Below, in pieces: positions 1 to 64,000 of a stretch of DNA of 64,000 bases (position 1 is its first letter; the number at the start of each line of letters is the position of its first letter). The stretch covers positions 15,961,448-16,025,447 of the forward strand of contig NC_088655.1 of assembly GCF_964019385.1 (NCBI RefSeq). The letters are read 5' to 3'. Origin of the DNA: Sycon ciliatum (lineage: Eukaryota > Porifera > Calcarea > Leucosolenida > Sycettidae). The notes under the pieces were generated by a model. That model saw only the letters and a list, made by a program, of their open reading frames with translations. It did no database searches and was not told the origin of the DNA. The translations under genes and the position numbers were made by a program.

Positions 1-205
1 TCGCACAGACGACACGCGCGGACAAGCGAGGCAGCTATGGTGGTCGCAGTCGGCCCCTGCCCAGACAACCTTGTATGTGCACGGTCAATGGCTATCTTCC
101 ACCGGTGAGTGGCGGTCTATGCGAAAAGTCATGAGAAACTCAACTTTGTGCCCCCAGGCCAGTGTTGTGTTTAAAATCACGAAAGCTCATGTGAAGTGTC
201 AATTT

Positions 206-261
206 AGGGCCGTCGGAAGGTATTTTAGTGTGGTATGGTCAGCCACCTGAGTGTCACAATT
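206..261 (+). repeat. Fragment of the hAT-like MITE seen at 32989
   Basis: This stretch matches the reverse complement of about 33130-33182 closely, including the block GGAAGGTATTTTAGTGTGGT and the following GGTCAGCCA. It is a truncated copy of the short CAGGGGCGTCG-ended element annotated at 32989-33184. Confidence 0.6.
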
Positions 262-274
262 AGCGCTGAGATCA

Positions 275-799
275 CATACTGGCCAACCCTCCCGTTTTTC
301 CCGGGAAAATCCCGGAAAATCAACACTCCTCCCGGGGTCCCGGGGATTTCAAGCAAACTCCCGGAAAAACCACAGTTCTGTCTGATACAGGATTTTCCTG
401 AAAACTCCATGGATTCGCCCCGAATGTCCCGGTTTTTTGAACTTTTTCAAAGGTATGTACGGTGCTCATTCGCACTTCGAACTGTGCACAGCACTTTCAA
501 GACCTGACCATGCCTAGCCTGCAAGATCTGCGCTGACAAAGTGACAGGCGGGCCTGCAAGATCTGCACTGACAAAGACAGGCGGGCGCCGACTGATCAAA
601 CTGCACTACGTACAGAGTCGATATGAACTGTGCTAGCGATAATAATTATAGCATGCTGTGTGCAGAGCTGCAGAGTCGAACGTTTTTTGGCGGGAAAACT
701 CTTTTCACTAGTTTCTGTGCCATCCAGGGATTTTGAGAGAAATCCAGGGATTCTGCATGTCTTGTCAAGGGATTGAGATTGTGGTGGTTGGTCAGTATG
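275..799. mobile_element. 525-bp non-autonomous DNA transposon with CATACTGGCCAACC ends
   Basis: The left end reads CATACTGGCCAACC and the right end is its inverted partner GGTTGGTCAGTATG (one mismatch). Both ends are flanked by the direct repeat AGATCA (269-274 and 800-805), which looks like a target-site duplication. The interior has runs related to CCCGGGAAAATCCCGG and no convincing ORF. A 6-bp duplication does not fix the superfamily; hAT-like is possible if the true duplication is 8 bp and has diverged. Confidence 0.6.
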
Positions 800-1060
800 A
801 GATCATCAGCCAATGAAGAAAATCAAGCCCAATAAGGCAGTCTATAGAATCCCCTGTGTGTTGTGTCATTTTACTATCAACGTGTGAACTGATAACCTAA
901 CACTATTGGAAGTAATCAAAGGTACCTGTAGTCTAAAACAAACATCTTTTCGAGAAGAAGCCACTTTTCTTCAGTAAGGTGTTTTGTTCAACACGAATCA
1001 AGTTTATTGTACGGTGCTCGCGAAGCTCCAGTTTCAAAGCATACTGTCTAGTGGTCCTTC

Positions 1061-2301
1061 TTGGTTGTGTTCATTGTTGGAAGTGCAACTGAAGACTTAA
1101 AAGCCACGCACAAGAGAAAACGCACTCTGGAACATCAACGTTCCGGTCAAACCAGTGCTCAAAAAGGAGATGAACTGTCTTCTTCGAGCAGTCCACACCC
1201 GGCCGTAATTGGCACTGAAGCCAATAACATTCTGGAGAAGGAGGGCACAGAATATGTTTTGGAGCACTACTCGTCTGCACACGCGTCGGAATCATCCTCT
1301 GAAGATGATACTGATTTACCTCGCAAGATTCAGCGGACTTCGTCGGGCAAGAAGGTGAAATCAGTTCAAAAACCGGAAGGAATCAAATATGGATTTTCCG
1401 GAGATCAACAGCGTGTACAGCAGGATGATCCATCGCCAGACCCCGTGAGCGCATATTTCAATGAAGATCTTGCTTATGCAAGGGAAGAGGAGGTGCAATG
1501 CAAAGATACGGATGCATCGTCAGAGACCAACCAACAGGATATGTGTATCCCGCTAACCAGTAAATCATCTTGTAATAGTTCGTCTCACGGTGTGGCATCC
1601 AGCAGCTTCTCGGAACATGACGCTGTACCAGTGGGCAGCTGGGCTGATCAAAGGCCATCGATCAAGACCACGTCAACACAGGGTTTTGCGTCTGCTAGTG
1701 ACTTTGAAAGCGATTCATTGGAGAAAAAGTCACCGAACAGGGTGTGCTCCTCTGATAGTTATTCTGGAAGTAGTTCAGTAGTTCAGAGGAAAGTAATTCC
1801 TCTCAATATGCAGCTAATAGCGAAGACTCGGAGAACGACTATGATACCCATGACGACGAGGTTTCACCATCTCTTCAAGGAGTAACAGATTTGGCAAACC
1901 GTTTCAAAAATAGACGGTTAGAGAGAAATATGAGCACTCGAGTAGTCAGCGAGCAACTGAACTCTCGATTTAAAACCCAATACACTTGGTCAAAAATCCA
2001 TCACTTCGAAAATCGTAACTCTCAGCCGCGTGAATCTCTCTGTGAACACATTCTAAAGTGGATAGAGGATGAGGAAGTCGCTGTTACCAGCTGTCAGAAG
2101 AGTAGTACTGGAAGGAGACACTTTGACAAAAACGCGCTTCAAATTCTTCAACAAGGCTGCGTCGACAATCAGTATCCAAAAGATGATTGGTATGACAAGA
2201 TTGCAAAACAGATGAACTGTGACTCGCAGAGGATACGCAAGTGGTTTGAAAACAGGAGGCATACAGAAAAGCGTAAAACCAAAAAGATTAATTCTAATTA
2301 A
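1061..2301 (+). CDS. Divergent POU-homeodomain transcription factor, frameshifted
   Basis: The C-terminal 136 codons (from about 1891) carry a POU-specific domain at 1882-2076 (FKNRR...IHHFENR...LCEHILKWIEDEE), a short linker, then a homeodomain at about 2113-2277 ending in WFENRRHTEKRK. That order and the NRRxxEKR tail are typical of POU proteins, which bind octamer-like DNA in the nucleus. The upstream part (1061-1885) is Ser/Asp/Glu-rich and lies in another frame. The acidic Ser-rich sequence continues in the POU frame from 1774, so the join needs a one-base frameshift, a small intron or a sequencing correction near 1774-1801. There is no ATG near the upstream end (it opens at TTG after a stop at 1049), so a 5' exon is probably missing. 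Odd point: homeodomain position 50 is Glu rather than the usual Cys of POU proteins, while Asn51 is kept. The POU identification is fairly sure; whether the gene is functional is unknown. Confidence 0.7.
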
Positions 2302-2319
2302 TCAACAACCTTTTCTAGC

Positions 2320-2484
2320 TGATATTTTCAAATATCAAATTCATCGTGCGCGTTATGTCCAACAGTTGAAAGTCCTTGAGGCAGTTTGTATACGTATTCA
2401 TAAGCCTGCTTTGTGTAAGCAGAAAGGGCACGTTGTTGCACTGAAGTTGTATTCGTAGGCTGACACTTCGTTCAGTGCCTTCTC
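2320..2484 (+). pseudogene. Penelope-like element endonuclease C-terminal fragment
   Basis: The frame ending at the TAG at 2456-2458 encodes QQLKVLEAVCIRIHKPALCKQ and HVVALKLYS. This matches the endonuclease C-terminus found in the Penelope-like elements at 31428 and 40729 (QLQVLEAVYIRTRDPVLCKQ, VVSLTLFK). The 3' tail to 2484 (GACACTTCGTTCAGTGCCTTCTC) is shared with the hairpin at 53771-53916. It then abuts gypsy sequence abruptly. This is a truncated insertion remnant. Confidence 0.7.
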
Positions 2485-4098
2485 GAACGCCATAAGTTCC
2501 GCATGAGGAAACAGCAGCCTGCGGAGTCCCTCGCCGCATTTGCCGCCGGCCTGAGGACTACTGTCGAGGCATGCGAGTTCGATTCTACCACCAATGATTC
2601 CATTGTGGACTCGCAGATTCGTGACCAGTTTATCGCTGGTTTGGCCAATATTGAAATTCGTCGGGAGCTGTTGGCAGATCCAAACCTTACGTTGGCGACT
2701 GCCATCCGTAAAGGAGTCAGCATGGAACTCTCTTATTCAGAGTCCAAGCTCTACGACCAGCCGGGGAAGTTTGGGTTTCGCCCCACGGAGGACTCCATTC
2801 CCAGTGGTGCGTCCGTCAATCGTGTTAGCACTCACTCAAGTTCGTCACCAGTCAACTGCAAATATTGTGGGGAGCAGCATACTCCCGGAATGGCCCACTG
2901 TCCGGCAGCTGGAAAGAAATGCAACTGCGGAAAGATGGGACATTTCTCCAAGGTGTGTTTGTCACGGCGTGGTCGTCGTCAGGATGGGAGCCGACCTGGC
3001 CAGGCGAATGCGTGCAGGGAGAAAGAGTCAGCCAACATGTGCGCAACGGATGACTTAATATACCTGATGAAGCCACTCAGCAAGTCAGCCCATGATGAGC
3101 GGTTCCTGGTTACCCTGTCTGTGAATGGCAAGCCGGTGTCAGGATTACTAGACACAAATGCAATGCGCACCATCTGCCCCACCGACGTGGTCACGCCAGA
3201 CAGTGCTTGCGACCGTCGTCTCTGTGCGTACGATGGCTCGGAGGTCCCCACTCTCGGAATGGCGGACATCACTGTGGCGGGGAATTCACGTCAAACAGCA
3301 TGCCGTTGCTTTGTGGTCCCCGAGGGGAAACTGGCACTGTTCAGCCAGGACATCATTTTCCAGCTAGGCTTGCTGCAGATGGTGGAGACGGACACAGCGA
3401 ACGTTGTCAACGCAGCACCTGTCAACATCCGTGTCAATCCAGATGCAACCCCTCCAGCAGTGCCATTTCGTCGCCCAGCATTCTCAGTTCGAGATGACAT
3501 CGCAGCCGAATTGGAGCGGCTATGTAAAGCGGACATAATCGAGCCTGTCAATGGGGCAACAGAGTGGGTTTCTCCCATCGTGCCTGCTCGCAAATCCAAC
3601 GGCACACATTGTCAAGAAGTCGTTTGATGAAGTTCCGTCACGTCTTCAACGATGGCTATTGGCTCTGCTGCCCTTTGACTACCAACTCAGCTTCACACCT
3701 GGCCAGACCATGTGTGTTACCGACGCTTTGTCACGTGCCCCCCCCCCCCCTAGCATCTGCGGAGGCGTCACCAGAGGAGGATAGATCCATGCGCGAATTC
3801 GTCGGCATGGTCTTGTCAGAAGCGCCAGTTTGTGAAGCCGATCTCGAGGCTGCTACTGCTGACGATCCATTATTGGCTGCAATAGTCCGCCGGGTCCTCA
3901 CCGGTGCATGACGGGACATCTTGCCTGCTGAGGAACCATTCTTCATGATGCGAAGCCAGCTGACCGTCGCAAAAGGAATTCTTCTTTTGGACAGCCGAGT
4001 TGTTATCCCATCGGCTTTGCAACAGCCGCTTTTGAAGCTAGCTCATGAGGGGCACCCAAACAGCGCTACGTTAAAAGACACCCTTCGCCGCTATGTTC
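2485..4098 (+). pseudogene. Degenerate Ty3/gypsy gag-pol remnant with large internal deletion
   Basis: The order is as follows. Gag C-terminal half: ERHKFRMRKQQPAESLAAFA, then a CCHC-type region about 2857-2960 whose second knuckle reads CNCGKMGHFSKVC and has lost one residue. Protease with DTNA instead of the catalytic DTGA motif (about 3155). Start of reverse transcriptase (about 3470-3600, ADIIEPVNGATEWVSPIV). At about 3603 the sequence jumps in another frame to the RNase H end (SRLQRWLLALLPFDYQLSF, TDALSR). After frameshifts at the C-run (3740-3750) and a stop at 3909 comes the integrase N-terminus (LAHEGHPNSATLKDTLRRY), ending near 4098. Most of RT and RNase H and all of the integrase core are gone; no LTRs are visible. 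It is a dead fossil from a lineage different from the element at 48500. Confidence 0.85.
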
Positions 4099-5969
4099 TG
4101 AGTCAGTGTGCGCATGCGGGATTTTACGCATGCGCACGTGACGATGTTGTTGTTTGAGAGACTGGTGAGCAAGAATGTGTTTTCTATGACAGCTGTGAGA
4201 CTGAGAGTGCATTCTAGTATCGTGGGACGCAGTTCCTACACTAGCCTTGCTCCACTCCTGTGCTGTGTAGACAGTACATGAACGACGCCGAGATCTTTTT
4301 TTCATTTTACAGAACCACTCGCAAATTCCTTTCCATCTCAGGCGTTCTTTTAGCTACTTGCCAAGTACACTCACATACCATACTTATGATAAACTGCTGT
4401 CTCCTAACACGACTGTGATCTACATCACCAAGACTCCCTAGCCAGCACCTATCAAAACTTTTGCTCCCAATTTGCCCAGTGCCTGAGAAATCATGATGGA
4501 GTGCCATTTGTCGTGCAAAACCCCACCCATTCTGTCCAGGCAAGGAGAATACAGCAGCCTCCTTGAAAACGCACCATCAATTATTTCTACCAACTTTGCA
4601 TAAAATACCTCGGAAGTATTGATTGCAATCAAGCCTGTTTCAATGTGAATGGATTCAGGAAAAAGTCTTGTTTCGTCAAAATTGTTCAACGCATCAACGA
4701 TAATGCAACACACTGACCTGGTGGGTACTCGCATAGCTGAATATTTGAAGCAGGCGAGGCCCAAATATACTGCGGTAGAATGTTCTCACTGCGTCCATTG
4801 CTCAGATAAGCCAACAAATCAATGTCTCTTGAACAGACTCAGTAATTCGTATCGTTGCTGCAATCAGGAAACACAGTTGGACAGGGAGCCTGGAGATAGG
4901 TACTTCAAGCTAGATAACTTGGCGTATACGGGCACACAGAGGCGCTCTGAAGGCAAGGAGTGCAGTGAAAGATGAAGGAGAGATTCCACTCAGCGATTAG
5001 AAGTTAGGATAAAATCTAATTGTACATGTGGAAACAACTTTGAAAAAATCATTATGAATTTTTCTCTTGACCGGTCGACCCGGCCGGCTAGGCTCAGCAG
5101 TAACGATGACGTCATGCACATGACTGCCTCGGCCTCTTGTCACTTTGTCAGTCAGGTGCATGAACTCACACACCGCACAGCACACACACACCACGCACAG
5201 ACAGGCAGACAGACAGACAGACAGACAGACAGACACGTACACACATATGACTGGTACTCGTCCACACCGACAGATGCAAGTGAAGACAGACAAGCAACGC
5301 ACTCTCATGTTTCTCAAGCTTGCAATCGTCGAAATAGCACAAAACAAACCCGAAGAAGCAGGGACAGGAAGCAAAACTGATTGCAGAGTATTCCAGACAA
5401 GTGCAGCAATAATTCCCGCTGCACAACATAATGACTACATACGCCATACAAAAAGCATTACATACAGAGACGACAAAACGACGACGACACAACGACGACG
5501 ACAACACAACACGGAGAGATACCGAGAAATAGAAACATCAATGCGCCGGCGCATTCAGAATAAGATACAAACTGCTGAAAGGGGGGCAACGGTAACCAAC
5601 AACAGCTAACACGGACAATCAAATGAGCTATGTGCAATAGGCAGCCAGCCAGAACGTTGTGGCCTGGACGTGCAGATTCGTGAAAATGCGAGGCAGGTCG
5701 ATCGAAGAAAAAGGAAAAAGAGAGTAGAAAATCGTGCTAACAAACTGTTAAAAAGGACGTTTGTCTACAGGCTAAAACGGAAGAATTGTGACAGAGGACT
5801 TGATCGCTGTGCAGGTGAAGTCCCGGGTCACGTTTTGGTCGAATCAAAATGAAGAAAAACCTGTATACACATATAAATAGTGACTTGTTGTTAGCTGGAT
5901 GCAGATGGATTGCCAAAGTTGACGGTATAGGAATAGGGAATTCCGGAAATAGGGACCTGAGATCACGCG
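4099..5969. other. Intergenic stretch, no gene recognised
   Basis: I see no supportable gene. Notable bits are two NRF1-like palindromic cores (TGCGCATGCG at about 4108-4117 and ACGCATGCGCAC at about 4126-4137, followed by CACGTGACG) and an ACAG tetranucleotide run. Two opposing ORFs of 108 codons (4438-4764 minus, 4649-4975 plus) resemble nothing I know. Confidence 0.5.
5199..5236. repeat. (ACAG)n microsatellite
   Basis: There are about nine near-perfect tandem copies of the tetranucleotide ACAG, inside a wider CA-rich stretch beginning near 5168. Confidence 0.9.
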
Positions 5970-7661
5970 TCAGTACATCTGAGGATTCAGAATGAACAAG
6001 CGATCTTCCTCGTGCTTGATCCAGCGCAAGAGCTTGTTCAAAGCACTGATCGCTACCGGTTTGGTGACGAGTGGGCTGAAGGTGGCGTACAGCTCGAAGT
6101 GACTGGTAATCCAGCCGAGTACAGCCTCCTGCTGCGTGACGTGGTAGATGATGCGCAGCGGCCTGGCTTGCGAGTGCATGCGGTGATGCAGGTACTGGTA
6201 GAGAGCGATCAGGCGCTGCCGGTCGGCCGGGGTCATGTAGGGCGCCTCTAGGCGCGGTGACGTGTACTGATGCGTCACCTTCGACTTGTACATGAAGTGC
6301 AGCAGGTCGCTGATGTCGGTCTGAGCGATGCGATAGGCGGCGCGCCGTCCCACCGCCTCGGCGATTGCCTTGATGCAGTTGTGCTTGAGCATCTTCTGCT
6401 CCACGGTGGCGCGGCACTTGGACAGCGCAAAGAACGCGTTGCGGTCCGTCGACAGCAACAGCAGGCAGGCGCCGAAACTCTGCGGCGGCACCGACGTGGA
6501 CGCCCCCGACTTGAGCTGTATGCCTGGCGCCTCCACCGTGCTCTCCTCATCCTCAATGTAACTGACGTGCGCATGCAAGTAGCCGGCGTTGTCAAACTTG
6601 GGCAGGCAAATTGGCATCCACGATTCGCCGGTGCGGAACGACATCGACGCATCCACCAGATTGAAGATCAAGTGAAGGTCGCTCGGGTGCAGGCTGTAGC
6701 GCTTCGGGCGTAGCAGCGTCACCAGCTGATTGTCCACGACGAGCAGTGCAAACACGAGCTCAGGCACGCGCGCACCCTGCAGGATGTGGCCGATCGTGTC
6801 GCGTACAGAGCTCGGCAGCGGCAAGCAGCGCACGGCACCCAGGATGAAGCTCGGCTCTTCATCCATCAGGTTCCACAGGTTGTCGATGAACTTCTCCGTG
6901 CCGGACAGCAGACGCCGCAGGTCGTAGTTACGCCGCTGCTGGAAGATGCGGTTCAGTTGCGACAGCGTGAGCACGCTGAGGATCTGGCTGCACGTGTAAT
7001 TCAGCTGCAGGGCTAGCTGCTGCGGGGACTCGCCAGAGTTGGCCACCGTCACCAACACCATGTGGTGCTTGCAGATAAACACAAACTTATGATCGCCTGC
7101 TATCATCCAGCGTAGCGTGTCTTTGTCATCCTGTACAAAAGACACCAGGGCCTGCATAACACCCATGATCGTAGCCAGCTTGTCCTCATTGCCATAGCGC
7201 GAATAGATGGGCTTGCCGGCTTCGGATAAAATGAACACATGCTTCCTGTGACAGATCCAGTTCGGATGGTGAACGTCCTCCTCTGAATGGTCCCTGACAG
7301 GCCCAAGATTGGCTTGCGATTTCTTGCGAGCCTGCAAGGCCTCATCCGCCTCTGTCTCATCAGCCTTCGATACACGACGCTCCAGAGTCTTGTGCTCCGC
7401 GGATTTGGTCACCTCTGCTGCACTGGAGCTCTCTGGGCTTTCAGGCACAACGCCATCCTCAGCTCCTGGAGCCTGCTCGTCTCCGCGTAATCCTACATCT
7501 TCTACCCCTGCAGTCAGGGCCGATACATTCAAGGGCGACGAATCGCTTCCACTCCCCACCTTAATCTCCATGTACTCATCGTAGGGGTCATTGTTGTCGA
7601 GGTCATCCCCAAACACAACTCTGCTGCCACCAGCAACATCTCCTTCACCTTCGTCCGCCAT
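5970..7661 (-). CDS. MON1: Vacuolar fusion protein MON1
   Basis: MON1 pairs with CCZ1 as the guanine-nucleotide exchange factor for Rab7, driving early-to-late endosome and autophagosome maturation on membranes. The 563-aa product has an acidic, low-complexity N-terminus (residues 1-134), then the conserved MON1 core. The first longin-like segment starts at WICHRKHVFILSEAGKPIYS (about 135). It continues through LQLNYTCSQILSVLT and LLSGTEKFIDNL, a second segment around LLRPKRYSLHPSDLHLIFNL, and a C-terminal third with LLHFMYKSK and HYHLH-like blocks to the end (ISALNKLLRWIKHEEDRLFI). The length is within the family range. The reading frame is open further upstream to 7745, but ATG at 7659-7661 (MADEGEGD) has A at -3 and G at +4 and begins the expected acidic leader, so I chose it. 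There is no intron, which is unusual for an animal MON1. It diverges from the C10 homologue with about 310 bp between the start codons. Confidence 0.95.
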   Translation of the reverse strand: MADEGEGDVAGGSRVVFGDDLDNNDPYDEYMEIKVGSGSDSSPLNVSALTAGVEDVGLRGDEQAPGAEDGVVPESPESSSAAEVTKSAEHKTLERRVSKADETEADEALQARKKSQANLGPVRDHSEEDVHHPNWICHRKHVFILSEAGKPIYSRYGNEDKLATIMGVMQALVSFVQDDKDTLRWMIAGDHKFVFICKHHMVLVTVANSGESPQQLALQLNYTCSQILSVLTLSQLNRIFQQRRNYDLRRLLSGTEKFIDNLWNLMDEEPSFILGAVRCLPLPSSVRDTIGHILQGARVPELVFALLVVDNQLVTLLRPKRYSLHPSDLHLIFNLVDASMSFRTGESWMPICLPKFDNAGYLHAHVSYIEDEESTVEAPGIQLKSGASTSVPPQSFGACLLLLSTDRNAFFALSKCRATVEQKMLKHNCIKAIAEAVGRRAAYRIAQTDISDLLHFMYKSKVTHQYTSPRLEAPYMTPADRQRLIALYQYLHHRMHSQARPLRIIYHVTQQEAVLGWITSHFELYATFSPLVTKPVAISALNKLLRWIKHEEDRLFILNPQMY

Positions 7662-7971
7662 CTTCCAGCCTCGTGCTCGAAGAAGAACAGGGTTCCCAAC
7701 GTTCCTGTACAGCTTGAAGACGTAAAAATATTTTTTGAAACACACAACAAAAAGCGCAAAACATTTTTACTGGGGAGCTCATCGTGATGTCACCTGAAAT
7801 GATTGTAGGAGTGATCTGACGTCATTTATTGCCAGAAAAAAACTCCGTGCATGCAGACGTTTGTCCTGTCATATTAAATTTTTTGCCTTGGTGTATGTTT
7901 TGTTGAGCTGGCCTGGGTGAAGGAGGTCGAGATCTACGTCTTCATAAGAGTTCATCATCCATCCAGGAGCA
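7662..7971. promoter_or_regulatory. Shared intergenic promoter region of MON1 and the C10 homologue
   Basis: Only 310 bp separate the two divergent start codons, so both promoters and 5' UTRs must lie here. The sequence contains TGACGTCA-like CRE half-sites: GATGTCACC near 7786 and CTGACGTCATTTA near 7818. Transcription start sites cannot be placed from the sequence alone. Confidence 0.55.
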
Positions 7972-8301
7972 ATGGAAGCTGGGGGCCAAGCCGAAATCAG
8001 CCTCGACCAAGCCACTTGCAAGCAGGCCTTGCGTGACGTCGTAACTGCGCTGCAGCAGCCAGAGAACTTGGCAAGAGTCGAAGCCGGTCTTACACTAGCT
8101 GGCGATGATCCGATGAAGCGCCTCATGCTGCTGACACCGATCGTGCTGGACATCGAGAAAGATGTTATCGCAAAATACGGCTTCACCGCTGACCAAGCTG
8201 GTGTGATGCGATTCATGGTGATTGTGAAACAGTATGAAGCTGTTGACGCCGAGATTCAGGAGCTGTCTGCTACACTGAGAGCCAAGTTTCTGCCAAGTTA
8301 G
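7972..8301 (+). CDS. Protein C10 (C12orf57) homologue
   Basis: This small 109-aa single-exon protein matches the conserved pattern of the animal Protein C10 family. It has an N-terminal helix with ALxxVVxALxxPEN (about residues 19-33), a middle block ending in DVIAKYGFTADQAGV (about 64-78), and the C-terminal signature FMVIVKQYEAVDAEIQELS followed by L-RAKFLPS. The vertebrate member is a small cytoplasmic protein needed for brain development with poorly defined biochemistry, so no reaction can be assigned. The ATG at 7972 (GCAATGGAA) is the first in frame and fits the family length, though the variable C-terminal tail of vertebrate proteins is absent here. It lies head-to-head with MON1. Confidence 0.85.
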   Translation: MEAGGQAEISLDQATCKQALRDVVTALQQPENLARVEAGLTLAGDDPMKRLMLLTPIVLDIEKDVIAKYGFTADQAGVMRFMVIVKQYEAVDAEIQELSATLRAKFLPS

Positions 8302-9734
8302 CTATTGGGCTGTAGGACCACATCCAGTGTGCACTCGATCACAGAGACGCTTTCACAGGGTGCCACACGCACTCGTGCAGTTACACCAGGTGAGCCATGG
8401 ATCTTTCCTGCCCGAGAGCCGTGTCTAATGCCAATGCTACAAGGATGGCAGTGAGACTGTGGACGTTGCCACTGTCGTATTGGTAATGCTAAAAATGCGA
8501 ACAGCGTGCTGCATATTACAGCACACACGCATACACACCTGCTACAATCCTGTGGAACAATGACGATGCAGTTGCCTGGCGGGAGCTCTTCATCAACGTC
8601 AATAGTGGCTGCTGGTAAGATTTAATAGCGTGCTCGTATGGGCACATGCTTGTTTGAGTGCTTCAAACAGTCTGGCTGTGCTAATGACGGCAATGTACTC
8701 ATTTGCACGAGAAATTGTCTTGTCATGCGCTGCCAGTGCTGTGTGCGCCTGTTGTCATTGTTGTGGAAGCATAGTGCAGCTGATTTAGCTCCTAAATGCC
8801 AGCATTGTGTTGCTCTGCTTCATTCTTGAATGTACGCTACAACGTGCAACGTGATATTGATTTCATCCTTTTTTCCAAGTGCAGTGAGTCAAGGTTGTAC
8901 GGATTTTGCGTTACTCCTTGTTGATCTGTACATGTTTCAGCGTGATACTTTTGGTGCTGGGACCATACTGTAGCATGTGATGCATCGGTGATCTAGGTGG
9001 CTAGAAATGACACTCCACACTGGCTTGTACCCACACATCACCACCACCGAATAAATCCCAACGAGAAGCAACAGCAGCACATCAAACATGCACTGCGAAG
9101 ATACGGCTACAGAGTTGGCGGATGGAAGAGCATTGGATCTTGCGCATTCACACAGTACAGTGCATTACAGCTGCACTTGTATACGTAGCACATAGCCCGC
9201 ACGGCAAAACCATGCAGGAAGCAACTAGCCAGTAGCATGTGGTTGTGAGCACAGTTCATATTCGTGATTGTAGGTTGATTGGTCACACGCATGCGCCCAT
9301 GCACTTTTATGTGAGGGTTTGCTTACACATGTGCCCGGATATGGGCAAATGCGCTTCACTACGGGTACCTCTAGTCCAAAATGTATTTCGAAGTACATGT
9401 ATGCCCTGTGTAACCTGTTAGGCATCACAATCTCTGTTCGGACTGGGAGTGTTTTATTTATTTTTTTAATTTAAAAATTATCAACAAAGAGTGCGCTCGA
9501 TCGGGGCCCTCACTACTATGCTGGCCTTGACCTGCCTCACCCATTATGTGATATACGCAACATACTAATCGGCTACGCCAGACATACAATGTACACGTTG
9601 TACATCATACAGCTTTAGCATATTTATAAGAAGAAAAGTGAGGACTCAGTCTGCGGACAGAACTGTTTCGTCCTTTGTGGACTCATCGGCGCAGCACAAG
9701 AGAAAATGAGGCCGAACCTGATAGCAATGAATAG
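8302..9734. other. Downstream region of the C10 homologue, no gene seen
   Basis: This holds the presumed 3' UTR and AT-rich intergenic DNA. No ORF with recognisable coding character, RNA gene or clear mobile element is visible. Confidence 0.5.
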
Positions 9735-10100
9735 ATCAAGGAGCTACAAGTTCAGCTATGATGTCCACTAACACCACCAGCACCAGTACTTTACAATCAG
9801 CTCATGCGATAACATTGCGACACTGACCAGCGGTACTGACGTTCTACACCTAACTGGCAATCAGCTCTAGCACATCCTGGATGCGCACTCCAACAGCCTA
9901 GCTTCCAGCTTGGAAATGGAATGTTCTAAGTTAGAAATAACATGATTATAGTTGGTCAGTGTCGTGCAATGTTATCGCATGAGCTGATTGTAAAATACTG
10001 GTGGTGTTAGTTGACCGGTATAGCCAAGAGTACATGTACTCTTGGTATAGCGTAACTTATAGTTCCTTGGTCTTCTTCTTATAATAATCCTTTGCTCTCC
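9735..10100. mobile_element. Foldback MITE with imperfect long inverted arms
   Basis: The left arm (about 9735-9830: ACTAACACCACCAG, ACAATCAGCTCATGCGATAAC, CGACACTGACCA) returns inverted at about 9956-10075. A related terminus recurs at 11871-11945 (AGAGCAAAGGATTA ... GGAACTACAAGTTACGCTATAATGTCCAC). The right arm is interrupted by a perfect 22-bp palindrome (10024-10045). It carries no coding capacity. Confidence 0.6.
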
Positions 10101-10366
10101 ACCCAAGTCTAGCTTTACCATAGCTCGTGAGCTTTGGAGAGCCTCCTAAAATTCGGAGAGGATATAAGAACAGCTCTCGAACTTTTCGGAGAGTCTCCAA
10201 CTTTTCCGAGAGGATTTAAGAACGCACCCTTAATTCGTTGTTTCGGGTCACCCGACCGACCGTCTTTTTTCACCCGACCGCAAAAATGTTTTTTTTTATT
10301 GTGCATGCAAATGTACAGAGCCATGGCCAGGTGTCCACTACACAAAAAAAGGAGGATTGTAGGACA

Positions 10367-10524
10367 GCCGGGTACACGTGTACCTGGCCCAACCATTTCA
10401 ACCGGGTATCTATTTTACCTTTCATGGTATCTCAATTTTTTCACGTCTACATGACTTTATTTTGCCCGTAAAAGAGGCCGTTAAAAATTCAACCAGGTCG
10501 GAGCCGGGTACACATGTACCTGGC
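10367..10524. repeat. Paired 22-nt palindromes GCCGGGTACAC(G/A)TGTACCTGGC
   Basis: The near-palindromic 22-mer occurs at 10367-10388 and again at 10503-10524 with one base different. Both copies contain a GTACA-YRYR-TGTAC core. The purpose is unknown; they may be ends of a small element lying just outside the TTAA-flanked element. Confidence 0.55.
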
Positions 10525-10555
10525 GCTGTCTCACCAGCCGAGTCACATGCTTTAA

Positions 10556-13500
10556 AGGGGCACTCCGGCTTCATTTTCGACGCCGAGTTTTCGATGCCAA
10601 GACGAAGGTTGGTGAAAGAGAAGACCCCTCGAACAAGAACGAGTCTCCAGAAGCGATCGAGTCGAGCAGGAAGACGACTTTTGAATTTCGGCCGAGCGAG
10701 CGCTGATGACGTAATGAGGGATTAGCTTGCCAGTGGAAATGCATCTGCGCACATACATTTCACATACTTTTTGGCCAATTTTCAATCGAAGAGGAGGTTG
10801 TTTTCTATGTTCTCTCAACGTCGTGAGCGATCCCGTCTTCTATACCCTTCCAGGTACCCTGAAGGTCCTCCAGAGGAGAATTTATCTCCAGCAAAGCGTT
10901 GTTGATCCGCTAAATTCGTCTCGAGACATATTCACCCAGTGCAGTGCTGACAAATGTAGAATGTTGAATCTGTGATAATTGTCGACGATGGACAGAAAGG
11001 TTGATAGCCGCTGTCGCAGGGAAAGTGAAGCTGCTGGAAGTAACAACGGGGAGCTTGTTAGCATCACTTGATCAAAGCAGCTAGACGGAATCGGGGAGTA
11101 CTGACTATTTGTCTCGCCCTCAGTTTAGTGAATTTTATGATCAGAAAATTTTTCGATCAGGATCCCTTCTACAAGATGTGTAGTACAGGTGATTTCTGAA
11201 CTTGACGATATGGAGACCGACCAGTAGACCTACCAACAACGTGTACCTGCAGGAAATTCACCCAAGGCTATTGCTAATGCTATCCTCTTCAGTGGCTGTT
11301 GTTTTTTTAGTAAAAATATGTTCACTTCTCTCAACATATTCCTGCATGGCAGCAAGAAGGTGCGCTATGGAATTCAACGCCACAATCTTCGCCCAGCTGT
11401 GGATGAAACATGGTCAAGTCATGGCAGTACATATACTTGAACCAGATGAGAAATTGAAGTTCATTTGTGATGTGAAGTTTGACAGCCCCAGTGACCGAGT
11501 CAAGCGTTGTCTTTTGCCGTGGCACAAATTGTTGAAGAATCCGAGATGTTCTTGGAATTATGCACATGGATACTACCAGAAATAATGGTGGCATGAACCA
11601 TTGTGGAATGGGACAGCTCACGGAGAATACCGGAAAAGTTCAAGTATCTCTAGGCGATTGTAAATCCTGTTCTGGCTGATAGCTTCGGCCTGCTGCGCCC
11701 GTCCATGTACAATGATGGGAACATGCATTTCTGTTTTCTACATATTTGCTATCTACTGTACTGTGGTATTACAGTTGCAGGTCCCGTTAGAAATATGTTC
11801 ACCCCCCCCCCCCCCCCACATACCCACATACATATGAACTAACAATTTCACTGTTGGACTCACCGGTGGCTAGAGAGCAAAGGATTAATTTATAGCAAAG
11901 AAAAGGACCAGGGAACTACAAGTTACGCTATAATGTCCACGAACTATTTCACTGTATTTGAAATAATTTTGTTTGACACCCTGAGAACTCTGAAACTTTG
12001 CAGCACTGTGGATTATATGTGGATACAACATTTATGGAAGGAACACATAGTTCAAATAATTATAGCACTGGATTGTTGAGATTGTGAGCACATTCCAATC
12101 AGTACTCTACATATTTATAAGCGGTGGCAATCGTTAGGAATAGGTCGTGAGTTGTCAGAGTGCTCTAGTATATGAGAGAATGTTTTGTTTGTCTAATCGA
12201 CGGCTCGTTTGAAGCCAGAGTTGTTTGAACTTGCTTCAGTCGACTTGATTCTAGACAGTAGTCGAAGGAGTACTATGAAGTATACACCAGGCGTAGTCTG
12301 TAAGGTATCTCGCGAGAATTCTGTCGGTACACATCAGGTATCAGCTTGCAAAGATGGCTCCTCTCTGTTTCTTGAAAGCCTGTATAGTTGGACTGTGGCT
12401 CCAGCGATTCCCTTCTCAGAGCAGGTACCATACCCAATACGGTCAATGCATATTGGACAAACCTGTGTGCACAACAGAAATAGTGGAGAGAAATCTCTCA
12501 GCTCATGAACACATCAGTGAAGTTTGAACTGCCGTTGTTTGTGGCCATCAGTATAAACCTATCGACTATAAGAATAATGTGCAAAAAACCCTCTATAACT
12601 ACAGCTGGGGCCATGGAATTATAAAGCATCTAACTTAGGGAACTGCCAATTCTGGTCGGAGTTGCGTTCGAGGCCTGCAATTCATGATGGCTATTGTATG
12701 TTGCATTGACCAGAGATCATATAAAACTTCCATGCCACATTGAAACACGCACTACTTTCGAGTACTTTGGTATCCCCCACCAAATGGGCATTCGTTCCCG
12801 GGGTGGCAGGCGTCACCATTCGTTATGCCTGGATCAGATTTCATTGACCCCAACTGTCATGAAGAATCATTTTTACTTCGACTGGATTTCAGTACAAGTT
12901 AGTTGTAGAACTGCAGAATAAATTTTGTTGTATTTGGGCAACCATTTCTCTACAAACGCTCTATTTGGAAAAGAATTTTTTTAATAAAATACATGTCCAA
13001 ATTCCACATTTACCCAAATCGGAATACTTGATCACGTATTCAGTCCTACACGGAATGTTTAGAAAACGCCAGGGAATAGGAATTTGCTAACGAGAACTCC
13101 AGGCCAGGGTACTAGCATACGAACAGAAACAAGATAAAACTCACCAGTATACTTGTAGTAATTCATGCCGGTGTAATATTCACGATAAGCAACGAGGCAC
13201 CCTCCGATTTGGTCAAGCTGCTTTGAAGTCTGGTTGTTCAGGTGATACAAAGGGGCTCCCTGTTGTTTCTTCCAGCAGCTTCACTCTCCCTGCGACAGCG
13301 GCTATCAGCCTCTCTCTCCATCGTCGACAATTATCACAGATTCAACATTCTACATTTATCAGCACTGCACTGGGTGAATATGTCTCGAGACGAATTTAGC
13401 GGATCAACAACGCTTTGATGGAGATAAATTCTCCTCTGGAGGACCTTCAGGGTACCTGGAAGGGTATAGAAGACGGGATCGCTCACGGCGTTGGGAGAAC

Positions 13501-13753
13501 ATAGCAAACAACCTCTTCTTCGATTGAAAATTGGCCAAAAAGTGTTTGAAATGTATGTGCGCAGATGCATTTCCACTGGCAAGCTAATCCCTCATTACGT
13601 CATCAGCGCTCGCTCGGCCGAAATTCAAAAGTCGTCTTCCTGCTCGACTCGATCGCTTCTGGAGACTCGTTCTTGTTCGAGGTGTCTTCTCTTTCACCTA
13701 CCTTCGTCTTGGCATCGAAAACTCGGCGTCGAAAATGAAGCCGGAGTGCCCCT
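10556..13753. mobile_element. piggyBac-type non-autonomous element with ~495-bp inverted repeats
   Basis: The ends read AGGGGCACTCCGG...CCGGAGTGCCCCT and are flanked on both sides by TTAA (10552-10555 and 13754-13757), the target-site hallmark of piggyBac-like transposons. The inverted arms run about 10556-11050 and 13260-13753 and are highly similar, with few substitutions. The 2.2-kb centre holds no recognisable transposase; the longest ORF (11202-11585) resembles nothing known. A G/C-run (11800-11818) and a partial copy of another MITE family (11871-11945) lie inside. It may be mobilised in trans by a piggyBac-like transposase, judging by TTAA alone. Confidence 0.75.
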
Positions 13754-13757
13754 TTAA

Positions 13758-16359
13758 CTGGTTGCCAGTGGTTGGTGGGTTTATTTTAATTCGCACAATA
13801 AATGGGAACTAGGCCAATGATAATATAAAGGTAGCGAGGTCAGGCGAAAATTAAATTTTGGAAAACCCTATCGAATTGGGTATCTACGGAAAGCTTAGAG
13901 CTTCAGGCGTTCAAATCTAAAATTTGGGCTGGGTTAGAGCAACTGGAAGAGAGTTATGGGTGTTGAAAGGAGCCCGACTACGTGATTTTTTTGTCGCGAC
14001 GAATGTACGCGTGGGAGCTCGAAAAATGGCACCCGGCACTCGGGTCCCAAGTCGCGACGGAGAGTGCATGATGTAATCTCGCGTGTCACGTGCGTGTACT
14101 TCGCTATGCTAGCGGCTAGCGGCACCGCTGCGTGCAGCACTCGAGCCGAAAACTATTACTTTCTGAAGAGAAAATGTTTGTTCCTCTGCAGAGAAGGGAA
14201 ATGTGCAATTGTCTTCAACTTCGCCAGTGCATGTACTATTTGCTGTGAACCGGTGATGGTAAGATATTTGGGATCCAATGACGAGTTGGTGGCAACGGGA
14301 GCGGTGGCTGCTGTTGATGGATGATGTCGGAAGAAGCGCTTTCTCAAGACAAGTTTCTGCAGACGATCAGGAATTTGAAAACACAATTGTGCTCGAACGT
14401 ATTGTTTGTTCTGGAGTAGTACAGTAGAGAGACTTTGTTAGAGACATGGTCTGCGTGAAAGTGAACGTTCCTCACTTTCTCTCTCACACAGGTTATGTTT
14501 GGCTGACAACTATTTGTAGTGTTGCCTTGATTGAGTAACACTGACAGCATTGGAAATTTGGAAATAGTTTCCATTTCTGAAATGATGCATACAATTGGAC
14601 AAAACTTTGTAAGAAAGACATAGCTTTCCGAAACAGTACCTGGGACCGGGACTGAAGTAGCCATCTCCTTACCTTCATCACCAACAAGCTTCTGAATAGA
14701 TACAAAATGCTGCACACCAGACGCAAGCGAAGTTTAATCGGATTGATGGCGATTCGCTTGCTTCTGTTGCTTTTTAGATTGGTGCACATGCCTTCCCAAA
14801 GCAATCCTCCTTGCTGGACAGTGACACCAGTCGGGAGCCATAACGTCGGTGCGCCTCTTGTTACGCCAATGAAACTTGGTAGTCCGAAGGATTAGGGGGC
14901 GCTGAACACGATGCAGCAACAACCTAAGGCGTAACAAGAGGCGCAAGGACCGAAACCCGCCCTCGAATATTGGCAAAAAGCGAGAGACAGCGCGTCGACA
15001 GAGAAACGTCTGGACGCCGCGCGAACGGGTGGAGGCATTGCTCCATATCCTTACCAAAGGACTAGAAACTTGAAATCGCCCAAAAAGAGCAAGGAGACTG
15101 CACAAGCGGAGATCAAACGCAGGTCAGTTTTGATGCCTCCCGTAAAAATCGAAAAATCGAGTAAAAACCTATGTGCCATGACATCATCGATTTTCAATGG
15201 GCCGGGGATGGTCCAAGCGCGACAAGCGAAGTCCGTGAACTGGTCACGCGTCTGACCTCGCTAATAAAGGCGAATGGATAAGCCGCATTTAGAAAAGAGA
15301 CAGGAATTAGAAAATTATGAAAGAAGAAGTATCTGACATATACAGGCCATATAGTCAAGTCCTCTCATTCGAAAGTGTAAAGTACCAACCGGGTCATAGA
15401 TGACCCTGTACTATATTTTCAACCGGGTCCAAGCGCCGCCCAACCGAGGTATATTATGTATCAGATTGCAACGACCAGGAGGCTCTTAAGGAGGCTCCCA
15501 CCTAAAGAAGCAAAAATAAAAGGTCCATGGACACCCTGTTTTTTATGCATAGAATGGTGGAGTGATGTCTCCTCTTCAATTTGGTATAGTTTTTAGGTAG
15601 GGTCACCAGGCATATAAGAGGTATTCTGGTGTATTTAGTGAGTGTACAATTTCTTGATTTTCGGCAAAAAAATGGTAAAACAAATTGGTTTTTGACCCAA
15701 AGAAGCCTCCTGGAAGGAGGATACTAAGTATTTTCTTCGTCATGTGTTTAAGAACCACATTTGGAGGTATCTTGGGTACACAAGATAGACTGTGTCTTGG
15801 TTTTGCCCTTGGCGAGCCACTTTTTCGAAATTACGGGTACCGAAATTTCCATCGGGTGCTGAATTGTGAAATGGTTCAGCCTGCAACATTTTGTCCATGG
15901 ACATATTGATTTTTGTGGCTTTCTGTGATCCTTGAGCCCCAAGGAAACCGATAATGGACAGTTTTGATGGTGTCACCAGGCACTTTAGGCCCCTACCAAA
16001 CAATATAGGTATCAAAACATGGTATTTTTAGGCCAATTCTGAAAATAGCATTTTTAGAAAATCTGACCATTCTTGCCTTCTTGACTAAATATCACTACCA
16101 ATGACATGGTAGTATGGTAATATTATTTTAGAAGAAGTTATTTTCATGCTGCAACCTCCTTTGGACATACCAGACAGTCTGTGCTTGGAAAGGTACATGT
16201 ACATGTATCATTACATGTATGTCATGCAGCCTTCAGTCCTAGCACATTGATATACGAGTAGTGTACATGTACATGTAAGGTAGCGAGGTTTCATAACAAC
16301 CTCGACCATGAAACTGGCTCATGAATAATGTGAAAGCAGGCATTCAAAATAAGGCACAC
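13758..16359. other. Gene-poor stretch, no gene recognised
   Basis: No convincing coding region is present. 15438-15490 is a short inverted match to 58398-58446 (dispersed repeat family). A basic plus-strand segment around 14910-15060 could be an exon, but it has no recognisable motif. Confidence 0.4.
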
Positions 16360-17172
16360 TAAACACTCACACGCGTGCGCGCGCATGCACATAAACACCC
16401 ACCCACACGCACGCTCGTGCACGCATCATTGTAACACTACTAGTCCATAGTAGGACTTAGTGTAAATAAAAGCATGAAGACCAGCCACTGCACTGGGCAT
16501 GCATTTGCTGGTTGTCACTTGCGTTGATAGCAGCAGACTCCAGAAAAACATCGCATGAAGGGCAATATGCATCTACATACGCTGGCGTGCACACATACAT
16601 GTACGATATACATGTAGTGTACTGTCATGCTCTCTCGGCAATTCTTTTTGTGTCTCAAATACGGTTCACAAATGCGCATTCACATGCAACTCCTGTAGTG
16701 TAAAGCCATCACCACACTGTCCTTGCGGACACCAGAGAGGAGAGGCATACAGAACCAGCACCGTGAGCCCCTCCCCCCCCCCCCCCCTTTCCACACCTAG
16801 CTTTGCACACGCGCGCACACATGCACGTGCATACACACATACATGTACACAGACATTTGCATGCACATGCACACAGTGCACTCGTGGGGACATGTGCATA
16901 ACCCAGATCAACATTGCGTGCGAACCCACACATGCGGGCACGAGCACGTGCCCACACACACACGTGCGTACACACACACTCATACACCTGCCCAACGCTG
17001 AAGCGAGGATAGCGAACAAACTACGTTAGACATAGCAACTTGTGCTCGGATTACACCTTTCAACAGCTTGCACACACACACGCGCGCGCGCGTACGCGCG
17101 TACACACACACTCGCGCGCGCACGTACACACACACGCGCGCGCGCGCGCGTGCGCGTACACACACACACACA
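16360..17172. repeat. CA/CG-rich alternating purine-pyrimidine tracts
   Basis: These are several blocks of ACACAC and CGCGCG dinucleotides. The densest is 17068-17172, where (CA)n alternates with (CG)n over about 100 bp, the classic composition for left-handed Z-DNA. The long CA/TG-encoded ORFs here are artefacts of the repeat. Confidence 0.85.
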
Positions 17173-17570
17173 AACGCATGTATACACGTACTTGCGCATA
17201 GGAAAGGATTCAAAATAATCAACCACAAGCATTTACCCAATACACACCTGAGTGTGCACATCTTAGTTGTGGCATCCCCATTTTTACAAAAGCAGGATTT
17301 AGAAGTTCGTCCCTGGTTCAGAACACAAGCTTCTGGCCAGCGTTTTCCTTACACCATCAGTGCAGTACAGTGGTTGACACGAACCTCATTCCTACAGGGA
17401 CAGTAGCCCAAGTTCAGCAGCCCTGAGATGCGTCGTCCACTGAGCTCAGGATACTCTAGGATCCACAGAAAGTTTCAAACGGTACTCGTGCGACTGGAGC
17501 TGCAAGTGGGTCCACTTACCAGCGAGTGGGCAGCCACTTCACGCTCCACAGGTAGTCCATGCTAAATTCC

Positions 17571-17598
17571 AGTACCAGTACTAGTACCAGTACTAGTA
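17571..17598. repeat. AGTACCAGTACT short tandem repeat
   Basis: A 12-bp unit AGTACCAGTACT is repeated just over twice. Nothing else of note is visible between 17173 and 18340. Confidence 0.6.
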
Positions 17599-18340
17599 TC
17601 ACTACGTTCGACATCGATGTCTTCACTGACTTCAGCCTGCTTTTCTCACCCTTCTTCGTCAGTAATATAATTATATTTTGTTCTTCGTGGCCACATCGTA
17701 CCGCTTCAACAAAGTTTTCACAAAAAAATCAAGCAGCGTAGGAACTGCCTTTGTTTTGCATCAGCCATGGCCAGTGATTCTTTCCAGCGTAGAAACAGCC
17801 ACGGCTACAGAAACACTGCAACGAGTAGAACTACATCCTGGAACAACTGCGAGCACAGAGAAATCAAAAAACTTCTTTCTGAACAACAGCTTGTTTCCGC
17901 ATGGAACACAACATTTTTCGAATCTCGCGGCAAAAAACAGATATCAGAGGTGCCCTTTTTGCACTGCGCTGCGCAACTGTTCGGAGCCTCCTTAATCTTA
18001 GTACTAGTAGTAGGCACTTCAGTCACGTGACAAGACCTGTCAAATTTTGCTAAGGTGAGAGTGCGTACTTGCGTGGTATCACTATCACTCAAGTGCCTGT
18101 GCAAAACTGCAAAGAGTTTTTTCACAAGGAAATGTTGTTAGTACGCGTTGGAAACGTTGCCTATCGTCTTCAGCGTCGTGTTTCCATTCAGAAACAGTTG
18201 AGTTCTTGTTCACCAGGGTTTGCGCATAGCTGCGCAAGGAGGAAATATGGACGTAGATAGTGAGGAGAAGGGCTTGAGGCGGAGGAGAAAGATGCGTCGT
18301 CGTCCTACCTGAGCCAGTTTTCAAAGCGTGCTGAAAGCCA

Positions 18341-18830
18341 ATGTTTGACCCTGTTGTGCTTGAACGGCTACTGATGTTTACGAACAATCAAACGGCACAG
18401 TGGCTACAGGAGAAATCCGCCGATGAGAGGGACACTTTGATCGACGCATCCAGGCGCGCTGCACCAAAATTCTGTGAGAATCTCGAGGCTGGCCAGCAGA
18501 CAATTCATGACTGCTGTATGGAGCAAGTGAAGGAGAAGGAGGCAGGTAGCACACGCAAGAAAGAACAACATCAAAAGAAAAAGGAGACTTTGACGGAGAT
18601 CACGGCTGTAGGTGGACTCTGGATCTCGAAGGAGGCAGCACAGGAGCAGCTCTCAAAAATGTTCTGTGTCACTGACGAACGCCTTGCTCTCAATTCGCAG
18701 CTTCACTTATTACTTCTGCAAGTTTGTTCTGCTGCAGAAGGTCCAAAGTAATCAAGTTAGTTTGCACTTTCTACTGGTACAAAGGAGCTGCCAATAGAGA
18801 AACTGGTTTCCAACATCGAACCTCTGTTTG
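18341..18830 (+). pseudogene. Remnant of a transposon-associated coiled-coil protein
   Basis: The 136-codon frame begins MFDPVVLERLL and contains a charged Lys/Glu segment (EKEAGSTRKKEQHQKKKETL), then a GLW block (AVGGLWISKEAAQEQLSKM). After frame changes and two stops near 18749 it continues with KFVLLQK and TGTKELPIEKLVSNIEPLF (to about 18830). From memory, this order (charged helix, Gly-Gly-Trp/Leu-Trp block, K-F-V-L block, KxLxxxxLxxN) is seen in uncharacterised, transposon-linked proteins of sponges and cnidarians. The function is unknown. The internal stops suggest a dead copy. Confidence 0.35.
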
Positions 18831-19019
18831 AAGTGGCGTTAACGTGTGCATGTGCGTTGTGTATGCAGAAATTCCGCTTTCAATTCATTTTGCGTATGCT
18901 ATCTCGGTGTGCTTACCTTCTGAGTGCCAGAAGAATGTCTTTTATAGCATTTAGCAGCAGCAGTGGCCTGCTGGTGAACTCTATGTCGATATTAGCTAAT
19001 TTCACAGCAAACCGGAGCT

Positions 19020-19074
19020 GTTACTATGGGGTTGCCATGGGTTACTATGGGTTGCTATGGGGTTGCTATGGTGA
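19020..19074. repeat. Short tandem repeat of GTT(A/G)CTATGGG
   Basis: Five imperfect copies of a 10-12-bp unit (GTTGCTATGGG, GTTACTATGGG and variants) lie in tandem. The surrounding 18831-20803 shows no recognisable gene. Confidence 0.8.
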
Positions 19075-20803
19075 TTGTGGTAACAATTGCCGTATTCTGG
19101 ACTATTGTGAACTTTGATCAGTATTTTGTTCATCCATAAACACTTGTTGGTGTTTGTGAGAGCCGTGTGTTCGAAAATGCCACTCTGAAGTTTTGTAACT
19201 ATATCCACTGATAACACTTTGGGGATGCTGTTGGTACCACAAATTGTATTGTTTTCGCCTTATGCAATTGCCTCTCTTCAACCCTTCATATCTCACTTGT
19301 GTCTTTGTGGATTTCAATGAAATAATTTAATTTTAGGGCTCACAGTTGCGTACATTCAACATCAGCGCCATTTTGTTCCACGAGGTGCTGGCGTGATCAG
19401 TGAAAACCGTGTTTCAGCCAATCACCGGGCTTGGAATTTTGAATGTTTTTTGAATCTTCTATCGATTCGTTCTAAAGATCGACTGGCCGGAGAGCCATGA
19501 AATTTTCAGGGAGGATTCCTGGGCTGAAGGACTACAGGATTACCGAACGAATTTTTCAAATCCGTGCTTTGAGACCCACGAACGGGATTTTGTGGATTTT
19601 CGTCCCTCGATGGGACAAACATCTGTGGGAATCGATGACATAAGCTCGGTGAAAACCAAAAATATGGCTCGGTAATCCTCTGGCCAGGTCCCTCAAGAAA
19701 ATTTTGAGCCATAGATCGTCAAAATCGGAGCAACCATTGTGCAGTTCTTACATTTTGAAGCGCGCAAGGTCAAGAAGAAGACCGGGCGCAAGCTGAAAAC
19801 GGCAACTCAAGAAAAAAATAATGATGATGCGCAACCTTGTCACGCATACCACCACAGATTTCCTGTACCTTGCGTGCGGAAAACATCGCTTTGCATTCCA
19901 GAAAAGCTCACTTACCTAAAATACGTGTTGGTCACCTCGCAAGGCGATCAGCGCCGTGTTTGAGTGATTTGTTTTGTGCGCTCATGTTCTTCTTCATGGA
20001 ATCAGTTCTGCAAACGTTCCCGGAAACGACCTTGCAACTACTTTCTGATCGTGGATGGACGGCTTGTTCGTGGCCTGTTTGCCTAGGGTCGTGAGAAGCG
20101 CCGCAGATCTTTGCTCAAACTACAAAGATTACGCGACGGCGTGCACAACTCTTCCGTCTTCGCTCACCTGCCGTTTCGTTCACTGCGCAGTGGAACGAAC
20201 TCCTTTCCTTAGGGCCTTCCAAATCCATGGTCAGGTGTGGGTAGAGCCGAGTGTGAGCTGGTTATTGTGGAGTATCGTCGTGGCAGACTAGTACTCTTCA
20301 TCAATTTCTTCCCGGGCATTAGTGACCCGAAGCGCTTGTAGGCTTGCGATATTTTTGGGTAGTTCGTCCCTCACTTCACCTTAGCCACAGCTCAGTACCA
20401 AGGGTAAGTCACGGAGAACTACCATTGTAATGTTCGATGTCCATCTCCCGAACTACAGAAAAGATCAATGCCTCCCAAGCTTCTCCATATGCCATCTTCT
20501 AGCTACTTGTCGGAAATTTTGTTTGCCGACAGAGCAAGAAAACAACAGCTCCATCAATCATGCTGCAGCCTGCACGTAGATCAGAGACTACACGCCAGCA
20601 CAGAACTGCATACAGCTCCGCACGCGAAAGGATCACGTGAACTTGAGTGCCCCAAATCAAAATGGCGCTGATGTCCACTGGCTATCAGCATACGTACTGT
20701 GAGCCCTAAATTTTGTGTGTGACCTTGTGATATCCACCACTGTCGATTTACGATGCTAAACCTGGGAGAAACCCGACTGGAAAAAACCGGCTGAAGTGCC
20801 TAC

Positions 20804-21117
20804 TAGTAGTGGCTGCAAATGACCGATATCCGGTATCCGTCACTTGCAGCTCTGCATCAGAGACCTGTAGCTGGCCTGAAGAGTTGTAAAATTACTCCTT
20901 CGTAGCCGGGGGAGTCCGAGCGAGGGCGATTCACGGCTTGGTCAAAAAACTGTCGGCCTGGCCTGGAACGTAAACGTGGATCTGCCGACACAGGTCACCT
21001 GGTTCACACGCCTGACCTGGCATGCTGCCTTGCGTGAAAGGAACATTTTCCGAAAGCAAGCTTCTTCTCCAAAATTCGAAATTTCTTTCCAAAAATGCCG
21101 TCGTCCTTGACCTCGAA
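20804..21117. repeat. Dispersed ~305-bp repeat (inverted partner at 58094-58400)
   Basis: This is nearly identical in reverse complement to 58094-58400, including GTCGGCAGATCCACGTTTAC and GGAAAGAAATTTCGAATTTT. No long terminal inverted repeat or coding potential is clear. It probably belongs to a larger element whose other end lies at 15438-15490 and 58398-58446. Confidence 0.8.
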
Positions 21118-21591
21118 GCTGAATGTTGTTAGGATAGAAAATTAGCGAAGATGTAGCCGACCCATTCTGGCAAGCCGTGTGCCCTCTGGATATGCAGTTG
21201 TTCGCCATGGTCAACAATCTTCTTCTCCTTCGTTCGTACTTTCACTTTCCTGACCACGAATACAAGCGGTACCCATGCTCAGGTTAGTGTTTATTTGTCT
21301 GTCTATGCACATACCTGTAATACAATGTACTGTTCGTGCTGCAGGCACTGGCCGATCATGGAAATAGAGGAAGCAGCCAGCTTTCTTTGAATTCTCATTC
21401 TTTCAACAAAAATATGTACACACTTTCCTTGGCTCCTTTTTCCCACCGCCACCATGCATGCACTGCTTTTCAAATTTGTGTTTGCTTTGGCAGTGGTTTC
21501 ATGGGTATCCTTCAGCCTTCCGTGGCATTCAAAATTCAGAATAGTTTCCACCCAGGTGCTAGTGCCTCTGTTCTGCTTAGCACATTGTAGT

Positions 21592-21780
21592 AAAATTATT
21601 TGCAACTGTCCACCACTGCACTCTTGGCTCACATTCACCACACCATAGCGAGGAAGTTTGTTCTTGGATAGATGTTTGGAGGATGTAGAGCATCTATTCA
21701 AGAACAAACTTCCTCGCTATGGTGTGGTAAATGTGGACCAAGAGCGCAGTGAGGAGAGGTGGACAGTTTAAAATTATTTA
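21592..21780. mobile_element. Foldback hairpin element
   Basis: The left arm (21604-21674) and right arm (21691-21768) are reverse complements with few differences (ACTGTCCACC, ACCACACCATAGCGAGGAAG, TTGTTCTTG). They are separated by a 16-base loop. The element has no coding capacity and is a typical short snap-back MITE. Confidence 0.7.
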
Positions 21781-22031
21781 GCCACATCCGATCCTTTCTC
21801 CGATAATTATGGACATGTTTTACTATACCGGTATATTGAATGGCCACTCATGCTTCTATTGAGAGGTAACACCATTCAGGAAACTGAGGAAAGCCAACCG
21901 GTGTTGCACAGGATTTGAGGTTGGGAAGAAAAGATGTTCCGATAAAAGAACTGCGAGTACATGGGAAACGTATTATGGAAAGGGCAGTCTGAGTCGAACT
22001 AGGATCTCCTGTTCCAGAGCGTGAATATGAA

Positions 22032-22379
22032 TACCGTAAAGTCGCGGATAAAAGCCGGGTTTGCATACAAGCACATCGCAGATAGAAGCCTGAAAATCAA
22101 ACGGGTCGAATGCATATAAGCCCGTCGCGCGTAGAAGCCTTGCTCTATGCAAGCGCGGATCGGGTGGGTCAAGAGTGCATGCGCTATGTATGGTGCATAG
22201 TAAAACTGCCGCCATACCGGTAGTCAGTGGTAGATTTACGCGTGTCGCACGTAGAAGCCTGGCATACAAGTCTGGCAAAAATATCAGTGGTGCATAATAA
22301 GCATGGTTTGCATTAAAACCTGATGGAGAAAGCGGCTTATGTGCTTATAAGCCCGGCTTTTATCCGCGACTTTACGGTA
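22032..22379. mobile_element. TA-flanked MITE with 26-bp perfect terminal inverted repeats
   Basis: It starts TA-CCGTAAAGTCGCGGATAAA and ends with the exact inverse before TA, so Tc1/mariner-type target duplication is likely. Inside, a motif ending in TAGAAGCCT recurs three times (22086, 22131, 22250). Confidence 0.85.
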
Positions 22380-22605
22380 CAGTAGAATGCCGATATTCCG
22401 AACAATCACTTATTCGAAATTTCATATTGAGGAGTTAGAGTGTGTCTAGTTCCTGTGAAGAGAATGTGAGAACTGATGGAAACGTGAAGGAATGTGCAAG
22501 TCTTAGATGGATGTGTGACTGCTCCGTTATCCGAATTTTTCCCCATCCAAACCCCCTGGAGAAAGCGTGCGCCCGAGGGGTGCGGATAATCTACACTCTG
22601 CTGTA
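22378..22605. mobile_element. Second TA-flanked MITE (CAGTAGAATGCCGAT ends)
   Basis: The left end is TACAGTAGAATGCCGATATTCCG. The right end inverts to TACAGCAGAGTGTAGATTATCCG. Its TA is shared with the previous MITE. The interior (GAGTTAGAGTGTGTCTAGTTCCTGT ... GATGGATGTGTGACTGCTC, given in parts) is shared with the sequence flanking the Penelope-like elements at 31070 and 32760, with 29330-29530 and with an end fragment at 35330-35392. The ends recall pogo/Tigger-like elements. Confidence 0.75.
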
Positions 22606-22803
22606 ACAGTTATGTACAATGCGTGCTGATGCACATTGGACAACGTTGCAAATGTAGAATTGTAGGTGGACTGTGGTTCACATTAGACGATCGGAGTACC
22701 CCCACCAAACGAAGAGAGCTCAACATCACAAGGTAGAGCTTGCATGTACAATCGAAAAAGAGTACATATACCATTAGCTGATGTTGTTAGTGTGCGTTAC
22801 GAA

Positions 22804-22936
22804 GTCTGAAGAAAATGTTGAACGATCTCGGCTGGGATGACGGCTACACCTTAGCTCAGTGATTAGAGCATCGCTGGCCTCAAGCGAAGGTCCCTGGTTC
22901 GAATCCTGGTGGTGACAGTCAATTTTTTCTTCAGAC
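22804..22936 (+). other. tRNA-like sequence with pol III boxes inside a small inverted repeat
   Basis: 22845-22916 folds roughly as a tRNA. It has a box A-like TAGCTCAGTGATTAG, a D-stem GCTC/GAGC, a perfect 5-bp anticodon stem TCGCT/AGCGA around GGCCTCA, and a perfect box B GGTTCGAATCC. However the acceptor stem pairs only in its middle, the T-stem has a T-T mismatch, and position 33 is G rather than T, so it is not a normal functional tRNA. It is bracketed by GTCTGAAGAAAAT (22804-22816) and its inverse ATTTTTTCTTCAGAC (22922-22936). It is a SINE head or a tRNA pseudogene. Confidence 0.6.
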
Positions 22937-23594
22937 CTTTCCCGTTTGTGCCTTTCCCTCTAACCAGTGAATATTACTGTTAGCTTCGTACTTTGAGTGA
23001 TTATCACTTACAGTTACATATACTTGATAATTTCTTAGCGCATGAAAATCGGAGTCAGTACCACAATATTCCTCCCTCACTATATGAGTCTAGATACTTT
23101 GAATGTGGAACAGGGTCCAGGACAGGATCGTCTGCTCTATCCGAATTATGGCCTGGTTGCACTTTGTCTATTTACCAGCAGGTACATCGCACCAGGGAGT
23201 CATAGCACCTACACTGTAGGGAGACTACACAATACTTTATAGAATTTTGGTTCAGGATTTGGAGGTTCTCCATGATCTGTGCAACCCGCGATCACGGCCT
23301 TGACCTACTGACCCTGAGAACGGCCCAGGTTAGCAATACCATGTACGAGCGTGTATAGATCTGCCCAATGGTGCCCCAAGGGTGGCTGAAACAGGAACCC
23401 CTGGGTCGAACCCCATGTCATTTAGCTTTACAGTCGCCTGTGCTGTCTACCTAGATGCTACAACTCCCTGCGTTGCACCCAGTAAATGCAGTACATCATG
23501 TATACAGCCGTGTAGTGTTGGTTGTCACCTGTTCTGATCGTGGGATATCACAAACAATCTTCTACGGTCCATTCATTTTTAACCTGGCACGTTA

Positions 23595-24010
23595 GGGGCC
23601 GTCCATAATTATCTATCTTTAACAGATTGAGTATCTTTGAAACGAGAAAAAAATCGTTCATGGGCGGGTGGGTCAAGAAGGGTTTCGTAATGAAAAATAT
23701 TGATAGCTGAAACACTAGTCCATTCCAGTTTTTTTTCGTTGAGGGGTGAGTAGGGGGGGGGGGGGGGTGGGGGACGGTCACAAGTTACTCATCACTAAAC
23801 TTTTCATTTCTTGAAAATTATCGATAATGCCGGGTCCATAATTGTCGATCTTTTACACGAGGAGAAAAAGTTTCGTTTGTGGGTGGGTCAAGGGGAGTTT
23901 CGTTTCGAAAAAATATTGATATTACAGACATCAATCGGGGGGGGGGGGGGGGTTGGAGGAGGGTCCTTCTTTCATTTCGTGAAAATTATGGATAATGCTG
24001 GATAGCTCCT
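23595..24010. mobile_element. Harbinger-type MITE, possibly two nested copies
   Basis: It begins GGGGCCGTCCATAATTATC after TTA (23592-23594) and ends TATGGATAATGCTGGATAGCTCC before TTA (24011-24013), matching the family at 27198. An internal right-end/left-end junction near 23810-23845 (AAAATTATCGATAATGCCGGGTCCATAATTGTCGATC, in parts) suggests two fused or nested copies. Long G-runs are at 23752-23772 and 23938-23951. Confidence 0.7.
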
Positions 24011-24013
24011 TTA

Positions 24014-26832
24014 GTCTATGCAATAAAATAGTTGTTTTCTTCACACAGTACCGTAAAGTTTAAACAATATCCGGCCATGTTTGTACCGAACATTTTTTCG
24101 AAAGGTAATTTCTCAAATGTTGCCTTGAGTACGTTCTCAGCAACATAGCGGGCCAGTTTCAAATAATTGGACTGCAAACTTGCATCGCTGGTTGTTGCAG
24201 CTCCATCACAGGTCGTATCACGGGAAATTGAGTCCAGCTTCACTTCTAGGTTGGGTGACACGTGATGGGCATCACTTCCTGCATGCTGGTGCATGTGACT
24301 CAAGAGCTCTGGCTGGCAAGCAGTTTTAGACTGCAGGTGCAATACAAGATTTTTCTGCGATGTGCTATGCATTGTGCATTGCATTTCTCGAGAGACACTT
24401 CACGCTATGTGAAAAAAAGAATTTCGCTCAATGTGGTATTGTGCATCATGCAGTGCAACTTTCCCACAAAACTGGACTCAAAGCACCTTATAGCTAGCTG
24501 TGGTTCACAGCAAAGATTTTCCTATTTGCGACTCTTGGTTTAATGGGTGCAGTAGCATGCATGTGCCTGGTGATATTGTTGCAATGGATCATAGTGAGGG
24601 CGTAGCAGTACTTGTGCACTGATAGTTGGTAATGGCATGAGTACATAACCAAGAGTGGGCAACTCGATGATCCCTCTGCCCACGGCAGAAAGTTTCATCA
24701 CTTCGGTTTTTGTGGGCCATTGGGCTCATTAATACCATCATGCGTAGCCAGAGATCAAAACTTGTACATCACAGCTACGGTAGTTGAAGCAGAACAATGA
24801 ACTGTGGATCCATGCCTACGGAACCTGATGAAACACTCTATCTACATGGCACATGTAGAAATATATGCGCGCTTGCTCATAATCATTGGATTTCGAAGCC
24901 GATCGTACCTTATGTTAGTAGTTGCACATTCTTAGCAGTTATGTAGTTTGATAATAACGTTACGATAGATTATCAATACTGGTGGAAACGTTATGCTGGT
25001 TGCATATTTTGTACCCGGTGTGCCATGTCCAGGCATGCTAATTCATCGGATATTATCAAGTTTGCCTGCCTGCTGGGTGTTGTATCTTAGCTTCACTGTA
25101 CTACACATACGATAGGCTTAGTTTTCCTAAATTGCTTCTTTATAACATCCAGTTTGTTTTGCTGCAATCTTTTCACGTGTTTTGCAGGATTGTAGCCAAG
25201 GGTGAATACCATTATCATGAGCGAAGGTCTCTGAGAACTCATGTCTGAAGGCTGGTCATGTTGGCCCAACGATGACTTTCATTGCCTGTATCCGCCACCT
25301 TCATACTGGAATGAACTGGAACATGTTCACTCTCTGTTTCTCATGTGGAAGGACGGAACAGATTGTTTGTCTGTCTCTGTGGATCACCGAAGGCTGAACA
25401 GTACAGTTGGAAGAATATTGGATCTCACGAAGTGACTGAATCTGAAGCGGCTGACATGCATCTGCACAGCGCTTTCTTTCTGAGATTTGCTTCAAGGCAG
25501 GTTATTGTGTACAATTTTGTCCACAGTATTCCTATATTTGCCAACGTATTTCTCTGATAGTATTGTGACTACACACGCGCAATGATCTCTCCGTCATCAG
25601 TCTTTCGCAATGATGTGGCTCACTGACGACAGCATGCATAGCCATAGATCAAATGAGCAGCTGAGGTAGTTGAATCAGAAGAATGGATCAATGCATCCTG
25701 AACCTGGTGTACTGCCTATATGCACCCTCAGTAGTATTTGTAACGTGTTAACTATGAAGTATCAGCATTGCTTCTCTTCTATGTGGGTGGTGTGAGTGAA
25801 TGTCAGATGGTCTGTACTGCCATGGCCGATGGTGTTCACTGGAAGATGTTGGGTTGGACCATTGTGCCCTCTTGCAATATGCTGTTGCAGCCTGAAGGCA
25901 ATGAAAAAGTTCGAATGCTGATCTGCTTTCAAGCGTAGAATGTTACATTATGTGCATTACATATTTGCATAATTATGTTTTGTACTGGAGTGTGAATGTG
26001 CGGCAAGGGTATGCACATGTAAGTATATCGCACTGCAAACAGCCTAAGAGTTCACGTGGTGCGTGATAAGTACACTTTTGGAAAGTGCGTGCACAGTCGA
26101 ATCATGTAATGTTAAAACAGCCTTCGTGCTCCTCCCTGAATGGCTGCACAAGTAGAAATCTCCGTCTTCCTTTGCTTCTTTTTGCTTGAGCTGGCATGGT
26201 GGTCGTAGAGTTGGAAATTGTCAAGTATGATAACAATCGTTGTTTGGTCTGGAGACAAGAATGCATTTGGATATTTGTCCCAGGACTGCATGGCTTCCCA
26301 AACTGCATGTTGAATGCCATAGATGATTATTGTTCGGTTCAAGAAAGGACTCGTGGGTCTGTCTGGCTATTGTGAGCTCTCGCTAGTCCATTTCCATAGC
26401 ACTTGCTCTGGATTCACTCGCTGGAATATTCTCCAGTATAGAACAAGAAGTTTAGAAAACCTACTGGTGATATTAGTATGTTATACTAGTTTCTCCGCAC
26501 TGTACCGCAGCTTTTGTTATCACACACATGCGGGTTATAGAGTTTATCTACAATCCAGCATGATGTTCTTCCAAGAACGCCCCCGACCTAGGCCCTCGGA
26601 ACGACGTTCTTTGGTGTGCAACATCACTTATAGTTCTAAATCTTAGAATTATCAGTAAGCGCAGGATTTTAGTGATCACGGTTCCAAATGCATGTCATTG
26701 CACTCCACCTTTAGGATTTGTTAAGAGCTGCATGCATGCCAAAGCTTGTCATAAAAGAAGAGCAGACTTAAATAGGCATCTTGTACGTATGATTTCTAAC
26801 ATGTAACATCCCTGCCGAAGAGTGTTCTTCCA
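24014..26832. other. Gene-poor stretch, no gene recognised
   Basis: Short ORFs only (for example 24016-24384 minus and 26112-26342 minus), none with a recognisable domain. Exons of an unknown multi-exon gene cannot be excluded. Confidence 0.4.
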
Positions 26833-27089
26833 TACTACAGTAGAGTCGAGCGTCCAAGAACGTTGTGTCCAAGAGGTTAGCCTGGGGTGTTCTTATTTTT
26901 CAGCCATCCGGCTGCGCTCTTGTAGCATGTTCTTAGAAACAATCATGTTAGGATCATAATTATGTATCCCGAAAGCTACCGGAAAACCAACACCGCCATT
27001 CTTTTAAACTTAAGGCGGTGGTGTTCTTAGCATTTCAGGCTGGACATTCTTGGGTAACACGTTCTTCGGCGCCTGACTCTACTGCAGTA
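26833..27089. mobile_element. TA-flanked MITE (TACTACAGTAGAGTC ends)
   Basis: The left end is TACTACAGTAGAGTCGAGCG and the right end inverts to TACTGCAGTAGAGTCAGGCG. Both lead into CCAAGAACG/CCGAAGAACG and have TTCTTATTTTT/TTCTTAG blocks inside. It is related in design to the MITE at 34564. Confidence 0.7.
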
Positions 27090-27197
27090 CTGTACATGAA
27101 ATACAGCTGCTACAACTGTAGTAATATAGAATGCTGATTATCCGAATGATTAGACACCCTTAGCAAAAAACGTTATGTTGTAACGGTATTATCGTAA

Positions 27198-28246
27198 GGG
27201 GCCATCCGTAATTATCGATCTTTTTCACGAAACGAAAAAGTTTCGTTTATGGGTGGGTGGGTAGAGACCGGTTTCGTTTTGAAAAAACATCGAAAGCGGA
27301 AAAATCAACGCTCACTGCATGCATTGATGCATGCATACATTGTGTACATCGAAGTAGATCGACAGTAGACTCTACGTCGCGCGGCCAGGCAAGTGCTGCA
27401 TGGATGCACTGATACCACTCTGTACTCAGTGCAGTGAGTTCCTTTCGTCCTCGGATGACTTCTCCGACGAGGACCTAGCACGAGCAGTCATCATGGTCAT
27501 TCACTCTGGGACCGACGACAGATAGATAAATACTTCGTTCCAGCCGCCGATGCAAGAGAATTTCAAATTACGGAGCGGGCCGCAAGCCAAGTAAATTCTC
27601 ACGCAAATATGGGGAGCGCCAGCCGCTGAAGACGATGTCGTCGTAATGTACCTGGAAGAATCTGATCGTGCTTATGGTGGGGAAGCCATGGAGAGTGATC
27701 CCCGTGTCGACAGTCTTCCAGAGACGGAAATTTAGGCCATCGACTTTCTACGTACCTGATTGACGGCAGCGCAGCGCGGCGTGCGTGCGTGCGACCTTAC
27801 GGAGCTTTCAGACAGCGATTCTGGGGCGATGCTGCTCTCATTTGCGAGCGAGGCACGACCACTGAAGTCTGTGATAGCTATGGCGTTTGTTTCCGCTCCG
27901 AAGTCGACTTGTTTTGGCAGTATCATGTCAATGTCGGAACTCTGACGATTTGCAAGTGTACAATTCCCGTGTTTAGACGTAGAGGCGCCAGCGTATGTGT
28001 GTGGCAGGTGAAAATAAATGTTTCCATGGTCAAGAAGTAGTACCCGACTTCCAAGAAAACATAACTACTTACTTGCACAATCACACAAAATGTGGCCTCG
28101 CTAGCGCTGTGTTGTAACAGCCAATCATTTTCTGCACAAAGTCTCAAGTCAATTAATTTTTTCGTTTCAGGGGGTGGGTGGGTGGGGGTGGGTCATAACT
28201 AAACTTTTTCGTTTCGTGAAAAAGATCGATAATTACGGATAGCCCC
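27198..28246. mobile_element. 1.05-kb Harbinger-type non-autonomous element
   Basis: The two ends are inverted repeats of about 46 bp with one clear mismatch, starting GGGGC(C/T)ATCCGTAATTAT and including TTTTTCACGAAACGAAAAAG. Both are flanked by TAA (27195-27197 and 28247-28249), the 3-bp target choice of PIF/Harbinger elements. G-rich GGGTGGGTGGG tracts lie just inside each end. The interior has no recognisable transposase. It appears inserted in an older inverted-repeat sequence (27130-27194 matches 29283-29345 inverted). Confidence 0.8.
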
Positions 28247-28249
28247 TAA

Positions 28250-30487
28250 GGGGGAAAATACCGTGATTCGGGTTCGACCATTAGCAAGATGCACGCTATT
28301 TTTAGTACGCTGTTGCCACGAGAATAGCTTTGATCTCGCGCGCTACAACCATTTTTGTCACCATATACGCTATACAAGGTGAAATGCGTACGGACTATGC
28401 AATATTTGGCCAAAACACTTACCGTTGGTCACAACGATAAATCAGCCCCCATAACGTTTATACGCTGCAGCTTCAACGCTATTTGGGTGATCAAGGTACG
28501 AGTACGAGGTGATTCGGAATTTTTTAACATTGAGTCATTTCTTAACAAATCGGTAAAATATCCCATTGCCAGCGCCTGCAAAAAGTCACGTCCAATTTCT
28601 TTTTGCCATTGCCATTGCCAATGTTCTGTCAAGTTCGCCTCCAAAATTGAGACTGATACTCCTTCAGGAAGTGACATTGCAAGAGCTTTCAGTCTGCATG
28701 TGCGCGATGTTTACGGTAAAATAGAGTATAAGAGAGTCATAGCCGCTGGTTTCAACCTCCAGTGACAACATATTTAGCTGAAGAGGAAGCATATGATAGC
28801 TACATACTGGAAACGACGCCTGGGAAGGCGGAATGTCGGTGTGTTGGCCCTGGTAATGGCCAAACATTGGCAATCACTGAATTTGCTAACAGATGTTGAT
28901 CACAATTGCACATGAAATCAGGGTGATACACCTATTGCTATGCAAGCTTGAATGGCTTGTATTTGGATGAACATGATCTTGATCCAGTCTTGCTGGACCA
29001 TCCTGGATACGTAGGGTCTCTTTCTATTGAAAACTGACTTGAAATTGTGCTGCTAAGGCCTATTTTACCATGATGTTAAGAAATGACCACAACAAATAAT
29101 ATGAGGAAAAATTGCCATTTTTCAACTGCCACCTGCTTCCCAACACCAAGGATTATGTGAATGAGAAACCCAACATTGCAATCCAAGGACATCAGTATTA
29201 CATTTTTAGAGGAAGAAATGGAAAGATTCGCACCTCGAACCCTACGGAAGGCTTTTTTACTTTCGTGTTAAATAATGACGAATCACCTCGTACCGTAAAA
29301 AATAGCGTTACCGTTGTTTGCTAAGGGTGTCTATTGATTGTCCGAACTGCTCAGGCTGCATGGCAGCAGGCTGTCATCAACATGCATCCCATGATAATTT
29401 CGAGGAGCTGGAGTGTGTGCCAAAAAGAATGAGAAATGAAAGTATGCATGAGGAAATGAGTATGTTTTAGATGAGTGTTTTCCCACGCCCTTATCCGAAC
29501 ATACATGCACTCGATCGCCATAACCCCTGGCACACAGCACACAGCTTCAGAACCTGACAGAGTATGAGATGGGTATGTCACAAGTACTCCCAGGTCCCGA
29601 AGCTTTCGTCTCAACAAAGGATCATAATCGACGGCTTGTAATGAACTACATTTTGGTGGTATAAACTGTACTTGTTTACGAATGAGTTTAAAAGCATGAG
29701 AACTATCCACAGCAGACATTCTCACTGTTCGGAGTTGCCAAAAAAGTGGTGCATGTACAAATCAGGGATGGGTACAATACAGTGTACCAACATCTGAGGT
29801 GAGTCTATCAGGAAAGTGAATGTCGTCCACTCTATAAAATGGGGTCCCTCAAGAAAGATGGGATTTTGCAGCCATGGACGTTTCCAGCCAGGTGACTGTA
29901 TATACAGTGATCTAAGTTATGCAAAGCTTGACATGAATGATTGGCTGGACACGTCGAAGAGAAGGAAGAGAGAAGCAGACCAACCTTACACCAGCTGAGT
30001 GTAGTGGCCCAAAACAACAAACTAATTCTGTGTGGCCTTAGAGGAGCTGGGCAAGATGTGTACAGTGAATTAAACAATACAGTAAACGTGGGAGAAGAAG
30101 TGACAAGACTGAGTATGTGCACTGTGCCAGCACAGTGCACATACTAGTGCAACTGTTGGTGTAGTTACAGTTAGCCCACACAAGCAGGTCACTCGATTGT
30201 AGATACACAGAGCGCATTCTACATCATACAAAACATGTTGAGCTAGGCAGCAGTGGCTGGCATTTACCAACATGCACCAATGCCAATGCGCGGCTTGAGC
30301 AAATATTACAAGCCTCAGAACACCCATACGCCATTTTAGAGACAGAACAAGGCGATGAGTAAGCACCAAAGGATTATATGAATAGCGGCCAGGCAATAAT
30401 TCAGACCACTGCTGCTAATCAAGGACTAGTTCCTAGTACTATATACAGCCAGGAAGCCTTGCTTGGTAGTTTAACATGTTTTTTGAT
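28250..30487. other. Gene-poor stretch with older MITE debris
   Basis: 29283-29345 is an inverted match to 27130-27196 (AGACACCCTTAGCAAA and AACGGTA blocks). 29380-29530 resembles the MITE family at 22378 (GAGGAGCTGGAGTGTGTGCC, CTTATCCGAAC). A 136-codon ORF at 28355-28765 is not recognisable. Confidence 0.45.
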
Positions 30488-30558
30488 TTTGACAGCATGT
30501 TACAAGGCGAGGACAGTCAGGAGCACTACGCGTCCTCGCCTTGTAACATGCTGTCAAA
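30488..30558. repeat. Perfect 27-bp hairpin next to the duplication edge
   Basis: The arms 30488-30514 and 30532-30558 are exact reverse complements (TTTGACAGCATGTTACAAGG...). The loop is 17 bases (30515-30531). CCTAGTACTA also occurs on both sides (30432 and 30561). It lies 38 bp left of the start of the 9.29-kb tandem duplication. Confidence 0.9.
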
Positions 30559-30596
30559 TTCCTAGTACTAGTATGTTGTCAGTGTACCCTTTGCGC

Positions 30597-30760
30597 AAGG
30601 AGGGGGCTAATCTTCTCGCAGAAAAGGGGGAAAAGGGGAGAGAAAGGGGGAAAAAGAGGGGGAAAAGAAGAGCGGGAAATTGAAAAAGAGGGGGTAAAGA
30701 ATGGCGGGAAAAGGAAAAAGAGGGGGAAAAGGATGGCGGGAAGCATCCACCGTTTGAATG
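30597..30760 (+). repeat. Purine-rich A/G tract, copy A
   Basis: It is an almost pure A/G strand with repeated GGGGGAAAA and AGAGGGGGAAAA blocks and at least four G-runs of five. It could form triplex or G-quadruplex DNA. The duplication boundary coincides with its start. The copy B equivalent is at 39895-40058. Confidence 0.8.
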
Positions 30761-31427
30761 TGCATACATCTAAAGTGAGGCTATTTCCAGGCTGTGCACA
30801 AGCCGGTACACGTCCACCACGGCCTCTCGCAGCCTCCTCCTCTTCCTCCCCCCCCCCATCACACACAATGTGCCGATTTTCCTAATGTCAACTATCCAAA
30901 TGATTAATTATCCAAAATAATTGCTTGCATTTAATTGAGGGGTAGAAGATGAGTTTCAAAGTTAGTGATTTTCGTCGCTCGGGGCACCATTGAAGCGATT
31001 CACAAGATGTATTAAAACAGGTTTGAGTCAAAATGTGTAATAATAGTGTCATTAATTTAGAGGAGCATGAGTGCACCTAGTTCCTGTTTCACTGCTGAAG
31101 AGAACGAAAATGATGAAAACATGCTGGAATAAAATGGCAATAAATAAGATAAATTGTGCACTCATAACAACAGCAAAAATGAAGAAAGTCAAGTTCCATA
31201 ACGTTTTCTTGTGACTGTCATCAGTGGAACGCCGTCACATAAAAATGTAATAACTAAAACACACACTTATATACATGTAGCTAATATGGTTTCAGGTAGA
31301 AATACAGCAGCTAACAAGTACAAAAAGCGAAGTTTGCACCTTTGCAATGTGTGAATATAGTGTATGTGAGAAAGGTAGTGGCAGATGAATGTGATACTGT
31401 GTGAATGAATGTAATGGTGCGTGTGTA

Positions 31428-32225
31428 TTACTTGAAGAGTGTGAGTGATACAACGTTTTCTTTCTGTTTGCATAGCACAGGGTCACGAGTACGAATATAC
31501 ACAGCTTCCAACACCTGCAATTGCTTGAAGAAACGTGCGCAACGAATAACACTAAACCAGGAATCGTCAAACACCTTACGACATTCTGGACTGGACACCA
31601 AATGCTTGTACACTGCAGACTTCCTCTTGTCAACATCAAACTCCTCCTCATCACTACTCTCATCCTCCACCTCCATTCCAATGCCGCCGTCCATCCCATC
31701 GCACTCGTATTCGTCGTCATCAGTCTCCATCTCCTCGCAACACCGCTTCCCTCTCCTTGATTCGTTCTGTGCCGTGCCTGTGCTTCCTCCTGCGTCTCCT
31801 TGCCTTGTGTTCTCCACTTGTCTCAGTCGTGCCTCTGCTAGTCTCTTGCTTCTCCTCGGTTCTGCTCTGTTTTCAAGTTGTTCCCCTTCCGCTCTTACCG
31901 TTGTAGCAACATGGTTTGTCGAGGAGCGACCGTCCGGCGGCCTCCCTTGCCGTGGTCCGGTTTCCGAGCCGGAAACCAGATTAGTCTGCTCGTTCTCCAT
32001 GGAAGTAGTCGGTGCTTCTGTTTCCGAATTGTGAGCCGTGCTAGGTGTAGAAATAGGCAGCGGATGTTTTCGTGGTCTCCCACGCTTCGGCCTGCTTAAC
32101 CTGGCAGCCTGGGACAACAATGATAATGGGACGTGCTGCTTGATGCGTTCGGACAAGTGTTGAAGCGTCCTGCCAACATACCGACTACCACATTGTCGGC
32201 ATTCAAATTGATAAATGAGATGGCT
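31428..32225 (-). CDS. Penelope-like GIY-YIG endonuclease (partial) with AT-hook/acidic insert
   Basis: The 265-residue frame begins within the element, without its RT. The N-terminal GIY-YIG half reads HLIYQFECRQCGSRYVGRTL then HLSERIKQH, including the CxxC pair typical of Penelope endonucleases and the catalytic Arg region. Next come an AT-hook (RPKRGRPRKH), a low-complexity linker and an acidic run (METDDDEYE..., DESSDEEEFD). The C-terminal half is KSAVYKHLVSSPECRKVFDD, then FFKQLQVLEAVYIRTRD with the likely catalytic Glu, LCKQK, and the end VVSLTLFK. The insert, roughly 150-170 residues, separates the two halves of a domain that is usually about 100 aa. The frame continues upstream to 32321 only because the other arm is open antisense; that part is not real. 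No stop interrupts it. Confidence 0.75.
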   Translation of the reverse strand, partial: SHLIYQFECRQCGSRYVGRTLQHLSERIKQHVPLSLLSQAARLSRPKRGRPRKHPLPISTPSTAHNSETEAPTTSMENEQTNLVSGSETGPRQGRPPDGRSSTNHVATTVRAEGEQLENRAEPRRSKRLAEARLRQVENTRQGDAGGSTGTAQNESRRGKRCCEEMETDDDEYECDGMDGGIGMEVEDESSDEEEFDVDKRKSAVYKHLVSSPECRKVFDDSWFSVIRCARFFKQLQVLEAVYIRTRDPVLCKQKENVVSLTLFK

Positions 32226-32414
32226 GCAGTGTACAAGCATTTGGTGTCCAGTCCAGAATGTCGTAAGGTGTTTGACGATTCCTGGTTTAGTGTTATTCGT
32301 TGCGCACGTTTCTTCAAGCAATTGCAGGTGTTGGAAGCTGTGTATATTCGTACTCGTGACCCTGTGCTATGCAAACAGAAAGAAAACGTTGTATCACTCA
32401 CACTCTTCAAGTAA
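32224..32414 (+). pseudogene. Inverted duplicate of the endonuclease C-terminus, copy A
   Basis: The right inverted arm repeats the endonuclease C-terminal half on the plus strand, from the AVYKHLVSSPEC block to VVSLTLFK and its stop. It lacks the GIY-YIG half, so it is not a gene of its own. Confidence 0.8.
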
Positions 32415-32988
32415 TACACACGCACCATTACATTCATTCACACAGTATCACATTCATCTGCCACTACCTTTCTCACATACACTATATTCACACATTGCAA
32501 AGGTGCAAACTTCGCTTTTTGTACTTGTTAGCTGCTGTATTTCTACCTGAAACCATATTAGCTACATGTATATAAGTGTGTGTTTTAGTTATTACATTTT
32601 TATGTGACGGCGTTCCACTGATGACAGTCACAAGAAAACGTTATGGAACTTGACTTTCTTCATTTTTGCTGTTGTTATGAGTGCACAATTTATCTTATTT
32701 ATTGCCATTTTACGACTATTGTCTCCTCGTCGACTGTTTACATGCTGGAATATGCATGATTTAGATAGATGTGTGACTGCTCTCTTATCCGAACATTCTT
32801 CTCATCTGAACCCTCTGGAGACAGCCCGCGTCCCGAGGGGTGGGGATAATTGGCACTCTCCTGTACATCAAATTCTATTCTTAAATTATATACATATTGT
32901 AGAGCTCTTTCTGCTGCCGGGAATGAGAAAACACATCCCAGGTAAGGATACGCCCCTCAAGGAAACACAGCTGGTGGATTCCAACAGT

Positions 32989-33184
32989 CAGGGGCGTCGC
33001 ACACGGTACGGTCACTACGGTATTGACCGTACCACTTTTTGCCCCAGATACCCGTGAGTCAACAAAATACACTGATCTGGGATCTAAAATTCCAAAATTT
33101 TAGGCTCAGCCACCACTCCCCCACGAGTCAATTGTACTTCAGATGGCTGACCGTACCACACTAAAATACCTTCCGACGCCCCTG
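32989..33184. mobile_element. 196-bp hAT-like MITE, copy A
   Basis: The ends are CAGGGGCGTCG and its inverse CGACGCCCCTG, the CAGGG type common in hAT elements. ACAGT flanks both sides (32984-32988, 33185-33189); a full 8-bp duplication is not clear. Interior arms GTACGGTCA/TGACCGTACCAC also invert. The copy B equivalent is at 42290-42485. Confidence 0.7.
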
Positions 33185-33407
33185 ACAGTAGTATGAAACT
33201 CATACACAATCAATTAGAAATACTTTGGAGAATAAACCTTTGTTGGTGAAACAAAGTTGGGCGAGAGTATGATGTTCAAGTAAAACGATACTAAAGTGCC
33301 GTAACGTGAAGAAAGGAACGTAGTGCACAAGTTAATGAAGATAAATTCACATGCAGAACACAATATGCCCAGATGTGGAAATTTAAGTCAAGATTAGCAG
33401 AATATAC

Positions 33408-33534
33408 ACACATGCAAACACACACACACACACAAGCGTGTGCACACAGACGCAAACACACACACATATGCACACACACATATGCACACACACGCACGCA
33501 CGCACACACACACACACACAGACACACACACACA

Positions 33535-33600
<66 letters not shown>
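33408..33600. repeat. (CA)n microsatellite, copy A
   Basis: A nearly pure CA array with AG and GCACG interruptions. The long His/Thr and Cys/Val ORFs across it are repeat artefacts. Confidence 0.95.
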
Positions 33601-33603
<3 letters not shown>

Positions 33604-34563
33604 TTGGCTGCTATAATGCGATGGCAGCCTAGACAGAGTTTACACAAGCAAATTCCTACTCTTTTTCTTTCTTTGTCTTCTTCTTCTTCCTCATATTCAA
33701 TTCAAGGCAGGCTCTTCTATTTTTTTTGCTTCGGTCAACCTCGTTTTGGGATCTGACCCAATTTATTGGGGCAGTACAGGTACCCTGAACCTGAGAGTGT
33801 CCTTCTGATGTCATCGCTCTCCTACATTTTCTGCACGTCTTTATTATTCTTTCTACGAGGACAGCAGAAGGACAGAAACAAAGACATCCACACCATTTTT
33901 AAGACTACATCTTCCAAAGAACACATCAAAAAGCAAATTCTACACGACAAGCATCGGTTCACGCCGTAACAAATCTCCGCGCCATGAAAAATTCGATCGA
34001 ATGCCTGGTGGGAAATGCTTTTTAAAAGGCTTGCATACATTTTTCACAAAAGACATTGTTGTGGCTGCCACCGGATTCGTACAAGAATATGTCAACTTCT
34101 AATCAAGGACTGTAATGAGTTCTGCCTTACGTATTAGAGGGGAAGTCTGCTGAATTTTTTTAATTTCAGGACCCGTAGGGTTTGGGGCGCTGAGTCGAAT
34201 GTTCTTTTCCGAGGAGGCTGCGGTCCATGGTTCGTCAGATACGCCCAATCGAAAATGAGCGAAAGCGAGCACGCAGTCTACCTGATCCAAGTGATAAGGT
34301 CACAGTGTGCAGCCAGGTAGCCACACCATCTATTTGTGTGCAAAATGGCCAATATTCGAAACGCGTTCGATTTGAGAACCATCTGTCGCAGCTTCTTCGG
34401 ACCAAGAGCATTCGACTCACTGTTACAAGCCCTACGTACCCTGTGATTTTCAGCTCGGCAAAATTTGAGGATACCCCGTTTTTAGGCGTTTCCGAGTTGG
34501 ACTTTTTACATCCGCTGGCTTCTGCGTGCATGCCATAGTCAACAAACATACGGAACACTACAC

Positions 34564-34802
34564 TACAGTACTGCCGGGCACCGAAGAACGGGGTCAGGGT
34601 TCTAGCCTAGCCCGTTCTTATTTTTGGCGAACACAGCAGTTTCGTTCATATTCGATGGTACAGTCTTACAAGTACATTTATGCAGAGTTATACGTCTGAG
34701 TGTACATCATATTCATATTGTACATTACGTTTCTACTTAGACCGTTCTTAAAAAATAGCGAAATCATAGCCTGGCCGTTCATCGGCGCCCGGCAGTACTG
34801 TA
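34564..34802. mobile_element. TA-flanked MITE (TACAGTACTGCCGGGC ends), copy A
   Basis: The left end is TACAGTACTGCCGGGCACCG and the right end inverts to TACAGTACTGCCGGGCGCCG. GAACGG and CCGTTCTTA blocks follow inside. TA on both sides suggests Tc1/mariner-type insertion. Confidence 0.8.
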
Positions 34803-36033
34803 GTAGTAGTAGTACATGACTACACCCGCACTGCTGTGCTAGCGCTACGCGAGTCGTGTGGTAGATCTAAATGTACAAGAGACTAGTCAATACACGGACG
34901 TGTCATGTACTGCACCCGGTATGTAGTTAGAGAAGGTGTGCTCCTCCGGGCCAGTGATTGTGCTTTGAGAAAGAAATATTTTAGTTTTCCGCTTGGAATA
35001 GTCCAGCCTCATTTATGCTACAACGATGAGTCCAGCCTCATTTATGCTACAACGATGAGTCCACAACCGTGACAAGCGACAAAACCGCGAACAGCTCCCG
35101 AACCTAAAACGTTCAGATCCCGAAGTGTTGTGATCCTTGAATCGAAGAGTCGTGTCCGTGGTTCCAAGAACCTGCATTGTATATCCAATCGAGCAGCGTC
35201 CGAGCTATGTTTGCACCAAAAATCGTGAAATTTTCCACTGTATCATGGAAATGCCACACCCTACAGTCCCGCTGTTACCATATTTTACCGGTATAAGTCG
35301 ACTTATTGAATTGAATTCAGTGCAAACAGGAATTTCGGATAATTGACCGTTTGGACAGTTGACATTCGGATAATCGGCATTCTACTGTAATCCTAGTGCA
35401 TGCAATGAAACATACTTGACTGTTGGGAGTCTTGCTGCGTCAGTGCAAATTGGCAGTTAATGCTAGAAGCTGCAGTGAACAACATCACAAATAGACAATA
35501 AAGAAAAGCAAATACAACTGAACTTTGATACTGGAAATTACAGATCTTCTGCCCGCATCCACATGTCCATATTCTACATGTGCGATTGATCCTGCAAGAT
35601 CTTCACTGCCCGTCTAATTGAGGATGGCACCCCAAATAGAGCGGACCGCTTCTAAACCAATCAAAGACCCAGGTTGTTATACTCCAGCAACCGGGCAAAG
35701 ACCTGTCACCCACCCATGACCCATCAGCCCATCTCCTTATGCTCACATTTTGGTGTAGTAGTTGAGCACCTGTCCTTCCTTCATCAAGTGGATATCCTAA
35801 GCATGTGACTTACCGCTGGTATATCTCTGCACATTCATCTTGACTGGTTGTCAAGTCCCTTTCCGGAGAGGTAGAGTGGATGGTAGGGTCAGTGCAGTCC
35901 TGGCCACGCCATGAGAAAGAAGACATTTTCCCATCAGGAGAAGGCCAACATCCTCCCTCTGGGTAGTGCCTTGATACCTGCAGTGCAGTGCAGTAACATT
36001 AAACTGCAATTGAAACTGTCTCCATGCCATTGT
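34803..36033. other. Non-coding part of copy A
   Basis: No gene is seen. There is a 31-bp tandem duplication around 34998-35060 (TCCAGCCTCATTTATGCTAC AACGATGAG, twice) and an end fragment of the 22378 MITE family at 35330-35392 (ATTACAGTAGAATGCCGATT on the minus strand). Confidence 0.5.
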
Positions 36034-36275
36034 TAAGCCCAGTTCACATTCGACGGGGCGCAACGGGACGCGACATAAGGATCGACGGGAAACGCCGGGA
36101 CGGTCACCCCGTCAAGGACTGTGCCTTATGACTCGCACCATTCGCTGTTGAACATCGCAAAGACTGGAGCATGTCGTGTCGTACGAATTGTACAAGATTT
36201 TACAGCTCACCCCAGCCGTCACAGGCCCTTACGTCCCGTACCGTCAGCGTTGCGTCGAAAGAGAACTAGGCTTTA
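36034..36275. mobile_element. 242-bp MITE (TAAGCCYAGTTC ends), copy A
   Basis: The left end TAAGCCCAGTTCACATTCGACG is inverted imperfectly at the right as CGTCGAAAGAGAACTAGGCTTTA. The interior is GC-rich (GGGACGCGACATAAGGATCG). The same family forms both ends of 38243-38978. Confidence 0.65.
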
Positions 36276-37162
36276 GAAAGATTACGTGTTGGTATGTGCT
36301 CCTAATTACACACAAATATACAAAAGGTATATAAAGAGAAAGCATGATCCACCCCATCATTGACACCAACAGCCCGGCACAAGAGCAGCAGCACCTGCAT
36401 TCTATTAACCCAAAGTTCATCTGCGAATATACTCACAGAGTCGTCTCCTTTACTGTGCCCGACCTTGGAAGAAAACAACACAGCAACGTAGTGTTGGTTT
36501 CGGTTAGGGCTTCTACGTTCACATGAACACACAGAAAAGCACAATATATTTCCAAACAGACGCCAACTAGTATAACCAAACAGCAACGACAACACCACAA
36601 AGACCTAATAGTCTCTTGAGCACAAAGTGTCTGGGATAAAAAAAAAGAGCAGAAGTTCACCATCGACACTGGTATTATAAAACTTTCTACAACTGCTGCA
36701 GAGGCAGCAGCAGGGTTCTAGTGCCCGGACCCAAAGCTCATCTGAGAATTTTCGCCATTGATACAAAGCAACGACCATGGTAGCAGCAGAGAGTAACAGC
36801 AGCAGCCGTTTGAGCAGCAGTATCAGCAGTCTCCAGCTTAAAGGGATTGACCTAGCAAATTTTACAGTAACATGAAAAGTGCAACTGCACTCTTTCCGGC
36901 ACCAAATATGCCATGCTGTCCCCCGCTGCAAAATAGAGGACAACTCTCAACTGTCGCCAACACCTTGGCCCAGAGGGAGTCTTTCCTTCGACATTCGCCC
37001 CGGCCAAAGAAGGTCAAAACCCAAGTGGTGTAATCATGTATTTGCTTCTCCTATCGAGACACTGGCAAGGCTTGTATAGGCATGATAAATTGATAATACT
37101 GTATGCATATAACAAAGGCAAACGCACAAACTCACGTCCATGCACATGTGCACGGACGGTGT

Positions 37163-37168
37163 CGTTGG

Positions 37169-37199
<31 letters not shown>

Positions 37200-37212
37200 G
37201 CGCGCGCGCGCC
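37163..37212. repeat. (CA)n(CG)n tract, copy A
   Basis: ACACAC repeats pass directly into GCGCGC, an alternating purine-pyrimidine run with Z-DNA potential. The copy B equivalent starts at about 46452. No gene is recognised between 36276 and 38242. Confidence 0.85.
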
Positions 37213-38242
37213 CACGCCCACGCATGCACAGGACAAAGGCATGTGCAAAGGAGCATGCTCATAAAAGCACAGGACAGGCACACGACTGATCTACGGATGT
37301 ATCACGACATTGAAGGGACGGAGCTTGCAGCAAGCCTTCACCCTCTGGAGATTCCTGAAATTCATAAATACATGTCAGCAGTAAATAGTTGCAGCATAAA
37401 CATTTCCACGGGGACTGTGCAGCTTCACTAACCTTAACTTCAGTCTCCCCAGAATGCAGCAATCAGACAACGGCTACGAAGAGGTGCAGGAAATTTGAAC
37501 AACTGTTTCAAAAGCAGTCCTCCAAGCCTTCTGCACCAACAGGTGATTCAGTTCGTGCTCTTATACCATCCTGGCAGGTAGAGACATTTTCTAATAACAC
37601 GAAGAGCACAATCATCAAGGTGGGCAAATCCTCAAGAGAGAGTGCACCCTAACTTACACTACAAATCATTTACTGGACACTACTGGACAGAGCGTCCAGT
37701 CCATTCAGTCCAGGGGAGAAGAGGCAAAGGCATAGGGCTCCTGAGAAGATGAAAGGGCAACGCATTATCATTACTACATTAATTTTATTATTGGGGGCAG
37801 ACGTCTTCTCTGTAAAATATGAGGACGAAGGGCACATCAGTACTCACATCCCTGCTCATATCACTGCTCATCCCTGTCCTCTACGAGGGCAATGCATTTA
37901 GGGCTGAAACAAGTATACAGATAACTCGCAAACCGATCGTTTTAAGAGCGCAATCGATAATCGTTAGTGTTCAAAGCGAATGCAAACGATTTTTTATGCA
38001 TGCATACCAGTGGCAGTATTCTAGCCCTTGCACTCCATCCAATTGTGGATACGAGTGCAATCGTGTACTTTCAAGCGCAGTAATATTGATGCGTGGCTAT
38101 GAAAGAGATCGGGAGTCAAGACGGTATCTTTTCGATTGATTCGTTGCGGAAGTTGGTGATAAGAGCTTCAAGCCAAAGGGTGACGACAAGCCTGATTCTT
38201 CGTTCTAGAAACAACAACATGAACTCCTCTAGTTCATATTGA

Positions 38243-38978
38243 TAAAGCCTAGTTCAAATTCGACGGGACGCGGCGTAAGGATCGATGGGAAGCGACAGGA
38301 CGGTCTGACGGCGTCCAATGTGAACACCAGGAACGGGAACGCAACCATACTACCGTACGGATCGGGAAGCGACGGGAAGTGTTGGATCAGTTCAACTTTT
38401 CATACCGTAGACGGGCATAGACGGAGACGCAAGCGTACAAAACGGCTGCATTTTGAGTGAGAACAGGAGGCGGCGTCGTGCACCATCCACTCCCGATTCG
38501 TACTGGGAAATTTTTAGGATTTCGAACACTGCGCTTCCCATGATAACTCGCAGAATGGCTAACACGACTTGAGTTGAATTTTAGCAAGATAAGATCTCAT
38601 GTCACTTATGGTATTTAGGGATAGTTTAGGAGAATGACAGATGAACTGTTTTATCATTTCCTAGGGCTACTATTCGAATGGCACAACTTTCAGGGCTACT
38701 TTTTTGTCTCCATGAAAAACTCGTATTGTGAATTTGATTTCGCTTCATTCAAGGAGAAATAATTGAAAAGAAGTCCCGAAAAACAAGAAATTAGGTCCGA
38801 AAGTCACCCCGTCACGGACTGTGCCTTATGACTCGCGCCGTTCGCTGGAGAACATCGCAACGACTGCAGCATGTCGTGTCGTACGAATCGTAAAAGATTT
38901 TACAGCTCACCCCAGCCGTCCCGACAGGCCCTTACGTCCTGTACCGTCAGTGTTACGTCGAACGTGAACTAGGCTTTA
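38243..38978. mobile_element. Split copy of the TAAGCCTAGTTC MITE, copy A
   Basis: The left half (38243-38370) and right half (38803-38978) match the two halves of 36034-36275, with about 430 bp of other sequence between them. The right half repeats GTCACCCCGTCACGGACTGT and GTGCCTTATGACTCGC almost exactly. This is either a longer family member or one interrupted by another insertion. Confidence 0.65.
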
Positions 38979-40432
38979 GACCAGTCAGATGTCTACAGGT
39001 GTCGACACAATTGCCTGAAATGTTTACAGAATACCAAACACTGAGCGGTAGCCTGGGTATATTTAGAGTGTTTGACTGGTGGCCACAGCTAATGTAGCAA
39101 AGGCATCATGGAATTTCTTCATAGTCTTGTGTTCGAGGTGCACGACTACAGCCGGAAAGAATCTATAATTATGAACCAACAATTATAATTGATCTCAATG
39201 TCTCAGTACTCATACTCCTTGTCAGTTTTGTGCTAGATTGTGCACGTCTGACTATTCGAAATCTGGTTTAGTTGGTGGACTCGATTGCATAACTTGTGCC
39301 CACATTTTTCTATGTTACAATGATATTCATCGCTAACGAGATTGGTTGATCGCTTGGAGTTATTGAAAGATCGTTTCAGCCCTAATTTATTTTCACCCTG
39401 GCCACAGCACTAGGCGAAATTCTCTGACACGGCCTTTACCTGCATCCACTGCTCTTTCGCATCACGACGAAGGACATGCAGGGGTTCTCTCTGAGCAGAG
39501 GAAAGTAGCCATCGCCACCACCACCATCACCATTCACCGACAATACTAGAGAGACTATTTTCCCCGTCGTGGGTACTTCCAATAAAGTAATTCCACTTAC
39601 ATAGGTACCGTCAGCGGCGCCACCATGTTCCCAACAGTGTATTCCTATCGTGGGTACTTCCACGGGCAATAAATTCGGCTCGTGCTATCACTCGCAAGCC
39701 ATCAAATAATTCCTATCTCCCTTGCGCGAATTGCCTCTGCAAACAAAATTATTTCAATGATTGGATTAATTCAGTTCTTTTCGCTCGTGCACGTCACGCC
39801 GGGTGCACTGCGCGCGGCCCATCTCCGCCCGTACATTGTTTCATCTTGTTTCATCTTGTTTCATCTTGTTTCATTCGCGGCCCATCTACGCCCGAAGGAG
39901 GGGGCTAATCTTCTCGCAGAAAAGGGGGAAAAGGGGAGAGAAAGGGGGAAAAAGAGGGGGAAAAGAAGAGCGGGAAATTGAAAAAGAGGGGGTAAAGAAT
40001 GGCGGGAAAAGGAAAAAGAGGGGGAAAAGGATGGCGGGAAGCATCCACCGTTTGAATGTGCATACATCTAAAGTGAGGCTATTTCCAGGCTGTGCACAAG
40101 CCGGTACACGTCCACCACGGCCTCTCGCAGCCTCCTCCTCTTCCTCCCCCCCCCCCCCATCACACACAATGTGCCGATTTTCCTAATGTCAACTATCCAA
40201 ATGATTAATTATCCAAAATAATTGCTTGCATTTAATTGAGGGGTAGAAGATGAGTTTCAAAGTTAGTGATTTTCGTCGCTCGGGGCACCATTGAAGCGAT
40301 TCACAAGATGTATTAAAACAGGTTTGAGTCAAAATGTGTAATAATAGTGTCATTAATTTAGAGGAGCATGAGTGCACCTAGTTCCTGTTTCACTGCTGAA
40401 GAGAACGAAAATGATGAAAACATGCTGGAATA

Positions 40433-42040
40433 AAATGGCAATAAATAAGATAAATTGTGCACTCATAACAACAGCAAAAATGAAGAAAGTCAAGTTCCAT
40501 AACGTTTTCTTGTGACTGTCATCAGTGGAACGCCGTCACATAAAAATGTAATAACTAAAACACACACTTATATACATGTAGCTAATATGGTTTCAGGTAG
40601 AAATACAGCAGCTAACAAGTACAAAAAGCGAAGTTTGCACCTTTGCAATGTGTGAATATAGTGTATGTGAGAAAGGTAGTGGCAGATGAATGTGATACTG
40701 TGTGAATGAATGTAATGGTGCGTGTGTATTACTTGAAGAGTGTGAGTGATACAACGTTTTCTTTCTGTTTGCATAGCACAGGGTCACGAGTACGAATATA
40801 CACAGCTTCCAACACCTGCAATTGCTTGAAGAAACGTGCGCAACGAATAACACTAAACCAGGAATCGTCAAACACCTTACGACATTCTGGACTGGACACC
40901 AAATGCTTGTACACTGCAGACTTCCTCTTGTCAACATCAAACTCCTCCTCATCACTACTCTCATCCTCCACCTCCATTCCAATGCCGCCGTCCATCCCAT
41001 CGCACTCGTATTCGTCGTCATCAGTCTCCATCTCCTCGCAACACCGCTTCCCTCTCCTTGATTCGTTCTGTGCCGTGCCTGTGCTTCCTCCTGCGTCTCC
41101 TTGCCTTGTGTTCTCCACTTGTCTCAGTCGTGCCTCTGCTAGTCTCTTGCTTCTCCTCGGTTCTGCTCTGTTTTCAAGTTGTTCCCCTTCCGCTCTTACC
41201 GTTGTAGCAACATGGTTTGTCGAGGAGCGACCGTCCGGCGGCCTCCCTTGCCGTGGTCCGGTTTCCGAGCCGGAAACCAGATTAGTCTGCTCGTTCTCCA
41301 TGGAAGTAGTCGGTGCTTCTGTTTCCGAATTGTGAGCCGTGCTAGGTGTAGAAATAGGCAGCGGATGTTTTCGTGGTCTCCCACGCTTCGGCCTGCTTAA
41401 CCTGGCAGCCTGGGACAACAATGATAATGGGACGTGCTGCTTGATGCGTTCGGACAAGTGTTGAAGCGTCCTGCCAACATACCGACTACCACATTGTCGG
41501 CATTCAAATTGATAAATGAGATGGCTGCAGTGTACAAGCATTTGGTGTCCAGTCCAGAATGTCGTAAGGTGTTTGACGATTCCTGGTTTAGTGTTATTCG
41601 TTGCGCACGTTTCTTCAAGCAATTGCAGGTGTTGGAAGCTGTGTATATTCGTACTCGTGACCCTGTGCTATGCAAACAGAAAGAAAACGTTGTATCACTC
41701 ACACTCTTCAAGTAATACACACGCACCATTACATTCATTCACACAGTATCACATTCATCTGCCACTACCTTTCTCACATACACTATATTCACACATTGCA
41801 AAGGTGCAAACTTCGCTTTTTGTACTTGTTAGCTGCTGTATTTCTACCTGAAACCATATTAGCTACATGTATATAAGTGTGTGTTTTAGTTATTACATTT
41901 TTATGTGACGGCGTTCCACTGATGACAGTCACAAGAAAACGTTATGGAACTTGACTTTCTTCATTTTTGCTGTTGTTATGAGTGCACAATTTATCTTATT
42001 TATTGCCATTTTACGACTATTGTCTCCTCGTCGACTGTTT
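40433..42040 (-). mobile_element. Penelope-like element with inverted arms, copy B
   Basis: It is identical in layout to copy A: arms 40431-40919 and 41525-42013, with the ACATGCTGGAATA direct repeats outside. It exists because the whole 9.29-kb unit was duplicated, not through a second insertion. Confidence 0.8.
40729..41526 (-). CDS. Penelope-like GIY-YIG endonuclease (partial), copy B
   Basis: The protein is identical to the copy A frame at 31428-32225: GIY-YIG half, AT-hook RPKRGRPRKH, acidic insert and C-terminal half ending VVSLTLFK. The inverted plus-strand duplicate of its C-terminus is at 41525-41715. Confidence 0.75.
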   Translation of the reverse strand, partial: SHLIYQFECRQCGSRYVGRTLQHLSERIKQHVPLSLLSQAARLSRPKRGRPRKHPLPISTPSTAHNSETEAPTTSMENEQTNLVSGSETGPRQGRPPDGRSSTNHVATTVRAEGEQLENRAEPRRSKRLAEARLRQVENTRQGDAGGSTGTAQNESRRGKRCCEEMETDDDEYECDGMDGGIGMEVEDESSDEEEFDVDKRKSAVYKHLVSSPECRKVFDDSWFSVIRCARFFKQLQVLEAVYIRTRDPVLCKQKENVVSLTLFK

Positions 42041-42289
42041 ACATGCTGGAATATGCATGATTTAGATAGATGTGTGACTGCTCTCTTATCCGAACATTCT
42101 TCTCATCTGAACCCTCTGGAGACAGCCCGCGTCCCGAGGGGTGGGGATAATTGGCACTCTCCTGTACATCAAATTCTATTCTTAAATTATATACATATTG
42201 TAGAGCTCTTTCTGCTGCCGGGAATGAGAAAACACATCCCAGGTAAGGATACGCCCCTCAAGGAAACACAGCTGGTGGATTCCAACAGT

Positions 42290-42485
42290 CAGGGGCGTCG
42301 CACACGGTACGGTCACTACGGTATTGACCGTACCACTTTTTGCCCCAGATACCCGTGAGTCAACAAAATACACTGATCTGGGATCTAAAATTCCAAAATT
42401 TTAGGCTCAGCCACCACTCCCCCACGAGTCAATTGTACTTCAGATGGCTGACCGTACCACACTAAAATACCTTCCGACGCCCCTG
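42290..42485. mobile_element. hAT-like MITE, copy B
   Basis: Duplicate of 32989-33184, with the same CAGGGGCGTCG ends and ACAGT flanks. Confidence 0.7.
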
Positions 42486-42708
42486 ACAGTAGTATGAAAC
42501 TCATACACAATCAATTAGAAATACTTTGGAGAATAAACCTTTGTTGGTGAAACAAAGTTGGGCGAGAGTATGATGTTCAAGTAAAACGATACTAAAGTGC
42601 CGTAACGTGAAGAAAGGAACGTAGTGCACAAGTTAATGAAGATAAATTCACATGCAGAACACAATATGCCCAGATGTGGAAATTTAAGTCAAGATTAGCA
42701 GAATATAC

Positions 42709-42837
42709 ACACATGCAAACACACACACACACACAAGCGTGTGCACACAGACGCAAACACACACACATATGCACACACACATATGCACACACACGCACGC
42801 ACGCACACACACACACACACACAGACACACACACACA

Positions 42838-42889
<52 letters not shown>
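42709..42889. repeat. (CA)n microsatellite, copy B
   Basis: The same array as 33408-33600 but 12 bp shorter in net length, one of the few differences between the two copies. Confidence 0.95.
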
Positions 42890-42892
<3 letters not shown>

Positions 42893-43852
42893 TTGGCTGC
42901 TATAATGCGATGGCAGCCTAGACAGAGTTTACACAAGCAAATTCCTACTCTTTTTCTTTCTTTGTCTTCTTCTTCTTCCTCATATTCAATTCAAGGCAGG
43001 CTCTTCTATTTTTTTTGCTTCGGTCAACCTCGTTTTGGGATCTGACCCAATTTATTGGGGCAGTACAGGTACCCTGAACCTGAGAGTGTCCTTCTGATGT
43101 CATCGCTCTCCTACATTTTCTGCACGTCTTTATTATTCTTTCTACGAGGACAGCAGAAGGACAGAAACAAAGACATCCACACCATTTTTAAGACTACATC
43201 TTCCAAAGAACACATCAAAAAGCAAATTCTACACGACAAGCATCGGTTCACGCCGTAACAAATCTCCGCGCCATGAAAAATTCGATCGAATGCCTGGTGG
43301 GAAATGCTTTTTAAAAGGCTTGCATACATTTTTCACAAAAGACATTGTTGTGGCTGCCACCGGATTCGTACAAGAATATGTCAACTTCTAATCAAGGACT
43401 GTAATGAGTTCTGCCTTACGTATTAGAGGGGAAGTCTGCTGAATTTTTTTAATTTCAGGACCCGTAGGGTTTGGGGCGCTGAGTCGAATGTTCTTTTCCG
43501 AGGAGGCTGCGGTCCATGGTTCGTCAGATACGCCCAATCGAAAATGAGCGAAAGCGAGCACGCAGTCTACCTGATCCAAGTGATAAGGTCACAGTGTGCA
43601 GCCAGGTAGCCACACCATCTATTTGTGTGCAAAATGGCCAATATTCGAAACGCGTTCGATTTGAGAACCATCTGTCGCAGCTTCTTCGGACCAAGAGCAT
43701 TCGACTCACTGTTACAAGCCCTACGTACCCTGTGATTTTCAGCTCGGCAAAATTTGAGGATACCCCGTTTTTAGGCGTTTCCGAGTTGGACTTTTTACAT
43801 CCGCTGGCTTCTGCGTGCATGCCATAGTCAACAAACATACGGAACACTACAC

Positions 43853-44091
43853 TACAGTACTGCCGGGCACCGAAGAACGGGGTCAGGGTTCTAGCCTAGC
43901 CCGTTCTTATTTTTGGCGAACACAGCAGTTTCGTTCATATTCGATGGTACAGTCTTACAAGTACATTTATGCAGAGTTATACGTCTGAGTGTACATCATA
44001 TTCATATTGTACATTACGTTTCTACTTAGACCGTTCTTAAAAAATAGCGAAATCATAGCCTGGCCGTTCATCGGCGCCCGGCAGTACTGTA
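43853..44091. mobile_element. TA-flanked MITE, copy B
   Basis: Duplicate of 34564-34802. Confidence 0.8.
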
Positions 44092-45322
44092 GTAGTAGTA
44101 GTACATGACTACACCCGCACTGCTGTGCTAGCGCTACGCGAGTCGTGTGGTAGATCTAAATGTACAAGAGACTAGTCAATACACGGACGTGTCATGTACT
44201 GCACCCGGTATGTAGTTAGAGAAGGTGTGCTCCTCCGGGCCAGTGATTGTGCTTTGAGAAAGAAATATTTTAGTTTTCCGCTTGGAATAGTCCAGCCTCA
44301 TTTATGCTACAACGATGAGTCCAGCCTCATTTATGCTACAACGATGAGTCCACAACCGTGACAAGCGACAAAACCGCGAACAGCTCCCGAACCTAAAACG
44401 TTCAGATCCCGAAGTGTTGTGATCCTTGAATCGAAGAGTCGTGTCCGTGGTTCCAAGAACCTGCATTGTATATCCAATCGAGCAGCGTCCGAGCTATGTT
44501 TGCACCAAAAATCGTGAAATTTTCCACTGTATCATGGAAATGCCACACCCTACAGTCCCGCTGTTACCATATTTTACCGGTATAAGTCGACTTATTGAAT
44601 TGAATTCAGTGCAAACAGGAATTTCGGATAATTGACCGTTTGGACAGTTGACATTCGGATAATCGGCATTCTACTGTAATCCTAGTGCATGCAATGAAAC
44701 ATACTTGACTGTTGGGAGTCTTGCTGCGTCAGTGCAAATTGGCAGTTAATGCTAGAAGCTGCAGTGAACAACATCACAAATAGACAATAAAGAAAAGCAA
44801 ATACAACTGAACTTTGATACTGGAAATTACAGATCTTCTGCCCGCATCCACATGTCCATATTCTACATGTGCGATTGATCCTGCAAGATCTTCACTGCCC
44901 GTCTAATTGAGGATGGCACCCCAAATAGAGCGGACCGCTTCTAAACCAATCAAAGACCCAGGTTGTTATACTCCAGCAACCGGGCAAAGACCTGTCACCC
45001 ACCCATGACCCATCAGCCCATCTCCTTATGCTCACATTTTGGTGTAGTAGTTGAGCACCTGTCCTTCCTTCATCAAGTGGATATCCTAAGCATGTGACTT
45101 ACCGCTGGTATATCTCTGCACATCCATCTTGACTGGTTGTCAAGTCCCTTTCCGGAGAGGTAGAGTGGATGGTAGGGTCAGTGCAGTCCTGGCCACGCCA
45201 TGAGAAAGAAGACATTTTCCCATCAGGAGAAGGCCAACATCCTCCCTCTGGGTAGTGCCTTGATACCTGCAGTGCAGTGCAGTAACATTAAACTGCAATT
45301 GAAACTGTCTCCATGCCATTGT

Positions 45323-45564
45323 TAAGCCCAGTTCACATTCGACGGGGCGCAACGGGACGCGACATAAGGATCGACGGGAAACGCCGGGACGGTCACCCCG
45401 TCAAGGACTGTGCCTTATGACTCGCACCATTCGCTGTTGAACATCGCAAAGACTGGAGCATGTCGTGTCGTACGAATTGTACAAGATTTTACAGCTCACC
45501 CCAGCCGTCACAGGCCCTTACGTCCCGTACCGTCAGCGTTGCGTCGAAAGAGAACTAGGCTTTA
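45323..45564. mobile_element. TAAGCCYAGTTC MITE, copy B
   Basis: Duplicate of 36034-36275. Confidence 0.65.
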
Positions 45565-46457
45565 GAAAGATTACGTGTTGGTATGTGCTCCTAATTACAC
45601 ACAAATATACAAAAGGTATATAAAGAGAAAGCATGATCCACCCCATCATTGACACCAACAGCCCGGCACAAGAGCAGCAGCACCTGCATTCTATTAACCC
45701 AAAGTTCATCTGCGAATATACTCACAGAGTCGTCTCCTTTACTGTGCCCGACCTTGGAAGAAAACAACACAGCAACGTAGTGTTGGTTTCGGTTAGGGCT
45801 TCTACGTTCACATGAACACACAGAAAAGCACAATATATTTCCAAACAGACGCCAACTAGTATAACCAAACAGCAACGACAACACCACAAAGACCTAATAG
45901 TCTCTTGAGCACAAAGTGTCTGGGATAAAAAAAAAGAGCAGAAGTTCACCATCGACACTGGTATTATAAAACTTTCTACAACTGCTGCAGAGGCAGCAGC
46001 AGGGTTCTAGTGCCCGGACCCAAAGCTCATCTGAGAATTTTCGCCATTGATACAAAGCAACGACCATGGTAGCAGCAGAGAGTAACAGCAGCAGCCGTTT
46101 GAGCAGCAGTATCAGCAGTCTCCAGCTTAAAGGGATTGACCTAGCAAATTTTACAGTAACATGAAAAGTGCAACTGCACTCTTTCCGGCACCAAATATGC
46201 CATGCTGTCCCCCGCTGCAAAATAGAGGACAACTCTCAACTGTCGCCAACACCTTGGCCCAGAGGGAGTCTTTCCTTCGACATTCGCCCCGGCCAAAGAA
46301 GGTCAAAACCCAAGTGGTGTAATCATGTATTTGCTTCTCCTATCGAGACACTGGCAAGGCTTGTATAGGCATGATAAATTGATAATACTGTATGCATATA
46401 ACAAAGGCAAACGCACAAACTCACGTCCATGCACATGTGCACGGACGGTGTCGTTGG

Positions 46458-46488
<31 letters not shown>

Positions 46489-47531
46489 GCGCGCGCGCGC
46501 CCACGCCCACGCATGCACAGGACAAAGGCATGTGCAAAGGAGCATGCTCATAAAAGCACAGGACAGGCACACGACTGATCTACGGATGTATCACGACATT
46601 GAAGGGACGGAGCTTGCAGCAAGCCTTCACCCTCTGGAGATTCCTGAAATTCATAAATACATGTCAGCAGTAAATAGTTGCAGCATAAACATTTCCACGG
46701 GGACTGTGCAGCTTCACTAACCTTAACTTCAGTCTCCCCAGAATGCAGCAATCAGACAACGGCTACGAAGAGGTGCAGGAAATTTGAACAACTGTTTCAA
46801 AAGCAGTCCTCCAAGCCTTCTGCACCAACAGGTGATTCAGTTCGTGCTCTTATACCATCCTGGCAGGTAGAGACATTTTCTAATAACACGAAGAGCACAA
46901 TCATCAAGGTGGGCAAATCCTCAAGAGAGAGTGCACCCTAACTTACACTACAAATCATTTACTGGACACTACTGGACAGAGCGTCCAGTCCATTCAGTCC
47001 AGGGGAGAAGAGGCAAAGGCATAGGGCTCCTGAGAAGATGAAAGGGCAACGCATTATCATTACTACATTAATTTTATTATTGGGGGCAGACGTCTTCTCT
47101 GTAAAATATGAGGACGAAGGGCACATCAGTACTCACATCCCTGCTCATATCACTGCTCATCCCTGTCCTCTACGAGGGCAATGCATTTAGGGCTGAAACA
47201 AGTATACAGATAACTCGCAAACCGATCGTTTTAAGAGCGCAATCGATAATCGTTAGTGTTCAAAGCGAATGCAAACGATTTTTTATGCATGCATACCAGT
47301 GGCAGTATTCTAGCCCTTGCACTCCATCCAATTGTGGATACGAGTGCAATCGTGTACTTTCAAGCGCAGTAATATTGATGCGTGGCTATGAAAGAGATCG
47401 GGAGTCAAGACGGTATCTTTTCGATTGATTCGTTGCGGAAGTTGGTGATAAGAGCTTCAAGCCAAAGGGTGACGACAAGCCTGATTCTTCGTTCTAGAAA
47501 CAACAACATGAACTCCTCTAGTTCATATTGA

Positions 47532-48267
47532 TAAAGCCTAGTTCAAATTCGACGGGACGCGGCGTAAGGATCGATGGGAAGCGACAGGACGGTCTGACGG
47601 CGTCCAATGTGAACACCAGGAACGGGAACGCAACCATACTACCGTACGGATCGGGAAGCGACGGGAAGTGTTGGATCAGTTCAACTTTTCATACCGTAGA
47701 CGGGCATAGACGGAGACGCAAGCGTACAAAACGGCTGCATTTTGAGTGAGAACAGGAGGCGGCGTCGTGCACCATCCACTCCCGATTCGTACTGGGAAAT
47801 TTTTAGGATTTCGAACACTGCGCTTCCCATGATAACTCGCAGAATGGCTAACACGACTTGAGTTGAATTTTAGCAAGATAAGATCTCATGTCACTTATGG
47901 TATTTAGGGATAGTTTAGGAGAATGACAGATGAACTGTTTTATCATTTCCTAGGGCTACTATTCGAATGGCACAACTTTCAGGGCTACTTTTTTGTCTCC
48001 ATGAAAAACTCGTATTGTGAATTTGATTTCGCTTCATTCAAGGAGAAATAATTGAAAAGAAGTCCCGAAAAACAAGAAATTAGGTCCGAAAGTCACCCCG
48101 TCACGGACTGTGCCTTATGACTCGCGCCGTTCGCTGGAGAACATCGCAACGACTGCAGCATGTCGTGTCGTACGAATCGTAAAAGATTTTACAGCTCACC
48201 CCAGCCGTCCCGACAGGCCCTTACGTCCTGTACCGTCAGTGTTACGTCGAACGTGAACTAGGCTTTA
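47532..48267. mobile_element. Split TAAGCCTAGTTC MITE, copy B
   Basis: Duplicate of 38243-38978. Confidence 0.65.
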
Positions 48268-48499
48268 GACCAGTCAGATGTCTACAGGTGTCGACACAAT
48301 TGCCTGAAATGTTTACAGAATACCAAACACTGAGCGGTAGCCTGGGTATATTTAGAGTGTTTGACTGGTGGCCACAGCTAATGTAGCAAAGGCATCATGG
48401 AATTTCTTCATAGTCTTGTGTTCGAGGTGCACGACTACAGCCGGAAAGAATCTATAATTATGAACCAACAATTATAATTGATCTCAATGTCTCAGTACT

Positions 48500-48708
48500 T
48501 GTTACATTCCCACTCACAAGAACACACAGTTGTGGAATGTATTAGGATTATTTACAAAGAGAATAATGGACGTGCAAAGTAACAAGATAGAAAAGAAGAA
48601 CAAACTCAGACACAGGAAGTCTGAACTGGAGTGCGCATGCGCAGAGCATAGCGTGCAAGCAAACATGCGCAGAGCCTAGCGTGCTTACGCGCACATACAA
48701 ACATAACA
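48500..48708 (-). repeat. 3' LTR of the Ty3/gypsy element
   Basis: 209 bp. In element direction it starts TGTTATG and ends GTAACA. It contains the palindrome TGCGCATGCGCA, a consensus-like NRF1 site, and a second GCATGCGCAG-like half nearby. It is identical by eye to the 5' LTR. Confidence 0.95.
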
Positions 48709-48723
48709 ATCCTCCCCCTTAAG
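48709..48723 (-). other. Polypurine tract
   Basis: On the element strand this reads TTAAGGGGGAGGAT directly before the 3' LTR, the expected plus-strand primer. Confidence 0.8.
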
Positions 48724-48800
48724 AGAAGCAATAGTAAAGCGGAGATAATTATGATCAATATTCAAATAACAGCCATAGCGTAAAGGTAGCAGTAAAGCAG

Positions 48801-51800
48801 TCACATCTCATTAATAAGCCTAGATGGTGACTTCGGTGCACGGGCTGATCGGCGCGGTGCAACAGGGTCTGCAGACGGACTGGGAAGTGCAGACGGTTCG
48901 GACTCGTTGGCAGCGTCTGGTACTGACGGCTGCAATGCACTATCGGGTTGAATCAAAACCGGTGTGTCAACATCACTGCGAGGAAGAACAGCATCAGGTG
49001 GCGCTGTAGAACGATGACGGAGATGATCTACATGGACATGTCTTTCCTGCTGACCAATGCGAACAATGTACGAGACCGGACCTAGCTTCTGTACAATAAC
49101 GCCAGGTAGCCACTTAGGCCCGCTGCCGTTGCGAGTGTTCAATACAAGTACAGTGTCCTCCACCACGAAATGACGACCTTGACCTGGCTGTGGCCGTGCT
49201 TGACGTTCACGCTGTGCAGCTGCAAAGTTGGGCTTTAAGCGTGCCAACTTGGTGCTCGGTAATTTCCTGAAGAGCAGACTAGCTGGGGACACATTCGTTG
49301 ATGAATGGGGCGTGTTACGATACATAAACAAGAAACGGTGCATCTGGGTCTTCTCAGACACATCCGAAGGACGGGACTTCAGAGCACGCTTCAACTCCTG
49401 GACAATGCGTTCGACTTGTCCGTTACTAGCTGGGTGGTACGGCGGTGTACACTTGTGAACAATACCACTCTCACGGCAGAAACGCTGGAACTGGTGTGAT
49501 GTAAATTGAGGACCATTGTCACTCACGAGGGTCTTGGGTATACCAAACGTTGCGATAAATGTTACCAAACTGTCAATCGTCTGCTGAGTAGTGGCAGTGG
49601 ATCCAAGCTTGTATGCGTCGATCCACTTAGAGTATGCATCCACGATGACGAGATACTGCTGGTTGTTGAATTCTGCAAAATCCACATGAACACGCTCAAA
49701 AGCTTCTGTGGGGTACACCCATGGGTGGCTGGCATCCTTGCTAGGTGCTTTAGCTAGAGCTTGGCAGTGACTGCATGATGACACTAGAAGCTCAATATCG
49801 CGATCAAGGCCAGGCCACCAAACAAAGCTGCGTGCTACTGCCTTCATTCTGACAATGCCAATATGGACAGAATGCATCTCATTTAGCAGCAAACGGCGAA
49901 ACACTACTGGGATAACGGTACGGCCACCACGAACTACACAGCCCGACTCTATGGTCAGCTCATGACGAATCTTGTAGTATGGTCGCGTAGCCTCGCTGAT
50001 CTCAGCTGGCCATCCGAACTGTAGGTACTGCAGTACTGGAGCAATCTCACTGTCCTGCTTGCTAGCATCTGCAACATCACTAGCATCAATTGGCAAATCC
50101 TCAGTAGGATCATGGGCATGCTCGTTGACAGCACTGACAATTGCACTCTCTTGTGCGGCTGTCAGCTCCATAGGCAGGCGTGACAAGCAATCTGCGACAG
50201 CATTGCTACTACCAGAAATGTGCTCAAACACATAATCATACTCGCTAAGAATGACAGCCCAACGCTGTAAACGGGAAACAGCAGTGGCAGATAAACCATA
50301 CTTCTCACCAAAAATGTGCAGCAATGGCTTATGATCAGAGCATAGAACAAAAGAGCGACCAAACAAATAAATGTGTAAACGCTTAACTGCAAACACAATG
50401 GCTAAAGCTTCACGCTCTATCTGCGAATAGTGAGCCTCTGCCTTAGCAAGCGAACGGGAAACATAGCATACAGGCCTACGGCTGCCATCAGCATACTCAT
50501 GCATGAGACACGCGCCAATGCCGTAAGGCGAAGCATCGCACTCAACGACCACTTTCTCATTCACATCAAAATGAGCTAGCACTGGGGCACTGGTGAGCAT
50601 ACGCTTTACCTGAGCGAACACCTTCTCACACTCATCTGTCCAGTTCCACGGAACACCTTTGCGGAGCAAGTTGTTGAGCGGCTTCAGAACACTGGACATG
50701 TCGGGTAGAAAGCGGTTGTAGAAGTTGACACAGCCTAGGAATGACTGCAACGCTTGAACATTCTTCGGTGCTGACGCCTTCAGGATAGCCTCGACCTTGT
50801 CCTGATTGGGCTCGAGACCGTTCCGGCTGATGCTGTAGCCCAAGTAGCGTACACGATCCACACGGATAGCACACTTCTGCTTGCGAAGACGCACACCACG
50901 CTCTGCTAGCCGCGCTAGCACCAACTTGAGTCGCCGGTCGTGCTCTTCGACATCGCACCCAGTGATGAGAATATCATCATAGAAGCAGACGACACCAGGA
51001 ATGTCGTGCAGAATCTCATCCATTGTCTTCTGCCAAATTGCTGGGGCACTGGACACGCCAAACGGAAGGCGCTGGAATGCGTAGAGACCTCGATGTGTTG
51101 TGATGACGCAATACTTCTGACTGCGTTCCGACAGCGGTAGTTGCGCATAAGCTTGGCTAAGATCCAGCTTCGTAAACACTGATCCTCCAGCTATCTGCGA
51201 CAACAGGTCGTTCGGATTTGGAATCGGGTGAAGCTTGGAGTTGATGTGCGGGTTGATCGTGACCTTGAAGTCCGCGCACATGCGAATGTCCCGATTCTGC
51301 TTCCTGACAATCACAATAGGTGAGGCCCACTCTGCTGACTTGACGGGCTTGATAATGCCTTCTTGCTCCAGCCTGTCAAGTTCCTTATTGACAGCAGGAC
51401 GCAAAGCAAATGGCACGGGTCTGGGGTTGCAGCACTTGGGAGTGGCACCGTCGTTCAGGTAGATCTCAGCTTCACGATCACTCACTTTGCCCAGACCATC
51501 ACGAAATACTTCAGGGTACGCATCCTCTGCTGCTGGCTCACTCGCTGCAGTGGCGTTCACCCGGTTGAACATACTCTGCCAGTCAAGTCTCAACTGTGAT
51601 AGCCAGTCGCGTCCCAGCAGCGGATGGCTGCCTTCACGTACTACGATGACCCGCGCACGAACATTCTGCGCGCTGTAGCGTACATCAACATCTGCTTCGC
51701 CAACAATCGGCAGGACTGAACCATTGTAGGTCTTCAGTCGCACAGAACATTCACGCAAGGCAACATGTGTCCAATGTTGCTCCCATACGTCTTGCGGCAC

Positions 51801-51902
51801 CAAAGTGTACATGGATCCGGTGTCCACCTCCAAATCCAATGGAGTACCGTTGATCTGCACTGTGGTGATTAGCATGTTCGATGTTGGCTTCCCAGCTGAC
51901 AT
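48801..51902 (-). CDS. pol: Ty3/gypsy Pol polyprotein (PR-RT-RNaseH-INT), intact
   Basis: 1033 aa with no stop or frameshift. Protease DTG is at 27-29 (LEVDTGSMYTLVP). Reverse transcriptase covers about 165-345, with catalytic Asp247 (KLDLSQAY) and YDD at 308-310. RNase H covers about 445-575 (Asp456, Glu496, Asp523, then NAVADCLSR). In the integrase, the zinc domain has His677/His680 and Cys710/Cys713, and the DDE core has Asp741, Asp795 and Glu831. A GPY/F-like module (GPVSYIVRI, 941-949) and a Pro/Ser-rich tail follow. All catalytic residues are present. The ATG at 51900-51902 overlaps the 3' end of the primer-binding site; the frame runs into the LTR as far as a GTG at 51947, but that is not a likely start. 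Gag and its zinc knuckle are absent, so particle formation would need Gag supplied in trans. Confidence 0.95.
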   Translation of the reverse strand: MSAGKPTSNMLITTVQINGTPLDLEVDTGSMYTLVPQDVWEQHWTHVALRECSVRLKTYNGSVLPIVGEADVDVRYSAQNVRARVIVVREGSHPLLGRDWLSQLRLDWQSMFNRVNATAASEPAAEDAYPEVFRDGLGKVSDREAEIYLNDGATPKCCNPRPVPFALRPAVNKELDRLEQEGIIKPVKSAEWASPIVIVRKQNRDIRMCADFKVTINPHINSKLHPIPNPNDLLSQIAGGSVFTKLDLSQAYAQLPLSERSQKYCVITTHRGLYAFQRLPFGVSSAPAIWQKTMDEILHDIPGVVCFYDDILITGCDVEEHDRRLKLVLARLAERGVRLRKQKCAIRVDRVRYLGYSISRNGLEPNQDKVEAILKASAPKNVQALQSFLGCVNFYNRFLPDMSSVLKPLNNLLRKGVPWNWTDECEKVFAQVKRMLTSAPVLAHFDVNEKVVVECDASPYGIGACLMHEYADGSRRPVCYVSRSLAKAEAHYSQIEREALAIVFAVKRLHIYLFGRSFVLCSDHKPLLHIFGEKYGLSATAVSRLQRWAVILSEYDYVFEHISGSSNAVADCLSRLPMELTAAQESAIVSAVNEHAHDPTEDLPIDASDVADASKQDSEIAPVLQYLQFGWPAEISEATRPYYKIRHELTIESGCVVRGGRTVIPVVFRRLLLNEMHSVHIGIVRMKAVARSFVWWPGLDRDIELLVSSCSHCQALAKAPSKDASHPWVYPTEAFERVHVDFAEFNNQQYLVIVDAYSKWIDAYKLGSTATTQQTIDSLVTFIATFGIPKTLVSDNGPQFTSHQFQRFCRESGIVHKCTPPYHPASNGQVERIVQELKRALKSRPSDVSEKTQMHRFLFMYRNTPHSSTNVSPASLLFRKLPSTKLARLKPNFAAAQRERQARPQPGQGRHFVVEDTVLVLNTRNGSGPKWLPGVIVQKLGPVSYIVRIGQQERHVHVDHLRHRSTAPPDAVLPRSDVDTPVLIQPDSALQPSVPDAANESEPSALPSPSADPVAPRRSARAPKSPSRLINEM

Positions 51903-51918
51903 CCCATCTTCGTCGCCA
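51901..51918 (-). other. Primer-binding site, tRNA-Ser-like
   Basis: On the element strand it reads TGGCGACGAAGATGGGAT, starting two bases after the 5' LTR. It begins with TGG (complement of CCA). The rest closely matches the complement of the animal tRNA-Ser(GCT) 3' end as I remember it, with one mismatch. Its last bases are part of the pol start codon. Confidence 0.7.
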
Positions 51919-51919
51919 A

Positions 51920-52128
51920 TGTTACATTCCCACTCACAAGAACACACAGTTGTGGAATGTATTAGGATTATTTACAAAGAGAATAATGGACGTGCAAAGT
52001 AACAAGATAGAAAAGAAGAACAAACTCAGACACAGGAAGTCTGAACTGGAGTGCGCATGCGCAGAGCATAGCGTGCAAGCAAACATGCGCAGAGCCTAGC
52101 GTGCTTACGCGCACATACAAACATAACA
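51920..52128 (-). repeat. 5' LTR of the Ty3/gypsy element
   Basis: 209 bp, same sequence as 48500-48708; it would carry the element's promoter. Confidence 0.95.
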
Positions 52129-52736
52129 GTACTCATACTCCTTGTCAGTTTTGTGCTAGATTGTGCACGTCTGACTATTCGAAATCTGGTTTAGTTGGTG
52201 GACTCGATTGCATAACTTGTGCCCACATTTTTCTATGTTACAATGATATTCATCGCTAACGAGATTGGTTGATCGCTTGGAGTTATTGAAAGATCGTTTC
52301 AGCCCTAATTTATTTTCACCCTGGCCACAGCACTAGGCGAAATTCTCTGACACGGCCTTTACCTGCATCCACTGCTCTTTCGCATCACGACGAAGGACAT
52401 GCAGGGGTTCTCTCTGAGCAGAGGAAAGTAGCCATCGCCACCACCACCATCACCATTCACCGACAATACTAGAGAGACTATTTTCCCCGTCGTGGGTACT
52501 TCCAATAAAGTAATTCCACTTACATAGGTACCGTCAGCGGCGCCACCATGTTCCCAACAGTGTATTCCTATCGTGGGTACTTCCACGGGCAATAAATTCG
52601 GCTCGTGCTATCACTCGCAAGCCATCAAATAATTCCTATCTCCCTTGCGCGAATTGCCTCTGCAAACAAAATTATTTCAATGATTGGATTAATTCAGTTC
52701 TTTTCGCTCGTGCACGTCACGCCGGGTGCACTGCGC

Positions 52737-53012
52737 GCGGCCCATCTCCGCCCGTACATTGTTTCATCTTGTTTCATCTTGTTTCATCTTGTTTCATTCG
52801 CGGCCCATCTACGCCCGTACTTCGAGTTTCATTTGGTTTCATCTTGTTTCATCTTGTTTCATCTTGTTTCATCTTGTTTCATCTTGTTTCATTTTGTTTC
52901 ATTTCGTTTCATCTCGGCCCCATCTGCGCCCGTACATTGGCGTTTCATCTTGTTTCATCTTGTTTCATCTCGTTTCATCTCGTTTCATCTTGTTTCATCT
53001 GTTTCATCTGGG
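52737..53012. repeat. TTTCATCTTG decamer minisatellite with GC-rich spacers
   Basis: Blocks of the decamer GTTTCATCTT alternate with a GC-rich motif CGGCCCATCTNCGCCCGTAC at about 52737, 52800 and 52913. A shorter version in copy A is at 39817-39894. The A/B junction and the end of copy B both fall in the CGCCCG motif of this array. The His/Leu/Val/Ser-rich ORFs across it are repeat artefacts. Confidence 0.9.
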
Positions 53013-53041
53013 GGGAAGACGGGCCCGTCAACCTTGCGCGA

Positions 53042-53121
53042 TGCAATCACAGCGAACGTGATACATGCACATCATGTTGCCTGCAATCACAGCGAACGTG
53101 ATACATGCACATCATGTTGCC
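53042..53121. repeat. 40-bp tandem duplication
   Basis: Two exact 40-bp copies (TGCAATCACAGCGAACGTGA...), 53042-53081 and 53082-53121. No gene is seen from here to 53764. Confidence 0.9.
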
Positions 53122-53764
53122 TGGTTCTTGGTTAAAAGTTGTATCCTCAATGCTTGAGGTTTGTGGGGTCCCTCCAGCTTCTCAGAGTCCTGCACAAAAA
53201 AGATAAAAGCAAGTGCAGGTAGAATAATAGTAAGCTCACATAAAACCTCTTCGTCTTGCTAACAAATTTCGTGATTAAATCCACAGCATGGGAACGAAGC
53301 TACAGGAAAAAAGTTCAACCATAATAATGCAAAAAGGCAACTTTGGCTAATCATATTTTTGGCAGCAACACTATACTGTTTGTATAGGAGAGTTGGCTTG
53401 GTGCATTCATGCCAAATGAACTCCCTATAGTATTGTATTACTGTACTTCATCATTTTACTTGAGCATTCATTCCCACTAGCCCTAATGTCTTCTAACAGA
53501 GTGCGCAAGGTACTGCATATTCGGCGCATATTTTATTTTCGGCTAATATCGGCCTGTGCATTTTTAATTCGGAAAGTGGTGGACATCACGCAACTGAATT
53601 GTAAATAAAAGGAGGTTTGTCAACTGACAACCGCATACTTTTTCGACATCACTAATAAAAGAATTTTGCGTCCAGCGCATGCGCCAGGAGTGAATAGCAA
53701 CTGAATAGAGCGGTTGTCATTTATTTACTAGAGGAAACGCAAAAGGTAACAAGATTACGTAACC

Positions 53765-53923
53765 AAAGGTGAGAAGGCACTGAACGAACTGTCAACCTAC
53801 GAATACAACCTCAGTGCAACAACGTGCTCTTTCTGCTTACACAAGCAGAAAGAGAAAGAGCATGTTGTTGCACTGAGGTTGTATTCGTAGGTTGACACTT
53901 CGTTCAGTGCCTTCTCCCCTTTT
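53765..53923 (+). mobile_element. Penelope-like 3' tail arranged as a hairpin
   Basis: The arms 53771-53838 and 53844-53916 are near-perfect reverse complements around the 5-base loop ACACA. The plus strand of the right arm encodes the Penelope endonuclease end (EHVVALRLYS and stop) plus the tail also present at 2456-2484 (GACACTTCGTTCAGTGCC). It is a minimal inverted-arm relic of the same kind of element. Confidence 0.75.
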
Positions 53924-54215
53924 ATGTACTGGGCATTTGTAGCCTAAAATTTGTTTCGCAAGGTTCAATGTGACAGTGTATACAGGCATCAGCAGTACAG
54001 GCTGAAATTTCAATGTGGCCGAGATGTGTTTTTGCCCTGGGGAGGCTGTAATTTAAAGCGTCGAAAATTTGCATACTTTACAACACAGTACTGAGCATGC
54101 GGTGAGCTGATGATGAAATGAATTGGAGGTACTAATAATGCTAAGGGATTCGGGGGCGCATCAAAGGGGTCAGCACCAAGGAATGGGATAGATTTGTGCC
54201 CAGTTCGGGTATGTA

Positions 54216-55896
54216 CAGTGGTGGCCAAAAGTTTTGACCCACCCCATGGAATCGTCAGTACAGCTCAGCCTGGCTCCTAAACACGCCGTTTTTGACTTCT
54301 TTGAGGCCAAAGCCGATTGAAACTTGGCAAGGACACTAAAATTTGCAAGAATCCGTTGTCAACTGAGATTTGTGATGGATCACCATACATTTGGGTGGGT
54401 CAAAACTTATGGCCACGTGACCAAATTTTGCTCTACCGTACCGTACGGTTTCAAAAAAGTTGTCAGGCTGATGCACGTGCCGGGAAAGTTGAAAATCAAC
54501 ACTTGACTTCTCACTTTGAGAGTTTGCGATATCAAACTTGATTATTTTGACGACGGAGATGGTATTTTCAGGCAGGATAGTGAACCGAGGTCAGATTAGC
54601 AAGGATGTGAGGGAAATGGTCGTGAAGCTGAGTGTTGACGGTCTCTTTTGGCGTGGTATCGCTCCTCTGTTGGATTTGAGTAATCCTACGATACGTAGAA
54701 TTGTCAGGAAACAAAAATTGACTACATTTCACCTCGATCAGACCGACCAAGAGAGACCAGTGCAAGACAAGATCGCCACCATATCATGAAGTCAATGGAG
54801 AATCACCTCAAATCCGTCACTGCCTGCGAGCTGAGATGGTGAGCGACGGTGATAACGCGATTTCTGTGCGTTCTGTGAGACGCAAGTTGCAGAGAGCAGG
54901 CCTACGTGGCTGTATGGCCATCAAATGGCCCTTCATCAGTGCTGTGAATAAGGCAAAACGCCTTAAATTTGTATAGACGCACAAGGACTGGAGCAGTGAT
55001 GACTGGTGGTAATTTCTGTGGACTGATGAGTCTAAAATCAACCTCAAGGGCTCTGGTGATGCAGTTTACGTCAGGAGGTGGACAGGATAGGCTCTGGCTG
55101 GCACATGCACCCGCAAAACTGTGAAGCGCCGCGACGGCAATATCAATGTATGGGAGCCATGGCCAGCAACGGCGTAGCGCGCATTTGCCGGGTGATGGAT
55201 ACGATGAATGCGGACCAGTACCTCGCATCCTCCGAAAACATGATGTTGCTGAGCATGATGGAGCTTGTGGGTGGTGTGGGTGGTGTCTTATGGCCGCAAA
55301 CGCTCCGCAAACAGAACGGAGGCGCGGCGGACGGTGAACGGCATCACCGTCCTGACATGGCCCCTGCAGCCACCTGACCTCAATCCAACTGAGAATCTCT
55401 GCAAAATTGCTGGGCTGAAGCAGCACGATGTTGAAATCACCCCCAGAAACCAGTATGAGCTGTGGCGAGTGTGCCGGGAGGCATAGAAGTTGATTTCTCC
55501 TCACGAGCGCAAAAAGATCGTCGATTCAATGCGGCAGTGTATGCAAGAGATCATCAAGGCCAAGGGAGGGGTTACAAAGTGGTGGATGTATCTGAAATAG
55601 GCCAGGACTGACTTCTAGACTTTAGTTTAGTTGAATGCTTTTTAGAAATCACACTATTCCGTGTATCCTGTTGGCGGTTTATGATAGTGCGGGCGTTGGC
55701 CATAAGTTTTGACCCGCCTTTTACATATACTTGACCACAGTAGTCCCCAGATGACTCCGTCTTTCAGCATTTTTCATTTCTACTTCACTATTCAGCCTGA
55801 TTCACAGGTCCTCGACCAAAAATTTAGTAGCTTACAGCCCAAATCTTCAGAATTCGAAAAATCTGCATGGTGGGTCAAAACTTTTGACCACCACTG
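54216..55896 (+). mobile_element. Tc1-like transposon, inactive
   Basis: The ends are CAGTGGTGGCCAAAAGTTTT...AAAACTTTTGACCACCACTG with TA on both sides (54214-54215, 55897-55898). Each end carries a second, inverted copy of the end motif about 200 bp inwards (about 54392-54418 and 55694-55720), like the IR/DR organisation of some Tc1 elements. At 1.68 kb the length is normal. The transposase is dead. Confidence 0.85.
54541..55600 (+). pseudogene. Tc1-like transposase pseudogene
   Basis: A helix-turn-helix-like N-terminus (ISKDVREMVVKLSVDGLFW, then LSNPTIRRIVRK) is followed in shifting frames by VRSVRRKLQRAGLRG, the catalytic-region motif WTDESKINLKGSGD at about 55017-55060, and PPDLNPTENLC at about 55370-55400. 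There are several in-frame stops and shifts, so no full protein is possible. Confidence 0.8.
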
Positions 55897-56034
55897 TATA
55901 TTGGGTATAGAACGGAAATTATTGGCTAAGCCTCGGGCGACTCCTACCAGTATTGCCACCAATGGCCCATGGCTACTGATCTCTGTGATAGAAATGAGAC
56001 GTGTATGTGAAACCAAAATATGGCTTTTCAAGAT

Positions 56035-56277
56035 GTACTGTAAGACATGCTGTTATAACGAGTCGCAAATTTAACGATTGTCCAAAATTCATAGGTTAAC
56101 GAGAAGATATGTTAACAATCGTGCAGTATTCTGCCATATCCACACACAGCATATATGGCCTCAACGGATCTATTATAACGAAGAAATATCATCCGTTAAA
56201 ACGTTAGATTTGCTTCCTCGTTATATAATATATACTGTAAGACATGATTGTATATTATAAAATCATGTCTTACAGTA
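56035..56277. mobile_element. TA-flanked MITE (TACTGTAAGACATG ends)
   Basis: The left end is TACTGTAAGACATGCT. The right end is a perfect 18-bp hairpin of the same motif (56232-56249 and 56261-56278, 11-base loop), so the terminus is duplicated in inverted form. The interior includes TATAACGA blocks. Confidence 0.65.
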
Positions 56278-57334
56278 TGTGCATTTTGTGAAGATCTGAT
56301 GTAAGTCATTAGGGACACCTTGTTGGGTCTTACCAACATTCAATTATTATGATGTTCATATCTATGCAATAACGTTAATGGAATTATCAGCAAGAATCAA
56401 TAACCACAAGAGTATGCAGCTTTGCACATGGAGTCTGCCACAACACGTTTACCAAAGTACATGAACCTAGACACGAGCTGAGGAATCAGCTGAGCTGCTG
56501 CATCATTTATGATCTGCTATAGTTTCCAGTCTCCATGGAGGTTTTTCTTGGAGACGTCGAATCTACAGTATTAGGTGTGAAACTGTTGTACTAAACCGCA
56601 GGAGATAGACTCTATTCAGCTCGGACAACATTTCACAAGCACGCCGATCAAAGCTTGCTACACTCCCGTTTAGTCAACTTAACGGCCCAAATAATGCTTG
56701 GGTCATGAACTCATTGCTGTTGGTCTTTCGAGGGTGCCTGACAATGGTTGTTAGTGCACAGCACCAGCCGGGCCAAATGACAAGATCAGAGACATAGATC
56801 TTCCTAGTTCAATTGCTGAAAGGTGACTTGTGCAAACGTTATGTAGCAAAAGGAACTGTACTATGGCACTACACGCCATTCACAATAATCAAAAATGCCC
56901 ACTTGACAAAACAGAATTTCATCAACGGAGTCCCGGGATTTTTTCTTCTGTACATATGCATTATGGAGTCATAGCATAAGGGAGACGGCACGGTAGACTT
57001 TCAGCCTAAATCATAACGAGGGCCAGCTGGGCAGCTCAAAAGAGAGCTCTATGCACTATTGGCAGAGTGGTATACATGAATAGAGAGTGACCACCCAGTT
57101 CATGAAGCTTTTCGTGTCACCCTAGAAAATTTCAAAAATTAATAATGTGGGTTCAACCCTGGGCTGCCAGTGACAGTTGCCCTAACTGCCTTAGGGGCAA
57201 GTGCGATACATACATGCTCGCATATACATGTAGCATCGCTTGACTGACCCATGCTTGGAGCCAGTGAGTCAAGTCCGCAATCACGAGTTGCATAAACCAC
57301 AGATCATGTAGAATCTCCATGGATCCAATCTGTG
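56278..57334. other. No gene recognised
   Basis: AT-rich intergenic DNA. GGGTTCAACCC at about 57152 resembles a pol III box B, but nothing around it folds as a tRNA. Confidence 0.4.
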
Positions 57335-57553
57335 TACTGTAAAAGCAGAAATTTTCGGTGGTGTAATATTTTCGGAATTCTCCAAAATCGGCGATTCGGT
57401 GGAGGGAAATTTTCGGTAATACCCGCTTTCCAGGTAAGGGTGCTAGTACCACTAAGTAGTACCGAAAAAGTTCGGTGCATTTTTTCGGTAAAAATTGTCG
57501 GCACCGAAGTTACCGAAAATAAAACACCACTGAAAATTTCTGCTTTTACAGTA
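57335..57553. mobile_element. 219-bp TA-flanked MITE (CTGTAAAAGCAGAAATTTTC ends)
   Basis: The left end TACTGTAAAAGCAGAAATTT and the right end are inverted over about 30 bp with one mismatch. The interior is built of TTTTCGG/CCGAAAA blocks. Confidence 0.85.
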
Positions 57554-58093
57554 TATCATTTTGGGTATCATGATCTCGTGTTGTTTCCTTGGGTGCTACG
57601 ACTCCCTGACATCCATGGAACGGTATGAATTGGGCGATTTCAGCCAATCAGTAGACGTTCTGAGAGGGGTATATTCAACGATACACCCCGCTCAGTTCAC
57701 AAGGGTCGCGCCAAGAGTGAATATTGGAAGGAGTGTTGGGAAAGTGCCCTGGGAGAAATGGATTGCACCATTCTATACATGTACTGCATTCCCCATAATT
57801 TCCTCGTGCTATGTCCTCAGGAAAATATTTAACGTATACCCTTCATATACTCATAGAATAATCCAAACGTATCTGCAGTCAACCACGGGTATAACAACCC
57901 ACGGATAGTGACACTATCTTCAGACCTAGTAACAATATAGCCGTATATTTTCAACTCCGTGAATGACGACAACTCCCAAATACCAACACTTTTCTCATGC
58001 CCGATCAAGGGTCGTTCGTTACTGGCAAAGTTAGCTGGATATCATGTCATGTAGTCATTATTACTTCAGGCAGGGACAATGAAATACATATAT

Positions 58094-58446
58094 ATTCGAG
58101 GTCAAGGACGACGGCATTTTTGGAAAGAAATTTCGAATTTTGGAGAAGAAGCTTGCTTTCGGAAAATGTTCCTTTCACGCAAGGCAGCATGCCAGGTCAG
58201 GCGTGTGAACCAGGTGACCTGTGTCGGCAGATCCACGTTTACGTTCCAGGCCGACAGTTTTTTGACCAAGCCGTGAATCGCCCTCGCTCTGACTCCCCCG
58301 GCTACGAAGGAGTAATTTTACAACTCTTCAGGCCAGCTACAGGTCTCTGATGCAGAGCTGCAAGTGACGGATATCGGTCATTTGCAGCCACTACTAAGAG
58401 CCTCCTGGTCGTTGCAATCTGATACATAATATACCTCCCCAACCGG
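58094..58446. repeat. Dispersed repeat, partner of 20804-21117
   Basis: 58094-58400 is the inverse of 20804-21117, and 58398-58446 is the inverse of 15438-15490. It therefore joins two pieces found separately elsewhere. It directly precedes the first MIOX-exon repeat. Confidence 0.8.
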
Positions 58447-58479
58447 GTGGATTACCCGGCTCACCCGGCGCTGGAGCAG

Positions 58480-59610
58480 ACACTGCCGTGGCAATCGAGC
58501 GAAGACGACTTCTACTTATGCAACGATCATGACCACGATATGCTGCCGTGGGTGAGCGAGTTCAACAAATTCGATCTCTACTCTAAGTCTGACAGACTCC
58601 CGGAAAAGACAGCGCTAACTTCATACTACCAGTCGTTGGTTGACAAGTGTACTGGTTCCGACGACCTGTGCTAGTGAGATCTACGATTTTCTCAATCGAG
58701 CGATGACGACTTCTTCTTGTGCAACGATCATGACCACGATATGCTGCCGTGGGTGCGCGAGTTCAACAAATTCGATCTCTACTCTAAGTCTGACAGTCTC
58801 CCGGACAAGACAGCGCTAACTTCATACTACCAGTTGTTGGTTGAGAAGTATATTGGTTCCGACGACCTGTGCTAGTGAGATCTGCGATTTTCTCAATCGA
58901 GCGATGACGACTTCTTCTTATGCAACGATCATGACCACGATATGCTGCCGTGGGTGCGCGAGTTCAACAAATTCGATCTCTACTCTAAGTCTGACAGACT
59001 CCCGGACAAGACAGCGCTAACTTCATACTTCCAGTCGTTGGTTGAGAAGTATATTGGTTCCGACGACCTGTGCTAGTGAGATCTACGATTTTCTCAATCG
59101 AGCGATGACGACTTCTTCTTATGCAACTATCATGACCACGATATGCTGCCGTGGGTGCGCGAGTTCAACAAATAATTCGATCTCTACAAGTCTGACAGTC
59201 TCCCGGACAAGACAGCGCAAGGTCATCTGCCATATATGGACTATTCTTCCTTATTAGGAAGCCAGGGGTCAAAGGTGACTTTTGAGTCAGAACCCCTACC
59301 GGTATACCGCACTATACTACTGCTAACTTCATACTACCAGTCGTTGGTTTTTTTTTTTTTTTTTTTTACTACGTTCACATAACCAGCTCGAAAAGAATAA
59401 GGAAAGACAATGGTACGGAGACTAGTACAAACGTGACAACTTTCCGACGACCTGTGCTAGTGAGATCTGCGATTTTCTCAATCGAGCGATGACGACTTCT
59501 TCTTATGCAACGATCATGACCACGATATGCTGTGGTTGAGAAGTATATTGGTTCCGACGACCTGTGCTAGTGAGATCTACGATTTCTCAATCGAGCGATG
59601 ACGACTTCTG
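58480..59610 (+). repeat. Plus-strand tandem array of the MIOX 3'-terminal coding segment
   Basis: 201-bp units end in TGCTAG at 58674, 58875 and 59076, followed by an interrupted unit (59077 to about 59459), an internally deleted one (to about 59571) and a stub. Each unit encodes LCNDHDHDMLPW, EFNKFDLYSKSD, TALTSYYQSLV and GSDDLC plus stop, matching MIOX residues about 226-284, with about 40 bp of linker GATCTACGATTTTCTCAATC. The fourth unit carries a foreign ~105-bp insert (about 59219-59325) and a T20 run with ~80 bp more (59348-59444). The first unit alone keeps PWQSSEDD, closest to the gene's PWHSGDD. Confidence 0.9.
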
Positions 59611-60261
59611 CACTGTGAAGATCGAACAGAGCGAGCAAGTGTGCCAACAACACACAAACACCGGCCAACAATAAACATAGCGCGCGGAGCACTATCAGAT
59701 CTGTGAAACACACGCCGTCAGCGAACCCGACCGGAGTAGCAAAAGACAGATTGGGATAAGCACTGGTAGATCAGGTGTGTGATAAACGCATCAAACAAAA
59801 TGGTAGCAGATGCGACCGATATGTCAAGACTGGCACTCAGCTGGTGATACAACGAGACAGATTAAATAAGAAATTCAAAATAATCCTTGGCCTACCTGTT
59901 GGCATGAGAAATCCAAAATACGGGACATGAAATTTGATTTTGATATGATAATAGGCCAGTCGCCACATATACACACAAGCAGGCGCGTGCACCACACACA
60001 CACACATACACACACACGTGCGCATGCACACACACGCACACACATACATGTACACACACAGATAGAGAACGAGAATAATAAGCGTACTGTGTCTTGTTTT
60101 GCTTGAGTGAAAGCTCTCAGGTTTGGGTATGGAACGGTCGATGGAGTCGGTGCGGACACCTGATAGATCGGGTAGGGTTTGAAAACAACTGTTCAGGACT
60201 GTGTACAACGGCAGGCAATTACGCGATCAGCCACGGAAGTTAGTCAGCGAGTTGTTCTTAT
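59611..60261. other. Spacer between the opposed MIOX-exon arrays
   Basis: It contains a CA-rich block (59968-60060) and otherwise unremarkable sequence; no ORF of note. It would form the loop if the two arrays pair. Confidence 0.6.
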
Positions 60262-61700
60262 CTCATGTGAGAAAATCGTACATCTCACCAGCACAGGTCG
60301 TCGGAACCAATGTATTTCTCAACCAACGACTGGTAGTATGAAGTTAGCGCTGTCTTGTCCAGGAGACTGTCAGACTTAGAGTAGAGATCAAATTTGTTGA
60401 ACTCGCGCACCCACGGCAGCATATCGTGGTCATGATCGTTGCATAAGAAGACGTCGTCATCGCTCGATTGAGAAAATCGTAGATCTCACTAGCACAGGTC
60501 GTCAGAACCAATAATATACTTCTCAACCAACGACTGGTAGTATGAAGTTAGCGCTGTCTTGTCCGGGAGACTGTCAGACTTAGAGTAGAGATCGAATTTG
60601 TTGAACTCGCGCACCCACGGCAGCATATCGTGGTCATGATCGTTGCAACAGAAGAAGTCGTCATCGCTCGATTGAGAAAATCGTAGATCTCACCAGCACA
60701 GGTCGTCAGAACCAATATACTTCTCAACCAACGACTGGTAGTATGAAGTTAGCGCTGTCTTGTCCGGGAGACTGTCAGACTTAGAGTAGAGATCGAATTT
60801 GTTGAACTCGCGCACCCACGACAGCATATCGTGGTCATGATCGTTGCATAAGAAGAAGTCGTCATCGCTCGATTGAGAAAATCGTAGATCTCACCAGCAC
60901 AGGTCGTCAGTACCAATATACTTCTCAACCAACGACTGGTAGTATGAAGTTAGCGCTGTCTTGTCCGGGTGACTGTCAGACTTAGAGTAGAGATCCAATT
61001 TGTTGAACTCACGCACCCACGCCAGCATATCGTGGTCATGATCGTTGCATAAGAAGAAGTCGTCATCGCTCGATTGAGAAAATCGTAGATCTCACTAGCA
61101 CAGGTCGTCAGAACCAATATACTTCTCAACCAACGACTGGTAGTATGAAGTTAGCGCTGTCTTGTCCGGGAGACTGTCAGACTTAGAGTAGAGATCGAAT
61201 TTGTTGAACTCGCGCACCCACGGCAGCATATCGTGGTCATGATCGTTGCAACAGAAGAAGTCGTCATCGCTCGATTGAGAAAATCGTAGATCTCACCAGC
61301 ACAGGTCGTCAGAACCAATATACTTCTCAACCAACGACTGGTAGTATGAAGTTAGCGCTGTCTTGTCCGGGAGACTGTCAGACTTAGAGTAGAGATCGAA
61401 TTTGTTGAACTCGCGCAACCACGACAGCATATCGTGGTCATGATCGTTGCATAAGAAGAAGTCGTCATCGCTCGATTGAGAAAATCGTAGATCTCACCAG
61501 CACAGGTCGTCAGTACCAATATACTTCTCAACCAACGACTGGTAGTATGAAGTTAGCGCTGTCTTGTCCGGGTGACTGTCAGACTTAGAGTAGAGATCCA
61601 ATTTGTTGAACTCACGCACCCACGCCAGCATATCGTGGTCATGATCGTTGCATAAGAAGAAGTCGTCATCGCTCGATTGAGAAAATCGTAGATCTCACTA
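60262..61700 (-). repeat. Minus-strand tandem array of the MIOX 3'-terminal coding segment
   Basis: Seven 201-bp units have their GCACAGGTC marks at 60291, 60492, 60696, 60897, 61098, 61299 and 61500. The eighth mark, at 61701, is the real gene end. Variants alternate a-b-c-a-b-c (for example CGACAGCATATCG in units 60696 and 61299; GGGTGACTGTC in 60897 and 61500), so a 603-bp higher-order unit was duplicated. Units stay in one frame (201 = 67 codons) and are open except for the TAG TGA at each unit end. The array is the immediate 3' flank of MIOX. Confidence 0.93.
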
Positions 61701-62552
61701 GCACAGGTCGTCAGAACCAATATACTTCTCAACCAACGACTGGTAGTATGAAGTTAGCGCTGTCTTGTCCGGGAGACTGTCAGACTTAGAGTAGAGATCG
61801 AATTTGTTGAACTCGCGCACCCATGGCAGCATATCGCGGTCATAATCGTTGCACAAGTAGTCGTAGTCATCGCCCGAGTGCCACGGGTAGAAGCTGTGGA
61901 AGCGAATCATGTACAGACCCTCGTCCGGGATTGTCGTACCACTGTGCTTCAGGCACTGGTACAGATACTCGTCATGGCCCCAGGACATCGTCACCTTGTC
62001 CAGGCCACAGTTCTGCTCGTACACGCCCAGCTTTGTACTATACACTTCATGCGTGCTGCCCGGGTTCTCGGCAAACGTCTCCGGGAAGACGCAGCGCTGC
62101 GAGAAGCGGCAGCCAACCGGAAACGTGTCACCGACTACGTACCACTGCGGCTCTCTCCACAGGGCCATCACCTTGCCGATGTCGTGGATCAAGCCAACCA
62201 GATGAAACCAGGGCTTGTCCGGATGTGCCTCGCGGATCCTCTCCGCCGTCTGGAAGGCATGAACGGAGTTCGGCAAGTCGATATCGGGATCACTTTCGTC
62301 AACCAGGTTGTCCAGCTCACTGATAATACTCGTGATGCTCATCTTGGCATGGTTGAAACTGCACCACTTCGCACGCATCTCCTTGCCAAATTCCATGGTC
62401 TGTTTGGTGTGCATCTCCGTGTACGTTCTGCTCACGTTGTGAGTCTGCACATTGTCCTCGTAGTTGCGAAAGTCGTCTTTCTGCTTGGCCCGTTGCTCAG
62501 CGTGGACCTCCTCTGGGCGGAACAGGGGAGAGGGATCGCAGATCACCCTCAT
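61698..62552 (-). CDS. MIOX: Myo-inositol oxygenase
   Basis: This non-haem di-iron enzyme opens the myo-inositol ring with O2 to give D-glucuronate, the first step of inositol catabolism, in the cytosol. The 284-aa product has the normal family length. All six iron ligands are in place: His98 (NSVHAFQTAE), His123-Asp124 (LVGLIHDIGK), His193 (WGHDEYLYQ), His219 (MIRFHSFYPWH) and Asp252 (EFNKFDLYSK). VDESDPDIDLPNS, EPQWYVVGDTFPVGC and CGLDKVTMSWG are also present. I chose the ATG at 62550-62552 because it aligns with the usual N-terminus; the frame extends to a GTG at 62627, which looks like upstream sequence. There is no intron. The gene is squeezed between a satellite about 100 bp upstream and the tandem array of its own last exon downstream. 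The gene's last ~60 codons differ slightly from the repeat consensus (YDYLCNDYDRD against FFLCNDHDHD), so it is not simply one of the repeats. Confidence 0.95.
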   Translation of the reverse strand: MRVICDPSPLFRPEEVHAEQRAKQKDDFRNYEDNVQTHNVSRTYTEMHTKQTMEFGKEMRAKWCSFNHAKMSITSIISELDNLVDESDPDIDLPNSVHAFQTAERIREAHPDKPWFHLVGLIHDIGKVMALWREPQWYVVGDTFPVGCRFSQRCVFPETFAENPGSTHEVYSTKLGVYEQNCGLDKVTMSWGHDEYLYQCLKHSGTTIPDEGLYMIRFHSFYPWHSGDDYDYLCNDYDRDMLPWVREFNKFDLYSKSDSLPDKTALTSYYQSLVEKYIGSDDLC

Positions 62553-62652
62553 CGTGGCTGCTGTTGCGAGCACGGGCCAACTGGACTGTGCACCGATGCC
62601 GGGAGAATGCTGCAATTCCTTGCTCACCCGTGCGTGTTTGTGGAGGATGTTA

Positions 62653-63265
62653 TGCTCTCGGGCAAGCCCTCGAGCGTAGTGTCTACGGAGCTGAAACTCA
62701 CAAGCTGAGTAACCGTTAGTTTCATCTCGAGCAAGATGAAGTTTCAGCTCTGTACGCTCTCGGGCAGGGCCTCGAGCGTACGGAGCTGAAACTTACAAGC
62801 TGAGTAACCGTTAGTTTCATCTCGAGCAAGGTGAAATTTCAGCTCCTTACGCTCTCGGGCAAGGCCTCGAGCGTACGGAGCTGAAACTCACAAGCTGAGT
62901 AACCGTTAGTTTCATCTCGAGCAAGGTGAAATTTCAGCTCCGTACGCTCTCGGGCAAGCCCTCGAGCGTACGGAGCTGAAACTCACAAGCTGCTCGAGAT
63001 GAAACTAACGGTTAGTTTCAGCTCCGTACGCTCGAGGGCTTGCCCTCGAGCGTACGGAGCTGAAACTTCACCTTGCTCGAGATGAAACTAACGGTTACGT
63101 ACTCAGCTTGTGAGTTTCAGCTCCGTACGCTCGAGGCCTTGCCCGAGGCCCGGGCGTACGGAGCTGAAATTTCACCTTGCTCGAGATGAAACTAACGGTT
63201 ACTCAGCTTGTGAGTTTCAGCTCCGTAGACTCTACGCTCGAGGGCTTGCCCGAGAGCGTAACAGA
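62653..63265. repeat. 95-bp palindromic satellite upstream of MIOX
   Basis: A 95-bp unit (GTAACCGTTAGTTTCATCTC at about 62709, 62804 and 62899) is built of two snap-back parts: GAGCTGAAA...TTTCAGCTC and GTACGCTC...GAGCGTAC. After a turn near 62985-63020 the units continue in reverse orientation to about 63260, making one large compound palindrome. The first unit begins only about 100 bp upstream of the MIOX start codon, so it overlaps the expected promoter. Confidence 0.9.
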
Positions 63266-63402
63266 GCAAGTAACATCAGTTCACAGTCGAATGTGACATG
63301 CGAACCGAGCTGACAACGAAAAACTGCCAGTGCCACAGACCCTTCCGAGCTACATGTAGGCTGACAATGCTTATGTATACACAGTCTGCGACAACATGAA
63401 TA

Positions 63403-63758
63403 ATGAATTATGATTCTCCCACCCGCATCTCTCGCCGTTCATTGCGCACTGCATTTGGCTACCCACCCACCGCAGATGTCCAGTGTATTCTGTCTCGAAA
63501 CAACCTCACACCCATCACTATCCGTTTCTCCCTTTTAAAAACTGTATCTTCTTGTATTCAGATGCGTTCATTATTCTGCCAGCTCACTTCTGTGCCGCCT
63601 TTTCTGCCTTCGTGCCAATTCTGAGGCACGTAGCCACACCTGCACAAGGTCTCAAGTCTCGCTTGGACTTGTACTGCCACGAGCCTCCTCTCGATTTGGT
63701 TACTTCCTCCGTATACAAAAACTTCGTGACTTTTTTTGAAAGCTGCGCACAGCTCTGA
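63403..63758 (+). other. Possible LINE-derived 3' coding fragment
   Basis: Two overlapping plus frames (SLRTAFGYPPTADVQCILSR, NNLTPITIRFSLLKTVSSC; then a tail ending FVTFFESCAQL) faintly resemble the C-terminal tail of CR1/L2-type LINE reverse transcriptases. No RT catalytic motif is present and the similarity is from memory only. The opposite strand also carries a 127-codon ORF (63558-63941) that I cannot identify. Confidence 0.2.
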
Positions 63759-64000
63759 AATGGTTCCGTTTGACTTCGAATAACACTCGTGGCATTGTCT
63801 AACCTGTTTACAAGCTATATACAAAGACAAAAGCAACTCAGACGAATGAAATTGAGTTTTTTCAGAGTCTTCGTCGCTCATGTCATTGTCACCTGACGAC
63901 GCTGACTCCGCATCGCCAACAGTCGCTGCTTCCGCTCGCATTTCGTTCAGATTCTTGTCACCTGCAGTGATGATCCGACTCTGGACTTTTGGCTACGTCC

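Follow-up and report, generated by a model that had tools for sequence, protein, structure and literature searches.

Partial inverted copies of genes are a known source of natural silencing RNAs, and the birth of such loci has been poorly seen. Soybean GmIRCHS is described as an inverted repeat of a CHS pseudogene in tail-to-tail arrangement, with a CHS gene 680 bp away; the repeat measures 1,087 bp with 78-bp spacing, lies behind a DnaJ-gene promoter region and is reported to give double-stranded RNA (PMC13051633). For Drosophila, a second source places the inverted exon fragment of D. simulans hp58 one gene from its parent and the origin of hp88 in a 3' UTR, and states that Drosophila hairpin RNAs (hpRNAs) have siRNAs and that their targets rise in dcr-2 mutants (PMC10317233).

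We analysed a 64-kb window, the whole stretch of DNA under study (C14:15961448-16025447), and also examined the adjacent 16.5 kb. In this window, tandem copies of the end of the gene MIOX1 form two arrays that face each other. Compared with these cases, the locus is like GmIRCHS in being a tail-to-tail inverted partial gene repeat near an intact copy that could yield double-stranded RNA, and unlike it in having arms of many 201-bp tandem units. Like hp58, it repeats a piece of a gene locally and in inverted form beside the parent gene; the likeness to hp88 would lie in birth within a 3' UTR. As far as its source describes it, hp-CG4068 consists of whole hairpins in tandem, whereas each arm here is itself a tandem array. 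Unlike GmIRCHS, and unlike the Drosophila loci with their siRNAs and dcr-2-sensitive targets, the MIOX locus is known here from its DNA sequence alone. Judged by layout, it shares the published inverted-repeat architecture and adds tandem, higher-order arms.

Higher-order satellite arrays keep a fixed register, change by unequal exchange and build multi-unit higher-order repeats, and in foldback elements a middle segment lies between arrays of tandem units in inverted orientation. The MIOX array resembles satellites in its head-to-tail units, fixed register and 603-bp higher-order repeat, but it is confined to one locus, and its dozen or so units come from the coding end of a gene. Within a partial coverage of the literature we found no published account of this locus, and papers on MIOX and tandem repeats, judged by title and the start of the abstract, included none on such an array. 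The locus may show an early stage of the process, with a control in the same genome: a 98%-identical sister gene that shares the 3' flank but carries no array. Such a locus makes it possible to ask if a gene tail repeated in tandem and in both orientations does nothing, silences its gene or rewrites the end of that gene; in the first case, it would warn against reading such arrays as regulators from sequence alone.

An intact gene and its facing arrays

MIOX1 is a real, intact, intronless gene of sugar metabolism. Its product matched the Pfam domain PF05153 (E=2e-110) and the structures PDB 2huo/2ibn (best E 1.3e-108), and it is one of two full-length MIOX matches in the 538-Mb genome. All 13 MIOX protein matches genome-wide (538 Mb, 313 contigs; 14 of 14 candidates scored) fell in one 11-kb cluster, C14:16.0199-16.0312 Mb, which indicates a local expansion. 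The sequence-only reading had described one exon of a host gene amplified as a satellite. Neither element held, since MIOX1 is a single-exon gene, so that no exon was amplified, and the array is local. In viral contigs, one stretch fitted the MIOX pattern with no relatives found, and the 201-bp unit pattern gave no match.

The repeat unit of 201 bp comprises the terminal 182 nt of the MIOX coding sequence, stop included, and 19 nt beyond it. TRF and a repeat search recovered 201-bp arrays at 58492-59218, in the plus arm, and at 60268-61877, in the minus arm including the gene. Inverted matches between the arms reached 688 nt at 95-96% identity; the inverted arrangement is real and more than chance. 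The unit length preserves the MIOX frame, and all ten full units terminate in TAG TGA or TGG TGA. A search of the window for RNA families gave no match within the arrays and one tRNA match, at 22847-22914.

Features of the MIOX1 locus (window coordinates; "." where no strand applies)
Feature	Position	Strand	Description
Dispersed 343-bp repeat	58095..58437	plus	48 bp from the plus arm
Plus arm, three full units	58486..59095	plus	p1 58486-58693, p2 58694-58894, p3 58895-59095
p4, interrupted unit	59096..59479	plus	insertion 59219-59321 and dispersed repeat ~59348-59441
p5 and p6	59480..59609	plus	p5 59480-59588, internal deletion; p6 59589-59609, 21-nt stub
Spacer	59610..60268	minus	659 bp, MIOX 3' flank with (CA)n tract
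Minus arm, seven full units	60269..61678	minus	m1 (61478-61678) to m7 (60269-60469)
MIOX1 own 201-nt tail, array register	61679..61879	minus	182 nt of CDS including stop, and 19 nt
MIOX1	61698..62552	minus	myo-inositol oxygenase, 284 aa, uninterrupted single-exon CDS
95-bp palindromic repeat	62648..63263	.	two short tandem arrays in opposite orientation, ~95 bp 5' of the MIOX1 start codon

Seven copies of the gene tail, as had been read from the letters, make up the minus arm and run into the intact gene: m1 adjoins the MIOX1 tail directly (61678/61679). A three-unit block recurs in this arm, m1-m3 and m4-m6, as a 603-bp higher-order repeat (603/606 nt, with one mismatch and one 3-nt gap). The plus arm, in the opposite orientation, had been credited with about six copies; six pieces are indeed present, but only three are complete and three are damaged. 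Unit p1 carries on its 5' side 7 extra nt of gene sequence (CCGTGGC) and has one further site in common with the genes. The second insertion in p4 is a dispersed repeat of about 94 bp with poly-T at its start; in a genome search with 40 of 1899 candidates scored, 38 of the 52 matches listed were off-locus and covered only this repeat. Two insertions and a deletion break up the plus arm, which is in decay.

The gap of about 650 bp read between the arrays was borne out by the spacer, and the second intact gene, MIOX2, identified this segment. MIOX2 is a 284-codon match at C14:16030352-16031203 on the plus strand, which adds one codon (Trp) before a TGA; it lies head-to-head with MIOX1, 6.35 kb apart, at 97.5% protein identity. 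It has a single tail and no array; this tail is followed by 11 more common nt and then by the spacer sequence. Window positions 59608-60199 matched the MIOX2 3' flank at 95%, with 365 of 367 and 122 of 125 sites identical outside the CA tract. Because the same flank follows MIOX2, the spacer is the MIOX 3' flank, with arrays on either side. Homology between the two loci stops at 59608, the start of the plus arm, where p6 also ends; on the other side it stops at 62642, close beside the 95-bp repeat.

A stretch of 78 nt (60200-60277), which follows the final coding portion of the minus arm, is absent at MIOX2. It is flanked by TAC on both sides, and the comparison suggests that these nucleotides were deleted from MIOX2. 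Given the paired TAC, MIOX2 may never have had an array, or it may have lost one together with the 78 nt.

Relationships among the units and the origin of the array

The ten full units separated from MIOX1 and MIOX2 in a phylogenetic tree with 98% ultrafast bootstrap support. Plus and minus units were intermixed, and most inner nodes had 22-74% support. Five sites were fixed in all ten units relative to both genes, all within the first 57 nt (Fisher p=0.002), so the founder differed there already, which points to a single founder. Mean differences per 201 sites were 9.1 between the arms (21 pairs), 8.0 within the plus arm and 6.3 within the minus arm.

The gene and the array probably exchange sequence, as the 603-bp higher-order repeat and a long identical stretch indicate. 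The final 145 nt of MIOX1 and m3 were identical, yet 11 of the 56 preceding sites differed (0/20000 permutations), and m6 showed the same pattern against MIOX1 once its 3-nt insertion was omitted. A long-run test for exchange with MIOX1 gave p of about 1e-4 or less for m2, m3, m5 and m6, a weak signal for p2 (p=0.014), and values above 0.05 for m1, m4, m7, p1 and p3. At three synonymous sites MIOX1 agreed with the array and MIOX2 differed, an agreement that could be explained by mutations in MIOX2.

Changes among the ten units comprised 20 nonsynonymous and 6 synonymous, against a neutral expectation of 74-81% nonsynonymous; two-change codons were scored change by change, which produced one apparent stop. 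Differences between the gene and the unit consensus, counted as whole codons, were 7 nonsynonymous to 2 synonymous. His225 and Tyr230 were invariant in 80/80 bacterial MIOX loci, sampled from at least 596 relatives for the limited purpose of polarising residues, and both are kept in MIOX1. The units carry Asp at 230 across the array, and p1 carries Gln at 225. The neutral-like changes and the alteration of these two positions indicate that the copies are not maintained as protein. Repeats that encode protein were ruled out on the same grounds and because every full unit carries an in-frame stop.

We favour an origin of the array as a by-product of local recombination within a small cluster of MIOX genes in inverted arrangement, at a probability of about 0.63. 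The starting point would have been a third MIOX copy tail-to-tail with MIOX1, or its ancestor. Unit p1 is possibly all that is left of this copy, as the remnant of a 5'-truncated gene facing MIOX1; the suggestion draws on few sites, the 7 extra nt and the one common site. A tandem duplication of the last 182 coding nt and 19 nt of 3' sequence would then have founded the array, and by eye the join shows about 2 bp of microhomology. Growth would have followed by unequal exchange, which the 201-bp register supports and of which we read the 603-bp higher-order repeat as the mark. An inversion or inverted duplication may have set both orientations, which are directly visible, around the MIOX 3' flank. 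The array would also exchange sequence with the working end of MIOX1, as the 145 identical nt suggest.

Some observations weigh against this reading. Divergence between the arms is only modestly greater than that among units of one arm, and three plus units are complete over about 600 bp, as would also be expected of a useful hairpin. If local recombination is the origin, the present effect on MIOX1 is likely to be passive: an abnormal 3' end that would be self-complementary if transcribed through.

Hairpin RNA and other explanations

Alternatively, the locus may act as a silencer. Read-through of MIOX1, or transcription from a separate promoter, would give a long double-stranded RNA that Dicer cuts into siRNAs, possibly amplified by an RNA-dependent RNA polymerase (RdRP), and these would lower MIOX1 and MIOX2 mRNA. 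We consider this doubtful overall, although several lines of evidence favour it. In the hypothetical read-through transcript, 85 of 835 MIOX1 21-mers (110 of 855 CDS nt) and 67 of 835 MIOX2 21-mers had perfect antisense matches. Its predicted fold had a minimum free energy of -2139 kcal/mol, compared with -919 kcal/mol when the plus arm was flipped with the same letters. Of 1344 predicted pairs, 980 spanned more than 500 nt, and 94% of the MIOX1 tail (61886-61698) was paired. A long hairpin from the locus is thus structurally possible in the model. A hairpin of more than 1 kb matching MIOX had been proposed from the letters; the long fold and the antisense 21-mers agree with that proposal, but the 980 long-range pairs fall slightly short of the length.

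Signals for transcript ends gave a divided picture. The minus strand from the MIOX1 stop to 53725 has no AATAAA or ATTAAA, although about 4 would be expected (chance 0.02). Across the 3.2 kb that separate the stop from the far array, however, the expectation is 1.6 and the absence has a chance of 0.20; moreover, the variant signal AATACA is present in m7, at 60316. At MIOX2, the earliest of ten signal types scanned was CATAAA, about 860 nt past the stop, which is beyond the shared flank and also beyond the point that corresponds to the plus-arm start at MIOX1.

The genome probably has the capacity for RNA interference. It encodes an Argonaute whose domains are ArgoN, PAZ, Mid and Piwi, and 23 RdRP-family matches lie in several places. 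Dicer is likely: one Dicer_dimer match (L101) has no rival domain. A second (L102) belongs to a protein with FHA and double-stranded-RNA-binding domains, so the Dicer assignment rests on the single domain match at L101. GmIRCHS and hp58 offer published precedents, and MIOX2 would serve as a natural control for silencing.

Against a silencing role, the plus arm is losing its integrity through insertions and deletion, the selection test on the units showed no constraint at the protein level, and a history of recombination in an inverted gene cluster accounts for what is seen. A hairpin that strongly silenced the very gene to which it is joined would also be costly unless confined to certain tissues. 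In a specific form of the proposal, MIOX1 mRNA would be its own silencer: its last 60 codons would pair with the antisense tail copies, the resulting siRNAs would act on MIOX1 and MIOX2 with RdRP amplification, and copy number would set the strength. We regard this form as unlikely, a little more so than silencing in general. Double-stranded RNA from the array is possible, yet it would not be the reason why the array exists.

The array might instead act mainly as a donor reservoir that repeatedly rewrites the MIOX1 C-terminus by gene conversion, which we judge very unlikely. The 145-nt identity with m3 fits such rewriting, as does a T at unit position 166 (0-based) that is present in MIOX1 and m1-m6 and absent from MIOX2, m7 and p1-p3. 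However, MIOX1 has not taken up the diverged sequence at the start of the units, their first 57 nt, and selection for variants was not seen.

An assembly artefact is improbable to a still higher degree. Assembly is difficult where repeats are both tandem and inverted and contain 603-bp blocks that are nearly identical, and the assembled copy number could be wrong; but the arms carry private substitutions, insertions and a dispersed-repeat insertion, and the locus sits within a 28-Mb contig. A foldback-type mobile element, with long terminal repeats built of tandem gene-tail copies, is hardly credible: the inverted tandem arrays around a middle segment do resemble such elements, but MIOX-tail copies were not found dispersed in the genome (13/13 matches in the one cluster), what lies between the arrays is the 3' flank of MIOX itself and one outer end lies inside MIOX1.

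Neighbouring repeats and genes

The 343-bp repeat beside the plus arm was at first taken as two pieces of possible spliced or retrocopied origin; this was dropped when a genome search showed one dispersed repeat. Among its non-self long matches, 26 of 39 (40 of 834 candidates scored) could be grouped into 13 inverted pairs with 11.7-15.8 kb between the partners, and this spacing suggests that the repeat is probably the terminal repeat of a family of DNA elements of about 12 kb. Within the window, the copy by the plus arm is paired with an end at 20804-21117 and 15446-15488, 43 kb apart. The left end is split by 5.3 kb, and CCCAACC lies beside both outer ends, as though many insertions had entered a single element.

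The 95-bp repeat upstream of MIOX1 begins next to the end of the upstream homology between the two genes. Members of its family, with at least 359 matches (40 of 102 candidates scored), are spread over many contigs and in some places form tandem arrays.

Further left, the window contains a direct duplication of 8.6 kb (30597-39210 and 39895-48499) at 99.8% identity. Each copy holds a perfect 489-bp inverted repeat overlapping a 312-codon frame, which in the first copy had a GIY-YIG match below the Pfam cut-off. At 48801-51971, a 1056-codon open frame with aspartyl protease, reverse transcriptase, RNase H and integrase domains is flanked by perfect 209-bp repeats (48500-48708 and 51920-52128); we annotate this element as a retrotransposon.

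The window also encodes a homeodomain protein, whose POU match fell below the cut-off, and a MON1-type gene (5970-7766), in which a single unbroken frame holds three longin domains; from these two we take the genome to be probably that of an animal. Single-frame genes thus include MIOX, the MON1-type gene and, elsewhere in the genome, an Argonaute at L103 (more than 860 codons). RdRP-family (PF05183) matches at L105, L106 and C4:16.85-16.93 Mb are in pieces, through introns or decay, as are further Piwi matches, many of which are partial and lie on contig C8.
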